Positions 1 to 64,000 of a stretch of DNA of 64,000 bases are shown piece after piece. The notes under the pieces are model-generated. The model was not told the DNA's origin. It saw only the letters and a program-made list of their open reading frames with translations, and made no database searches. The translations under genes were made by a program, and so were the position numbers. The stretch covers positions 165,145,787-165,209,786 of the forward strand of contig CM065805.1 in NCBI GenBank assembly GCA_033398695.1, in the 5' to 3' direction. The DNA is from Orobanche coerulescens. Taxonomy: Eukaryota; Streptophyta; Magnoliopsida; Lamiales; Orobanchaceae. Within the stretch, counting starts at the first letter, position 1. Every line of letters begins with the position of its first letter.

Positions 1-2455
1 GACATCTATGACACGATCTGGCATAGGCGATTGCATCCTTCTGAAGTGATGGCCAGAAAAACCCTTGCCTGGTTGTCTCATGGATGAGAGCTCGCCCGCC
101 CGCATGATTTCCACAAATCCCGTCATGGATCTCAGCTAAAACGAGCCGACCTTCCTCTGGTGTAATACACTTGAGGAGCGGAAGGCTGAAGGCTCGCTTG
201 TAAAGCCGGTCATCCAATAGGGTATATCTGGTCGCACGGAGCTGGAGTTGGCGAGCTTTGACACGATCGTCAGGGACCGTTCCGTCCTTTAGGTATTTGA
301 TGAACGGAGTCATCCAGTTCTCCTCGGCGATGGCAACCGTGGTAACCAGGCTTTTGTCGATCGCCGGCCTTGTTGACTTTGTGATTTGGATATTGGAGAA
401 GTCGGCTGCCCCATCCGACGATGCTAGTTTGGAAAGGGCATCGGCCTGGGAGTTGTGTTCTCTTGGGACTTGTTCGATTAGCACTTCTTCAAATTTTGTG
501 CACATTTTGGCGACAAGCTCTTGGTATTTGACCATCTGTTCGCCGCGCGCCTCATATTCTCCCTTGACTTGGTTCACGACCCAAAGGGAGTCCATGAAGA
601 TATGGAGGCGACGAACATCTAGGGCGAGGGCTAGATCGAGCCCGCCTACCAAAGCTTCGTATTCAGCTTCATTGTTGGTCGCACGAAAACCAAAACGCAC
701 AGCATTTGTGAAACTTTGTCCGTCGGGGCTGATGAGGACAATCCCTGCCCCTGCTCGCGAATTGGTCGCCGATCCATCCACATATAATTTCCAGGCGGGT
801 CGGACGATTTGGGTCGGACTGTGAGGGAAAGTTAATTCCACCACGAAGTCCGCCAGAGCTTGGCCCTTGATCGCCGTGCGAGGAGCGTATGTGATACCGT
901 ATTGGGCGATCTCCAGCGACCACTTGAGTAGTCGCCCGTTAGTGTCCGGCCGGTGTAGGACTTGCCCTAGAGGTAGAGTTGTTAGGACTTCCACTTGGTG
1001 GTCGAAGAAGTAAGCCCTCAGCTTACGAACACTCATGACAAGGGCATAGGCGATCTTCTCCAATGGTGTATAGCATGTCTCAGCGTCGTGGAGCGCCTGG
1101 CTAACATAGTAGATCGGCAAGTGGGCTTGTCCCTCTGCTCGCACCAGAACGGCACTCAGCGCAACCTCCGAGGCTGCTAGGTAAAAAAATAATTTTTCAC
1201 CGGGGATCGGATTTTCCAGGATCTGGGGGTTAGATAGATATTCCTTTATCTTGGCGAACGCTATCTGGCTTTCCTTCGTCCATGCGAACTTCTTGTTCTT
1301 GATGGTTGCGAAGAAAGGCTTGCTTTTATCGACGAGCCGTGATATGAAACGGTTGAGGGCGGCTAGACAACCTATGAGGCGTTGCACCTGTTTGATGTTT
1401 CGCGGTTCCTGCATGTCAAGGATCGCCTGTATCTTGGTGGGGTTCGCCTCGACCCCCCTTTGGCTTACTATGTGCCCCAGGAACTTCCCGGAGCCCACCC
1501 CAAAGTTGCATTTCTTGGGGTTCAGCTTCATGTTAAACTTCTCAAGGATGGCGAACGTCTCGGCGAGATCATTGAGGTGATCTTCCTTCTTGAGGCTTTT
1601 GACTACGATATCGTCAATGTAGACCTCCATGGTCTTGCTGATCTGATTAGCGAACATTTTGTTGACTAATCGCTGGTAGGTCGCCCCTGCGTTTTTCAAG
1701 CCGAACGACATTCGGACCCAAAAGTATATGTCTTTTTCCGTGTGGAAAGATGTGTGTTTTATGTCTTCCTCCGCCATTGGGATTTGATGATACCCGGCGA
1801 AGGCATCCATAAATGACATCATTTCGCAACCTGCCGTACTATCGACCAAGTGATCAATATAAGGCATCGGGAAATGATCTTTTGGACATGCCGCGTTGAG
1901 GTCGGTGAAGTAAATGCATAACCTCCATGAGCCAGTTGGCTTTTTGACGAGGACCGCGTTGGCGACCCACTGTGGTTCGTCTGTGGCTACTCCGATCAAT
2001 TTTTTGTTGAGTAACTTCTGGACTTCTATGTCGAGCGCCGCGTATTTCTCGGGGCCGAACTTCCTACGCTTCTGGTGAACCGGCTTCATTGCTCTGTCGA
2101 TCTTCAGATAATGGCAAGCGTGTTCGGGACTTATGCCAACCATATCTTGATGCGACCAGGCAAAGACCCCGATGTTCCTACGTAGCAAGTTGATCAGATC
2201 TCCCTTTAATTCGTGGTCGATGCTTGCACCGATTTGTACTTCCCGTTCTGGATGAACTGGATCCATCGTAATGCTTTCCAACTCTTTTACAGGGATGGTC
2301 GCCTCTCGTTTGGTGCGATCTCCGGACTCGGTCCTTGGATCGATGTCGAGTCTTGTCTCGAAACCGATCCTTGGCTCGATGTCGTCCGTCAATTGATGAG
2401 AGATGGCGTCCCATGAGTCGGGTTGGTACGATGTGCTCGGCTTGTCGATCTCCAT
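1..2455 (-). CDS. pol: Tat-lineage Ty3/gypsy pol, partial: RT, two RNase H domains, integrase zinc finger
   Basis: One frame is open on the minus strand from an ATG at 2455 to base 1 with no stop (I translated about 818 codons by hand), so the C-terminus lies outside the window. Reverse transcriptase comes first, with the catalytic box YIDDIVVKS encoded near 1595-1621. Next is a gypsy-type RNase H in which the first catalytic aspartate appears lost (YLAASEVAL near 1160-1180). A second, complete RNase H follows with LYVDGSA (about 775-785), NNEAEYEAL (650-675), an IFMDS aspartate (about 590) and NSQADALSK (430-455). The frame reaches an HHCC integrase finger (H..NHAGG...SCHRC, 1-130). A dual RNase H is known for plant Tat elements. 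The start MEIDK is uncertain because the frame may be entered by frameshift from the protease frame. Confidence 0.9.
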   Translation of the reverse strand, partial: MEIDKPSTSYQPDSWDAISHQLTDDIEPRIGFETRLDIDPRTESGDRTKREATIPVKELESITMDPVHPEREVQIGASIDHELKGDLINLLRRNIGVFAWSHQDMVGISPEHACHYLKIDRAMKPVHQKRRKFGPEKYAALDIEVQKLLNKKLIGVATDEPQWVANAVLVKKPTGSWRLCIYFTDLNAACPKDHFPMPYIDHLVDSTAGCEMMSFMDAFAGYHQIPMAEEDIKHTSFHTEKDIYFWVRMSFGLKNAGATYQRLVNKMFANQISKTMEVYIDDIVVKSLKKEDHLNDLAETFAILEKFNMKLNPKKCNFGVGSGKFLGHIVSQRGVEANPTKIQAILDMQEPRNIKQVQRLIGCLAALNRFISRLVDKSKPFFATIKNKKFAWTKESQIAFAKIKEYLSNPQILENPIPGEKLFFYLAASEVALSAVLVRAEGQAHLPIYYVSQALHDAETCYTPLEKIAYALVMSVRKLRAYFFDHQVEVLTTLPLGQVLHRPDTNGRLLKWSLEIAQYGITYAPRTAIKGQALADFVVELTFPHSPTQIVRPAWKLYVDGSATNSRAGAGIVLISPDGQSFTNAVRFGFRATNNEAEYEALVGGLDLALALDVRRLHIFMDSLWVVNQVKGEYEARGEQMVKYQELVAKMCTKFEEVLIEQVPREHNSQADALSKLASSDGAADFSNIQITKSTRPAIDKSLVTTVAIAEENWMTPFIKYLKDGTVPDDRVKARQLQLRATRYTLLDDRLYKRAFSLPLLKCITPEEGRLVLAEIHDGICGNHAGGRALIHETTRQGFFWPSLQKDAIAYARSCHRC

Positions 2456-3870
2456 GGGTGATCGTCGATCGCTTCAATGTTACATATAGTATGGGAAGTA
2501 TCGAAAGAAGTAACAATATAGGAGTAATTCAAACATCTTTTTGCCATTAGATGATCTCCTTTTACAGTACCGACCGTCCCATCGGCAGTGGGGAATTTGA
2601 TACAGTAAAAGAAAGATGAGGCGACCGCCTCAAAAGTTTCTAAAAAGGAGCGACCTAGGAACCCATTATAGATGTTGGGCCTATCTATGATTACAAAACT
2701 TAGGTTCCTAGTAATCCTAACCTTGGGATCATAAAAGCATACTAGCTCGACGGAGAGCTTGATCCTCCCGTAGGCTTGGACTGTGTTGTCGCTGAACCCT
2801 TGGAGCACGGTGTCGAAAGGCTTGATGAATTTGATTAAGTTGCCGAGTTGGTCTAGGGTGGATTTGAATATGATGTTGCAGAAACTCCCATTGTCGACCA
2901 GCACGCGATCGACCGTGTTCCCAAGGATGCAGGCGGAGATCACCAGTGCATCCTCCTTGGGGCACTGCACTCCCTCCCTGTCCTTGTTGGAAAAGGTGAT
3001 GTGTGCGTCTTTAGAAATGGTCGGCTCCGGAGGAACCACGGTATGGACCCCGGCGAACGCCCTCAGCTCGGCCTTTTGCTTCCTGTTTGACATGGTGGAA
3101 ACCGGGGAAAGACCCCCGAGGTCTCCATCTCCTGCTTGAAGCATGTTGATCCGACCGCCCGGGTTGATCGGAGGGACCGACTCATCAGAGTATTCCGGTT
3201 CATGCTCGATTCTGGCGACCGGATTGGGAGGAGCTCTTTCGTTTTGTCGGCGAACGCGTCCTCCGGTTCTCTCCGTCCTAGGTTCTAGCTTGGTGACCAA
3301 GCTGTCCAGTTTACCTTCCTCAAATAGTCGCCAGAGCTGTCTGAGGAGGTCGCGACATTGGCTGGTGTTGTGGCCGGGACTCTTGTGGTATGCACATAAT
3401 TTGCTGCGATCTAGGTGACTGTGGTCCCTTATCGGTTTTGGTTTAGAGAGCCACTCGCGACCTTTGATTGCGTTGAAGATGTGGGGCGGAGATAAGTTGA
3501 GGTTGTGGAGAAGGTGGACCTCCACATCCTCGAAGGCTTTGAACTCACCAGGCGGCTTTGCGACCGCCTTTCTGGGCTTGGCGACCGCCTTCTTCTGGAC
3601 ATGGGAAGGTGTTTTACCTTCTGCGGAGGGTTCCTCGCCTAAACGGAGGGAGAGCATCCTCTGCCTGGCCAGAAAATCGGCGGCTCTGACGCAGAAGACC
3701 GTATAGGTCGGGGGAATATCCTTTGTGAGGTGCCTGAACATGGGGGAGCATCCGTGGAATCTACTCAGGACTGCGTGGAGAGCGAGCTCGTCGCTGATGG
3801 GCTCACCGGTGAGGACTATCTCGTCTACCCGGTCGATGTAATCCTCATCTGATTCGTCCTTCCCTGCCTG
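2389..3870 (-). CDS. gag-pro: Tat element gag C-terminus and aspartic protease
   Basis: This open frame (first Met at 3741) continues gag after a frameshift near 3870. It carries a Tat-type zinc-knuckle variant, CAYHKSPGHNTSQC, in which the second cysteine is histidine. The aspartic protease follows, with the active-site box VLVDNGSF near 2885-2905. The frame closes with TGA at 2389-2391, but pol is open in another frame from 2455, giving about 66 bp of overlap. That is either a frameshift-expression arrangement or a single indel. Protein length and domain order fit a Tat polyprotein. It lies between the gag core on the right and RT on the left. Confidence 0.8.
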   Translation of the reverse strand, partial: QAGKDESDEDYIDRVDEIVLTGEPISDELALHAVLSRFHGCSPMFRHLTKDIPPTYTVFCVRAADFLARQRMLSLRLGEEPSAEGKTPSHVQKKAVAKPRKAVAKPPGEFKAFEDVEVHLLHNLNLSPPHIFNAIKGREWLSKPKPIRDHSHLDRSKLCAYHKSPGHNTSQCRDLLRQLWRLFEEGKLDSLVTKLEPRTERTGGRVRRQNERAPPNPVARIEHEPEYSDESVPPINPGGRINMLQAGDGDLGGLSPVSTMSNRKQKAELRAFAGVHTVVPPEPTISKDAHITFSNKDREGVQCPKEDALVISACILGNTVDRVLVDNGSFCNIIFKSTLDQLGNLIKFIKPFDTVLQGFSDNTVQAYGRIKLSVELVCFYDPKVRITRNLSFVIIDRPNIYNGFLGRSFLETFEAVASSFFYCIKFPTADGTVGTVKGDHLMAKRCLNYSYIVTSFDTSHTICNIEAIDDHPWRSTSRAHRTNPTHGTPSLIN

Positions 3871-4883
3871 ATTTTCATCATGCGGTGGGGACCTTCCGGG
3901 CGAGCGACTTTGGCGGCGAAGTACGACGTGAAGTCGTTCGCCAGCTTCTCAAAGCAATTAATTGAGCGAGATGGTAGTGAGATGTACCACATGTGGGCGA
4001 GATCGCCCAGAGTTAACGGGAACATTCGACATTTCGTCGCATCTGAGGCTCCGCATCCGGTCATGTAGATCCGGAATTTGCCCAAGTGGGTCTCTGGATC
4101 CGACCTCCCCTCATATAGAGGCGTTTGTGGGGGAGCGATCTTTGTTTGAATTGGGGAGATCTCGATCTGGACCGCGAGTGGTTCATTTAGCCCAGCGATC
4201 GATCTCCTGGCACCTGCCCTATTTTCTAGGAGCGCCTTCATCTCGTCGAGCTGGCGTTGCATGGCGGCCATTGCCGTCGCCTGACTGCTCGCCGATTGGC
4301 TCTCAGAACGCGAACCGAGGCGATCGTGTACTGATCCCTTAGCTCCGTGGTGAATGACGAGCTCCCTACCAGTGGGTTCCTTCCTCGGGCGAGCAGGGGT
4401 TCGCGGACCGACCTGTCTCCTGGGAGTCGGATATGCTGAACTCCTGGTAAAGGATTCGGATACCGATGTCTCCCGGCTGGGGACTGAGTGCCCGGGTCAC
4501 CATGAGGGATCACTCCCCAGGCGGCTGAATACGGAATCGTCCCGCCTCACGAGAGCCTTCTCCTGCGGCTCGGGGCTTTCTGTCGATTTCTCAACATAGA
4601 TCCCCTTAAGCTTCCGCTTGCCTGCCCGGCGGATGGTCGATGGAGTGATGGTGGGCGAGTCGTAGGCCTTCCGTCGCTCCCTGAGGATGGCTATAGCCTC
4701 CTCAATCTGTTCCGCGGTCTGGAACTGATCGAGTGAGAGGCTAGAACCATCCCTCGGGGGCGGGAGTGAGAGACTAGCGTCGCCACGGTCGCCTTCCGCC
4801 GTGGGCTGGGATTCGGTCCGGGCCGGAATGAGGTTTCCGGACGATCTTAGGGTGGCTTTCTTGGATGTTGTTGGAGATGTCAT
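3825..4883 (-). pseudogene. gag: Tat element gag (N-terminus and capsid core), one stop and one frameshift
   Basis: The likely start is MTSPTTSKK at 4883; an earlier in-frame Met exists at 4961. The frame is continuous except for one TGA at 4497-4499, after which it stays open through MAAMQRQLDEM (4271) and the capsid-like core with LGDLAHMWYISL and FEKLANDFTSYF. At about 3870 the reading shifts by one base into the downstream gag-protease frame; the present frame stops at 3825. One stop and one indel are the only visible lesions in gag, so this copy is young or only recently inactive. Either lesion could also be a sequence error. Confidence 0.8.
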
Positions 4884-4993
4884 TTTTCTGAAGGCTTTTC
4901 TATTGAAGAACAGTGAGTGTTTCTTCAAGTATATGTCTGGAGAACAGTGAGTGTTCTTCAAGACGGTAGGAATAAAAATGAAGGTTTAGATGC

Positions 4994-5011
4994 CCTTCTT
5001 CTAGCGCCAAT
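4994..5011 (-). promoter_or_regulatory. Primer-binding site of the Tat element
   Basis: Read on the minus strand this stretch is TTGGCGCTAGAAGAAGGG and lies directly after the LTR end (…GTAACAACA). The position and the TGGCGC start fit a tRNA primer site of plant Tat/Athila-type elements. I cannot assign the tRNA without a tRNA library. Confidence 0.6.
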
Positions 5012-5976
5012 TGTTGTTACCCAAAATATTATCCGGAGATAGTATTAATGGAATGATCGAGTAACAAACAAATGCGAGAACACTTCCGTGAGAAAATAGA
5101 TAACACAAGATTTGCCGGGGTTGTTAATCCCGGGCTTGAATGCTCTCGCGAGATGTTATTAATAAATATACTGTCGAGTACAAATATTAATGTTAGAATC
5201 TATTACAAGGAGTGTAAAGACTTCTAGTTATCTAGGCTTTAGAGCGCATAGATTGCCGGAAGAACCAGATAGATAAATCTGTGAGTTCTTGCTTGGGATA
5301 TATGATGAATGTGTATGAATATCACTATGAATGTGTAAGTGGTTGCCAAAAGAGTCTTTGATTCTCTCTTTTGTGTGTATTTTGCACTGAATCCATAGTG
5401 AATTCGCGTCTCCTTGGCCATAGCAGTGAGTTCTCTATTTATAGGGGACAAGGTAGTTGGGATTCCTCAGGCGATCGCGGGCGACCGCCGTTTTCTATAT
5501 TAAAATAAAATGGCCGATCGTCCCGTCACGTGGGCCTGTTCCCTTGAGGTCCGAGGTCGCTGCGGGTGGCCAGCTGGGCGAACCAATGGGAAGCCAGCAC
5601 ACGTCTTGAGTCGCTGCCCGGGGAGGACCCACTTTGTACCTTTAGGCAGCCTTGTCGGTAGGTGTGGTAGGTGACAGGCTGGGGTCAAAGGTCCTATCTG
5701 TCGGTATCCTTTGAAGATCCGCACGTGGGCCACTGTCTAAGATTCGGTTTTCGACGACTTTGACGGATGCTGGATCCATACGTGGCATGAGATGATCGCC
5801 TCTGGTTCGCTAATTAAAGACGATCGTCAAACATCAAAAGACGATCGCTGGGTACCAAAAGACGGTCGCCGCATTGTGCCGAACTCTAGGCTTTTGTCCA
5901 GAGTATGTCTTCCATGGTTGGCTTCTCTGATTGTGATGCCGATTGCCTATCGAGGCGTATTAATCGCCGCACAACA
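5012..5976 (-). mobile_element. 5' LTR of the Tat element
   Basis: The LTR is bounded on the plus strand by TGTTGT at 5012 and ACAACA at 5976, a perfect 6-bp inverted terminal pair. A second possible end, AACAACA at 5989, cannot be excluded. The LTR adjoins the primer site and the gag leader. A strong minus-strand TATA box (CTATAAATAGA) lies at 5433-5443, placing transcription toward gag. The partner LTR is outside the window, so target duplication and age cannot be checked. Short open frames inside it look fortuitous. Confidence 0.8.
5433..5443 (-). promoter_or_regulatory. TATA box of the Tat LTR
   Basis: The minus strand reads CTATAAATAGA, an excellent plant TATA box, about 420 bp before the LTR end. 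No CpG-palindrome array like that of the Tekay LTRs is seen upstream of it. Confidence 0.7.
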
Positions 5977-6067
5977 AGGTGGAACAACATGGGACAAAAG
6001 TGAGACAGAAACAAAAAAAATCATTGACCTACCCTCATTTGATCTATAACTATTATGATATTAGCTT

Positions 6068-6490
6068 TATGGGTCACCACCAACGATCACCACCTTCACC
6101 CCCATCGACGGACACCGATAACCATCATCAACCACCCTCGGCCACCACTACTTGTTCCTCCACTATAACAAGCTTCTCCACCATCTTCACTACCATTCTT
6201 CCATGGTTGACCACTTCCATCTCTTTATCCACTACAACAACTTCCTCCACCATCATCGCCACCTCCACCGATCACCATAACCACTGTCAGCCACCTTCAC
6301 CTACAGTGACACCGATCACCATCACTCATGGCCGCCACCACCATCGTCGGCCACCGGTAGCCACCCCAACAATCCTTTATCATTGTATACTATATCCACC
6401 ACTTCGATCATCGACCATTTATATCTCCACCGATCACCACCACCCATTGCCGTCACCACCATCGCAAAACACCGTCGTCCACCTCCACCT
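6068..6490. repeat. Degenerate CCACC/ATC low-complexity tract
   Basis: The plus strand is strongly pyrimidine/adenine-biased with endless variants of CACC, CCACCATC and TCACC. It produces a His/Pro/Thr/Ser-rich open frame on plus and a Gly-rich one on minus, neither resembling a known protein. It looks like a decayed trinucleotide-type minisatellite. The left flank (5977-6067) shows nothing recognisable. Confidence 0.6.
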
Positions 6491-6618
6491 TTTGTACTAT
6501 CATTCATGTATGTATTTATGTGTTTGAAAATTATGTAAAAAATTAAAATATTTAACTATATATTCTTTATTTGTGTCATTTATAACTATTATATGATATA
6601 TAAAATCATCAAACAAGT

Positions 6619-6815
6619 TTAAGGAAAATTGTCTACTCCTGTCCTATCTAGTCTTAGTCTTACCAAACACAAGACAGACACTTGTTTTGTCTCGTCTGTC
6701 CCGTCGATCTGTCTCGCCTCTTGTCTGGGCCTCCTATCCCGTCTGTCGAGCCTCGTCCCTATCCAGTCCTGTCCAATCCTGTCTGCGTACCAAATGCTAC
6801 CCAAAGGAACAAATG
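6619..6815. repeat. GTCTGTCC-rich block, possible MITE end
   Basis: The plus strand repeats variants of GTCTGTCCC and CCTGTCC, then ends with TACCAAATGCTACCC. The reverse complement (GGGTAGCATTTGGTA followed by GACAGG repeats) resembles terminal regions of small plant DNA transposons, but I found no convincing partner inverted repeat or target duplication. No gene is visible in 6816-7404. Confidence 0.3.
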
Positions 6816-7404
6816 GTGTGAAAACACGCTCCACGACGACCAACACAATGCCACCGGTAGAAACATAATAAAACCAAGAAGTGACAAGCGTCATCGAACA
6901 GATAATATAATCAAGTCAATTATCCGAACAATCACAAAACACAAAGTACCTATTACAAGGAAACACGCACAGTCGAGAAAATAGAAAGTAAACACAAACA
7001 ATCCACAAGGGCAATCACAAACAATTCGGACTACGCCGAAATTCTCAAAAACCACAATAGGCATCTATGTGTCCTTTCGGAGCAGAGACGCAACCTCGAT
7101 CCCCAAATCTCTCAGCTATTGTCTCGCAATGCACGGCTCGGTGACCCACCTGGTCACACTCGAAACCACAGACTAATGGTGAACGACAATTCTTCGCGGT
7201 ACGAAAGCAGGCAACAACAGTCAGACAACCCCGATCGAATAATAACGATCGAAAAAAACAATGATCGAGTAATAATGATCGAACAACAATGATCGAATGA
7301 CAACGGTCGAACAATGACTCCGAAGTTCACACTTCAACTCAAGACATTAAAAGAGCTGGCTAGCGAAACACATTCACAATCATACACATAACACCGTGAA
7401 CACA

Positions 7405-7640
7405 TGCCACGTCATCTCACGGTTGGATCAATCACTTTTTGTCTCCTGACCATATGATCGCATGCCATATGTCACCGCATGTCTTATCATCTAACGGTTG
7501 GATCAATCACTTGTTGCATCCTGACCACATGATCACAAGCCATGTGTCACCGTAGATTGTCTTAGGGTCTCAGGGTTGGATCAATCACTTGTTGCATCCT
7601 GACCACATGATCACATGCGATGTGTCACCATAGACCTTCG
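7405..7640. repeat. Three-copy 75-78 bp tandem repeat
   Basis: The phrase GGTTGGATCAATCACTT starts at 7421, 7496 and 7574, so the unit is 75 then 78 bp. The following part (TCCTGACCACATGATCAC, then ATGTGTCACC) also repeats. The period matches the 75-76 bp duplications at comparable positions in the other Tekay-type LTRs (11932/12008, 38497/38572, 43797/43872). I read it as the same module inside a decayed minus-oriented LTR. Confidence 0.75.
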
Positions 7641-8589
7641 ACCATATCCACATATTCATACAAATAACATATCACACCAAGGATATCTGAACAATTCACC
7701 CAAAGGCAATAAACACATAGCAAAACACCACGTCAAACCACAATGCGATGGAAAGAAGCAATATACATACACACGCATTATCAAGCGCCACATCAACACC
7801 AACAATATCCATAGGATTCACATAATCATTTACGAAACACACCAATCACTAAATACACATGGTTTTGAAAGAAAGCCTTTAACGAGGCTAGCCGAATCTT
7901 TTGAAAGTTCATTTCAAACAACCAAACAAACATATTTAGATGATCACCGATCATCATATCCACAAAACAAGAAAGGTATGGACAAGGTACTTGCCTCGAA
8001 ATCGGCACGTAAGTACTCCGTCGCACACGGCTCGATCGGGAAGCTTCGAAACCCTCGATGCTATCGAAAATAAAAACGACAAATGGAAGGGTTCAACACG
8101 GGTTCTTCGCAGGAAACTCGACCCTAACATCATATAATTAATAAATCAACGATCATACGAGGAAGAATAATCGTAGAACGTCCGAAAACACCTCTATGAC
8201 ATTCTACCGGACACCTTCAAGGCGTCGATTAGGAATTCAACAAAACAACGAATCCTTGGCAATCAAACCATGGAACAACAAGGAAATTGGTAGAATACAA
8301 CCTAATAATCAACAATCCATCACTAACATAGGTTAAATCAGATTAAACGGACGAAATCAAACAAAATCCCCAATTCCCCCAAAACTAGATTTGTAGAAAA
8401 TTTAACCTTGATTCGGTCGATCGGAGGAGGTTATGGGATGACTAATCGATGTTAGATACTCAAGAACTTCATGGATTCACCGCATGAAAACATGCCTTCG
8501 ACCTCTCCAAGCTTCCAACCGTGGAAGGAAAAGAAACGAAATGAAAAAAGGGTGTAAAGCCGTCTGCTTGATCATATTTATACTGTCCA

Positions 8590-8790
8590 GGGACGCACGG
8601 GCAGACACGCACGAACGGCCAGTCGTGCGCCGAGTCCTGCGCGCCCACTGTCATCAAACTGCCGGGATACACGAGCACTGGGCACGAGCACTCGCTCGTG
8701 CGTGTGCAGTCAGGGCCGCACGAGCACCGGATCGTGCACGCAGCTTGTGCGCCACGCTGGTGCGCACCTGGCCGGTCTCTGCCGCACGTT
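8590..8790. repeat. GC-rich cluster of GTGCGCAC/GCTCGTGC motifs upstream of a TATA box
   Basis: The tract contains many variants of GCACGAGC, CTCGTGCG and GTGCGCAC, including the palindrome GGTGCGCACC at 8759-8768. It occupies the place held by 23-bp-spaced palindrome arrays in the other LTRs, but spacing here is less regular. The minus-strand TATA (8582) follows immediately. Confidence 0.6.
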
Positions 8791-9265
8791 GTCGGCCAGT
8801 GCCTAGCCGCCATGACTCGACGACTCAAATTCCCAAAAACATATGGAATGAACACGACGAAAAGTATAACATTAAAAACATGAGTGAAGCACTAAACAAA
8901 AACATGTTTCCGACAACCCAAAGGTTGAAAGGACGATATGAAGGCAAACACCCCAAAACTTTGCGAAATTACGAAATGGCCCAAACGCCTGAAACATCAT
9001 GATACACGATCGCAACACCAAGCCAAAGCTCGCAACATGAATAATAACATTAAATGAATTTATGAGAAACTCGAAACAACAATTTCGGACGAGAATCGCA
9101 AGAATCGAACTCAAGTGCGTAAAAGTCGCCCAAGAACATGGAACTCAATAAAACGACACGAAAATGAACTCGAATGTCAAAAAGTTCAGAATTAATCATT
9201 CTTAGAATGACGAAACGGTCACAAGCGAGTCACTAAGATGGACTTCCTGTCAAAAAAAGAAAAAT

Positions 9266-10075
9266 TACCGGAACTTTAGCACAGCTTATCATCCGCAGAC
9301 AGACGGACAATCCGAGAGGACTATTCAAATGGTGGAAGATATGCTGAGGGATTGTGCCTTAAATTGGTGAACTTATTGGGAAGTTCATTTGCCGTTGATT
9401 GAATTCACCTACAACAATAGTTGGCATGCTTCCATTAAGATGGCACCGTTTGAGGCATTATACGGGAGGAGATGCAGATCGCCCCTATGTTGGGACGTTT
9501 CATCAGACTTGATCGGGACGGAACCGGAATTGATCGTGTAGACACGAGAGAAGATAGCCTTGATTCGCGAAAGGCTGTTGACCGCCCAGAGTCAACAGAA
9601 ATCTTACGCAGACATGCGCCGTTGTCTATTAGAGTTCAGTATTGGAGATCACGTGCTTTTAAAAGTTTCTCCTACTCGAGGAATCTTTCGTTTTGGCAGG
9701 AAAGGAAAACTGAGTCCGAGATATATTAGACCATTCGTGATTCTTGAGAGAGTTGGAGAGTTTGCATACAGGTTGGCATTACCACCGTCATTGAGCCATG
9801 TTCATAACGTATTCCACGTATCCCAGTTACGGAAGTATATACCAGATCCTAGTCATGTCATTGATTTTGGCGAGATCGAAGTCGCTCAAGATGGCACGTT
9901 TGAAGAGAGACCGATCAGGATACTCGAGAGTCGAGTTAAGCAATTGAGAAACAAACCGATCGCTTTAGTTAAGGTTCAGTGGTCGCGCCACAGAGTGGAA
10001 GAAGCCACTTGTGAAATGGAAGATAGCATGAGGTCCAGATATCCAGAGTTATTTTCGTCTTTAGCTTCGGGATGA
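9266..10075 (+). pseudogene. pol: Tekay integrase C-terminus with chromodomain-like tail (truncated)
   Basis: The remnant begins within the integrase core at about 9270 ([17 protein letters not shown]) and includes the catalytic glutamate region. Stops follow at about 9368 and 9538. The last part (9560-10075, 171 aa) is open and holds the GPY-like region with SPRYIRPFVILERVG, the conserved HNVFHVSQLRKY and the tail IALVKVQWSRHRVEEATCE typical of Tekay/Del chromoviruses. It ends 23 bp before the 3' LTR at 10099. Everything upstream of the integrase core is missing, lost at the junction near 9260. Confidence 0.85.
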
Positions 10076-10439
10076 AAATCCTATTTAGAAGGTGGCTATG
10101 TAATATCCGGATTAATTATTGAGTATTTCATCTATAATTGAGCCCTGTATTATTTGGATTTGTGATATCAATAATCGAAGTATGATATTTCTCGTACTTG
10201 TATCCTTGTGCATGATTATAGCAACATGTAAATTTTCTCATGCAAGTACGTGATAACATACGCGAAGAAGGAAGCTTAATGTACGTTATCCACCAAAGAT
10301 AGCATACGCTACGAGTGTAACGTAGCAACGTAAAGCAGCCAATAATTGAGCTGGGAGGCTAGCACATGCTCCAGCAGGATGATGGGTTCGGATAAGATTC
10401 CTACAGAAGAACATGGACAGTTTTGAAGTCAACGAGTAT

Positions 10440-10633
10440 TAACGTACGCTAAGAAATGTGTCTAGCGTACGCTAATGGGTGTTACTTACGTACATAACCT
10501 GATGGTATAGCATACGTAATCGAGTACAGAATGAGAACAGTTAACTGTCGGTGATGATAGCGTATGCTAAGTATACTAGGTAGCGTACGCTAAGCGACTA
10601 ACGTACGTTATGCATGAAGTCTAACGTACGTTA
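10440..10633 (+). repeat. Palindrome array upstream of the P1 TATA box
   Basis: Copies of TAACGTACGCTA/TAGCGTACGCTA/TAACGTACGTTA start at 10440, 10463, 10486, 10508, 10558, 10581, 10599 and 10622. Most steps are 22-23 bp. The AT-rich TATA-like TAATAAATA starts at 10645, again 23 bp after the last copy. Confidence 0.85.
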
Positions 10634-11378
10634 AGGTCAGAAAGTAATAAATAGGACATCACCCCATTTCATTTCATTCATTTCTTTCACTTGGCTTTCA
10701 ACCTACTTCATCCCCAGAGAGTTCCTAGCCACTTTCTATACCGTCAGAACACCTTTTATTGATCATTGAAGATTGGAGATTATTTATACTTGATCACTGA
10801 AGTGGAGAATCATTTTGGATTGACACACAAGCAACCGGAGTTGGATTCTACCTATTGTCTCAGTGTTTTCTACATCTTAAGGTATGTTAATGCTATCTCC
10901 AACCTTATATTCGTGTTCTTAATGATATGATGATCATGCTATCAAGATATTAAGTTCCATAGATAATTTATTCAACCAAACATCATGTTTAGAAGTTGGG
11001 ATGATTATGCTTAAGATATCATTGTTGAGAACATCATAGTTGGAATCCTGTGTCGTCAAATGATGAGAGTAATGTTCTGAGATAGTGTTGCCGTAATGGT
11101 CGTAGATTTAGTATTAGTATCACTTTTGCTTAACGGAATTAGATGAAGGATCACCAAAGGTTGAAGTTGATTTAGTAAATTAATCTTCATGATGAAGCTG
11201 GAATATGTTGATGATATTGGTAACTAGATTATCAACCTCAGAATAACTGAATTACGTGAGAGAATTTGTAATCAAAGATTGGAGTATGACATCATGATGA
11301 TATACTTATCCTTGAAGTTGTAAGACACTGAACACCATTAGATCATTCAAGTTTTCATGAGTGTATCATGCATGGAGT

Positions 11379-11669
11379 TAACGTACGTTAACACTGAGAA
11401 TTTCGTGCGGCGAGTCAGTTGTCTGATCAGGGAAGAGACTGTCGGATGCATGTTTAGCATACGCTAGGCTCTGCAACTTACGTACGCTAACGGGCAGAAT
11501 TAACGTACGCTAGGTTTGGTACGTAACGTATGTTATATCATCAGACGAGTTAGTTAACTGATCAGAGAAGATACTGTCAATGTATGATTAGCGTACGCTA
11601 GACTTCGTAGTTTACGTACACTAACGAGCAGCCTTAATGTACGCTACGTTGGATACATAACGTACGTTA
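11379..11669 (+). repeat. Second palindrome array in P1, organised as a 134-bp higher-order repeat
   Basis: Palindromes start at 11379, then 11455, 11478, 11501, 11524, then 11589, 11612, 11635, 11658; all steps within blocks are 23 bp. Each four-copy block is preceded by a related phrase (CTGATCAGGGAAGAGACTG, CTGATCAGAGAAGATACTG). The two blocks repeat with a period of 134 bp. This array lies downstream of the TATA box, unlike those in the other LTRs. Confidence 0.85.
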
Positions 11670-12568
11670 CGTAGACCAGGCAGTATGAACTTTCGACCGT
11701 AATTTGGATTGTTAGATGTTCGTACGACGTGAGATGAATTCTACATTATTTCTTTTGTTTAAGTTTCGAGCTTTGCAACGTGATTGATTGAAGGGGCGAC
11801 CTTTGAGTGTATTGATATTCGTCGAAGTTTTATTGTTGTCATTGAATCGAGGCAAGTACTTTAATTATAATTGTTCGTATTATGTCGGTTATGTTATGAT
11901 TGTACTGTGTACATGTGTTGTGATTAATTATCCACCATGCGTTGATCCGACGGGAATCATCGTGGAAAATCTATAGTTGTGTGCGCTGGATCTTTGGACA
12001 GGTAGTTCCACCATGTGTTGGTCCGACGGGATCATCATGGGAATCTATAGCTGTGTGCGCTGGATAGTTGGAATACCATGAGTATGTTGAGACTGTCATG
12101 ATGTGATATGTGTTGTTATTATTTCTCGTTGGAGAAACTTGTCATGATTATTGTTGATTAAATCATTATTGTATAATTATTGTACTTGTACTAGGATCGT
12201 TGTGCTAACCCCTTTGGGGGTGAATATTTATTTATGTTCAGGATCCAGGAGAGCAGGGAAACAACCACTGGAGCTGCATGACGACGAGGGTGCAGAGTGA
12301 TGTTCTGGCCGAGTTTAATTTTCTGTTGTTTGTTTTGTTTTTAATAAGTACTCGAGTACGCCGTCGTTTGTGATGATTGGATTTGGTGATTAATATTCTT
12401 CATTTGGATATTTTTATTCTCGGTATTGGCCCAGAACTGTTGTATTTTATTTCAGTTACTTTCATATGTTGGTATATGTTATTGTCTTTTCATTTCTTCA
12501 GCCTTGTAAATTCTTATGTAAAGGATTTACGGCGCTGTAATATTCTTGAATATATCGGGGGTGTTACA

Positions 12569-13431
12569 GAGAAGAGAGGCGAGAGAAGAGAGACGAGAGA
12601 CCACAGGATAAATCGATTAGCAAAACCAGAGGAGAAATCGATTACCCTGAGTAAGAAATCGGCGGCGAGAAGTGGAAGGATCAGCGGCGAGATGTGGAGA
12701 GATCGGCAGCGAGAGGAATGGTGGAAAGATCGATCTAGTGGAGGAAGGTGTGGTGATTGATTTGGTAAGTTGCGGCGTTTTTGTGAACGGTAGAAGGGGA
12801 AAAAAATTGAGGAACTGAACCGTTTAGTGACACCCTAGTAACAAAATGGTTAAGAGGTTGATTCAGCAATTTGTAACCATTCAGAGCATACTTTTTTTTG
12901 CCAAACACCCAACACCTCTTAGCGATTCAGAAGTTGGTTCTTAATGTAACCATTAAGGGCCAAACAAACAGCCCTAAGATAGTGTTATCCATTACGCCAT
13001 CATACAACATAAAACTTTTTTGTATGCACTCAAGAAGCGGAGTTGAAGCATTTCAATACTAGATAAAAATTTAAGTGTTTTAAAGATGTTTCCTCTAATT
13101 TAAAAAAAAAAAACATAAGAGCTCTCTACGGAGACAAAAAAAAAGTGGCACAAACGAGCATTTCAAAATTAAAACAAGAAAAACCAACATCACTCAAACA
13201 TATGGCAAGAAAAATATTCAAATTGGCTCATCTGCATCCATCTTCTAGAATGTGTCAATTTTCTCACAAAGAAAAACAAAAGCACAATAATCAAGTCATA
13301 GCAATTAATTAACTAGTACCCTTATTCTAGTAAAAGAAAAGGAAAAGAGAAAGAGAGAGATCAAATAAAAAATGTACATCGAGATCGCGATAGTTAAGGC
13401 TCCATTGGATCAGGAGGCGTCGGGTTCTGTA
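12569..13431. other. Stretch without a recognisable gene
   Basis: 12569-12770 is purine-rich (GAGAGAAGAG, GGCGGCGAGAAG) with a short plus open frame of no known similarity. Around 12940-12980 the phrase GGGCCAAACAAACAGCCCTAA resembles a plant MITE terminus, but I could not find its partner. 13000-13431 is AT-rich with a purine run at 13330-13365. Confidence 0.4.
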
Positions 13432-14298
13432 ACGACTCAATTTTTATAAAGTATTTTATAAAAATATTTAAATAATAAGTAGCTTGTAGAAATCTCAAGC
13501 CGTTACCGAAACTAATATTTTCTAAATAAAAATATTCGCGGAAATAAAAATGTTTTAAATTTTCAATACAACCATAAAAATCTAGCAGCGGAAAAATAAT
13601 TGTAAAAAACAAAGTTAAATATTTTATATTAAACGTGAATGGAATTAGAAGAAATAAATAACATTAGATATATCATAAGTCGGCCTGCCCTGCAACTCGT
13701 TGCTCGATATTCCGATTTAACCTGAAAATTTTACATAGAAAATGGGATGAGCTTTCTATTGTTCGTGGGAACATCACAAGTCAACAATAATCACAATACG
13801 TAACGGAGGCATAACATGAATATTTATTATATCAACATATAACTTGAGCACGTAAACATGTGACTGCATGTAAACATATACTGATACTTGACATGAAAAC
13901 ATATGACTACATGTTAATCATAAATATAACATATCACCTATACAGTCCAACTAAAGCAATAAAAACTGACAAGTAATAATTCCCACCTGAGATTTGAGAT
14001 GGCGTGAATGCAAATGCTTGAATATTTATTCGAAACTCCTATTCTCGCACTCTTGATTATTGTATCCTACAATTTAAGAAGCGTGTATTTTAACATATAT
14101 AATAGTTGTAAAAATAATTGGAATTGAAAATAAATATGTTGGGCTGAAATTGAAAATAATTTCAGTTTCGTTTTCTTACTGATCCGATTTTGCTTCTAAA
14201 AGAAATGGGGTTTTATTGTTATGTGATTTTGGGAATCAGTTTCGTCTATGAAACTGTGCTGGTGTTTGTGTGAAAATATTTGAAGGTGAAATTAATAG
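13432..14298 (-). mobile_element. Fragment of another minus-oriented LTR
   Basis: The fragment begins TGTAACGACTC, a typical plant gypsy LTR edge read in reverse, and contains an acceptor-like minus signal (plus ACCTGAAAATTTT, about 13720). It is cut at 14298 by the 3' LTR of Tekay element A. The rest is not found in the window. No coding sequence. Confidence 0.5.
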
Positions 14299-16777
14299 TG
14301 TAACACCCCAAACTAGGCGGATATTACAGCGCCGTGAACCCCCGACTCGGACCCACCAGGCGAATGAAAATGGATGAATTACACAGGGTAAATGTAGTAC
14401 CGAACCACATTACAACATCAATTACTCCGATGGGGAGTTTCATGCAACACACCCAGGATAATACAGAATACTTGTATATTTTATATGAAGATAAAATACA
14501 CAACACTGAATGAGATGAGTATTCAAACGGGATGTCTGCAGCGGAATAAATGAAGGGAACATAAATGACTGAATAAATGACTGAAAAGACTGGGGCCCCC
14601 TTCTAGTATCATTGAGACTCCTCGCCGTCAACATGCTCTCCCCGTGCCTTTGCCTTGCCATGACCTGAAAAACAATATCCCCAAACGCGGCCGCCACATT
14701 AACAACAATCCTCAAGAGTTGAGAATACACAATCATGAGTTATCCACAGTTATACAATATCCTGTCGAAACATACGCAATCAAACATGCTATATGAATCA
14801 ACTAATGATACGGGTCAAAGGAATGGCACCACACTACGTCCGGGATGGAAATGTGTCCGTGCACAAGCCACCAACGAGTATCGATCAAATACACGTGTGG
14901 TCTTGTACCTAATCAGTCTCACGAAGCCATCAACTCGTGTGCACAGTCCAATATGAGGCCACCAACCAACACACGACTATAATGTGCCCGACATGAAAAT
15001 CCTACACATACCAACCGGCACGCCATTATTAACCTTAATGCCACAATATGACAAAAGTGACAACGAAAATGAATAATGACTCACCAAGATTAAATGATGG
15101 TGGAATGAATGACAGCTTAATGAAATGATTGGAACCGTCGTTCCTTATGACTGAGGTGATTAATTGACAATGACAAGTTTTGATACGGTTAATACAATGA
15201 TGAATGAGTTACGATTATGAATGAACAACATCAAAAGGAATGAATATCCTTTTAACCGAGTAAGAATTAACTTACTCAATACCGATGAAGAATGTCCGTC
15301 CACGAACAACGTCCTAAATGAAATGCCGGTCGCTCGAACAACCTTGAATAACAATAATTACCAACAACCGTTCAATACACGTATCAAGCAACTAAACACG
15401 ACTAACCCAAAGGTCGAAAACAACGATAATCAACTCATAGGGGCATTCTAACGAATACGTAACCAACCACACGACTTCGAAAATATCCAATCCCGAATAT
15501 ATCGAAACCAACACCAAAATGAGTGTATCGAACTAACAAAACACTTCAATGATATCAATAATCCATTAGGAATCCACAATTCGAGATTACAACTACATCA
15601 ATCGGAAAATCCCCAATTAACCGAAGTCAACCCCAAGGGTTCTTGAAATAATTCCGAAAATAACCATTAAATCCGTAAGAATATACTTATCCAAGGTAGA
15701 TAATCCAAATCTAACATATTCCAATGATAATCCAAGCTTACACGAAGAAATCGGAAGGAAAAACCTAAAAATCCGAAATTCTATATCCAAGGGATTAATA
15801 CCTTTGATTCGATGTTAAGGAGATGATGAAGTGATGATAATCCAACTCAAAGACTTGAAGATTATGATGGATGATAGAAGCTCGAAGAGAACTCTCCAAA
15901 ATGCCCAAAATCGCCCGAAACCGATGAGGGAATGAGAAAGGATGATAAAATGACGAACTCAAAGCAACTGGCCCAATATATAGCCATTCCGTGTTAGCGC
16001 GTCGCTAGCCATGTGCGTAGCATGCGCTAACGGGTAATTTGGGTAGTCCAGTACCCACTGTCCGAACACGGTAGCGCGCGCTACGTACCTTTTTGTAGCG
16101 TGCGCTACGGTCATGCCATTAGCGTGCGTTAATACCCATTGTTAGCGTGCGCTAACGAATTATGAGATGCCCAGTACTGGAATCCAGAAACCTTCTGTCC
16201 TCTGATCTGATCTCGATAGCGTGCGCTACAACCAACGATTAGCGTGCGCTATAATAACGATTGTGTACGCTAAACATCACTCATAGCGTGCGCTATGAAT
16301 TAATCCAGTGCAGTCCAGTAGCCACTGGACTTAACCTGATCCGTCCCTAGCACGCGCTACTCCACAAATTTAGCGTGCACTACTACAACCCACTAGCGCG
16401 CGCTACTTACCACTCGTAGCGTGCGCTACATATAACTCACCTGCAGTCCAGTACCTTCTGGACTGCAACCAGGGTAACATTAGCGTGCGCTAATGCTGAG
16501 TGGTAGCGTGCACTACCTGTGCTTAATTAGCGTACGCTAAAAAGAGTACGTAGCGTGCGCTACTCCTCAAGCACATCCCACAACGAAAATGACAACGATG
16601 ATAAACACGACACGAAACTCCAATTAGATTAATGACGAATGACGATTGATACACGATACAATTACTCTGAATGATGAATACCATGATTGAATATGAGTGA
16701 CAATTGATCATTAATGAGTGAAATTACTGAGTATCAATTACTGAATGATAATTACTGAATTACAACCGGGTATTACA
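14299..16777 (-). mobile_element. LTR 'M1': 3' LTR of Tekay element A
   Basis: On plus the LTR runs from TGTAACACCCC (14299) to CCGGGTATTACA (16777), 2479 bp. It is the reverse complement of the P-type LTR ends and joins the polypurine tract (plus CCCCCCCTTAAAAG, 16783-16797) and integrase of element A. On minus: array 16562-15995, TATA at 15982, donor-like AAAG/GTATT (15800) and acceptor-like TTTTTCAG/GTCATGG (14665). Confidence 0.9.
15995..16562 (-). repeat. Palindrome array of M1 (TAGCGTGCGCTA type)
   Basis: At least eighteen copies of TAGCGYRCGCTA variants start at 15995, 16018, 16072, 16096, 16120, 16143, 16217, 16240, 16261, 16284, 16348, 16371, 16394, 16417, 16481, 16504, 16528 and 16551. 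Steps inside groups are 21-24 bp, mostly 23. Groups are separated by 54-74 bp gaps, several of which hold CAGTCCAGTA…CTGGACT motifs. The minus TATA follows 24-25 bp after the last copy. Confidence 0.9.
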
Positions 16778-16811
16778 TACACCCCCCCTTAAAAGAGTTT
16801 CGTCCCCAAAA

Positions 16812-18188
16812 CTAAGGGTCAAACAACTCGGGATAACTCTCCCGCATACTATCCTCGGTTTCCCACGTAGCCTCTTCGACTCTGTGTCTAGACCACTGAA
16901 TTTTAACCAAAGGAATCGTCTTATTCCTCAACTGCTTGATTCGCCGCTCTAAAACTCGTATACGACGCTCCTCATATGAATGATCATCGGCAATCTCGAT
17001 TTCATCCAACTGAAGTATGTGACTCGGGTCGGCAACATATTTCCGCAACTGAGATACGTGAAACACATTATGAATTCGGCTCAACGCCGGAGGTAAAGCT
17101 AACCGGTAAGCTAACACGCTTACTCGATCCAGAATCTCAAACGGTCCAATGAATCTCGGACTCAACTTACCCCTCTTCCCAAAACGGAAGATACCACGAC
17201 TCGGGGAGACCTTGACCAAAACATGGTCACCCGCCTCGAATTCTAACGGTCGACGACGATTATCTGCATATGATTTCTGTCGACTCTGAGCGGTCAACAA
17301 ACGACTTATGATCAAAGCTACCTTCTCACGGGCGGCTATAAGCATATCGGGCTCGGTGCCGATTGATTCTGATAGGTCATCCCAACATAAAGGAGATCGA
17401 CAACGACGACCGTACAAGGCCTCGTAAGGTGCCATCTTAATCGAAGTATGCCAACTATTATTATATATGAACTCGATCAATGGTAGATGGGCTTCCCAAT
17501 CATCTTTCCAATCGAGGACGCATGCCCTCAACATGTCCTCTAAGGTCTTAATAGTCCTCTCTGATTGTCCGTCGGACTGAGGATGAAAAGCGGTACTGAG
17601 ATTAAGCTGAGTTCCCATAGCACGATGAACTGATTTCCAAAAATGAGACACAAATCGTCCGTCACGATCGGAAACGATACTTTTAGGAGTACCGTGCAAT
17701 CTCACTATCTCCTTGATGAACAACTGGGCCAGTCTCTCGGGTCCCCACGTATCCTTGATTTCAAGGAAATGAGCCGATTTGGTTAAGCGGTCCATGATCA
17801 CCCAGATCGTATTCATGCCACGATGACTCGTCGGCAAACTCGTGATGAAATCCATAGAAATGTCTTCCCACTTCCATTCGGGAATAGGAAGAGGTTTCAG
17901 CATACCCGCCGGTCGCTGATGTTCAATCTTAACTTGTTGACAGGTTAAGCATCTCGAAACAAATTCTGCGACTGCTCGCTTCATATTACTCCACCAGTAA
18001 TTTTGTTTCAAGTCCTTATACATCTTACTAGACCCCGGATGAACAGAATAAGGGGTAGCATGAGATTCTTTCAAAATTGAGTTTTTCAACTCGTCATTCG
18101 CCGGTACGCACAACCGATTCTTAAAACGCAGAAGTCCATCCTCGTGAACCACAAATCCGGGGGCTTTCCCCTGAGTCACATCCTCTCG
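16812..18188 (-). CDS. pol: Tekay element A integrase with chromodomain-like tail
   Basis: A 455-residue frame (first Met 18179) is open to 16812. The zinc finger is complete (H..H in [13 protein letters not shown] in CLTCQQVK). The DDE residues are visible in [20 protein letters not shown] and [15 protein letters not shown]. The end carries HNVFHVSQLRKY and IPLVKIQWSRHRVEEATWE, the chromodomain-like tail of Tekay/Del. Upstream pol is interrupted by the SIRE element at 18194 and resumes at 30450. This exon alone looks functional; the element as a whole is not. Confidence 0.9.
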   Translation of the reverse strand, partial: REDVTQGKAPGFVVHEDGLLRFKNRLCVPANDELKNSILKESHATPYSVHPGSSKMYKDLKQNYWWSNMKRAVAEFVSRCLTCQQVKIEHQRPAGMLKPLPIPEWKWEDISMDFITSLPTSHRGMNTIWVIMDRLTKSAHFLEIKDTWGPERLAQLFIKEIVRLHGTPKSIVSDRDGRFVSHFWKSVHRAMGTQLNLSTAFHPQSDGQSERTIKTLEDMLRACVLDWKDDWEAHLPLIEFIYNNSWHTSIKMAPYEALYGRRCRSPLCWDDLSESIGTEPDMLIAAREKVALIISRLLTAQSRQKSYADNRRRPLEFEAGDHVLVKVSPSRGIFRFGKRGKLSPRFIGPFEILDRVSVLAYRLALPPALSRIHNVFHVSQLRKYVADPSHILQLDEIEIADDHSYEERRIRVLERRIKQLRNKTIPLVKIQWSRHRVEEATWETEDSMRESYPELFDP

Positions 18189-18193
18189 AATGC
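18189..18193. repeat. Left target-site duplication of the SIRE element (AATGC)
   Basis: AATGC lies directly before the LTR start TGTTGGG. The identical AATGC is at 30445-30449 directly after the right LTR end. Removing one copy rejoins the element A pol sequence, as seen by comparison with the uninterrupted copy near 59190. Confidence 0.95.
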
Positions 18194-19353
18194 TGTTGGG
18201 AAAAACAATAACCCTGTATCGAATCAGCCGGGATACCCGATCCCTGTATCGATTGTTATTTGTTATTGAGAAGGTTTTGGCATATATGCCAAATATACAG
18301 TAAGGAAACTGTATCGAGGATTCAAGGCTTTATCCTATATCGAAAATCTGCCTCGAATCAAAGACGCTGAAGCTCACAAGACAAAGAAGAAGACTTGCAA
18401 AAGATCAAGTATGGAAACTGTCTCGATGCCCTAAATACGCCATCTTCCATACGATTCACAATAGGACAAGAAAGAACACAAGTCAAGTCCCGTTGAACAA
18501 AGAAGTATTTAAATACTCAAGGATAAAGTATTTAAATACCGCGCCTTCGATCTTCGAATCCCGCGAAATCCGGATCATGTCATATTCCCGTTGAAGGAAA
18601 TCTTATTCAAACGGACATCTCAACGGATACTTTCTTCAGAGGCTATATATATCCTTGAAGACATTGAAGATTAGTTACAACAAGTAACCAACCAACTGAA
18701 CGAACTCAAGTATCATAACTCACAAAGCTATCAAAGTTATCATCTGAGCAAACATATCTCTAGAGCATACTGCAAGTTAGAACGAAAGAGATATACAGTG
18801 CTCAACATCAAGAACAAACTATCATCACCAAGAACGTGATATTCAAAGTCACTGTTCTTACCGGTTACCTACCTTTTACCTCTGTAAAAACCGAGCTCTG
18901 TTTGAACTCAACAATTTATTCTCGACTGTGGGACGAATAAAGACGAAGCTTGGAACCGTGTGTAAAGAAGCTAGTCAAGAAGGAAGCTTTAACCAATCGG
19001 TGAACGGTTGAAAGCGACATTCTTTGTATCAATCAGGTGAACGATACAAGGATAGGTTTGTTTATAATTACGTAGTTGTGTACGCAGAATTATATAATTA
19101 ACTTTACTCCTGTGTGGAGGACCGGTGGACGTAGAGGGGTTTACCTCGAACCACTTAAATTACCGTGTTATTTACCTTACGCTTACCGTTTGAAATAACC
19201 GTGATATATTAAGTATACACCTAATACGTCGTTGCTGTATCCACGGCAACTAATCGTATCCAAGACTTCCGCTACGCACTCATATTTAGATTCCATACAG
19301 TTTGTTGTTTAAACGATTTCCCAAATCGTATCCAGATACTTAAGTGGCCAACA
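18194..19353 (+). mobile_element. 5' LTR of the SIRE/copia element
   Basis: It runs from TGTTGGG to GGCCAACA, about 1160 bp, and is repeated at 29269-30444. A TATATATA-type promoter lies near 18645-18655. The two LTRs agree over long stretches but differ repeatedly where the right copy has CAG or CTG; here those positions read CG, CCG or TCG (see findings). Confidence 0.9.
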
Positions 19354-19355
19354 AG

Positions 19356-19371
19356 TGGTATCGGAGCGGTT
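19356..19371 (+). promoter_or_regulatory. Primer-binding site of the SIRE element
   Basis: TGGTATCGGAGCGGTT lies two bases after the LTR end. It differs by one base from the common plant tRNA-iMet site TGGTATCAGAGC. The same A-to-G variant is used by elements A/B and the non-autonomous element. Confidence 0.85.
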
Positions 19372-19462
19372 GATTCTAAAAGAATCACGTATTTCTTTTT
19401 AACCGAATCAGATTCAAATCACTTATTTTCAAAACAGTTTCTTTCATTCCTATATTATCAGT

Positions 19463-20131
19463 ATGGATACTTCTATGATTAACAAAGTCCCTATGTTCTC
19501 TATTAACGAATTTGACGACTGGAGAATTAGAATGGAAGCTCATCTTGCAGAAATGCACGAAGAGATGATTTTTGTTATACAGGATGGTCCGATCAAGATC
19601 ATGAAGGTCAATCCAGCCGCAAGGATTGAGGGCCAAGCCCATGCTGAAATGCTCGAGAAAGAACGCGAGCAATGGACAACCGATGAAAGGAAGCGAGCCA
19701 ATCTCGACAACGTGGCTAAGAACGCGTTATTTGTCACTCTTGACAAAGGCACGTTCTCAAAGGTAAAGAGCTGCAAAACAGCCAAAGAAATCAGGGATAA
19801 ACTCAAGTTAATTTGTGAGGGAACTGAGCTCTCAAAAGAAAACAATATTTCAAAACTTACTCAGCAATTTGAATCTTTTGAAATGAAACCAACTGAAACA
19901 CTTGAGGAACTTGACCTCAGATTTACTGGTATTGTTGGTGAACTTGAAGCGTTGGGCAAGATTTACACCCAAAAGGAGAAGAACTTAAAAATTTTCAGAT
20001 CTCTCCCAGCCCGATGGGACATTAAGACCACAGCTATGCGTGTATCCTGTAATCTTAATGAAATATCCACTTTTGATCTCTTCTCTGACCTTAAAGCATT
20101 TGAGTATGACATTGACAAAAGAGAAAGCTGA
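19463..20131 (+). CDS. gag: SIRE-lineage gag, capsid core
   Basis: The 222-codon frame begins MDTSMINKVPMFSINEFDDW and includes WRIRMEAHLAEMHEEM and later RSLPARWDIKTTAMR, the usual copia gag (UBN2-like) core. The start is the first ATG after the primer site. The frame breaks at about 20125; the continuation (EKAEESPSKVTL, in another frame) follows directly, so the stop is caused by a one-base shift. The core is otherwise complete. Confidence 0.85.
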   Translation: MDTSMINKVPMFSINEFDDWRIRMEAHLAEMHEEMIFVIQDGPIKIMKVNPAARIEGQAHAEMLEKEREQWTTDERKRANLDNVAKNALFVTLDKGTFSKVKSCKTAKEIRDKLKLICEGTELSKENNISKLTQQFESFEMKPTETLEELDLRFTGIVGELEALGKIYTQKEKNLKIFRSLPARWDIKTTAMRVSCNLNEISTFDLFSDLKAFEYDIDKRES

Positions 20132-21280
20132 AGAATCTCCTTCAAAAGTCACTCTCCGCCGTCAGATCGAACTGCCGACACAGCATGCCTAGCTCCAAAG
20201 CCCGGCCACAAGAGCGCTGACAAAGGACGACGACATTCCGTCACAAGATGAAATGGCGCTTCTAATGCATAAATTCAAAAGTTCATTAAATGATCTGAAA
20301 GACTCCTACTGTGCCCAAACTCACAACAAGGTAAGTACCAAACATCATCCGGTGATGCCAACTGTGCTATAATCGCAGGAAACCGTGCCATTATGCAAAC
20401 AAATGTCCTCATCCCAAAGTCCAAAGATTGCCTCGAGGCCGAGCAAGAAGAGAGAGATGAAAGAAGACGTGCTTGGAAAGACAAGCTCAAGGCCCCGATC
20501 GGAGAATCGAAGCCTCCCCACACCATCCAAATCAGCAGAATGTCTTCGGTGGTCATCGAAAGTGATTCATCCGACGATGAGTTCGATGATAAAGCATACA
20601 TGTGCTTTATGGCGAAAGATGTTACATAATGTTAAGACAGCGACGATGAGGTAAGTTCAACCTCAGTTATTCCACCTAATGCATCTCATACTTTCGAAAA
20701 TATGATGAATGAATTCAAAAACATTCAAAAGGCCCATGAGACTTTAAAAACTGAGAATATACAGCTTCAATTAACAAATCAAGAGCTGAAAGATGAAAAT
20801 GACTTGCTGAAAATAAATTATGAAAATATGTCTCTTGACTGTGAAACCAGCAAGGTCGATTTTGAAAAACTCATGGAGAGCAATCATCAACTTGCTCATG
20901 AACTAAATGAGGTTAAAACCATTAATGAGAGCAAGACAAATGATTTGGTTCTACTACAAACCAAAATTACAACTCTCGAGAAGCGAGAAACTGAACTTGA
21001 GACCATTCTGAAGTCTTTTGAAAAATCGTCCAAAAGAATGGAAGAAATCCTGAGCACTGGGCAACATGCTCATGATAAAAGTGGCTTAGGATACAGCTCA
21101 TGTTCGAATAAAGGAAAAACTAGTACTGTGTTCGTCAAGAGTGTGGAACACATTCTGAATCAAGATACTCCTAGTCCCATAAAGGAACTCTTGTACCAAG
21201 AAAACCGAAAGCCGCAATTCCGCCTCAACTCTACTATTCGAGACAAGTGGAACCATCAACCACTCGAAGGCGTAATCTAA
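20132..21280 (+). pseudogene. gag: SIRE gag C-terminus: damaged zinc knuckle and coiled coil
   Basis: At 20358-20405 a CCHC knuckle can be read (C-Y-N … KPCHYANKC), but its second cysteine codon has become CGC. Frames then break near 20160, 20340 and 20630. A 192-codon open stretch (20702-21280) encodes a long heptad-rich coiled coil (LKTENIQLQLTNQELKDEND and onward) and ends with KTSTVFVKSVEH. Such a C-terminal coiled coil is known for SIRE-type gag. Several breaks coincide with CAG/CTG positions. Confidence 0.75.
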
Positions 21281-21739
21281 AGCATGCTCCACAAGCATAT
21301 CATCAAAGCCGATCATTCGTAAAGAAGACGGTATCCAACCACCAAAGGCCCGCACAACAAGACACTCAAGACAAAGGCGCCTAGGTATTGGATACAGGAG
21401 CCCGATTATCCCTCAAGACAAAGCAGATGCCGTCAAGATCAACAACAAGATTGGGAATCCAACCGGAGACCCGTAAGACAAGTATTAGGCCTAAGAAAAT
21501 GGCTCCACCTCCTAGACGGCACTCAGATCGGAATAATAATAATAACCCTGAATTTTACATGCATAATAATTATCGTGATTATAACAACTACGGATATGCC
21601 CCGTAGATACCGCAATACTGCACCGAGTACATCCTACAAGAAACCAATTGCCGTCGGGAAAATCTGGGTACCTAAAGGAACTAACATATATGGACCCAAA
21701 AATCAAAGGGGACCTAAATCTACCTAATTTCTTTGTTAC

Positions 21740-22903
21740 AGACTAACTAGAGGAGGATACCAGTACTTCGATAGTGGATGCTCTCGTCACATGACTGGAG
21801 ATAGGAGCAAGCTATCTCGATTTTGTAGAAGGTCGCGGTCCAAAAGTTCGCCGGTGATAAGTCTAAAGGAAGAACAAGAGGGAAAGGAAACCTACTTGTC
21901 GGGAAATTCAAGGTCACCGATGTTGCATATGTTGAAGGCTTACAAGATAATCTACTTAGTATTAGCGTTCTATGATAAACAGCTTCGGTGAAGTTCTATA
22001 TAGATCGGCAGAGAGTCAAGAACACCCAAACCAAGGAAGTTGTGCTTACAGAAGCAGACATCGTAATATGTACATTGCCGATCGAAGCCTATGAGCTCCT
22101 CAATTCCATGTTTTGTTGCCAAAGGCACTGCAGATCTTAGCTGGCTATGGCACAAGAGGATGTCTCACGTCAACTTCAAGACGATCAACAAGCTTTCAAG
22201 ACAGGGTATGGTTAGAGGTTTTCCAGATGTGTCATTCAAGAAGGACAGCGTCTGCGGTCCATGCCAGAAAGGCAAGCAAATCAAGTCAACCCTGAAAAGC
22301 AAATCCTACCTTTCAACCCAAAGAGCGTTGGAAATGCTACACATGGATCTCTACGGTCCTGTAGACCCAGTAAGTTTGGGAGGTAAGAAATATTGCATGG
22401 TTGTTTTTGATGATTATTCCAGGTATGCTTGGACGATCTTTCTTAGCAAGAAAAAGGAAACAACATCTAGGCTGCCCGAGCTCCTGAGGATGTTGCAGAA
22501 TGAAAAAGCATCGAGTATTGTGTGCATTCGTTCCGACAGAGGTACTGAATTTACTAACCGCTTTATAGAGCAATACTGTTCGGAGAATGGCATACAGCAC
22601 GAATACTCAGCTGCCCGTACACCTCAACAAAATGGTGTTGCCGAGCGAAAGAATAGGACGTTGAAAGAAGCAACAAGGACAATGATTGCCGCAAGCAAAT
22701 TGCCACAGCGTTTCTGGGGTGAAGCAACCAATACAGCGTGCTACACTCAAAACCGCTGTATCGTCAACAAGCACCACAACAAAACAGCTTACGAGGTATG
22801 GAATAACAAAACTCCATTAGTTTCGTACTTTCACATTTTTGGATGCAGGTGTTATGTTTTGAACAATGGGAAGGCCAACTTAGAACCTTTGATGAAAAAT
22901 TAG
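21740..22903 (+). pseudogene. pol: SIRE protease and integrase
   Basis: The protease box FDSGCSRHMTGD is encoded at about 21768-21800, but the frame shifts soon after. Integrase is open from 22091 to 22903 (270 codons): zinc finger HKRMSHVNF … CGPCQKGKQ, then MDLYGPV, FDDYSRYAW, CIRSDRGTEF and TPQQNGVAERKN, which give the D, D and E of the catalytic core. The frame joins the protease region through a missing base at about 22087, in what looks like a former CTG. Confidence 0.8.
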
Positions 22904-24960
22904 ATGAAGGAATATTCGTAGGATACTCCTCCGTCAGCAAAGCTTTCAGAATCTTTAATAAAAGGAGGCTGAAGATCGAGGAATCAGTTCATGTAGTGTT
23001 CGACGAACCACACCATGACCCTACAGGAGTAGATGATATCACTCAGGACATTCACCATCTATCTATCTTGGATCCACCTACACCCATAGAACCTGTAGTT
23101 GATTTAGAAATCAACCCCGCAGCTGTAAGAATCGATGTGGATGAAGCTGACGCTATTCAAGCTGAAGCTGTACCCACAGAAACTTTCGATACAGTACGGG
23201 ATCCTGAACTAGAACCCGACCGAAGATGGTTGAGAGATCACCCGCAAGAGCTGATCATTGGAAACATTAATGCCGGTGTTTCTACTCGTAGGAGAATACA
23301 GAGTACACAAGGAAATGTACTTTGTGCACAAGAAGAATCTAATGTCAAGTCTCACAGCTTCCTGAATGGAAATCTCAATCCGAACTCGGGAGACTCAATA
23401 TGAGCACTATCGCCGTATTCTTAGCCCATCGAACTGTTTCGACCATAGACGCTCCGAACAACTCTCATTGGATAACATCTATGGAAGAAGAGCTTAACGG
23501 TTTGAAAGAAATAATGTGTGGTATCTTGTACCTGATCGACACACCAATCGGTTATAGGAACCAAATGGGTATTTCAAACAAAAAGGATGGAAATGGACTT
23601 ATCATAAGGAACAAATCCGGACTAGTAGCACAAGGCTATTGTCAGAAGAAGGAATCGACTATGATGAAACATTCGCCCGTAGCGAGACTAGAAGCCATGA
23701 GGATATTTTTAGCCTTTGCGCCCATAAAAGTTTTATCGTATACCAAATGGACGTCAAGAGTGCTTTCTGAATGGAGAGCTTACGAAGAAGTTTATGTTGA
23801 ACAACCACCGTGGTTTGCCAACACATACGGTATCGATCTAGTTTACAGGCTAAGGAAAGCCCCAGACGGACTTAAACAAGCCCCTAGAGCCACAGTACGA
23901 AACCCCGTCCCAAAGATCTAATCAACAATGGATTTGAGAAAGGTGTCGACAAAACCTTGTTCAAGATACAGAAGGTGATGACCTTCTAATGGTACAAATC
24001 TATGTCGATGATATTATTTTTGGTTCAACTAACCTTGCTCTATGTCAAAGGTTCTCACATCTCATGCAAAGCAAATTTGAAATGAGTATGATGGGGAACT
24101 TAGTTATTTCCTAGGTTTGCAGTAAAACAGATTGCCTACAGGTATATTCATCAACCAGAGAAATACAAAGAAGGAGCTTCTCAACAAATTTGGAATGAAC
24201 AATTCCAAATCTTCGCTAACCCCCATGAGCACTTCCGTGCAAATTAGTGCCGAAGCGGAAAGCCGTTTGACCAATCACTCTACAGAAGCTCATCGGTTCG
24301 CTCCTGTACTAACGGCTAGCAGCCGATATCCAGCTTCTTTGTTGGAGTGTGTGCGAGATACCAAGTTGCACCTAAGGAATCACACTTCAATACCTAAACG
24401 AATCACGAAATACGTCAAAGGCAAATGATGCAGACTATGGTATCCTAAGGAAGGCGGATTCGATTTAGTGGATACAATGACTGGATCTCGGAGGTCGCAA
24501 GCTAGATAGGAAGAGTACAAGCGGAACTTGTCACTTTCTCGGACCTAGACTCGTATCTTGGTTCAAGAAGAAGCAATTGGCAAATTCTCTTTCCACTACC
24601 AATCAGTACTATGTCATTGGGTGGTCGCCGTATGCGATCCTTGGATGCAAAGAACAACTGCCGATTATGGAATCGATGCTAGAGACTCCAATCATGTGTG
24701 ATAGCACGAGTGCAATTGCAATCACGCACAACTCGTTTTGCACTCGCGCACTAAGCATATCAACATGAAGCATCATTTTATCGTAAATCATGTCGAGAAC
24801 AAGGATGTTCGCTGAAAAGGTTCATACACATCCAACGGGCCGACATTTTCACCAAGCCTCTCGACACGCAAGATTCAACATGCTAAGAACAGACTGGGGA
24901 TACTACAAACGGACTCGTAAGTAAATTTACTGCTTTTACTCAACAATTGAGGGGAATCTT
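22904..24960 (+). pseudogene. pol: SIRE integrase tail, reverse transcriptase and RNase H, many frame breaks
   Basis: 22843-23403 gives the integrase tail and linker (FDEKLDEGIFVGYSSVSKAFR). RT is recognisable across 23440-24130, with DVKSAFL-like sequence around 23750 and the catalytic YVDDIIFGST at 24001. RNase H follows (about 24560-24800, ending with a TKHIN..HHF-like phrase) and pol sequence fades by 24960. No frame is open for long. Each block is individually well conserved, so the damage consists of many small indels rather than long decay. Confidence 0.75.
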
Positions 24961-25676
24961 TGTAAGACCCGTGAATACATGATTCAACATTAATTATCTC
25001 GTACACTCGAAACATCAATACGATCAGAGCGAATGAAGGCATATGAATCCTACAAATGTGTGCAATAATTAAGGGGGAATATCAGTAGGACCCATGAATA
25101 CAAGATTAATCCAAATATTGCCGTATGGAATTCAAAACCTATTAGTACCTTTTTAAGGGGAACGTTGTATCGGCGCGAGAACAAAGACATACTATAGGAT
25201 TTCGATTCGATGTAATATAATATTATTTCCTTTTAAAATAATTTTTGTCCACGTGCCTGTTTTTATGTCAAACGTCATGTTCATTAAATGCCTTACACGA
25301 CATCTCGACAACCGAATCTCAAAAGCCGCGATGTTTTTAAATTGTTTATTATTTTTAAACCGCCGTTTTAGGCATTTAGGTAATCAACCTATGTCAAGTG
25401 GGACCCATGTATTTTAAAACCTTTTAATGGATTAGCGTACAGTTACACTAAATCCATCCCGACCGTCGATTTCAAAACCGGTTCCCATCCCTTAAAATCG
25501 ACCATTCGTACTGCAAACCCTATTTCGCGCCAAGTATAAAAGGATCAGATACGCCATTAGAGACTCTTTACGCTTTCGCAATTACAAGAGATCTCAAGCA
25601 AACAAATTACATATTTTCTGCATAATCACTGCAAATTTCTACTATTTTCTTCCACCTTCGTTTTAAGAAAACATCC
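24961..25676. promoter_or_regulatory. Region between pol and env-like gene, with TATA box
   Basis: No protein is encoded. A TATA box (TATAAAAGG) lies at 25535-25543, followed by about 130 bp of A/C-rich leader up to the ATG at 25677. This arrangement suggests the env-like gene has its own promoter. Related phrases (GACCCGTGAATACA, GACCCATGAATACA) occur at 24967 and 25090. Confidence 0.55.
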
Positions 25677-28291
25677 ATGGCTAGTCAATCTTCTTCCCCT
25701 GTTCTGAAGAAAACCTCCAACATCATTGATGGCCGGATCTTCTCGAAACCTGTCATCATCGAGCGTATCATCTCTGAAATCAACGACACCGAACCAATGG
25801 AGTATATTATTACTCGTCTTGAGCAACAAGGTCTTTATCGCTTCGGGAGCAAAACCGCCGACAAATACGACGCCCATCTGGTTGAGGAATTCTACCTCAA
25901 CGCCGCCGTTCGTTTTCTGTCACTAGCCGTGGAGGACATGTTGCCGACATCACCGCAATGTACCCAAGGAGTGAAAATCTGCATCAATAGCGACCTACTC
26001 CAGAAAATCTACAGGCTGCCCGCCGACGGCCTGACCATAGACCAGCTTGAGACATTCGGGTCTCAAGAATTGATTACCAAGTTTTATGGACTTTTTACAG
26101 GGTCCAAAGTGGTTGACATGGTGACAACCACCTGTCACAAGAAAAATTTTCTTCTTTATTTCGTTTATCTGCATGACTTCCTCGTAATCATTGAAAATCG
26201 AACCGGTGCGTTCGAAATGTGCACGAATCTAAGGTTCAGAATGATGGTAGCTATTTTGACCTGTGAAAAGGTCAATTGGTGCCAAATCATTTTGAAACGT
26301 CTTCAAGAAGAGGTGTGCAAGCCTGCCACCCAAAAGAAATCATTTGGTTTAATGCTAAACTACATCCTGACGAAGTGCGGAGTGATGCAATCCGCCGATG
26401 CCAAGAAAAATAGCTCACGGATATATTTAGGAGGTGTCAAGCCCACTGCTTATAACCAAAGCACCCTGCATGCCAACCATCCGCGAACCAGGCACATGCC
26501 TATTTCTGACAAACCCAGAGATGTATCCGTGAAGGTCCCAGAAATGGAATCTTCTAAGAAGAAGCGCAAGCATTCTCACAGCAAGAAGCACTCTGCTGGT
26601 GAGAAGTCCAAGAAGAGACTCCGGAGGCTCTCAAAAATCAAAACCAAACACTCCGAGGATGTCTCGCCCGTGGCGCAACCCATCAAGAACCCTGTGGCCC
26701 AACCTGCGGAAGAGGTGTCTCCTACTGCATCGACAGTAGATCCCGAGCCTTTGGCGGCTACGACGGATATAGAGACATCTGCCAACATTCAAGACGTTAG
26801 CACGTCGGCTGCCCATTCGGAGCCAAAAGCTACTTCTCCTCTACGGGATTCCACACCCGTGCAGGATCCAATTTCCTTCGGGGCACCATCCCCTGCAAGG
26901 AGTCCATCTTCCGTGCAGGATCTCATACCTGTACCGGAATCCCTTGAAACAGCGTCTCCAGACGTGATTCGAAGTCCCTCCCCTGACTCAATCATAAACC
27001 AAACACTTCTTTCGGTTCAAATTGAACAAGCGTACGAAAGATTTCTGCAATGGAAAGGCTATAGGCTAGCTCCGTACGACACACTGTACAACTGGAGCGA
27101 ATGGAGCCACGAAGAGCGGTTCGTCTCCGAAGTAACAGACTCAACTGAAATTGAGGCCCTGCTACGATGGGACAACGCCTCTTGCAAAGATCTCATTGAA
27201 AGCCACCTGCTGCACAAATCCGACGCAAGAATAAAAGGAAAGAAGAAGTCAGAGGACTCTCCCATAAATCCAAAAGCTGACGACGATGCCGACTCAGACG
27301 ATGACGACGATGCTCTTCAAGCAGGTCTGAGATTGAGCCGTGAAGAGGTTGAAGCCCGAGCCGCCTCTCCACCCAGAAAAGACGAAGGACCTTCTAACCA
27401 AGCCAATCCACCTTCGCCACAAATGAGAACATTCCCGACCAGGAGGAATCAGTCCCTCCAGTCGAGGAAGATCAAGAAATTTTGGAACAGGCACCCGAGC
27501 CTGTTGCGACCGAAGAAGCCATTCCTGCAAGCCAACAGGAGGATTCAGTCCCTCCTGCATCCGTATCTGCCGGAGAACCTTCGCCACAGGATGCTTCTGA
27601 ACCAACTGTCGCCGTACCACAAGAAGCTTCTCCCGCCCCTGCAACCTTGGAATCCGAGGACGGTAACGAACCTGAGGATGTCCAACTTACTTCACGTCCA
27701 TCCGTGAACGTAAGGAGGTTGAACTGCACTGAAGACTTCGCCCAGCCTGACTCTCCTATCTCTGCTGCACGTAAAGAGCGCCTGCAAGCTCTTGGCCTTC
27801 AGACTGTATTTATCCAAGACGCAGTAAACGCTTTATCTTATGTTGAAAAGGCACTGAATTGGATGCACACCTCTTCCGTAGAAGAAATGACCACTCTTCA
27901 ACACGAAGTATCTCGAGTTGTCGACGCATTCATCCTTCTGCCAGAAGTTTTCAAGCAATCCTTGAAGATCATGGAGGATAAACAAGAGAAACTGCTGAAG
28001 GAGGAAGCTTCAAAGACAAGAATTGCTGAAGCCAAGACCGCCTGTGCAATGATTGAGAACAGCTCTCAACTGCGTGCGCACGACAAAAACATTCAAGAGA
28101 TGTCGCAGACTCTTTACTCCCTTGTTGAAAGAATAAACAGCATCGAGACCAAACAGGACGCCGCTCTTGAAATCCTGCAAAGTCTTGATGAAGCCAAAAA
28201 GGGGGAAGAGGCACGAGAAGCTGCAAGGAGAATAAGACTGCAACAGGAAAGGGAATTTGAGGTCGCTCGAGCAAGATTGCCGCCGAATTGA
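25677..28291 (+). CDS. SIRE env-like protein (plant transposon protein domain, Lys-rich middle, coiled-coil end)
   Basis: The first frame runs 25677-27707 and the protein continues in a second frame to 28291; the switch is near 27420, where one base appears missing in a CAG context. Residues 1-250 form a folded region (MEYIITRLEQQGLYRFG, TKFYGLFTGSKVVDMV) resembling the 'putative plant transposon protein' found in SIRE and Athila env-like genes. A lysine-rich stretch follows (SKKKRKHSHSKKH, possible nuclear signal), then long Ser/Pro/Ala- and acid-rich repeats. The end (about 27900-28290) is strongly coiled-coil. I see no clear signal peptide or membrane span, so envelope function is doubtful. 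Confidence 0.75.
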
Positions 28292-28768
28292 ACAAGCTAG
28301 CACCTCAATCCCAAAGCTTTAGAATTTCGTGCTCCGGACTGTAATTCCATGACCCAAATGTCCCTTGGCAAAATCTTATCCAATGACCTTCTAAATACGT
28401 CACGACCAACCGCAACCCAACCGCCAAGAAGTGAAGCACTGGAGGAAGAATGAACTGATGAGATATTTTGTCAGACTCATCAGGGAATCCGCCATCTTCA
28501 AAAATTATAAAACGTTAGCGGAGGCAGCAGACAAGTTTTCAAAGATGCTAGAAGAAGGTAAGCTCCCTCTCCAAGTCGAGATGAAATAAAAACATAGAAG
28601 AGGAGATCGGGTCACCCATCCAGAAGATTGGATACTTGCCTTTGATCGTTCATATGAAGGAAGAGCGATTTACCAGGAACGAGGCAATGATTCACTTCAA
28701 AACTGGTGGCGTGGCACCGAGAATGAGCCAGGAAAGAGACCTTGGAGGCACGCGGATTATAGATGAGG
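28292..28768 (+). pseudogene. C-terminal remnant of the env-like gene
   Basis: After the stop at 28289-28291 a neighbouring frame continues plausibly (ELNKLAPQSQSF). Two further open blocks follow: 28457-28590 (FVRLIRESAIFKNYKTL) and 28591-28766 (THPEDWILAFDRSYEGR … WWRGTENEPG). They suggest the intact protein was about 1000 residues long. A poly(A) signal AATAAA lies at 28847. Confidence 0.5.
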
Positions 28769-28846
28769 AGATGAAATTTATGTATATTATTTTTTTGTAA
28801 TTTCTATTCAACACAGCAAACTTTGTACTCAATCATTTTGAATATC

Positions 28847-28852
28847 AATAAA
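28847..28852 (+). terminator. Poly(A) signal after the env-like gene
   Basis: AATAAA lies in AT-rich sequence about 80 bp after the last env-like codons. Together with the TATA box at 25535 it would define a self-contained transcription unit inside the element. Confidence 0.45.
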
Positions 28853-29268
28853 ATAGTTTGTTTATCTTGAAAGATTACAACTCGTAATCTACTGTGTTTA
28901 TGTATGATTACTTAAAATTGTTTGATAGGAATCTCCAGTTAGATAAACTTGATTGAAAAATAAGCTGTACGAACTAGTCTACGAACAGTTCATAGTTTCA
29001 GTTGTAAACTTAGAATACATTGTAAGATTGTGCCTGCGCGCCAATCATAAGCTTAAGTTGTAATAAATCTCAAACTGTATCGAACATGCCTGCGAGCAGT
29101 TCATTATTGTAGACTAAGTCACTAATTCAAGACCTATTGACGAAAGACCAAGAAATCTGCCAGAAGTCATCGAAGAAGAATGCTTCATGAAGAAGGTTTT
29201 GGCATCATCAAGAAGACTCGAAGAGTTGAAGTAAGTTAGTCTTGGCAAATTGTCAAAAAGGGGGAAAT
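28853..29268 (+). other. SIRE 3' non-coding region and polypurine tract
   Basis: No coding sequence is seen. The polypurine tract AAAAAGGGGGAAA at about 29255-29267 directly precedes the right LTR, as needed for plus-strand priming. Confidence 0.7.
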
Positions 29269-30444
29269 CATTGGGAAAAACAATAACCTCAGATCGAATC
29301 ACCGATACCCGATCCCTGTATCGATTGTTATTTGTTATTGAGAAGGTTTTGACATATATGCCAAATATACAGTAAGGAAACTGTATCGAGGATTCAAGGC
29401 TTTATCCTATATCGAAAATCTACCTCGAATCAGCATCAGTGAAGCTCGTCAGTACAGCAAGAAGACTTGCAAAAGATCAAGTATGGAAACTGTCTCGATG
29501 CCCTAAATACAGTCATCTTCCATACAGTTCACAAAAGGACAAGAAAGAACACAAATCAAGTCCCGTTGAACAAAGAAGTATTTAAATACTCAAGGATAAA
29601 GTATTTAAATACTGTCAGTCTTCTGATCTTCAGAATCCCGCGAAATCCGGATCATGTCATATTCCCGTTGAAGGAAATCTTATTCAAACGGACATCTCAA
29701 CGGATACTTTCTTCAGAGGCTATATATATCCTTGAAGACATTGAAGATTAGTTACAACAAGTAACCAACCAACTGAACGAACTCAAGTATCATAACTCAC
29801 AAAGCTATCAAAGTTATCATCTGAGCAAACATATCTCTAGAGCATACTGCAAGTTAGAACGAAAGAGATATACAGTGCTCAACATCAAGAACAGCTATCA
29901 TCAGCTCAAGAACGTGATATTCAAAGTCACTGTTCTTACAGTTAACTACCTTTTACCTCTGTGTAAAAACCGAGCTCTGTGTGAACTCAACAAGTTATTC
30001 TGACCTGTGTGGGACGAATAAAGACGAAGCTTTGGAACTGTGTGTGAAGAAGCTAGTCAAGAAGGAAGCTTTAACCAATCTGTGTGAACGGTTGAAAGCG
30101 ACATTCTTTGTATCAATCTGTGTGAACGATACAAGGATAGGTTTGTTTATAATTACGTAGTTGTGTATGCAGTAATTATATAATAAACTTTTTACTCCTG
30201 TGTGGAGGACCAGTGGACGTAGAGGGGTTTACCTCGAACCACTTAAAATACTGTGTTATTTACCTTCTGCTTTTACTGTTTGAAATAACTGTGATATATT
30301 AAGTATACACCTAATACGTCGTTGCTGTATCCACGGCAACTAACTGTATCCAAGACTTCCGCTACGCACTCAGATTTAGATTCCATACAGTTTGTTGTTT
30401 AAACGATTTCCCAAACTGTATCCAGTATACTTAAGTGGCCAACA
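29269..30444 (+). mobile_element. 3' LTR of the SIRE/copia element
   Basis: It is the partner of 18194-19353, starting at CATTGGG (expected TGTTGGG) and ending GGCCAACA at 30444, about 1176 bp. It is followed by the AATGC duplication. Compared with the left LTR it keeps CAG and CTG where the left copy has CG, CCG or TCG. Confidence 0.9.
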
Positions 30445-30449
30445 AATGC

Positions 30450-31833
30450 GTAACAAAAATGGGTCCACACCCTGATTCTCCCTGATCGCCTCCTCAAGTG
30501 ACGATGAAATTTCCAACGTACAAAGTTGCCCTTGTACTCGTTGTAACCAGACCTCGATCTCGGGTCTCAGAAATTCCTGCTGAAGTTCCTTCTGAACTGT
30601 TAATCGAGCAAGCATATGCTCCTGAACGGACTTACGACTCAAGGCGTCGGCGACAACGTTTGCCTTGCCCGGGTGGTAAAGGATCCCGATATCATAATCT
30701 TTGATTAGTTCCAACCACCGTCTCTGTCGCATATTTAACTCCTTCTGAGTAAATATATACTTTAAACTCTTATGATCGGTGAATATCTGACAGGTAACCC
30801 CATAAAGATAATGACGCCAAATCTTCAATGCGAACACCACGGCTGCTAGCTCCAGGTCATGGGTCGGATAATTAACCTCGTAAGGTCTCAATTGCCGTGA
30901 AGCATAAGCGATAACTTTCCCGTTCTGCATGAGTACACATACGAGACCCTGTCCGGACGCATCACTATAGACCACAAATCCCTCCGTCCCTTGCGGTAAG
31001 GAAAGAACAGGTGCTGAAGTTAACCGGCTCTTGAGTTCCTCAAAACTCTGTTGACACGCGTCGGACCACGTGTATTTCTTATCTTTCCGTAAAATATTCG
31101 TCATGGGTTGAGCGATTTTAGAAAATCCTTCCACAAATCGCCGATAATAACCCGCTAATCCGAGGAAACTTCGGATTTCCTTAACATTCTTCGGAGGTAG
31201 CCAATCTCGAATAGCCTCCGTCTTCTGAGGATCGACACGAACTCCGTCGGATGAAATACGTGTCCGAGAAACGTCACTTCGGACATCCAGAATTCACATT
31301 TGAAAAACTTCCCATAAAGTTGCTCTCATCTCAAGACGTCGAGGACCTGATGAAGGTGAAACTCGTGTTCCTCCCAGTCACGAGAATAAATCAAAATGTC
31401 ATCAATGAAGACAACCACAAATTGATCCAAAAAGTCGATGAAAACCCGATTCATTAACTCCATGAATACCGCAGGTGCATTAGTTAAACCAAACGGCATT
31501 ACCACGAATTCATAATGACCATAGCGTGTTCGAAACGCCGTTCTCGCGATATCCGACTCTCGAATTCGCAACTGATGATATCCAGATCTTAAGTCGATCT
31601 TGGAAAATACTGAAGCTCCCTGAAGTTGATCTAAGAGATCATCAATACGGGGTAAAGGATACTTATTCTTGATCGTCACCCGATTCCTGGTAATCAATAC
31701 ACAAGCGGAACGAACCATCCTTCTTCATGACAAATAACACTGGTGCTCCCCACGGGGACGCACTCGGTCGAATATAACCCTTCTCGAACAATTCCTCAAG
31801 TTGGTTCTTTAATTCCTGCATTTCGGGGCCATC
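30450..31833 (-). pseudogene. pol: Tekay element A reverse transcriptase and RNase H
   Basis: RT motifs include [27 protein letters not shown] and the catalytic [10 protein letters not shown] (31326-31718). RNase H (to 31134) keeps [32 protein letters not shown] and [10 protein letters not shown], so all four acidic positions are present. Frame breaks lie near 31840, 31715 and between 31326 and 31134. The left end is the SIRE insertion point; integrase continues at 18188. Confidence 0.85.
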
Positions 31834-33774
31834 CTAAGACGGTGCCTTCGATATCGGGGACGTACCAGGCTCCAACTCAATCGTGAATTCCACATCCCTC
31901 TGTGGAGGCAAACCAGGTAACTCGTCTGGAAAAACATCGGCATATTCCTTCACTACCGGAATGTCCGTCAATGTTACTGATGATTTCTCTGTTTTGGTCA
32001 TATAGCACCAATAACCGACACATCCCTGATTGAGTAATCTCACTGCTTTCATCAAATTAATGACCTTTCCAGAACAGTCGGGATTACCTCCCTGAAATAC
32101 ACATTCAACCCCATCGTCTGAAATGATAGTGATCATACGCTTACGGACACTAATGATGGCATCATGACGATCCATCCTATCAATACCCAGAATGACGTCA
32201 TCTCTCGGCAAATCTACTACGATTAGGTCTGCTAGCCATACACGGCCATGAAGCTGAATCGGACAATTCTGAATCTCACGATTTCCGATAATTCTTCTAC
32301 CGTCAGGTAGACCAATGACATAAGGGTCACAACTAGTAGCACTACCCAGACGTAGTCTACTCAAGCATGACTCGGAAATGAATGAATGCGATGCACCAGT
32401 ATCAAAAAGGGTACACACAGGTTGAGATAGAATATCTAGTGTACCTGATATCATCCGGGCCTCTGGATCGTCGGTCTTCTTCATCTCATAAATTCGGGGC
32501 TTGCCGGCCCCCGAACCGACGCCCTGTCTCGATAGCTCTGCTCCGCCTTTAGCTCCCGCTGCCTTGAACGACGCTGACCGAGTGGCCCGATTACGCACCG
32601 TTGAATGTCTTGGGGCTCGAGATGACGCCGGAGTGGGTTTAGAGTCCCTTCGCAAAACGGGCCCTATGCCCGGCAATCCCACGATTGTGGCACGTGATGA
32701 TCGCTTGGACATTTGGTGCTGAAATGGCCCTGCTCTCACGGTTGAAACAGTGATGGCCGAATCGCCGCTCGTGGATCGAGATTCCGCGGGTTTAGACGCC
32801 AGGGGAGGTCGCTCAGAAAAAGTAGAGCCCGCACGTGGTTTCTTGAAAGTGGCCTGGCTCCCGTCAGACTGATTACGGTTCTTGGACTTCTTGCTAGCAG
32901 ATGAAGGTTGCTGCTTAGCAATCTCCTTATCAGTAAGCTCATAGGTAAGAGCTTTCTCAATGAACTCGGCCAGAGTGGCACAATTATGATTAAGCAACTG
33001 TAGCCGCATACGAGGTTTCAGCCTCTTGCTGAAATACTTGATCTTGTCCGCCTCAGAGTGAATGATAGATGAGGCGAATGGAAGAAGTTCTTGAGATTTT
33101 TCGGCAATGGCGAGAACATCATCATCCGCCGAAAGGTCGGGAGTGAGTAATTCCGACAACTTGGCCTCCCTGAGTGGGGCCGGATAGTACCTCTCCATCA
33201 TGAGAGTCTTGAACTGATCCCAAGTACATGATCCGTCTGTGGGCTTCAACGATAACCACCATGAATGAGCGCTCTTACCAATATAGTAAGCCGCAACTGA
33301 AACTTTATGCCCTTCAGGGCAATCCACCATAGCAAATAACTTCTCAAAATGCTCAAGCCAATGAACAATATCCGCCGGCTCAGATGAGCCCTCAAAGGTA
33401 GGTGGTCGCTGACGAGAGATATCGCTAATGATATTGCTTACACCCCTCTCTTGCCTCTGAGGTGGCGGCGGAGGATCCTGTTGATTTTGAGTAGTGGAGT
33501 TATGCATCGCCTCCATAAGTTGTGCCATCTGCGTCATTTGGGCCATCATGCCCTGCATAAAAGCGAGCGGGTCAACCCGAACACCCTCTGACTGAGCTGT
33601 GTCCCGAGTACGACTCCCTGATAGTGAATGATCACGTCCAGGTGAATGAGTGGCAGCATCACTGCTCGATGAGTTAACATTATTCCTGGCATTCGCACGT
33701 GTATTCACACGAGTTCTCGGGATTCGGCCCGCTCCACGGCCTCGTCCTCCACGTCCTCTGCCAGCCCTTTCCAT
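31834..33774 (-). CDS. gag: Tekay element A gag-protease
   Basis: The start MERAGRGRGGRGRG at 33774 is chosen because element B shares it exactly; an upstream Met at 33792 is less likely. The gag core follows (ADIVHWLEHFEKLFA, SAHSWWLSLKP). Where element B has two zinc knuckles (about 32640-32740 here) this copy reads out of frame and loses them, apparently through compensating indels. The aspartic protease box CTLFDTGASHSF is intact (about 32390-32420) and ILGID follows. The frame ends at 31834, just before RT. Confidence 0.85.
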   Translation of the reverse strand: MERAGRGRGGRGRGAGRIPRTRVNTRANARNNVNSSSSDAATHSPGRDHSLSGSRTRDTAQSEGVRVDPLAFMQGMMAQMTQMAQLMEAMHNSTTQNQQDPPPPPQRQERGVSNIISDISRQRPPTFEGSSEPADIVHWLEHFEKLFAMVDCPEGHKVSVAAYYIGKSAHSWWLSLKPTDGSCTWDQFKTLMMERYYPAPLREAKLSELLTPDLSADDDVLAIAEKSQELLPFASSIIHSEADKIKYFSKRLKPRMRLQLLNHNCATLAEFIEKALTYELTDKEIAKQQPSSASKKSKNRNQSDGSQATFKKPRAGSTFSERPPLASKPAESRSTSGDSAITVSTVRAGPFQHQMSKRSSRATIVGLPGIGPVLRRDSKPTPASSRAPRHSTVRNRATRSASFKAAGAKGGAELSRQGVGSGAGKPRIYEMKKTDDPEARMISGTLDILSQPVCTLFDTGASHSFISESCLSRLRLGSATSCDPYVIGLPDGRRIIGNREIQNCPIQLHGRVWLADLIVVDLPRDDVILGIDRMDRHDAIISVRKRMITIISDDGVECVFQGGNPDCSGKVINLMKAVRLLNQGCVGYWCYMTKTEKSSVTLTDIPVVKEYADVFPDELPGLPPQRDVEFTIELEPGTSPISKAPS

Positions 33775-33805
33775 ACTGAAGTGGAAAGTCATATGATGAT
33801 TATAT

Positions 33806-34918
33806 TAACGCAAGATTCACAAGGAAATCATTAACGCATGCTAACGTACGCTAAAGTATCAAGACAGTAAGGTCTGAAATTTTTAAGTGAAAGCAGACAA
33901 TGTATGCTAAAGACTACCTAACGCACGCTACGGAAGCAAGTCAGTAAATTTTGATATTCCTTCACAACAAGCAGTTAACACACACTAAGATATGAAACAA
34001 CGCACGCTAAATGAAAAATCTGATCGTTGCATAAGATACATATAACGCACTCTAATGGCTATTAGCGCACGTTATTTTTTAAATTCTACCGTTGGATATA
34101 CAATGGTTGGACAACCTTTTCGGACATGGAAATCATGCAAATCTGGAAAGCAAAGATTGACCATCTAGAGCACGCTATGAAGATGAATAACGTATGCTAA
34201 GTTTAATTTAGATCCATTGGACAGAAGACTTTCAGTATCAAGACCGTTTCTTTTTCAAAGTCAAAAGTAAAGGTACTCCGATAACTCACGCTAAAGCACA
34301 CAATAATGCACGCTAATGATGTCAGATGACAAGACAACAAGTCTTGCTCAAACGGTATAAATACCCACACCTTGGGTACTTCAAGACACATAAATACAAT
34401 ATGATTGATATACATTCCGAGATTTGACTATCGATATAAGCTATTTATACATTATCTAGTTTTGACAAGAAAGATACGAGTGTTGTATTTACATTGTAAT
34501 ATCACTTATACTTCATGTTATCTTTGATTGGTGTGTTCGAGTGTTGCACGACCTTGAGAGAAATGAATCAAGAACTTCAATCCGGTGTTATTAGGATCAT
34601 TGATCCGGTATTGTTAGGATCGAATTTTGAAGATCGTAAGTAAGGTTTATTTAGTTCCGATAGAATACTAGAGAGAAAATATTTATTGTTTGTTTGGTTG
34701 TGCTTCGAAGAAAAGCTGTGTGACGGTTGTGCCCGGACCTATAGAAGACGAGGAAAAGTTGAGTGTGGTTCTTCTTGATCTAATAGAAAAAGGAACGAAG
34801 AGTTGTTGAACCTCTATAAATTTCTATGTCATTTACTTTCGGTACTTTCATTTAATATCATCAAAGAAAAAATTATCTCCACTATTCAACCCTCTTTTAT
34901 TGGAACTATTCACTTTTA
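33806..34918 (+). mobile_element. LTR of a further element (C2), probably copia
   Basis: It replaces the leader and 5' LTR of element A immediately upstream of gag; the exact left edge is not clear. It contains an array of TAACGCACGCTA-like palindromes (33832-34314), a TATA box (GGTATAAATACCC, 34356) and is followed by a primer site at 34920. It lacks the TGTAATA…TGTTACA ends of the Tekay LTRs, hence the separate label. Confidence 0.6.
33832..34314 (+). repeat. Palindrome array in the C2 LTR
   Basis: Variants of TAACGCACGCTA occur mostly as pairs 20-22 bp apart: 33898/33919, 33976/33998, 34043/34063, 34166/34188 and 34282/34303, plus two overlapping copies at 33832-33853. The motif is the same as in Tekay LTRs although this LTR seems to belong to another family. 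Confidence 0.7.
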
Positions 34919-34919
34919 A

Positions 34920-34994
34920 GTTGGTATCGGAGCGGGCCTGTTTTAAAACTGGTTTAACCACCAAAGGGAAAAAGATCCACAAATGGCTCGTATG
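34920..34994 (+). pseudogene. gag: C2 primer-binding site and first gag codons
   Basis: TTGGTATCGGAGCGGG follows the LTR. The first ATG (34983) gives M-A-R-M, then sequence is cut by LTR P2 at 34995. No downstream part of this element was recognised in the window. Confidence 0.6.
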
Positions 34995-37372
34995 TGTAAT
35001 ATCCTGAAATTCTATTATGACTATTTAATGTTATTTTATCCGAGTTATATTGTACAGTGTGGATAAAATAAATTGAGAACTCAGACAGTTGTATTTGTAT
35101 AATTGACGTGATTGGTTGACAGTTATAATTGAGGACATCGTGTATCAGGTTGTTTTAATTTTGATGTCGGGTATATCATGTGAGAATGTTATTGGGACGA
35201 GTATATGTATTCACTATGTCGTGTATACGTATTCGGTATGTTGAGATGACAGCCAGGAGCAGCTATTTTTGGCTAAGTTCAGAAGCCATTACGTACGTTA
35301 AGATGAAGAGCTTACGTACGTTAAGTTGGTAAGTATAACGTACGCTATGTATCATGCATTATGTACGTTAAAGCATCAGGTGAGATGCAGTCGTCTGATA
35401 AGAGGACTTTGTCTAAATACAAGCATAACGTACGTTAAGCATAAAAGCTTACGTATGTTAAGACATAGCCGTAACATACGTTATGTTGAGTATATAACAT
35501 ACGTTACGTTGAGTATATAACGTATGTTATGAAGAGAATCGGACAGGGTCCGAAGTGTCGGCAACTTTCGGCGCAGATGTGGATAGGAGAAGTCAACTCC
35601 GAGTTAACGTACGTTGTGAGTGGTACATTACGTACGTTAAATGGGTATATTTCTGTAGCAAGTCAACTCTATGTTATGTACGCTATAGCACAGGTGTTAC
35701 ATACGTAATACAAGGTACGAAATGAGGCAGTGGGTTCTGGAGTAACGTTACATATGCTACCGAAGTCGGATAACGTACGTAATGCTCGTTACGTACGTTA
35801 GGTGGATCAGGTAACGTACGTAACGACTGAAGTTTATATAAATACGAGATGTCTGTCACTTTGATATTTTGAGAGTTTCACTTCATTTCTTCATCCTTCA
35901 ACCCTCCGAGATGGAATTTTGTCTCTTCTACGTCGATTATGAGCTTGATGGCATGGATTTGGAGCTTGAGATATAAAGATATTGTTGATCCTTGAGGTGT
36001 TTGATGGTGTTGTTCGTGTTCTTGAGGTATGCTGATGAACTCTACATCTTGATTTCGGATTCTTGGTATTGTTATCCTTATTTACTTCGTATGATAATGG
36101 TTATAGTGGTGTTGTTATGATTCTTAATGCTATGTGAAGTGTATTTTGAAGATTATGATGATATATGCCTTGTATTATGAGTTAGATGATGGTTTAGATG
36201 TTAGAACACATCGGATTATGTCGTTTTGTTGATTATGAACGTGATTTCGGATTAATTCATGTTCCTGAAGAACTCTTGAGTTATATATGTCATGATCTTA
36301 TGAATAAGGGATGGAATTTGGAAAGATTATGGTTAATCTTGGAATATGATTATTCATGATAATAACCGCTAATTTGCTTTCTATGAATTTACGAATATGA
36401 ACAAGAAGGAACCTTGTTGATTCGTATTTAAAGTTGAAGTTGGAGTTGAGTATGTTAAGACACTTAGTTGAATTAATTATTGATATGATTATTGGATTGT
36501 GCAATCATATTATGGTTATGTATTCGTAATCGATAGATTTGGGTTGTTCGGATTTGTGTTTAATCGGGATATTGTGGAACTGTTGGGTTTGTTGATCGAT
36601 TATATTGATTGTTAATTATGATTATCGAGTTGCAGTTTATATTGTGGATATGAGTTCATAATTGTCGAGTTGGATTATTTGGTTTTGTATATGATCGAGA
36701 AATCGCTGAACCGTTGAGTTTGATTGGTTGGCTATGTCGGTTATTGATTGTTATCGGATTGTTGTTAATTGATTACTTCAATAGGTTGTGATAATTGATA
36801 GATGACTAGAATAATATGTTGAGTTCGAGTATGTTCGAGAATTGCTTTGGCCGAGACCTAGGAGCTTGTAGACGAAGGCAAGGAATTGGTAGCAGATTCA
36901 CTATCATCGTATCGGTATCGAGGCAAGTTATTACTTGTTCAGTTTATAATACTTAATAAATGGTTTCAGTTTCATGTCGGTTATAATGCATATATCAATG
37001 ATTATCACTGCGATTTCTGAAGATTTGGATTGTATGTAGTTTTCCGATTTTTGGGAGTTAAATCATAATGTATATGATTTCCATTCGTTATTGGTATATT
37101 TGGGTATCGAGGATATATTGTTTTAAGCGTGAGGATATGAGTTATCTACAGTCCGTGGTACTTCCGGATCGTCGAATATTGAGCAAATTGTTAGTGATGG
37201 TTTTGACATCAAGATCGCTCTCGAAGGACTCGAGGCAAGTACTCTAATCATTTTTTTTCATTTAGTGTCGATCATGTTGTGATGCATTCGTATATTGTTG
37301 TTGACGTGCATTTGTGTAATGTTGTTTTATGCAGTTGTACATTGTAGTTGTTCGTCTACCATGCGTTGGTCC
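34995..37372 (+). mobile_element. LTR 'P2', left part
   Basis: Starts TGTAATATCC inside the C2 gag. It contains a palindrome array (35289-35823), TATA (35835), donor-like GAG/GTATG (36027) and two CGAGGCAAGT motifs (about 36919 and 37231). It is cut at 37373 by the non-autonomous element and continues at 45384. Confidence 0.8.
35289..35823 (+). repeat. Palindrome array of P2 (TAACGTACGTTA type)
   Basis: Starts include 35289, 35312, 35336, 35359, then 35426, 35449, 35472, 35495, 35518, later 35771, 35789 and 35812. The block 35426-35518 is exactly 23 bp per step. The TATA (TATATAAATA) starts at 35835, 23 bp after the last copy. Confidence 0.9.
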
Positions 37373-40174
37373 TGTAACACCCCCAAATCACTCGGGAATA
37401 TTACAGCGCCGCAGACCCTCTCCATGAGGATCTAGCAGGCTAAATACAGAAAACACCACAATACAATACATGCCGACATGTCTAAATAACGAATCATTAG
37501 ACTGATTTGGTCTTTTACCGCAACATACACATCAACCATACATTACTCTTCCTCACAACTCATACCCACGCAGGTGTTAGAATACATCAATATTTCCATA
37601 AAATAGAAAATCCCACAACGGGAAGACAAAACAACAAGACTTCACCAAATACTCAATACCGGTCTTCATGTGATTAGTATCGTTGTCTTCCATCATCCTT
37701 CGTAACGATCCTGTGAATTGATCCCCAGCAACCTGCAAGTACCTGGACGCAATACAGACATCCACCCCCCGAATACTCGTGGGTTAGCAAAACTCCACTG
37801 TTTTGCTAGTGCAAGTATAAAACACCAATACAAGCCATACACAACATACTTCAAGAACATATTAATCGTGAATATACGTCCCTAGATAATTCACTTGATC
37901 AAAACAGTTTGAAATATGAAAGGTAGGAATAAAACCATTATACATCTTACAAGACATTTTATGATCTCGGGAGTTTTGAAAACATTTAGGATTTAAGAAT
38001 TCTCAAGTCTTTCGAAACCACTTAGGGACGCAGCCCAAAAATCATTTTACAAAATACAATTCTGATAACAACACGGGTCCATGACCTAACCATAACATTC
38101 TAATCACAAATACGGGGTCCAAGACCCAAATCATCCACATCACATACTCGAAAGAATAACCCAACAGAAACTACACAGTGTCAAACATTACCATGACAAT
38201 AGTCTCACAGAACAACATCAGAGGGCACAAACTTGCAACTTAACCATACGGTCGAACTCGACACACCACAAAGCTACAATGCACAGAGCAACCACAGGAC
38301 TCGCGAACCCATACCAAATTATCGCAACGAAGAGACGAATCATACACAACACATTTTCTGGTGCCATTCCAGCTAAGTATAATACCATTTGAACTGCCAT
38401 TCTAATTAGATGAAATATGCACCAAAATCATAGTTCTCCAACAAAACATTTCAATGATAACCATTGGTACAAGACTCATGGCCACCGTACCCCACAGAGG
38501 CCCCGTCGGACCATCCCTGAGTGGTTAACCCTAGTTCACGATACGCACACAAATGGCAATACGTATCCCTAGAGGCCCCGTCGGACCATCCCTGGGTGAA
38601 CATACATATATACATCCACAACATCCACGGGAAGCCATAATCCAAATATTAGAATATGCAAACAAATGCAAATTACTTGCTAGAATGGCCACTTTATTCG
38701 ACATATACTTTATTCACAACTAATATCACATAACAACAAGCAAATACCAATACCAAACGACACTAAGTGCCACAACCTCTTTACAAAGGAGTAACAACTA
38801 ATATCGCACAACGTCACATATTCATAGAACAAGTACATGTGTCAATACACAATCCTCGGCAAATGATTACGGTCTACTATATTCAAGTAATACAATCACA
38901 ACACCTTCCAACATACGGCATTAACTACATATTCCGAAACACATTCATTCACGAAGCATCCGAGTTATCTTTGAAGGAAAATCTTTTATTGAGGATATAC
39001 CGATCCTTTTTGAAAGTTCATTAAAACGTTAAAATTTCACATATAATCAATTACGAACTATTACGTCTACGAAACACGAAATGTATGGGCAAGATACTTG
39101 CCTCGATACTGCGAACAACGGAACGACGAACAGGCACGGTCGGGTCACCCTCGGACTTCCAAGAATGACCGAGAACTCGAAAACTCCGCGAAACTATAAA
39201 AATAACATCACCACGAATCAATAACGCTAATCGGAATTCGAATCAACCTGAAAAACAATAAGGATCCGAGGGTTTCTTCAAGACAAATCGAGAATCAAGT
39301 TTCGGGTGATAAAAATTGATAAATGAGTCACAAAATACGAAGACCATGATCAATACAACAAGAATACCAAAATTAATTCATTAATCTCGGACAAAACCAA
39401 CGAATCACGAATAAACCCCCAAAAATCGTACAACTAGGGGTCTAGGGAAGAAAATACCTTGATTCGACGAAGAACAAGGATTCGACGATGATATAATCGA
39501 AAAGGATCTTCCAAAACATCTTGGAAATGAGTAGAATCGGCCAAGAACCCGGGTCCCCGAGCCTCCCGTCGCCAGCCGCCACAAGAGATGAGAAAAAGGG
39601 TAAAAATGAGGTCTGGCCGAAGCCCAAGCCTATATATGCCGACAGCGTTACGGCCGTAACTGGCAGTGCCTTACGGCTATAACTCGATCAACTCCATTTA
39701 CGTACGTAACAGCTGCTGCCTTATGTACGTAACGAGCACGCCTTACGGCCGTACTCGACGCAGCCTTACGGCCGTAACCGGGTCCCCAGGGCTACTGCCC
39801 GAAATCTGCCGACCCATTACAACCGTAACTGGCCAATGCCTAGCAGCCGTAACGAAGCCTTACGACCGTAACAGGATGACCCGTATGGCCGTAACCGAGT
39901 CCTCACAGGCCAGGTTGTGCGGGTGTCTTACGGCCGTAATCGGCCCGGCCTTACGATCGTAACTCGACCCAGCAGCCCTTCGACTGCCCAGCTAGAGACT
40001 CGACGATGTCTCGATCACGCAAACGCACCGACCATGATCCAAAACAATAACGAACAAGCTATGAAATTCAACGAATAACAGTGCAAGCACACAATTCCAA
40101 GGACGCAGACGACAACAGTCCGTTCGACCAAAGAAAAATTCAACGAAACCAGAACGAAGATCTCGGGTATTACA
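37373..40174 (-). mobile_element. LTR 'M2': 3' LTR of the non-autonomous element
   Basis: On plus from TGTAACACCCCC to CTCGGGTATTACA, 2802 bp; near-identical to 42672-45383. On minus: array 39962-39648, TATA at 39636, donor-like CAAG/GTATT (39455), CGAGGCAAGT (about 39100) and a 75-bp duplication of GAGGCCCCGTCGGACCATCC (38497 and 38572). Short open frames shared with M3 drift and carry no known domain. Confidence 0.9.
39648..39962 (-). repeat. Palindrome array of M2 (TTACGGCCGTAA type)
   Basis: Starts at 39648, 39671, 39698, 39721, 39743, 39766, 39817, 39841, 39860, 39883, 39928 and 39951. Most steps are 22-24 bp. The core is GGCC, with a few TTACGTACGTAA copies in the same register. Minus TATA start (39636) lies 23 bp from the minus start of the nearest copy (39659). 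Confidence 0.9.
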
Positions 40175-42671
40175 TTCTACCTCCCTTAAAAGAAGTTTCA
40201 TCCCCGAAACTTAAAACATATAATGAACAACACAAAACAAACTCAGATAACGCACGCTATCCATTGCCGACGACTTGCAACGAATCACATGCAACACGTA
40301 GCTGCTACCATCCATATCGCTACACCAGAACCACAACAAAACATAACGAATAAAAATCAATATGGTTAACCAACCCGAATAGCAAAACAATCAAAACACG
40401 AGTTAATCGTTGAACAAATACGAAATTCCGACGACACAAGGTTTAGAAGGTCGAATATGAAGTTAATTTCCCGAAATTACAGAAATTACGAAGTGATCTG
40501 AACCCTCAAAAATCATGATACAAGATCAACAAATACCGGACAACAAATGATCGAGACGACAATGGTTGAACAATCATATCGGAATCATAACGAATAATAA
40601 AAATCGAATAGCATCCCCGTAGTTCACAGCTCGACTCAAGATAATATATGATCTGGTGAAAATGATAAGATATGCATTTACATAAGATTCACATGAGTGG
40701 AACCAAATTCGGAAAAAGTCACGACGACAAACGGATTAACCCGAAACAATACCGCAACTCGTTCGAACAACAAAAAGTGAAGAGTAGAACAAGTCCAGAA
40801 AATATCAATGAATACAAATGAGTTGATAGAGTCGAACAAAACGGAAGTGAAAAAAAATATGGGTATTACACCATACCACCATTAAAAGAGTTTTCGTCCC
40901 CGAAACCAAATCAACAAGAACGGAGTGCTAGAATAGCAACCTTCCCGGCAATATTCTCTTGGTCCCACATCTGATCTCCATGACCATCTGTACCGCGGTC
41001 ACGACCGCGTCCTCTGCCCTTCTGCATACTAAGCGAATACTCACTCAATACGATGGCACAACATATCGACATAAGGTATCTAATAGCAACACGATAAGTG
41101 TGCCCATTCTGGATAATTACACGAATACAAAATTTACAAATGCGATACTCGGAACTTGCTATCATAGCCAACCATTTAAATAATCACCTCAACAAAAGTC
41201 TTATCACTCATACCAGTTCAAACACGGCCGTAATAACTATACACCAATGTAATTAACCATTTATAACGTTCTCCTCAAATCCCCACGAGGTATCCATTTA
41301 GATGATATCATTTGAAAACCTTTGGAATTCGTATATATATTTTGAAGAAAAAAAATTGTGTTGGTTTTTGAAATAAAAATTTTATGGTGTGAAATATTTT
41401 TGAAAATCATGTAATTGGATTTTTTGAAAATACAACAGTACGTTAAAAATCATTTTCGAAAATTCTCCCAGCACTACACAAAAATCAACGACGTAACATT
41501 TTATGAAATGTTCAAGGTACTTTAAAACAACTCTTTCAATACCGTCGGGGTTCCATTAGAAAATTCAAGGCCGCTCGCCAATTTCAAATGATTTTCAAAA
41601 TCCACACGAGGCCGCCGAGTACTCGCACCGTCAAAACATTTTTAAAAATTGATTTTCCACAACTTGCTCAAGTTTATGAAATTTTCAGGAAAGCGTTTTT
41701 CGAACACACCCACAACAGACATAATTTATCACTTCATCAAACAAAATTCTTTACCATCAAATCCAATCACATGTCAACACCATCTGCCCACATAATTACA
41801 GTATCACACAAGCAACCGTCAAAAGATAATTAACATCTAAAACAGAAATCCTACCTCTCAGTACCTCACAACAAGTGCATCCAGAATGACTTAACGTTCA
41901 TACCACCAACTTAATCACAATTTGAGCATTATTGCCCAAAAAATAATGCAAACATCACTACATACCTCCGAACCAACGATCGTGGAATCAAAAGTTGAAA
42001 GCGAGAGTCACGTTTCAAGTAAATTCTTGATAGACCTCCTTTGAGTTTTAAAAATCAATTTTTGAAAATTGCAATGCAAAATGAGAATAAAATATAAGTA
42101 GTTTGAGTTCTCCAAAAATTTTCGGTCTCGAGGTCATCATACGAAAATCAAACTCTTTCCCTTCTTGAAGGGGGTTTTAAAATAAAATTTACGTGACTTC
42201 CCAAAACAGTTAAAGTTTTTTAAAATATTACGTTGATAAACCTTCATTGAGTAACCACACCAAAACATCACTCCTGTAAAAAATGGTTTATACAAAGATA
42301 TATACATATACATACATACATACATACATACATACACACTGGCACCGCTCTTCATCCCAGCACAACACGAGAATCAACAAGCATGGATTACGTATTCACA
42401 ATTCATGTTTAAACTCTGTATGATAACACAAAATCACACAAGGTCGTATAACACGAGACACAACAAAGTAGGGAGACTTACATCCACAGATCGCAAGAAG
42501 ATGATGGCTGCACCTCGATAATAATCAAGATCGACATCTCAGATGACGCGTCGCGACACGACTCGGTCAGAAAAAACCCGACAAGACAAGACAAGACAAG
42601 ACAAGGCCCGACAACACACAACTCGACCCGACAGACTAGGTTTCCGCAATCTAAGCTCCGATACCATATTA
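40175..42671 (-). other. Internal region of the non-autonomous element
   Basis: Plus TACCTCCCTTAAAAGAAGTTTC at the left is the polypurine tract of a minus element (read in reverse). At 40861-40905 a second LTR-end/polypurine signature appears (GGGTATTACA … TTAAAAGAGTTTTCG), implying another element's edge inside. Just beyond, a minus frame begins M-Q-K-G-R-G-R-G-R-D-R-G (41029), like a Tekay gag start, but no further gag or pol is found. The rest is AT-rich, with TACA repeats at 42303-42340 and GACAA repeats at 42577-42606. Confidence 0.7.
42655..42666 (-). promoter_or_regulatory. Primer-binding site of the non-autonomous element
   Basis: Minus reads TGGTATCGGAGC, five bases from the LTR start at 42672. 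This shows that the element keeps the priming signals although it lacks proteins. Confidence 0.85.
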
Positions 42672-45383
42672 TGTAACACCCCCAAATCACTCGGGAATAT
42701 TACAGCGCCGCAGACCCTCTCCGTGAGGATCTACAGGCTAAATACAGAAAACACCACAATACAATACATGCCGTCATGGCTAAATAACGAACCATTAGAC
42801 CGATTTGGTCTTTTACCGCAACATACACATCAACCATACATTACTCTTCCTCACAACTCCTATCCACGCATGTGTTAGAATACATCAACGTTTCCATAAA
42901 ATGGAAAATACCACAATGGGAAGACAAAACAACAAGACTTCACCAAATACTCAACACCGGTTTTCATGTGATTAGTATCGTCGTCTTCCATCATCCTTCG
43001 TAACGATCTCGTGAATTGCTCCCCAGTAACCTGCAAGTACCTGGACGCAATACAGACATCCACCCCCCGAATACTCGGGGATTAGCAAAAATCCACTGTT
43101 TTGCTAGTGCAAGTATAAAACACAAATACAAGCCATACACAACATACTTCAAGAACATATTAATCGTGAATATACGTCCCGAGATAATTCACTTGATCAA
43201 AACAATTTTAAATATGAAAGGTAGGAATAAAACCATTATACATCTTACAAGACACTTTACGATCTCGGGAGTTTTGAAAACATTTGGCATTTAGGAATTC
43301 TCAAGTCTTTCGAAACCACTTAGGGACACAGCCCAAAAATCATTTTACAAAATACAATTCCGATAATAAATCACAGGTCCACGACCCAACCATAACATTC
43401 CAATCACAAATACGGGGTCCACGACCCAAATCATCCACATCACATACTCGAAAGAATAACCCAACGGAAACTGCACAGTGTCAAATATTACCATGACAAC
43501 AGTCTCATAGAACAACATCAGAGGGCACAAATTTGCAACTTAACCATATGGTCGAACTCGACACACCACAAAGCTACAATGTACAGAGCAACCACAGGAC
43601 TCACGAACCCATACTGAATTATCGCAACCAAGAGACGAATCATAAACAACACATTTTCTGGTGCCATTCCAGCCAAGTACAATATCATTTGAACTGTCAT
43701 TCTAATCAGATGAAATATGCGCCAAAATCATAGTTCTCCAACAAACCATTTCAATGTTAACCGTTGGTATGAGCCTCACGGCCACCGTACCCCGCAGAGG
43801 CCCCGTCGGACCATCCCTAGGTGGTTAACTCTAGTTCGCGATACGCACACACACGGTAATACGTATCCCTAGAGGCCCCGTCGGACCATCCCTGGGTGAA
43901 CATACATATATACATCCACAACATCCACGGGAAGCCATAATCCAAATATTAGAATATGCAAACAAATGCAAATTACTTGCTAGAATGGCCACTTTATTCG
44001 ACATATACTTTATTCACAACTAATATCACATAACAACAAGCAAATACCAATACCAAACGACACTAAGTGCCACAACCTCTTTACAAAGGAGTAACAACTA
44101 ATATCGCACAACGTCACATATTCATCGAACAAGTACATGTGTCAATACACAATCCTCGGCAAATGATTACGGTCTACTATATTCAAGTAATACAATCACA
44201 ACACCTTCCAACATACGGCATTAACTACATATTCCGAAACACATTCATTCACGAAGCATCCGAGTTATCTTTGAAGTAAAATCTTTTATTGAAGATATAC
44301 CGATCCTTTTTGAAAGTTCATTAAAACGTTAAAATTTCACATATAATCAATTACGAACTATCACGTCTACGAAACACGAAATGTATGGGTAAGATACTTG
44401 CCTCGATACTATGAGCAACGGAACAATGAACGGACACGGTCGGGTCACACTCGAACTTCCAAGAATGACCAAGAACTCGACAACTCTGCGAAACTACAAA
44501 AATAACATCACCACGAATCAATAACGCTAACCAGAATCCGAATCTACTCGAAAAACAACAAGGATCCGAGGATTTCTTCAAGACAAATCGATAATCAAGT
44601 TCCAGGTGATAAAAATCAATAAATGAGTCATAAAATCCGAAGAACATGACCAATACAACAAGAATACCAAGAACAATTCATTAATCTTGGACAAAAATCA
44701 ACAAATCACGAAGAAACCCCCAAAAATTGTACAACTAGGGTTCTAGGGAAGAAAATACCTTGATTCGACGAAGAACAAGGATTCGGCGATGATATAATCG
44801 AAAAGGATCTTCCAAGACATCTTGGAAATGAGTAGAATCGCCCAAGAACCCGAGTCCCTGAGCCTCCCGTCGCCAGCCGCCACAAGAGATGAGAAAAAGG
44901 GTAAAAATGAGGTCCGACCGAAGCCCAGGCCTATATATACCGACAGCGTTACGGCCGTAGCCGGCAGTGCCTTACGGCCGTAACTCGATCAACACCCTTT
45001 ACGTATGTAACGGCTGCTGCCTTACGTAAGTAACGAGTACGCCTTACGGCCGTACTCGACGTAGCCTTACGGCCATAACCGGGTCCCCAGGGCTACTGCT
45101 CGAAATCTGCCGACGCATTACGGCCGTAACCGCCCAATGCTTAGTGGACGTAATGAATCCTTGCGGCCGTAACTCGACCCAATAGCCCTTCAACTGCCCA
45201 GCTAGAGACTCGACGACGTCTCGATCACAGAAATGAACCGACTTGATCCAAAACAATAACGAATAGGCTACGAAATTCAACGAATCACAGTGCAAGCACA
45301 CGATTCCAAGGACGCGGACGACAACAGTCCATTCGACCGAAGAAAAAATCAACAAAACCAGAACGAATATCTCGGGTATTATA
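42672..45383 (-). mobile_element. LTR 'M3': 5' LTR of the non-autonomous element
   Basis: Partner of M2, 2712 bp. It ends TATTATA (expected TATTACA) at 45383. Flanks of the whole element are GGTCC (37368-37372) and TGTCC (45384-45388), a near-perfect 5-bp target duplication within LTR P2. The 90-bp length difference from M2 is explained by a contraction inside the palindrome array. Confidence 0.9.
44949..45172 (-). repeat. Palindrome array of M3 (TTACGGCCGTAA type)
   Basis: Starts at 44949, 44972, 44999, 45022, 45044, 45067, 45118, 45141 and 45161, the same pattern as M2 up to its eighth copy. The stretch matching 39860-39951 of M2 (91 bp, about four steps) is missing here. Minus TATA starts near 44937, 23 bp from the nearest copy. 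Confidence 0.9.
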
Positions 45384-45859
45384 TGTCCGACGGGATCATC
45401 ATGGGAATCTATAGCTGTGTGCGCTGGATCGTTGGACGGGTTTTCCACCATGCGTTGGTCCGACGGGATCATCATGGGAATCTATAGCTGTGTACGCTGG
45501 ATCGTTGTATTACCATGTATTGTTGTTGTACATATGTATATTATTGGTTATACACCTCTTGTTGATCTAAGAGGATCATCTTGGGATCTATGCTGTGTGC
45601 GCTGGATCATCGGATTTCCATTGAGTATACATTGTTGTTATTATTATGGGCATATTGATGTCGTCGTGTGAGTATGCATTTGTAGGTCTCTTGTAGGACC
45701 AGATCCATATGTTGTATTGATCTGATCTCGGATTAGACTGACATGATTGTTGTGGCATTGCGTATCTTGAGGTATGTTCCGTATTTCCTTTGGTAGTTAT
45801 CTTTTGATGGGCAATCGATTATCGTGTTAAGATTTGATGATTTTATCCGATGGATCGAA
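45384..45859 (+). mobile_element. LTR 'P2', right part
   Basis: Resumes the P2 sequence with GTCCGACGGGATCATCATGG, matching P1 near 12020. It holds a 75-bp tandem duplication of the unit ending GTGTGCGCTGGATCGTTGG. It is cut by LTR M4 at 45860. Confidence 0.8.
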
Positions 45860-48200
45860 TGTAACACCCCCAGATCTATCCGGAAATATCACACGCTATA
45901 GACCCTCTCCGTGAGAATCTACCAGGCTAAATACCGAACAAGACATCACATATCATGCCGACATGTTGATGGTCCATTAGACCGATTTGGTCTTTCATCA
46001 TTAACATACAACTCAAAGATACATAACTCTTTCAAGACTCATACCCATGCAAGGGCCAAATACTCTCACAAACAGCAAAATACGACAATGGAAAAGACCA
46101 TACAATGAACTTCAACTAACTGCACCCACAACTGGCCTCCATGTGATTAGTATCATTCGTCTTCCACCATCATTCGTAATGATCATATGTTTAGCTCCCC
46201 TAGAACCTGCATGCACCTGAACGCAATACAGACATCCACCCCCCGATTACTCGGGGGTTAGCAAAATTCCACTATTTTGCTAATGCAAGTATTCAAGTCA
46301 TACCAAATATACCACGCAAATACCGGTCATATCAAAACAACAACAACACATATTCTGGTGCCATTCTAGCCAAGTACCAAGACCCTGTATCTCAACATCG
46401 GGGATAAATATTGTGATATTCCGGACATATCACGATTAATCATCAGCAAAAACCTTTCGAAGGTAATTCTCGTGACAAGACCACCCGGCCAAGTCCCTGT
46501 GGGCCCCATCGAGCCAATCCCCAGGTGAGAATACCCCAACTCTCAAAGGTAACTCTCGTTCAAGGCCACCCGACCAAGTTCCTATGGGCCCCGTCGAGCC
46601 AATCCCCAGGTGAGAGTGGGCCCCGAGTATCCATCCTCACATCACACACAAAATCATGTTTCTGCAAATACATAGTTGTAAAAACCACAATCCTCGAAAG
46701 TCAATCACAATATATATATATAATCAAGGTACCTTGCTAGAATGGCCAGTTTATACGACACTTACTCACAACCAATAAATAACACATTCAACACTACCGC
46801 CATCAATACCTAACAACCTAACAATCCTGGACGCATCAATACTTATCGATATAGATTTAATCAATATCATAGCAACACTACACTACTCATTTACACCAAT
46901 ACTGACTATAATCACCTAGATATGACTGATGACTATACACAATATAATTTACACAACACCATGATCTAGGGCTGAGAATTTAGGATCAGGAAATCCCGAG
47001 TCCCGGTCCCGTCCCGAGTCTCGACGATAAACGGGACCCCGAGTCCCGAATTTTACAGGACCGGGACCGGGACCAGGACCTGCGATTTTGGTAATTTCGG
47101 GACTCAGGAGTCCCGAGTCCCGATCGGTACTATCCCGAAGTCCCGATTGAAATTTCTAATTTCAATCAAAAAAAATTTCCTTCTCTGATTTCGGGACATT
47201 TTGGAAATTTATCCTCGGGATCGGGACCGGAACCGGGACTTATATTTATTCCATTTCGAATCGACTCCGAAGTCACTTAACGGATCGACCGGACTGGATC
47301 GGGACCGGACCACCAAATTGGTGATTTTCGGGACCGGGACAATCGGGACTCGGGACCGGGACCTCGGGATGTCCCGATTCTCAGCCCTACCATGATCCTT
47401 AAACATTGCTACACACGTGTAAGTATACTACCTAACCGACACCGTGTCTTTCTTGACGTGTCTCTACGACAAGTACCAAATTGACACTAATCTAACACAA
47501 TAACACAACACTTATGATAATTCATATATCACACAATCGACAAGAATGAACAACCATCACAATTTCACTTAACAACTTCAATTCACACCATATAAATCGT
47601 ATAGCCAAGAACACTTGCCTAGAAATCAATTTGTGAACACTCCGACGAATGCGGCTCGGCTGAAACAGCCCCGAAAACCAACCACCTTTGCGAGAAATCA
47701 ATAACAACACAATCACTATGAGAATAATACCGCTACGAATCAACAACACTAAACGAAATCCCAATCGACACTGAGAAACTACAAGGGTTCAAGGGTTTGT
47801 TCCAAGAAAGCCAAAATCATGTTCCGGGTGAAACGAAATCGATAAACGAGTTTCTAATACATAGATTACAACCAATACAACAATAATTACATGACCAATT
47901 CGTCATAATCAGCCTAGAATTGAAATCAAGAGGAAACCCCTAAAATAGTTGAAAAAGGGTTTTCGAAGAATTACCTCAATCTGACGAAGAAAAATGGATT
48001 AGCTTATGTTAAACATGATCAAGACTTCAACAATATGATGATAATCTACTCAAGGATTGAAATCCCTATCAAATCGCCCAAAAACCGAGGGAGAGAAGTG
48101 AAATGGGGCTGAAAACGCGACTGTCCTATTTATACACCTGGACAAAATGGCTCAGAAAACGGTGCAAATAGCATCGTGTTCCAGTGCCGTATTATAACGG
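45860..48200 (-). mobile_element. LTR 'M4', truncated
   Basis: Starts TGTAACACCCCC. Minus landmarks: TATA at 48134 (GTGTATAAATAGG), donor-like TGAG/GTAATT (47973), AGGCAAGT (about 47617) and a duplicated GGGCCCCGTCGAGCC-type unit (46501 and 46588). The U3 side is lost; no palindrome array precedes the TATA and the border with P3 near 48200 is approximate. It hosts the MITE at 46967-47389. Confidence 0.7.
46967..47389. mobile_element. hAT-like MITE with GGGACC-repeat interior
   Basis: The ends are TAGGGCTGAGAAT and its inverse ATTCTCAGCCCTA. An exact 8-bp duplication CCATGATC flanks it (46959-46966 and 47390-47397). The TA..G terminus and 8-bp duplication fit the hAT superfamily. The 423-bp interior is built of GGGACCGGGACC and TCCCGAGTCCCG variants, G-run-rich on plus. 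No transposase is encoded. Confidence 0.9.
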
Positions 48201-50131
48201 CTGATTTGTAAAACCTTTTCGAAAACCTTAGGGTTCTAACCCAAATCTTGATTCGTATTTCGGCAATTTACAATACGAAAACATTTTCATAAATCTCGTG
48301 GGGCTCGGCCCAACTATAATACCCTTACTTTTTATTGACTGTTTGACCTTACCGTTCTTCCTGTTTTGTCGCTCTGTAAACTCTTTGTGATGGTGTCGGC
48401 GTTGATCTAGAGTTTCATGCCTTGTTTGGATCATGATCGTGCCGTTTAGACCTTTCGGAAGTGTTTTGGGTCAGGGAGGTAGCGCACGCTAGGCCTATGC
48501 TAACGCACGCTAATTCTGCGTGAGTAGCGCACGCTAGTTTTGAGCCTTAGCGTGTGCTAACGGATTGGGTCGGCAGAGGCAGTGAGGTTTCAGACTTTCT
48601 GGACTAGCAGGTATCGCACGCTAAGCAGCGGCTAGCGCACGTTATATGTGTTGCATAGCGCGCGCTAGTGCACAGTGTTAACGCACGCTATCACGCTACC
48701 AGTTAGCGCACGCTAAGGATGTTGAGTAGCGCGCGCTAACGTTTGCGGACAGTAGCCACTGGACTACCGGGTGACCCGTTAGCGCACGCTAATATTTAGG
48801 CGTAGCGTGCGCTAGACTGGGCGAGTATATATTGGACAGTTGACTTCCATTTCATCATTTTTCATCCTCTCACTCAATTTCCGACCAAGAGCAGTAGATG
48901 CGATTCGGGGAGTTGGGAAGCGATCTTTCTTCGGATAACAACATCTTTGGTTGGAGAACAAAGATTTCACAGCATCTAATCCTTTCCATCTTCCAAAGCA
49001 AGGTAAAAATCCTTAGAACCCTATTTTTGGGAATTTCTTAGATTCGTTCAATTTATACAGTTTGAGGCTTGATAATCTTGAGATTATGATGTATCTATCC
49101 CGTACGCATGCTTTTCCTACGATTTTACGGATTGGATTGTGCCGTTTTCGGACTTGTGAGGATTTGGACGATTTTCCAACCTCTAGTTGTTTATCTGTGT
49201 ATTTTCATGAATCGTAGACGGGTTTCGGGAGTTTCTTCATGTAATTTGAGTATGGATAATTGATTATCATATTCCTTGCGAATCGTTTAGGTGTCGTAAG
49301 CGCGTTCTTGGACCTACCGAACTCATACCCTTTTGTCCGTTAAATTTCTCGATGTCTTAAAGGCAAGTATATATTTATGATTGTACGTTCTCGACTTTGA
49401 AAGTAAGATATATTAATGGTATGATTATTTATATCCACTCTGGGGCGGGTCGACGTGTCCCCTGAGGGTTTTGTAGCCTCTTGGTGCGATTCCACGGATA
49501 TATAAATGAACCACTCTGGGATGGATCAACGAGTCCTCTGAGTGTTCCGTAGCCTCTGGTGTGGTTCCACGGTATTCATATATGTATTGATGTGATGCTA
49601 TAAGATTTAGTTATTCCAGAATACTAGTCTTGAATTGATGAATTGACGGTTACCTTTACCTTATTTTCGAGGAGTATTGTGTTTCATACTTGATATACTT
49701 GCACTAGCCATTCGACGGCTAACCCCTTTATGGAGGAAATACTTTTTATGTATTTCAGGTTCCAGGAGAGCGGACAGAAAGGTATCGGGTCGGCATGAAG
49801 ATGATGGGCAAGTGTGATACTGTGTCTTTCCTCCGGTTATGTTCTGAGTTTTTCCATTCAGTGCTGTTATACTGGAATGGTTATTGAATATTCGAGTATT
49901 GTTTTCCATTTTCCTTGATGTTCCGGCTTGTGTTTTCCGAGGTATTGATTTTGTGTTGTGATGTCTTTGGATACATTGGTTATGTTTGAGTGCCCTTTGT
50001 ATTGTTCTTCATTCCATTGTATGTAGACCTTCTCGGTCAAAATTTATAGCTCCGCGTATGTTTAGCCTTGTGGGTCCCACGGTGGGGCTTACGGCGCTGT
50101 AATATTCCCTGAATAACTTGTGTGTGTTACA
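48200..50131 (+). mobile_element. LTR 'P3', 5' LTR lacking its left end
   Basis: The left edge is lost or hidden near 48200. Landmarks: palindrome array (48480-48814), TATA (TATATATT, 48826), donor-like CAAG/GTAAA (49003), AGGCAAGTA (49361), a duplicated CCACTCTGGG unit (49436/49510), acceptor-like TTTCAG (49758) and the end GTGTGTTACA at 50131. A primer site follows. Confidence 0.8.
48480..48814 (+). repeat. Palindrome array of P3 (TAGCGCACGCTA type)
   Basis: Starts at 48480, 48501, 48525, 48548, 48612, 48633, 48656, 48679, 48704, 48727, 48780 and 48803. The TATA starts at 48826, exactly one further 23-bp step. Gaps of 53-64 bp separate groups; one holds CAGTAGCCACTGGACTA. Confidence 0.9.
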
Positions 50132-50136
50132 GAATA

Positions 50137-50148
50137 TGGTATCAGAGC
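50137..50148 (+). promoter_or_regulatory. Primer-binding site after P3
   Basis: TGGTATCAGAGC, a perfect match to the common plant tRNA-iMet primer site, five bases after the LTR end. Other elements here have TGGTATCGGAGC. Confidence 0.9.
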
Positions 50149-50692
50149 TTAGGTTTATGGATACCTAGGCTGTCGGTCGTTTGGGTCGATTGAGTCATCG
50201 TTGCCTGCAGTATCACCACTTTGCCGTCATCATAGTGCGACCGGTAATTGTAAGTCCTCTCACTCTTCTTGTATTTTTCTTAATCGTTTCGTTTTTAGCT
50301 TGGTATTCTTGGGAATCGGCCACTTCGAGAATGTGAAATTTGGATTATACTTACGCACGTGTGTGCCCTTCAGAATGTTGGCTGAAAGGAGGCAGAGTCG
50401 TGGTCGTGGTCACGGACGTGAACTCTTCCTTGAGATTTTGTTAAATTGCTAATTGCGATATTGGTGTGTATCGGTATTATGTTGAGACTTTGCTTGGGAG
50501 TCGCATGCTAGTATCACGGGAGATCATCGGCTTCACGTAACTGTAAGTATACTATTTTGGTTATTCGCATGTGACGGTGTTTGATTGCTTTCGTGATGAG
50601 TTTGGAAATTTTGGATTGACCTGTTTGTTTGTGACAAGATTGCAAGTTTCGTGGACGAAACTTATTTTAGGGCAATATCCCGATTTCTACTA
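50149..50692 (+). pseudogene. gag: Short internal remnant with gag start, between P3 and P4
   Basis: A gag-like start M-L-A-E-R-R-Q-S-R-G-R-G-H-G-R-E begins at 50375 and stops at 50452. The right end (50645-50675) retains a polypurine-like tract (GTTTCGTGGACGAAACTTATTTTAGGG) in degraded form, directly before LTR P4. Everything else of gag-pol has been deleted. Confidence 0.65.
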
Positions 50693-51000
50693 TGTAATAT
50701 TTGGATTTTCAGTATAAAATTTTCGCATTATTTTATCTGAGATATACTGGATAGCTTAGTGTCTATACAGTATGGATAAAATAATTTGAAGACTGAGACA
50801 GTTGTGCTGGTATAATTGTCATAGTTGGTCGACAATTACATTGAAGATATCGTGTATCAAGTTATCGTAATTTTGATATTGGGTATATCATATGAGAATA
50901 TTATCAGGTTGTATATATGTATTCAATATGTCGTGTATATACATCTAGTATATCAAGACGACGGACAAGAATAGCGGGAAATGGCTAAGTACAGCTACGT

Positions 51001-51530
51001 TAGCGCACGCTACAAGGTACGCCTAGCGCGCGCTAAGATATATACTTAGCGTACGCTATGATACATACTTAGCGCACGCTAAGAGGTTTGAGTTACGTAC
51101 GCTAAGGAGGACCCCTAATGTACGTAAGGTATTCTGGATAAGGTCCGGAAGGTGGCCGACAGGTAGGCCCAGACTGTCTATTATCGGCGATTAGAGCACG
51201 CTAATGCATGTTGGTAGCGCACGCTAATGCATGTTGATAGTGCACGCTAATTTTAGATCGTCAATAGGGAATCTTGGCTTTATTGGTTGCTTTCGGCGTT
51301 GAGGACCCGAGCATCTTCTGGGTAGGTACGGATTGTCGGGTCAACGACGATTAGCGTGCGCTAAAGTCGAGGAATAGCGCACGCTACTGAGCATTTCACT
51401 GTAGCAAGTCAACACCGGTTTGCGTACGCTAATACCTGGGCATTACGTGTGTTAGATGATGTGCGAAGGAATACAGTAGCCCCTGGACTGCCCGATAACG
51501 CACGCTATCGAGGAAGGATAGCGCACGCTA
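51001..51530 (+). repeat. Palindrome array of P4, the most regular in the window
   Basis: Starts at 51001, 51024, 51047, 51070, 51093, 51116 (five exact 23-bp steps), then 51192, 51215, 51238 (exact), 51352/51375, 51420/51443 and 51496/51519 (each 23). TATAAAA starts at 51542, 23 bp after the last copy. Copies are TAGCGCACGCTA, TAGCGCGCGCTA, TAGCGTACGCTA and close variants; the 11-bp spacers are unrelated. Confidence 0.95.
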
Positions 51531-52899
51531 GTAATGTGTTTTATAAAAGGGACAGATGGGTGCTGAGAGACATTTTGTCCATTCTCCTTCCTTCAGTTAA
51601 TAGAGAGAGCTTTGGGAGGTATTTGAGGTTCCCAAACACTCTGAGATGATGGTCTTTAACAAGATTAAGATGGAGAACATGGATTAAAGCCTTGTTCTTG
51701 AAGTTATTCATGATTCTTGGAATGGAGTTCAATGGTTCTTCTTCTTGATTTGTCTATTCAAGGTAACTCTCGTATCCCTTTGATAGTGGTTCGTTTTAAA
51801 GGATGATTCTTGGTATTCCACGTGAAGTTTGTTGAAGAAGATAATGACATGATGACTTATATGTTAGGTTATGTTATATTGTCATGAACATGGTCAGGGA
51901 ATCATGTTGTCCTTGGCAATATTGTTGCGATTCTTGATATTATGATGATATATACCTTAGATTGTGAGTTATATGTAGGCTTAGATGTTGGAACATCGAA
52001 TTATGTCGTTTGGTCGATTATGGACGTGATTGCGGATTAATCCACATGCTTGAGGGACTCCTGAATTATACGAGATGATGAATATTTGTAAGAAGTGTTG
52101 GTGCTTTGAATATGAATATGGAATATTCATATAGTGCTAAATTATGTATTTTGAAATGATATTCATATAGGAATACGAATATAATTACGAGTTTGCTGAG
52201 GCTATTATTCATCCCTGAATTTGGAAGCCCGTACGTATGGAACAAAGGTTTAAGTCGAATGATTGGATTGTTTGATAACCTTTTAATATGATTATCTATT
52301 ATATTGAACTAATTGGATGGTTTGAACTGATGATCATAGGTAAATTTTAACAATGGATTTACGAGAAGGAACCTTGTTAATTCACATTTAAGAATCGAGT
52401 TTGAAATCGATGACATTTAGACCCTTATTACTGGTTCGAATTGGTTACTGATATGATCATCGGATTTCGGCTCGTATTGTGGACGTGGATTCGTGAGGGT
52501 CTGAGTTGGATGGTTCAGACGGTGTTTAATCGAGAAATTGTGGAACCGATGAGTTTTTGGCCTGGTTGTATTGATATTGATCGTCATCGAACTTGTTGAT
52601 TATTAATCCTTCTTTTCACAATGAGTTGTGATGTTTGATCGTGGATTATGACTGTTGTGTTGCATTTGAGATTGAAGAGTTCATAGATTACTTTGGTCGG
52701 GACTGAGGAACTCGTAAACGAAAGCTACTGAATTGGTAACAATTCGTGGCATTGATATCGAGGCAAGTTTTATACTTGTACTAGTTAACGAGATTGATGT
52801 TATCATGTATGTGTTTGAATGTGTGTATCATTTCTAGACTTGGTCTCTTTATGATTTTTTTGATATCAGGGGATTGTTTGATACGATATCCTTCGGCAA

Positions 52900-53345
52900 G
52901 TTATGCCAAATGTTATTGTTGTTCGTAAATGGCCGGCTCAGGGCATTACGGTACTTGTTGGTTATATTTTTGTCGATAGCTGGTTCGCGGTATCGACGTA
53001 TCGATTGTTATTGTTGATTGATGTTCCATTGGGATATTGTTGTGAATCATTGTTATTGATATCAGTGTTTTTCTGCTGCTGTTGTATCGGCCGATTGAAG
53101 GCATTGGCGTATTCGATTATCATCTTCGTTATCGGTAACCGATTAAAGGTGCCGAGACATCCATTGTATTGTTATTATCAATTGGCCGTTCTAAAGATAA
53201 TCGGCGTATTGATTTGGGACTGTCGAAAACATCTCCCATCCGTTATATCGGTATCGATTGGACATTCTAAGGCAATCGAGGTATTGAATTGGGATCGCCG
53301 AGGACGGTGCCCATCCGTGAGTTATTATGGTCGTGTTGGCCGACT
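52900..53345 (+). repeat. Degenerate tandem repeat in P4
   Basis: The phrases GGCCGATTGAAGGCA, GGCCGTTCTAAAGATAATCGG and GGACATTCTAAGGCAATCG recur with adjoining TATCGGTATCGATTG-type sequence at roughly 58-bp steps. In opposite orientation it resembles the 56-bp repeat at 55150-55395. A 166-codon frame across it is repeat-derived and has no known domain. Confidence 0.6.
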
Positions 53346-54680
53346 CAAGGCAGCACACTATCATTCTTGTGAACTCGGTAATTTTGTGATCGTTGAGGGT
53401 TGAGGATTTCCAGATTGTTGTTCGTGTTAATCGGTCCTTAAGGATTGTGGTCCCATGATGGTTGTGTTGGATATTGTTGGTCGTGTCGATCTTTCATTAT
53501 TCATGTATCATCGTTCACTTTGGTGAGTCGTATGATCCGTATTGGAGATGTTATCCTTTGAGTTTCGTTGTCATGTTGCATCGTGACATATCTGGAATCA
53601 TATCTGCGTGCCGATTAGTTATGTGTAGGATTTTAGCCAGGCACACGATGGTCATGCGTGGATGTTTCCGCATTGGACCGTGCACACGGGACGTAGTTCG
53701 TGAGGCTAATTAGGTACATTGTCCCATGTATGTTCTGGATTCCATATACGGGGTGGACATGTGCAGGGACACATTTTCGAATCGGGCATACTGTGATTTC
53801 CCTCTTGAGCCTTATTATTGTGGTCGTTCATAGTCCATGTTGTATTGGATATGTTTGACTGTTTACGACTGGTTGGTCATACGCCCGATGTAACACCCCC
53901 AAATCCCATTGGGTTATTACAGTGTCGTGGACCCCACACCCGGAGATCCACCCGGCGAACATGACTAAAATACATTAAAATTAAACAAGGGAAAATCATA
54001 GTCCCTACCATGATATCCGACACAATATTCCGATAAGGAATTTCAACGACAACGATGGGCCTACATGGCCAAAAATAAAATACAACAACATCCACGAGCA
54101 TCTGCTCGGGTAATACATAATGACAATGACTGACAGACTGAAGAACACTCCAACTGACTGACCAACATGAACAACTCGGACTAGTATCGCTCGAATGCCT
54201 CGTCGCCATCATCATGCCCCTGTGTCTCAACTCTCTCCTCGCAAGCACCTAAAACATGAAAACATGTTCCGCCCCCACGGGGTCAGTCATCCAGATAATG
54301 AATATCAAATACATGTATAACATGATATGCATCCAAAGGTAAAATGAAACGGTACAATGATGATAATAATACGAGATGCTCACAAACCAATGTAAGAACC
54401 GAGCATTCGTGAAACACTATGCCCACGGCATACTATTAGTACCTATTCGACAGGTTAGAACGTAAATGCCCAACGACGAATCATAATTATAGAGTACCAC
54501 AATGCATTACACGACATGAACCAAACCAGAATTTAATTAATTATGAATCACAATGCCCGAAGGCTCCAATGAAATTACCAAGACAATCACAAAGACCTGA
54601 AAGTCTCTCACCCGAAGCTGTCAATGAACATAAACACTGAAACCGGAATAGCCCGAAGCTGTAGTTAATGAGGGCTAATA

Positions 54681-55012
54681 AGATCATAACCACGACCGTG
54701 ACCTACTAAGATGTAGGTGTTGGGAAGCCAACCGCGAAGGTTCAAGCCCCAAGCTTACCCATAAGATCATAAACACGACCGTGACCTACTGAGTTGTAGG
54801 TGTTGGGAAGCCAACCGCGAAGGTTCAAGCCCCAAACTTACCCATAAGATCATAAACACGACCGTGACCAACTGAGTTGTAGGTGGTGGGAAGCCAACCG
54901 CGAAGGTTCAAGCCCCAAGCTTACCCATAAGATCATAAACACGACCATGACCTACTGAGTTGTAGGTGTTGGGAAGCCAACCGCGAAGGTTCAAGCCCCA
55001 AACTTACCCATA
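54681..55012 (-). repeat. 83-bp tandem repeat, four copies
   Basis: AGATCATAA starts at 54681, 54764, 54847 and 54930, exactly 83 bp apart. Copies differ at only a few bases (for example AAGCTTACC/AAACTTACC), so the expansion is recent. The unit contains GGGAAGCCAACCGCGAAGG. Confidence 0.95.
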
Positions 55013-55149
55013 AGCACTAGCCGAGGCTAGCCTCCAAAATATAATTAATCACAAACGACAACGATTCGTAGATTACCGAATTCACGAGAATGATAGTGTG
55101 CTACCTTGAATCGGCCAACACGATAATGATGACTCACGGATGGGCATCG

Positions 55150-55395
55150 TACTCGACAATCCCAATTCAATACCTCGATCACCTTAGAATGGCCAACCGA
55201 TAACAATGATGCAGCGGATGATTCAATATCTCGATTGCCTTATAACAGTCAATCGATAACAATGATACAATGAATGATTGAACTGCTCAATTGCCTTAGA
55301 ACGGTCAATCGATAACAATGATACAATGAATGATTGAAATCCTCGATTGCCTTAGAATGGCTAATCGATAACAATGATACAATGAATGCCTCGGC
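55150..55395 (-). repeat. 56-bp tandem repeat, four or more copies
   Basis: TAACAATGAT starts at 55201, 55257, 55313 and 55369, an exact 56-bp period; the unit includes TTGCCTTAGAAYGGYYAATCGA. It is related in opposite orientation to the repeat in P4, indicating a shared LTR module. Confidence 0.9.
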
Positions 55396-57780
55396 TGTAA
55401 CACCCCAAACTAGGCAGATATTACAGTGCCGTGGACCCCCGACTGGGACCCACCAGGCGAATGAAAACTGATGAATTAAATAATATAATTGTAGTACCGA
55501 ACCACATTATATTACCAAATACTCCGATGAGGAGCTTAAGTACAATACACCAGGACAATACAGAATACTAGTATATTTTATATGAAGATAAAATACACCA
55601 CCCTGAATAAATAAACATCTCAAACGGAATTTGCAGCGGAAATACAAATAATGGAAATGACTGAAATGACTGAAATGACTGAAATAACCGGAATGACTGG
55701 GGCCCCCTACTAGTATCACTGGGACTCATCGCCGTCAACATGCTCTTACCGTGCCTTTGACTTGCCGTGACTTGAAAACAAAATCCCCGAACGGGGTCAG
55801 TTACACAGAACAACAATCCTCAAGGGTTGAAAATACACAATCATGATAAATCTGAAGTTATGAAATATCCTTAGTTATGAATTACGCTGAAGAGGAGTAT
55901 CATAGTACGCCCGTAGTGTTCTGTGCAAGTGTACAAGACAGATGACCGGACACACCGGTCCTTGTACCTAATTAGTCTCACGGAGCTAATCTTTACCGTG
56001 TGCACAGTCCAATGTATCACTCCCAATACATGGCCATCGCGTGCCCGACTAAAAATTCCATACATCCGCACCCGGCCACGCAATATGAACCCAGACGGTC
56101 ATATGAACGAGAATGACCACAATGAATATCAATGGATAATAATTCGACAAGGTCAAGAATGACTCACCGAGATGAAAATAATAGTGAAGTGATTGATAGC
56201 TCAATGAAATGATTGGAACCGTCGTTCCTCGTGAATGAAATGATTATTCGACAATTACAAGTCTCAATACGGTTAATTAAATGATGAATGAGTTATGATT
56301 ATGAATTAACAACAACAAAAGGAATGAATATCCTTTTAACCGAGTAAGAATTAACTTACACAACATCGGTGACAATTATCCTTCCACGAACAACGTCCTA
56401 ATTGAGATATCGGTCGCTCGAACAACCTTAAATAACACAATCACCAACAATACGTTCAACATACGAATCAAACAAGAATATAACGAACTCAAAACGTCGA
56501 TACGACTAAACTAAGTTCATTGGGGCATTATATCGAACACTTTGTGGCCAACTTCGATTGATTACAACCAAACCTCAATAATACCAACATCAAATCCCCA
56601 AGAAGTGTTTCAAACCAACAAAACATCTTCAATACGATCAATAATCCAATATGAATATTCAAATTCGTGATTACAACAACGATTAATCGAAAACCCCCAA
56701 ATCCAACTCAATATTCAAAGTGTTCTTGAATAATCCTTCAATAATCCAATGAATAATCAAACATATCCATAATCATGCGTATATCACTTCATACAACATG
56801 ATCTTAACATCCAAAACATCATATCTCAACACAAAATTGAAATCCAAGAGGTTGGATGAATATTACCTTTGAAGATCCAAGCACTTTGATCCGAAGAACA
56901 CGCGTTAGATCGACTATCCGGGCTTCACGATCGAAAGGAAATGAAGAAAATCAAACCCTCAAGTGATGGATGATGAAAAGTTTCTCCCCTCAAGCCTTCT
57001 CTCTCGGACCAAGGTGAAGAAGTGAAGAAAAAATGAGTTGAATTGCACAAAAATCGCAATTATAGTGCTGACTGCACTGTGTGCGGCGGCCGGCCGAAGT
57101 GTGCCGCGGCACAGGGTCAAATCTGCCCCCAGTGATCGGCAGCGTGCCGCGGCCCGAACGAGTGTGCCACGGCAGAGACTCGGCAGTGTGCCGCGGCTCA
57201 CGGTACAGAGGGGTTGGTCGATAAGTTGCAACACGAGTGTGCCGCGGCAGTGACTTGGCAAAGGCTGCCGCCCCGCCAAAGATGTGTCGCGGCCCACTGA
57301 CAGCCGCCGCCAAAAACTGGAAAATGTGTGTGCCGCGGCGCACACTCCTTGTGCCGCGGCCCACACCCCCCTTGGGTCCTAAAATGATGAAAAATGATCC
57401 GGGAAGGGAATAAAAGCAATAGGAATGAATATTTGGGAAACAATAACACGAAATGGAAGTGCAGAAACCCCAAAACGGTGGTTCCAAGCAATGATTACAA
57501 GGGTTCGTCCAACAAAAACACGATTTGAACAATGAAGAGATTTGAAATGACATGAATTCCAATGTCATCGACTAATGAATCAATTACAACCATCAAGATA
57601 ATACTCTTGTCTTGATTCCCGAATAAGGTAGATACACTGAACAATATCGATACATAACTCGAAGTTATTCCGAACGGTGAACACGGATGAATGATTATTA
57701 TCAAGTGAAAAAATTACATAGTGACAATTACCGAATGAAATTACTGAATGATAATGACTGAATTACAACCGGGTATTACA
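55396..57780 (-). mobile_element. 3' LTR of Tekay element B
   Basis: On plus from TGTAACACCCC to CCGGGTATTACA, 2385 bp. It matches 62917-63598. On minus: array 57362-57101, TATA-like TATAAT at 57064, donor-like AAAG/GTAAT (56865) and acceptor position with TTTTCAA/GTCACGG (55770), where the AG of the consensus has become AA. A polypurine tract follows at 57787-57799. Confidence 0.9.
57101..57362 (-). repeat. Palindrome array of element B (GTGCCGCGGCAC type)
   Basis: GTGCCGCGGCAC variants start at 57101, 57144, 57164, 57188, 57239, 57284, 57330 and 57351. Steps are 20-24 bp or about twice that (43-51). The CCGCGG core is unlike the other arrays, yet the register is similar. Confidence 0.8.
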
Positions 57781-57814
57781 TACACCCCCCCTTAAAAGAG
57801 TTTCATCCCCGAAA

Positions 57815-59603
57815 CTAAGGGTCAAACAACTCGGGATAACTCTCCCGCATACTATCCTCGGTTTCCCAAGTAGCCTCTTCGACTCCGTGTCTAGACCACT
57901 GAATTTTAACCAAAGGAATCGCCTTATTCCTCAACTGTTTGATTCGTCGCTCTAAGACTCGTATGGGATGCTCCTCATACGAATGATCATCCGCAATCTC
58001 AATTTCGTCGAACTGAAGTATGTGACTCGGGTCGGTAACATACTTCCGTAGCTGAGAGACGTGAAACACATTATGAATTCGGCTTAACGCCGGAGGTAAG
58101 GCCAAATGATAAGCTACCTCGCCTACTCGTTCCAAAATCTCAAACGGTCCAATAAATCTTGGACTCAACTTCCCCCGTTTTACGAAATGGAAAATACCTC
58201 GACTCGGGCATACCTTGACCAAAACGTGGTCACTCGTCTCGAACTCTAGTGGTCGACGACGATTATCTGCATAAGATTTCTGTCGACTCTGAGCGGTCAA
58301 CAAACGACTCCTGATCAAAGCTACCTTCTCACGGGCGGCTATAAGCATATCGGGCTCGGTGCCGATTGTCTCTGATAAGTCGTCCCAACACAAAGGAGAT
58401 CGACAATGACGACCGTACAAGGCCTCATAAGGTGCCATCTTAATCGAAGTATGCCAACTATTATTATACATGAACTCGATCAATGGTAGTTGGGCTTCCC
58501 AATCATCTTTCCAATCGAGCACGCATGCCCTCAACATGTCCTCTAATGTCTGAATAGTCCTCTTAGATTTTCCGTCGGACTGAGGATGAAAAGCGGTACT
58601 GAGATTAAGCTGAGTTTCCATAGCATGATGAATTAATTTCCAAAAATGAGACACAAACCGTCCGTCACGATCGGAAACGATACTTTTAGGAGTACCGTGC
58701 AGTCTCACTATCTCTTAGATGAATAACTGGGCAAGTCTCTCGGGACCCCAAGAATCCTTAATCTCAAGGAAATGAGCTGATTTAGTTAAGCGGTCCACAA
58801 TCACCCAGATCGTATTCATGCCACGACGACTCGTCGGCAAACTCGTGATGAAATCCATAAAAATGTCTTCCCACTTCCATTCTGGAATAGGGAGTGGTTT
58901 CAGCATACCCGTCGGTCGCTGATGTTCAATCTTGACTTGTTGACAGGTTAAGCATCTCGAAACAAATTCTGCGACTTCTCGCTTCATATTACTCCACCAG
59001 TAATTTTGTTTCAAGTCCTTGTACATCTTGCTAGACCCCGGATGAACAGAATAAGGGATAGCATGAGCTTCTCTCAAAATCGAGTTTTTCAACTCGTCAT
59101 TCGCCGGTACGCACAACCGATTCTTAAATCTCAAAAGTCCATCCTCGTGGACCATGAATCCAGGGGCTTTCCCCTGAGCCACATCCTCACGAATGCGCAA
59201 CAATGATGGGTCTGAACCCTGATTCTCTCTGATTGCCTCCTCAAGTGGCGATGAAATCTCTAACATGCAAAGTTGCCCTTTTACTCGCTGAGGCCAGACC
59301 TCGATCTCGGGTCTAAGGAATTCCTGCTGAAGCTCCTTCTGAACTGTTAAACGAGCAAGCATCTGCTCCTGAACGGACTTACGACTCAAGGTGTCGGCGA
59401 CAACGTTCGCCTTGCCCGGGTGGTAAAGGATCTCGATATCGTAATCTTTGATTAATTCCAACCACCGTCTCTGTCGCATATTTAACTCCTTCTGAGTAAA
59501 TATATACTTCAAACTCTTGTGATCGGTGAAAATCTGACAGGTAACGCCATAAAGGCAATGACGCCAAATCTTCAACGCGAAAACCACGGCTGCTAGCTCC
59601 AGG
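57815..59603 (-). pseudogene. pol: Tekay element B RNase H end and integrase
   Basis: The region reads RNase H ([22 protein letters not shown]), zinc finger ([11 protein letters not shown] … CLTCQQVK) and DDE core. One stop at about 58712-58714 (lysine codon to TAG) separates the catalytic aspartates. The tail has HNVFHVSQLRKY and IPLVKIQWSRHGVEEATWE. The right side ends at the MITE (59604); the first 30-odd codons of the frame reaching 59710 derive from that MITE. Confidence 0.85.
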
Positions 59604-60085
59604 TAGGCCTGGAACTTTTCGGTTCCTGGGAGAAAAATACAGGAACCGGAACCGAACCACATAGTTTTTTCGCGGTTCGGTTTTTCCAGTTTTTTTTGTC
59701 CGAACCGCACAGGAACCGAACCGAACCGGAACCGAACCGAAACCGATTTTGTATGATTTGGACGAAATATATTATATTATATTTTATTTTATTAAGAATA
59801 TATTATATTATTTTATATTATATTAATTATGTTTAATAAGAATATATTATATTATATTATATTCAGAGAGTCGGTTTCCCGGTTCGGTGCGGTTCGGACG
59901 GTTTCTTGCGGTTCAGATCGGTTCCTCTTTAAAACAGACAGGAACCGCGAACCGAACTGAACCGAATACTAACAGTACGAACCGAACCGAAAAAAAAATT
60001 AGTTGCTAGGAACCGAACCGAACCGTCGGTTCCGATGCGGTTCGGATCGGTTCTGCGGTTCCCGATTCCAAAAGTCCCAGCCCTA
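59604..60085. mobile_element. hAT-like MITE with GGTTCGG-repeat arms
   Basis: Ends TAGGCCTGGAACTTTT and AAAAGTCCCAGCCCTA form imperfect inverted repeats. An exact 8-bp duplication GCTCCAGG flanks it (59596-59603 and 60086-60093). The arms consist of GGTTCGG/CCGAACC repeats in opposite orientation, so the 482-bp element could fold back on itself. The centre (59765-59865) is a TATAT/ATTAT microsatellite. It interrupts the RNase H of element B. Confidence 0.9.
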
Positions 60086-60093
60086 GCTCCAGG

Positions 60094-60828
60094 TCGTGGG
60101 TCGGATAATTAACCTCGTAAGGTCTTAATTGCCGTGAAGCATAGGCAATAACCTTCCCATTCTGCATGAGTACACATCCGAGACCCTGCCCGGACGCATC
60201 ACTATAAACCACAAATCCTTCCGTCCCTTGCGGCAAGGAAAGTACAGGTGCTGAAACTAACCGGCTCTTGAGTTCCTCAAAACTCCGTTGACACGCGTCG
60301 GACCACGTGTATTTCTTATCCTTTCGCAAAAGGTTCGCCATTGGTTGAGCGATTTTAGAAAATCCTTCCACAAACCGCCGATAATAACCGGCTAATCCGA
60401 GAAAGCTTCGGATTTCCTTAACATTCTTCGGAGGTAACCAATCTTGGATAGCCTCCGTCTTCTGAGGATCAACACGCACTCCATCTGATGAAATTACATG
60501 CCCGAGAAAAGTCACTTTGGACATCCAGAACTCACACTTGGAAAACTTTCCATAAAGTTGCTCTCGTCTTAACACATCGAGAACCTGATGAAGATGAACC
60601 TCGTGTTCCTCTAGGTCACGAGAATAAATCAAAATGTCATCGATGAAGACAACAACAAACTGATCCAAACAGTCGATGAAAACCCAATTCATTAACTCCA
60701 TGAATACCGCAGGGGCATTAGTTAGCCCGAACGGCATGACTACGAACTCATAATGACCATAGCGTGTACGAAACGCTGTCCTTGCGATATCTGACTCTCG
60801 AATTCGCAATTGATGATATCCAGATCAT
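60094..60828 (-). pseudogene. pol: Tekay element B reverse transcriptase and start of RNase H
   Basis: The open block (first Met 60809) has [40 protein letters not shown] and [16 protein letters not shown], then RNase [21 protein letters not shown], ending at the MITE. A stop at 60825-60827 separates it from the upstream RT half. The sequence is nearly identical to element A, so the copies are closely related. Confidence 0.85.
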
Positions 60829-62420
60829 AGGTCGATCTTGGAAAATATTGAGGCTCCCTGAAGTTGATCTAAGAGATCATCAATACGGGGTAAGAGATAC
60901 TTATTCTTGATTGTTACCCTGTTCAACTCCCGATAATCAATACACAAACGAAATGAACCATCCTTCTTCTTGACAAACAACACTGGTGCTCCCCATGGGG
61001 ATGCACTCGGTCGGATATAACCTTTCTCGAACAATTCCTCAAGTTGATTCTTCAACTCCTGCATTTCAGTCGGGGCCATCCGGTACGGTGCCTTCGATAT
61101 TGGAGATGTACCAGGCACCAACTCAATCGTGAATTCCACATCTCTCTGTGGAGGCAAACCAGGTAACTCGTCTGGAAATACGTCGGCATATTCTCTCACC
61201 ACCGGAATATCCGCCAACATTATTGACGATTTCTCGGTTTTAGTCATATAGCACCAATAACCAATACACCCCTGATTGAGTAATCTCACTGCTTTCATCA
61301 AATTAATAACTCTTCCAGAACAGTTGGGATTACCTCCATGAAACACACATTCGACTCCATCGTCTGAAATGATAGTGACCATACGCTTACGGACACTAAT
61401 GATGGCATCATGACGATCCATCCAATCAATACCCAAGATGACATCGTCTCTCGGAAAATCTACTACGATTAGGTCCGCTGGCCATACACGGCCATGAAGC
61501 TGAATCGGACAATTCTAAATCTCACGATTTCCGATAATTCGTCTACCATCAGGTAGACCAATGACATAAGGCTCACAACTAGTAGCACTACCCAGACGTA
61601 GTCTACTCAAACATGACTCGGAAATGAATGAATGCGATGCACCAGTATCAAAAAGGGTACACACAGGTTGAGATAGAATATCGAGTGTACCTGAGATCAT
61701 CCGGGCCTCTGGATCGTCGGTCTTCTTCATCTCGGAAATCCGGGACTTGTCGGCCCCCAAACCGGATGTTCCCGTCTGATAAATATGAGCTCCGAATTTA
61801 TTTGCTTCCATCGTCTTAAACGACGCTGACAGAGTAGTCTGATTCTGAATCGCTGATTTCTTCGGGGCTTGAGATGCCGCCGGAGCCGACTTGGAGTCCT
61901 TTCGGCAAAAATGGGCCTTATGCCCAAAAATCCCACAATTGTGGCACGTGATAGACGGTTTCAGACACTTAGTGCTGTAATGACCCGGCGCTCCATAGTT
62001 GAAACAAGTGATGGCCGAACTGGACGCTCGGGACTGAGATCCCGCACGATTATGCACCGTGGGAGGTCGCTCAGAAACGATCGAGCCCGCACGAGGCTTC
62101 TTGAAGGTTGACTGTCCGCCTTCGGACTGATTACGCTTCGTTGATTTCTTGCTTCCAGATGAAGGTTGTTGCTAAGCAATTTCCTTAGCAGCAGGCTTGT
62201 ACGTGAGAGTCTTCTCGATTAATTCATCCAGAGTGGCGCAATGATGATTGAGAAATTGCATATGGGTCATCATGACCTGCATAAAAGTGAATGGATCAAC
62301 CCGAACATCTTCCGATCGAGCTGAGTCCTGGGTACGACTTCCTGGCAGTGAGTGATTATTTCCCGGATTTCGGCCCGTACCGCGGCCTCTCCCTCCACGT
62401 CCTCTGCCTGCTCTCTCCAT
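60829..62420 (-). pseudogene. gag: Tekay element B gag-protease and RT N-terminus
   Basis: Starts MERAGRGRGGRGRG at 62420. About 165 residues of the gag core present in element A are deleted (junction near 62270, MTHM/QFLNHH). Stops lie at 62172 and 61515. Two zinc knuckles follow: CFNYGAPGHYSTKC (second Cys lost) and intact CHNCGIFGHKAHFC. The protease box CTLFDTGASHSF is intact. The RT N-terminus reads [19 protein letters not shown]. The deletion means this copy could not supply functional Gag. Confidence 0.85.
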
Positions 62421-62900
62421 ACTGAAGTAGGAAAGTCGCATGATGATCATAGATCTCATATGAGTACCGCATTATGATTTACGTCATGAAATGATGAAAA
62501 TGAGCACACGCGCTCAAGCACAGTGATTACATGAATGATTAACTGAGGTGACATGATTATCTGATGATATTCTTGAAATGATTATCTTGAACAAGTTAAC
62601 AATATTAATGATATGATCTTCCAGATCAACAACTGAGTAATGAAATGAATTGAGTGATTAATGAATTAACATGACCGTCCTGGTCAAAATGAAAATGATG
62701 ATTGAGGATTGTTAACTGATGAATTATGAATGAATGATTATTGCCAGAAATTATAACATGGAGTTAGAAGTCTTACAGTTCTTTCGTCTGATTGGCTCGG
62801 CATCTGCACAGGTCATACGTGACGCGAAAGTCCAATGATACTCGTCCGATGACGATGATTTCAAATGAGACATGACTCGGAAGGTAGTATTCAGAACCAC
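62421..62900 (-). other. Element B 5' leader between primer site and gag
   Basis: About 480 bp rich in ATGA and TGAATGATT phrases, without coding potential. Confidence 0.6.
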
Positions 62901-62913
62901 TCTCCGATACCAA
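62901..62913 (-). promoter_or_regulatory. Primer-binding site of element B
   Basis: Minus reads TTGGTATCGGAGA, three bases after the 5' LTR end (62917). The last base differs from the GC of the usual tRNA-iMet site. Confidence 0.8.
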
Positions 62914-62916
62914 CTC

Positions 62917-63598
62917 TGTAACACCCCAAACTAGGCGGATATTATAGTGCCGTGGACCCCCGACTGGGACCCACCAGGCGAATGAAAACTAATGCATTAA
63001 ATAATATAATTGTAGTAATGAACCACATTATATTACCAAATACTCCGATGAGGAGCTTAAGTACAATACACCAGGACAATACAGAATACTAGTATATTTT
63101 ATATGAAGATAAAATACACCACCCTGAATAAATAAACATCTCAAACGGAATTTGTAGCGGAAATACAAATGATGGAAATGACTGAAATGACTGAAATAAC
63201 CGGAATGACTGGGGCCCCCTACTAGTATCATTGGGACTCCTCGCCGTCAACATGCTCTTCCCATGCCTTTGCCTTGCCGTGACCTGAAAACAAAATCCCC
63301 CAACGGGGTCAGTTACACAGAACAACAATCCTCAAGGGTTGAAAATACACAATCATGATATATCTGAAGTTATGAAATATCCTTAGTTATGAATTACGCT
63401 GAAGAGGAGTATCATAGTACGCCCGTAGTGTTCTGTGCAAGTGTACAAGACGGATGACCGGGCACACCCGTCCTTGTACTAATTAGTCTCACGGAGCTAA
63501 TCTTTACCGTGTGCACAGTCCAATGTATCACTCCCAATACATGGCCATCGCGTGCCCGACTAAAAATTCCACACATCCGCACCCGGCCACGCAATATG
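62917..63598 (-). mobile_element. 5' LTR of Tekay element B (interrupted)
   Basis: Matches 55396-56084 almost base for base, including TGTAACACCCCAAACTAGG and the acceptor-like TTTTCAG/GTCACGG at 63284. It is cut after CAATATG at 63598 by LTR P5; its promoter half lies beyond the window. Confidence 0.9.
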
Positions 63599-64000
63599 TG
63601 TAATACCCGGATTTTCAGTATAAACTTTTCGCATTATTTTATCTGAGATATACTGTATAGTTTGGTATCTATACAGTATGGATAAAATAAATTGAGAACC
63701 GAGACAGTTATACTGGTGTTATTATCCTTTTTTGGATTGACAGATATATTCAGGATATGTTGTATGAAGTTGAACTGATTCGGATATCAGGTATACCGTA
63801 TGAGAATATTTTTGGATTCAGTATGTGTATTCAGTATGCCGTATGTTTGTATTTCGTACGTCGAGACGTCGGACAGGAACAGTTGGATTTTTGGCTAAGT
63901 ATAAAAGCTATTACGTACGTTAAGCCTTGGAGCTTACGTACGTAAAATGTGTTAGCTTACGTACGTTATATAGTGTACATAACGTACGTAACAAGAGGAA
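63599..64000 (+). mobile_element. LTR 'P5', left part
   Basis: Starts TGTAATACCCGG and strongly resembles the first part of P4. The palindrome array begins at 63911 and the window ends inside it. Confidence 0.85.
63911..63991 (+). repeat. Palindrome array of P5, exact 23-bp steps
   Basis: TTACGTACGTTA, TTACGTACGTAA, TTACGTACGTTA and TAACGTACGTAA start at 63911, 63934, 63957 and 63980, three exact 23-bp steps. The array probably continues past the window. Confidence 0.95.

Follow-up and report, generated by a model that had tools for sequence, protein, structure and literature searches.

A 64,000-nucleotide stretch of the genome of Orobanche coerulescens (contig CM065805.1, positions 165,145,787–165,209,786; hereafter the window) contains short CpG-bearing near-palindromes that follow one another at 23 bp steps, in several cases ahead of a TATA box. 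We may ask what holds this step constant, and what such rows of sites do. The first-pass annotation had described them as 12 bp CpG palindromes contacted by a dimeric or oligomeric DNA-binding factor that helps to position the promoter. All of the coordinates that it gave for the P4 array are exact, including that of TATAAAA at 51542, and the within-group steps of this array are indeed 23 bp. The arrays of the window, in which TWRCGNNCGYWA is the main class of site, and the elements that go with them are as follows.

51001–51530, forward strand: P4 array, 15 quasi-palindromic sites in groups of 6, 3, 2, 2 and 2 at 23 bp steps
51542–51548, forward strand: TATA box of P4, 23 bp past the start of the last site
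48480–48814, forward strand: array of 12 sites (at most one mismatch), steps mostly 21–25 bp with 23 bp the commonest, TATA box at +23
50137–50148: PBS-like match going with the array at 48480–48814
35289–35823, forward strand: array of the TTACGTACGTTA type, TATA box at +23 (35835)
16018–16562, reverse strand: array of 17 sites (at most one mismatch) within the LTR at 14299–16777
14299–16777, reverse strand: LTR adjoining a gypsy pol ORF that matches a chromodomain weakly
39648–39962, reverse strand: array of the TTACGGCCGTAA class in the LTR at 37373–40174 (reverse strand), commonest step 23 bp, TATA box at +23
44949–45172, reverse strand: TTACGGCCGTAA-class array in the matching LTR (low-coordinate end 42672), with a PBS-like match at 42655–42666 (reverse strand)
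10277–10633, forward strand: array downstream of a gypsy pol ORF (9542–10075, forward strand), without TATAWA and with TAATAAATA at +23
11379–11702, no strand assigned: array with 23 bp steps; 79% matches between two blocks that lie 134 bp apart; no adjacent TATAWA found
33832–34315, forward strand: element B array, degenerate, with short steps of 20–22 bp and a TATA box at +52; PBS-like match at 34922–34933, copia-like leader
63911–63991, forward strand: start of an array, four sites at 23 bp steps, in an LTR that begins at 63599; runs off the end of the window
57101–57362, reverse strand: one-way array of the GTGCCGCGGCAC type with short steps of 20, 21 and 24 bp, in the LTR at 55396–57780 (reverse strand)

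Element B had been credited with the same layout as P4; an array is present there, but its short steps are not of 23 bp and its leader sets it beside copia elements. Elsewhere in the window, a copia element (18196–30448) whose LTRs measure about 1.2 kb and are 93% identical is nested inside the gypsy element, and its 693-residue ORF (25626–27707) is without a Pfam match, as is a 519-residue open frame at 2389–3948 on the reverse strand. An 83 bp unit is repeated in tandem at 54678–55014 (about four copies, 95% matches). Only about 2.5 kb (40174–42655) separates the LTRs of the TTACGGCCGTAA element, which may be non-autonomous or deleted.

The pattern is far denser than chance and extends well beyond this locus. 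The window holds 68 exact TWRCGNNCGYWA sites, compared with a mean of 0.9 and a maximum of 3 in 20 first-order Markov shuffles; with at most one mismatch per site, 52 pairs stand 23 bp apart, compared with none in 20 of 20 shuffles, and 23 bp is the dominant site spacing. We then took a motif-blind sample of 190 kb (19 loci of 10 kb, one per chromosome-sized contig, at 20 Mb). It contains 156 exact sites, spread over 11 of the 19 loci, compared with 1, 9, 1 and 1 sites for four permuted control motifs, and one pair at 23 bp occurs among the nine sites of one of these controls. The distances between sites in the sample are 23 bp (57 cases), 24 bp (17), 22 bp (4), 21 bp (4) and 18 bp (2), with no pair at 5–17 or 25–40 bp among the 156 exact sites. 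Genome-wide, the sub-motif TAGCGYRCGCTA gives 268,679 pairs at 23 bp versus 16,228 at 22 bp. Extrapolated to 3.65 Gb, the sample gives on the order of 3 million sites, a value that is only approximate since one place was sampled per chromosome. The autocorrelation of site positions suggested in the first-pass annotation thus returns its 23 bp peak in the window, in the sample and in the genome counts, which confirms that the array pattern is real and not confined to one locus. No viral contig in IMG/VR has three exact sites in a row.

We tabulated 27 array clusters, 23 of which entered a grouping by similarity after masking of the sites (those at 63911 in the window, L013 8868, L017 9695 and L027 5827 were omitted). 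The masked arrays fall into 15 sets without mutual similarity (blastn, E = 1e-3). The commonest step is 23 bp in 13 of these 15 unrelated sets, is tied between 23 and 24 bp in L011 and is 22 bp in element B. The spacing is constant to about one base among LTRs whose site-masked sequences do not align.

Which elements carry the arrays? The gypsy pol ORFs adjoining the LTRs at 14299–16777 and 55396–57780 match SH3_Tf2-1 and, weakly, a chromodomain: the Chromo matches in the two ORFs (E = 0.0023 and 0.0012) are below the Pfam cut-off score and lie at the expected place after SH3_Tf2-1. Several close relatives of the gypsy integrase carry a precomputed Chromo domain, and the distinguishing feature of chromoviruses, a chromodomain at the C-terminal end of the integrase, is present. 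The best named protein relatives of this integrase are from flowering plants (best 120 of 8000 scored candidates). In the locus L016, on the other hand, an array (7631–8026) is followed by a primer-binding site (8597) and by an ORF (8631–9767) with a Retrotran_gag_2 match (E = 3.1e-34). A copia-type gag directly after the array LTR and the primer-binding site places the L016 family in Ty1/copia; element B is copia-like by leader alignment only, the leader after its primer site resembling that of the L016 family. Among the copies of the copia family that we fetched (12 best of 40 scored, from 3574 candidates), 11 of 12 contain an array, the terminal steps are 23, 18 and 23 bp in 8 of 12 and the TATA box lies 53 bp past the last site in 10 of 12. 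The same type of site therefore serves both gypsy elements, with arrays beside their pol ORFs, and copia elements, with an array ahead of the L016 gag. The 23–18–23 signature in the TATA-proximal group is also seen in several unrelated arrays (L028–L039, L014, L015, L016 and 10277–10633 in the window).

In L013, a gypsy element has both of its LTRs partly present (1184 bp aligned, 97.6% identical). Its ORFs of at least 100 residues encode gag, reverse transcriptase, RNase H and integrase, four further frames match no family and there is one match at chance level. No frame of at least 100 residues was found wholly between the primer-binding site (6382) and gag (up to 5629), and one frame of 163 residues straddles the LTR end. 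Since the ORFs match gag–pol families only and no frame lies in that interval, a factor binding the arrays is probably not encoded by L013-like elements. In L011, a BED zinc-finger ORF (7395–8147, forward strand) lies beside the array and was considered as an element-encoded binder; we set it aside because its translation, by inspection, looks like a fragment of a neighbouring transposase, which we take to be hAT-like.

A constant step could also be left behind passively if a unit of 23 bp had been duplicated in tandem, and such copies do exist. Within P4, the blocks at 51024–51084 (84% matches) and 51192–51251 (91%) are tandem repeats, as is a further block at 35472–35531. The spacers, which the first-pass annotation had called unrelated, are so on average but not within these two short blocks of P4. 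Their identity is 0.32 between consecutive units, 0.30 between other units of the same array and 0.27 between arrays, for an expectation of 0.25 from composition, and only 3 of 32 consecutive spacers match at nine or more of their 11 positions. Moreover, no step outnumbers that of 23 bp in 14 of the 15 unrelated sets, and the sites are kept while the spacers diverge. Among seven related LTRs, identity is 0.75–0.99 in sites and 0.57–0.94 in spacers, with sites above spacers in 21 of 21 pairs, and CpG retention is likewise higher in sites than elsewhere in 21 of 21 (these pairs are not independent). Between P4 and its related copy L003, 170 of 180 site positions (94%) are identical, compared with 235 of 326 in spacers (72%) and 258 of 315 in flanks. 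The comparison of spacers, the conservation of sites and the recurrence in unrelated sets rule out tandem duplication as the general cause, although a few blocks are duplicated, and we find it scarcely credible that the arrays are its relic. The annotation had named two observations as fatal to its own reading, the absence of a 23 bp peak and spacers aligning as tandem copies; neither was found, bar these few local duplications.

These comparisons indicate that selection keeps the sites of the arrays more than it keeps the spacers. For the copia family, conservation is only weakly suggested: against L028, identities in sites and spacers are 0.65 and 0.53 for L030 (0.89 in the remainder), 0.94 and 0.92 for L031, and 0.55 and 0.60 for L032, the comparison covering these three copies, the last of which retains one site.

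The sites have a direction. In the 19 arrays with an assigned strand, out of the 27 clusters, the central dinucleotide on the LTR sense strand (toward the TATA box) is CA in 130 sites and TG in 8. CA exceeds TG in 13 of the 13 arrays having such centres, which span six unrelated sets, and neighbouring sites form 47 CA–CA pairs versus 8 CA/TG pairs. The strand of the array at 10277 was taken from its pol ORF; all of its centres are TA, which leaves the CA:TG count unaffected. Mutation bias is disfavoured as the cause of the CA centre, since CA and TG are balanced outside the sites (409:418) and losses of the outer CpGs lean towards TG (33, versus 20 to CA). Genome-wide, TAGCG–centre–CGCTA pairs at 23 bp point the same way in 131,744 cases (66,333 + 65,411) and are opposed in 12,450, with more convergent (9675) than divergent (2775) pairs among the latter. 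Given the one-way centres and this same-direction excess, the 12 bp CpG palindromes of the first-pass annotation are there, but most of them are quasi-palindromes with a direction. Among the first 100 places listed where TATAWA stands 23 bp after TAGCGYRCGCTA, the last site ahead of the TATA box is the flipped one in some copies.

The position of the TATA box is less uniform than had been proposed. The rule that it follows the last palindrome by 23 bp holds in P4 and in one group of LTRs, but not in another. For the 10 unrelated array sets with TATAWA within 60 bp, the distance is 23–24 bp in five, 26 bp in one and 50–53 bp in four. Within the 23–24 bp group, the array at 16018 reads 47 bp, its last site being broken, and that at 44949 reads 21 bp at the first TATA. 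The 50–53 bp group is made up of element B, L011, L015 and the L016 copia family; downstream of the array, element B has sequence in common with L011 and L015. All of the arrays of the 23–26 bp group that can be assigned to a pol ORF are gypsy. As the distances fall into two groups, a fixed contact with TFIID is not general. Genome-wide, TATAWA occurs exactly 23 bp after TAGCGYRCGCTA at 39,586 places, a raw count at a single offset. A longer palindrome, CCAGT-N4-ACTGG, lies between groups of sites: of its 16 occurrences (at most one mismatch), 15 lie no more than 120 bp from a site, a neighbourhood that makes up 9.1% of the sampled DNA and in which four control palindromes have no occurrence, although this motif was chosen from these same arrays and related copies were counted repeatedly. 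It recurs in the array at 16018–16562 (reverse strand) and in other arrays. In one array family, successive groups are separated by 54, 64 and 74 bp, distances that differ by about one helix turn.

The class of site is not fixed either. The LTR at 55396–57780 is related to the array LTR at 14299–16777 (73% identity between 55396–56734 and 14299–15652, with ends alike), yet bears a different repeated CpG palindrome, GTGCCGCGGCAC. Of the 15 GTGCCGCGGCAC steps of at most 24 bp counted over the window and the sampled loci, 10 measure 21 bp. This class is also one-way: only the 3′ half is intact in 25 sites and only the 5′ half in none, with both halves intact in 10 and neither in 1. Beyond the window, GTGCCGCGGCAC-class arrays occur at L016 1415–1572, L020 171–443, L025 8849–9026 and L027 1492–1638; for the class-iv arrays (CCGCGGCAC pattern), the strands in L016 and L020 were set by inspection. 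A third form, TTACGGCCGTAA, is that of the LTR at 37373–40174, with a commonest step of 23 bp and the TATA box at 23 bp. The palindrome class, as judged from these LTRs, can thus switch along with its step between related LTRs.

Taken together, the arrays are probably U3 enhancers bound head-to-tail by a host DNA-binding factor, and three other explanations have to be weighed against this one. They could instead be landing sites for an anti-silencing protein from another transposon, the binding of which would remove methylation rather than enhance transcription in the ordinary way. The logic would be that of the VANC targets of VANDAL transposons, short motifs built up by repetition in noncoding regions and changing in type between related elements (PMC5735166). 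Some sunflower Tekay chromoviruses, which exist with or without a 5′ additional ORF, have such a frame upstream of gag with a predicted nuclear product (PMC11728184; see also PMC12844716). Like the elements here, whose array-adjacent gypsy ORFs have an integrase of the same general build, they are gypsy elements with a chromodomain; the available part of that text does not mention LTR site arrays or palindromes (PMC11728184), and L013 has no frame of at least 100 residues in the corresponding place. VANDALs, moreover, are DNA transposons with their own VANC gene, and their motifs spread by tandem repeat formation, whereas the elements here are LTR retrotransposons with mostly unrelated spacers; neither palindromes nor spacing are mentioned in the accessible portion of the VANC report (PMC5735166). 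In a general family search, the ORFs of L013 match gag–pol families only. As the direction of the sites and their proximity to the TATA box also fit promoter function, we consider an anti-silencing target unlikely.

A role at the RNA level, in which neighbouring sites would pair in the 3′ LTR transcript and the hairpins feed silencing, a model put forward for the palindromes of maize Sireviruses, appears more doubtful still. LTR palindromes of maize Sireviruses are described as hotspots of small RNAs in the parts of the two reports available to us (PMC5311732, PMC10760457), and in 18 of 19 strand-assigned arrays the RNA folds with greater stability than its shuffled versions. This stability is expected of any palindrome-rich RNA, however, and the shuffles preserved base composition only. 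A step exact to one base is not required for hairpins, and the common CA centre of neighbours (47 CA–CA versus 8 CA/TG pairs) mispairs in the stem, which disfavours pairing between them despite the 18 stable folds. Finally, there may be no specific factor at all, if CpG-dense blocks were selected as a methylation or nucleosome signal. CpGs are present in every intact site, and their loss from near-sites resembles deamination, with TG or CA the outcome of 53 of 58 changes at the outer CpGs. But a fixed 12 bp sequence, a direction and a spacing held nearly to a single base exceed mere CpG density, and three control motifs that keep the CpGs with permuted neighbours give 1, 9 and 1 sites in the sample versus 156. 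We regard a signal of this kind as very improbable.

The closest described likeness is with Sirevirus LTRs, in which palindromic repeated motifs lie upstream of the TATA box and have been proposed to play a regulatory role (Bousios et al., 2010; PMC2829016). In both cases, the part of the LTR ahead of the TATA box holds a cluster of many CpG-bearing palindromes, which differ between related elements. The Sirevirus motifs have a CGG–CCG core in all but one case and are described as absent from classic elements and specific to Sireviruses, and no fixed step or direction was found in the part of the text available (PMC2829016). The main class here has a CA or TA centre instead of this core, although the TTACGGCCGTAA arrays do contain CGGCCG; and Sireviruses are Ty1/copia elements, whereas the pol-linked array LTRs of the window carry SH3_Tf2-1 and the weak chromodomain. 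As far as that text goes, the arrays differ by their TWRCG..CGYWA site, their 23 bp step, their single direction and their presence in Ty3/gypsy as well as in a copia family. They may work like Sirevirus repeats, yet they lack two of the defining features. Our searches of open-access text found no report of a fixed-step array, and none of the matches listed for the motif strings in open-access papers concerns plant retrotransposons by title. The U3 repeat enhancers of retroviruses and of Tnt1/Tto1 also present repeated factor sites upstream of the TATA box, with few and longer repeats. Plasmid iterons, the replication-initiator sites at origins, are alike in layout only, and the promoter context argues against such a function here.

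How would such an enhancer work? Each 12 bp quasi-palindrome, TWRCG-CA/TA-CGYWA on the sense strand, would accommodate a single DNA-binding unit with sequence specificity, in the simplest case a dimer, that always binds in the same direction. Adjacent bound units would touch, setting the step at 23 bp with 22 and 24 bp tolerated, and the row of units would recruit or support the transcription machinery at the downstream TATA box of these plant LTR retrotransposons. The DNA helix has 10.5 bp per turn; a step of 23 bp would be 2.2 turns and would leave neighbours rotated by about 70° along the helix. Most likely the gene for this factor belongs to the host or lies elsewhere in the genome, as L013 has only gag–pol families and the copia family uses the same sites. 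With two or three CpGs per site, methylation could block binding and silence old copies, and the decay of the outer CpGs in near-sites is as expected if silenced copies are methylated.

The dimeric or oligomeric factor of the first-pass annotation is thus the best fit to the data (sites above spacers in all 21 pairs among the seven related LTRs and in P4, spacing held) and finds partial support. Its further suggestion, that the array helps to position the promoter, may hold for some LTRs; the TATA box aligned to that of P4 is non-canonical in the related copy L003, and the TATA distance falls into two groups. One-way sites, Ty1/copia arrays, the switching of class together with step and the two groups of TATA distance go beyond that reading. 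More tentatively, it is quite possible that a single diffusible factor, reading both direction and spacing, drives two unrelated superfamilies through the same head-to-tail array at sites on the order of millions, and that families escape it or find another partner by exchanging the entire site class along with its step (from 23 to 21 bp) in an LTR that is otherwise still recognizable.

To our knowledge, what activates plant retrotransposons has been established in only a few families. If the above is true, the one-way array that gypsy and copia elements have in common would offer a direct handle on this question: the site could be used as bait for the factor, and the effect of methylation could be tested. 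The change of site class from one LTR to a related one could reveal an arms race over transcriptional control. A plant genome would then contain one factor's sites in numbers on the order of millions, and the cell would have to mask or titrate them.
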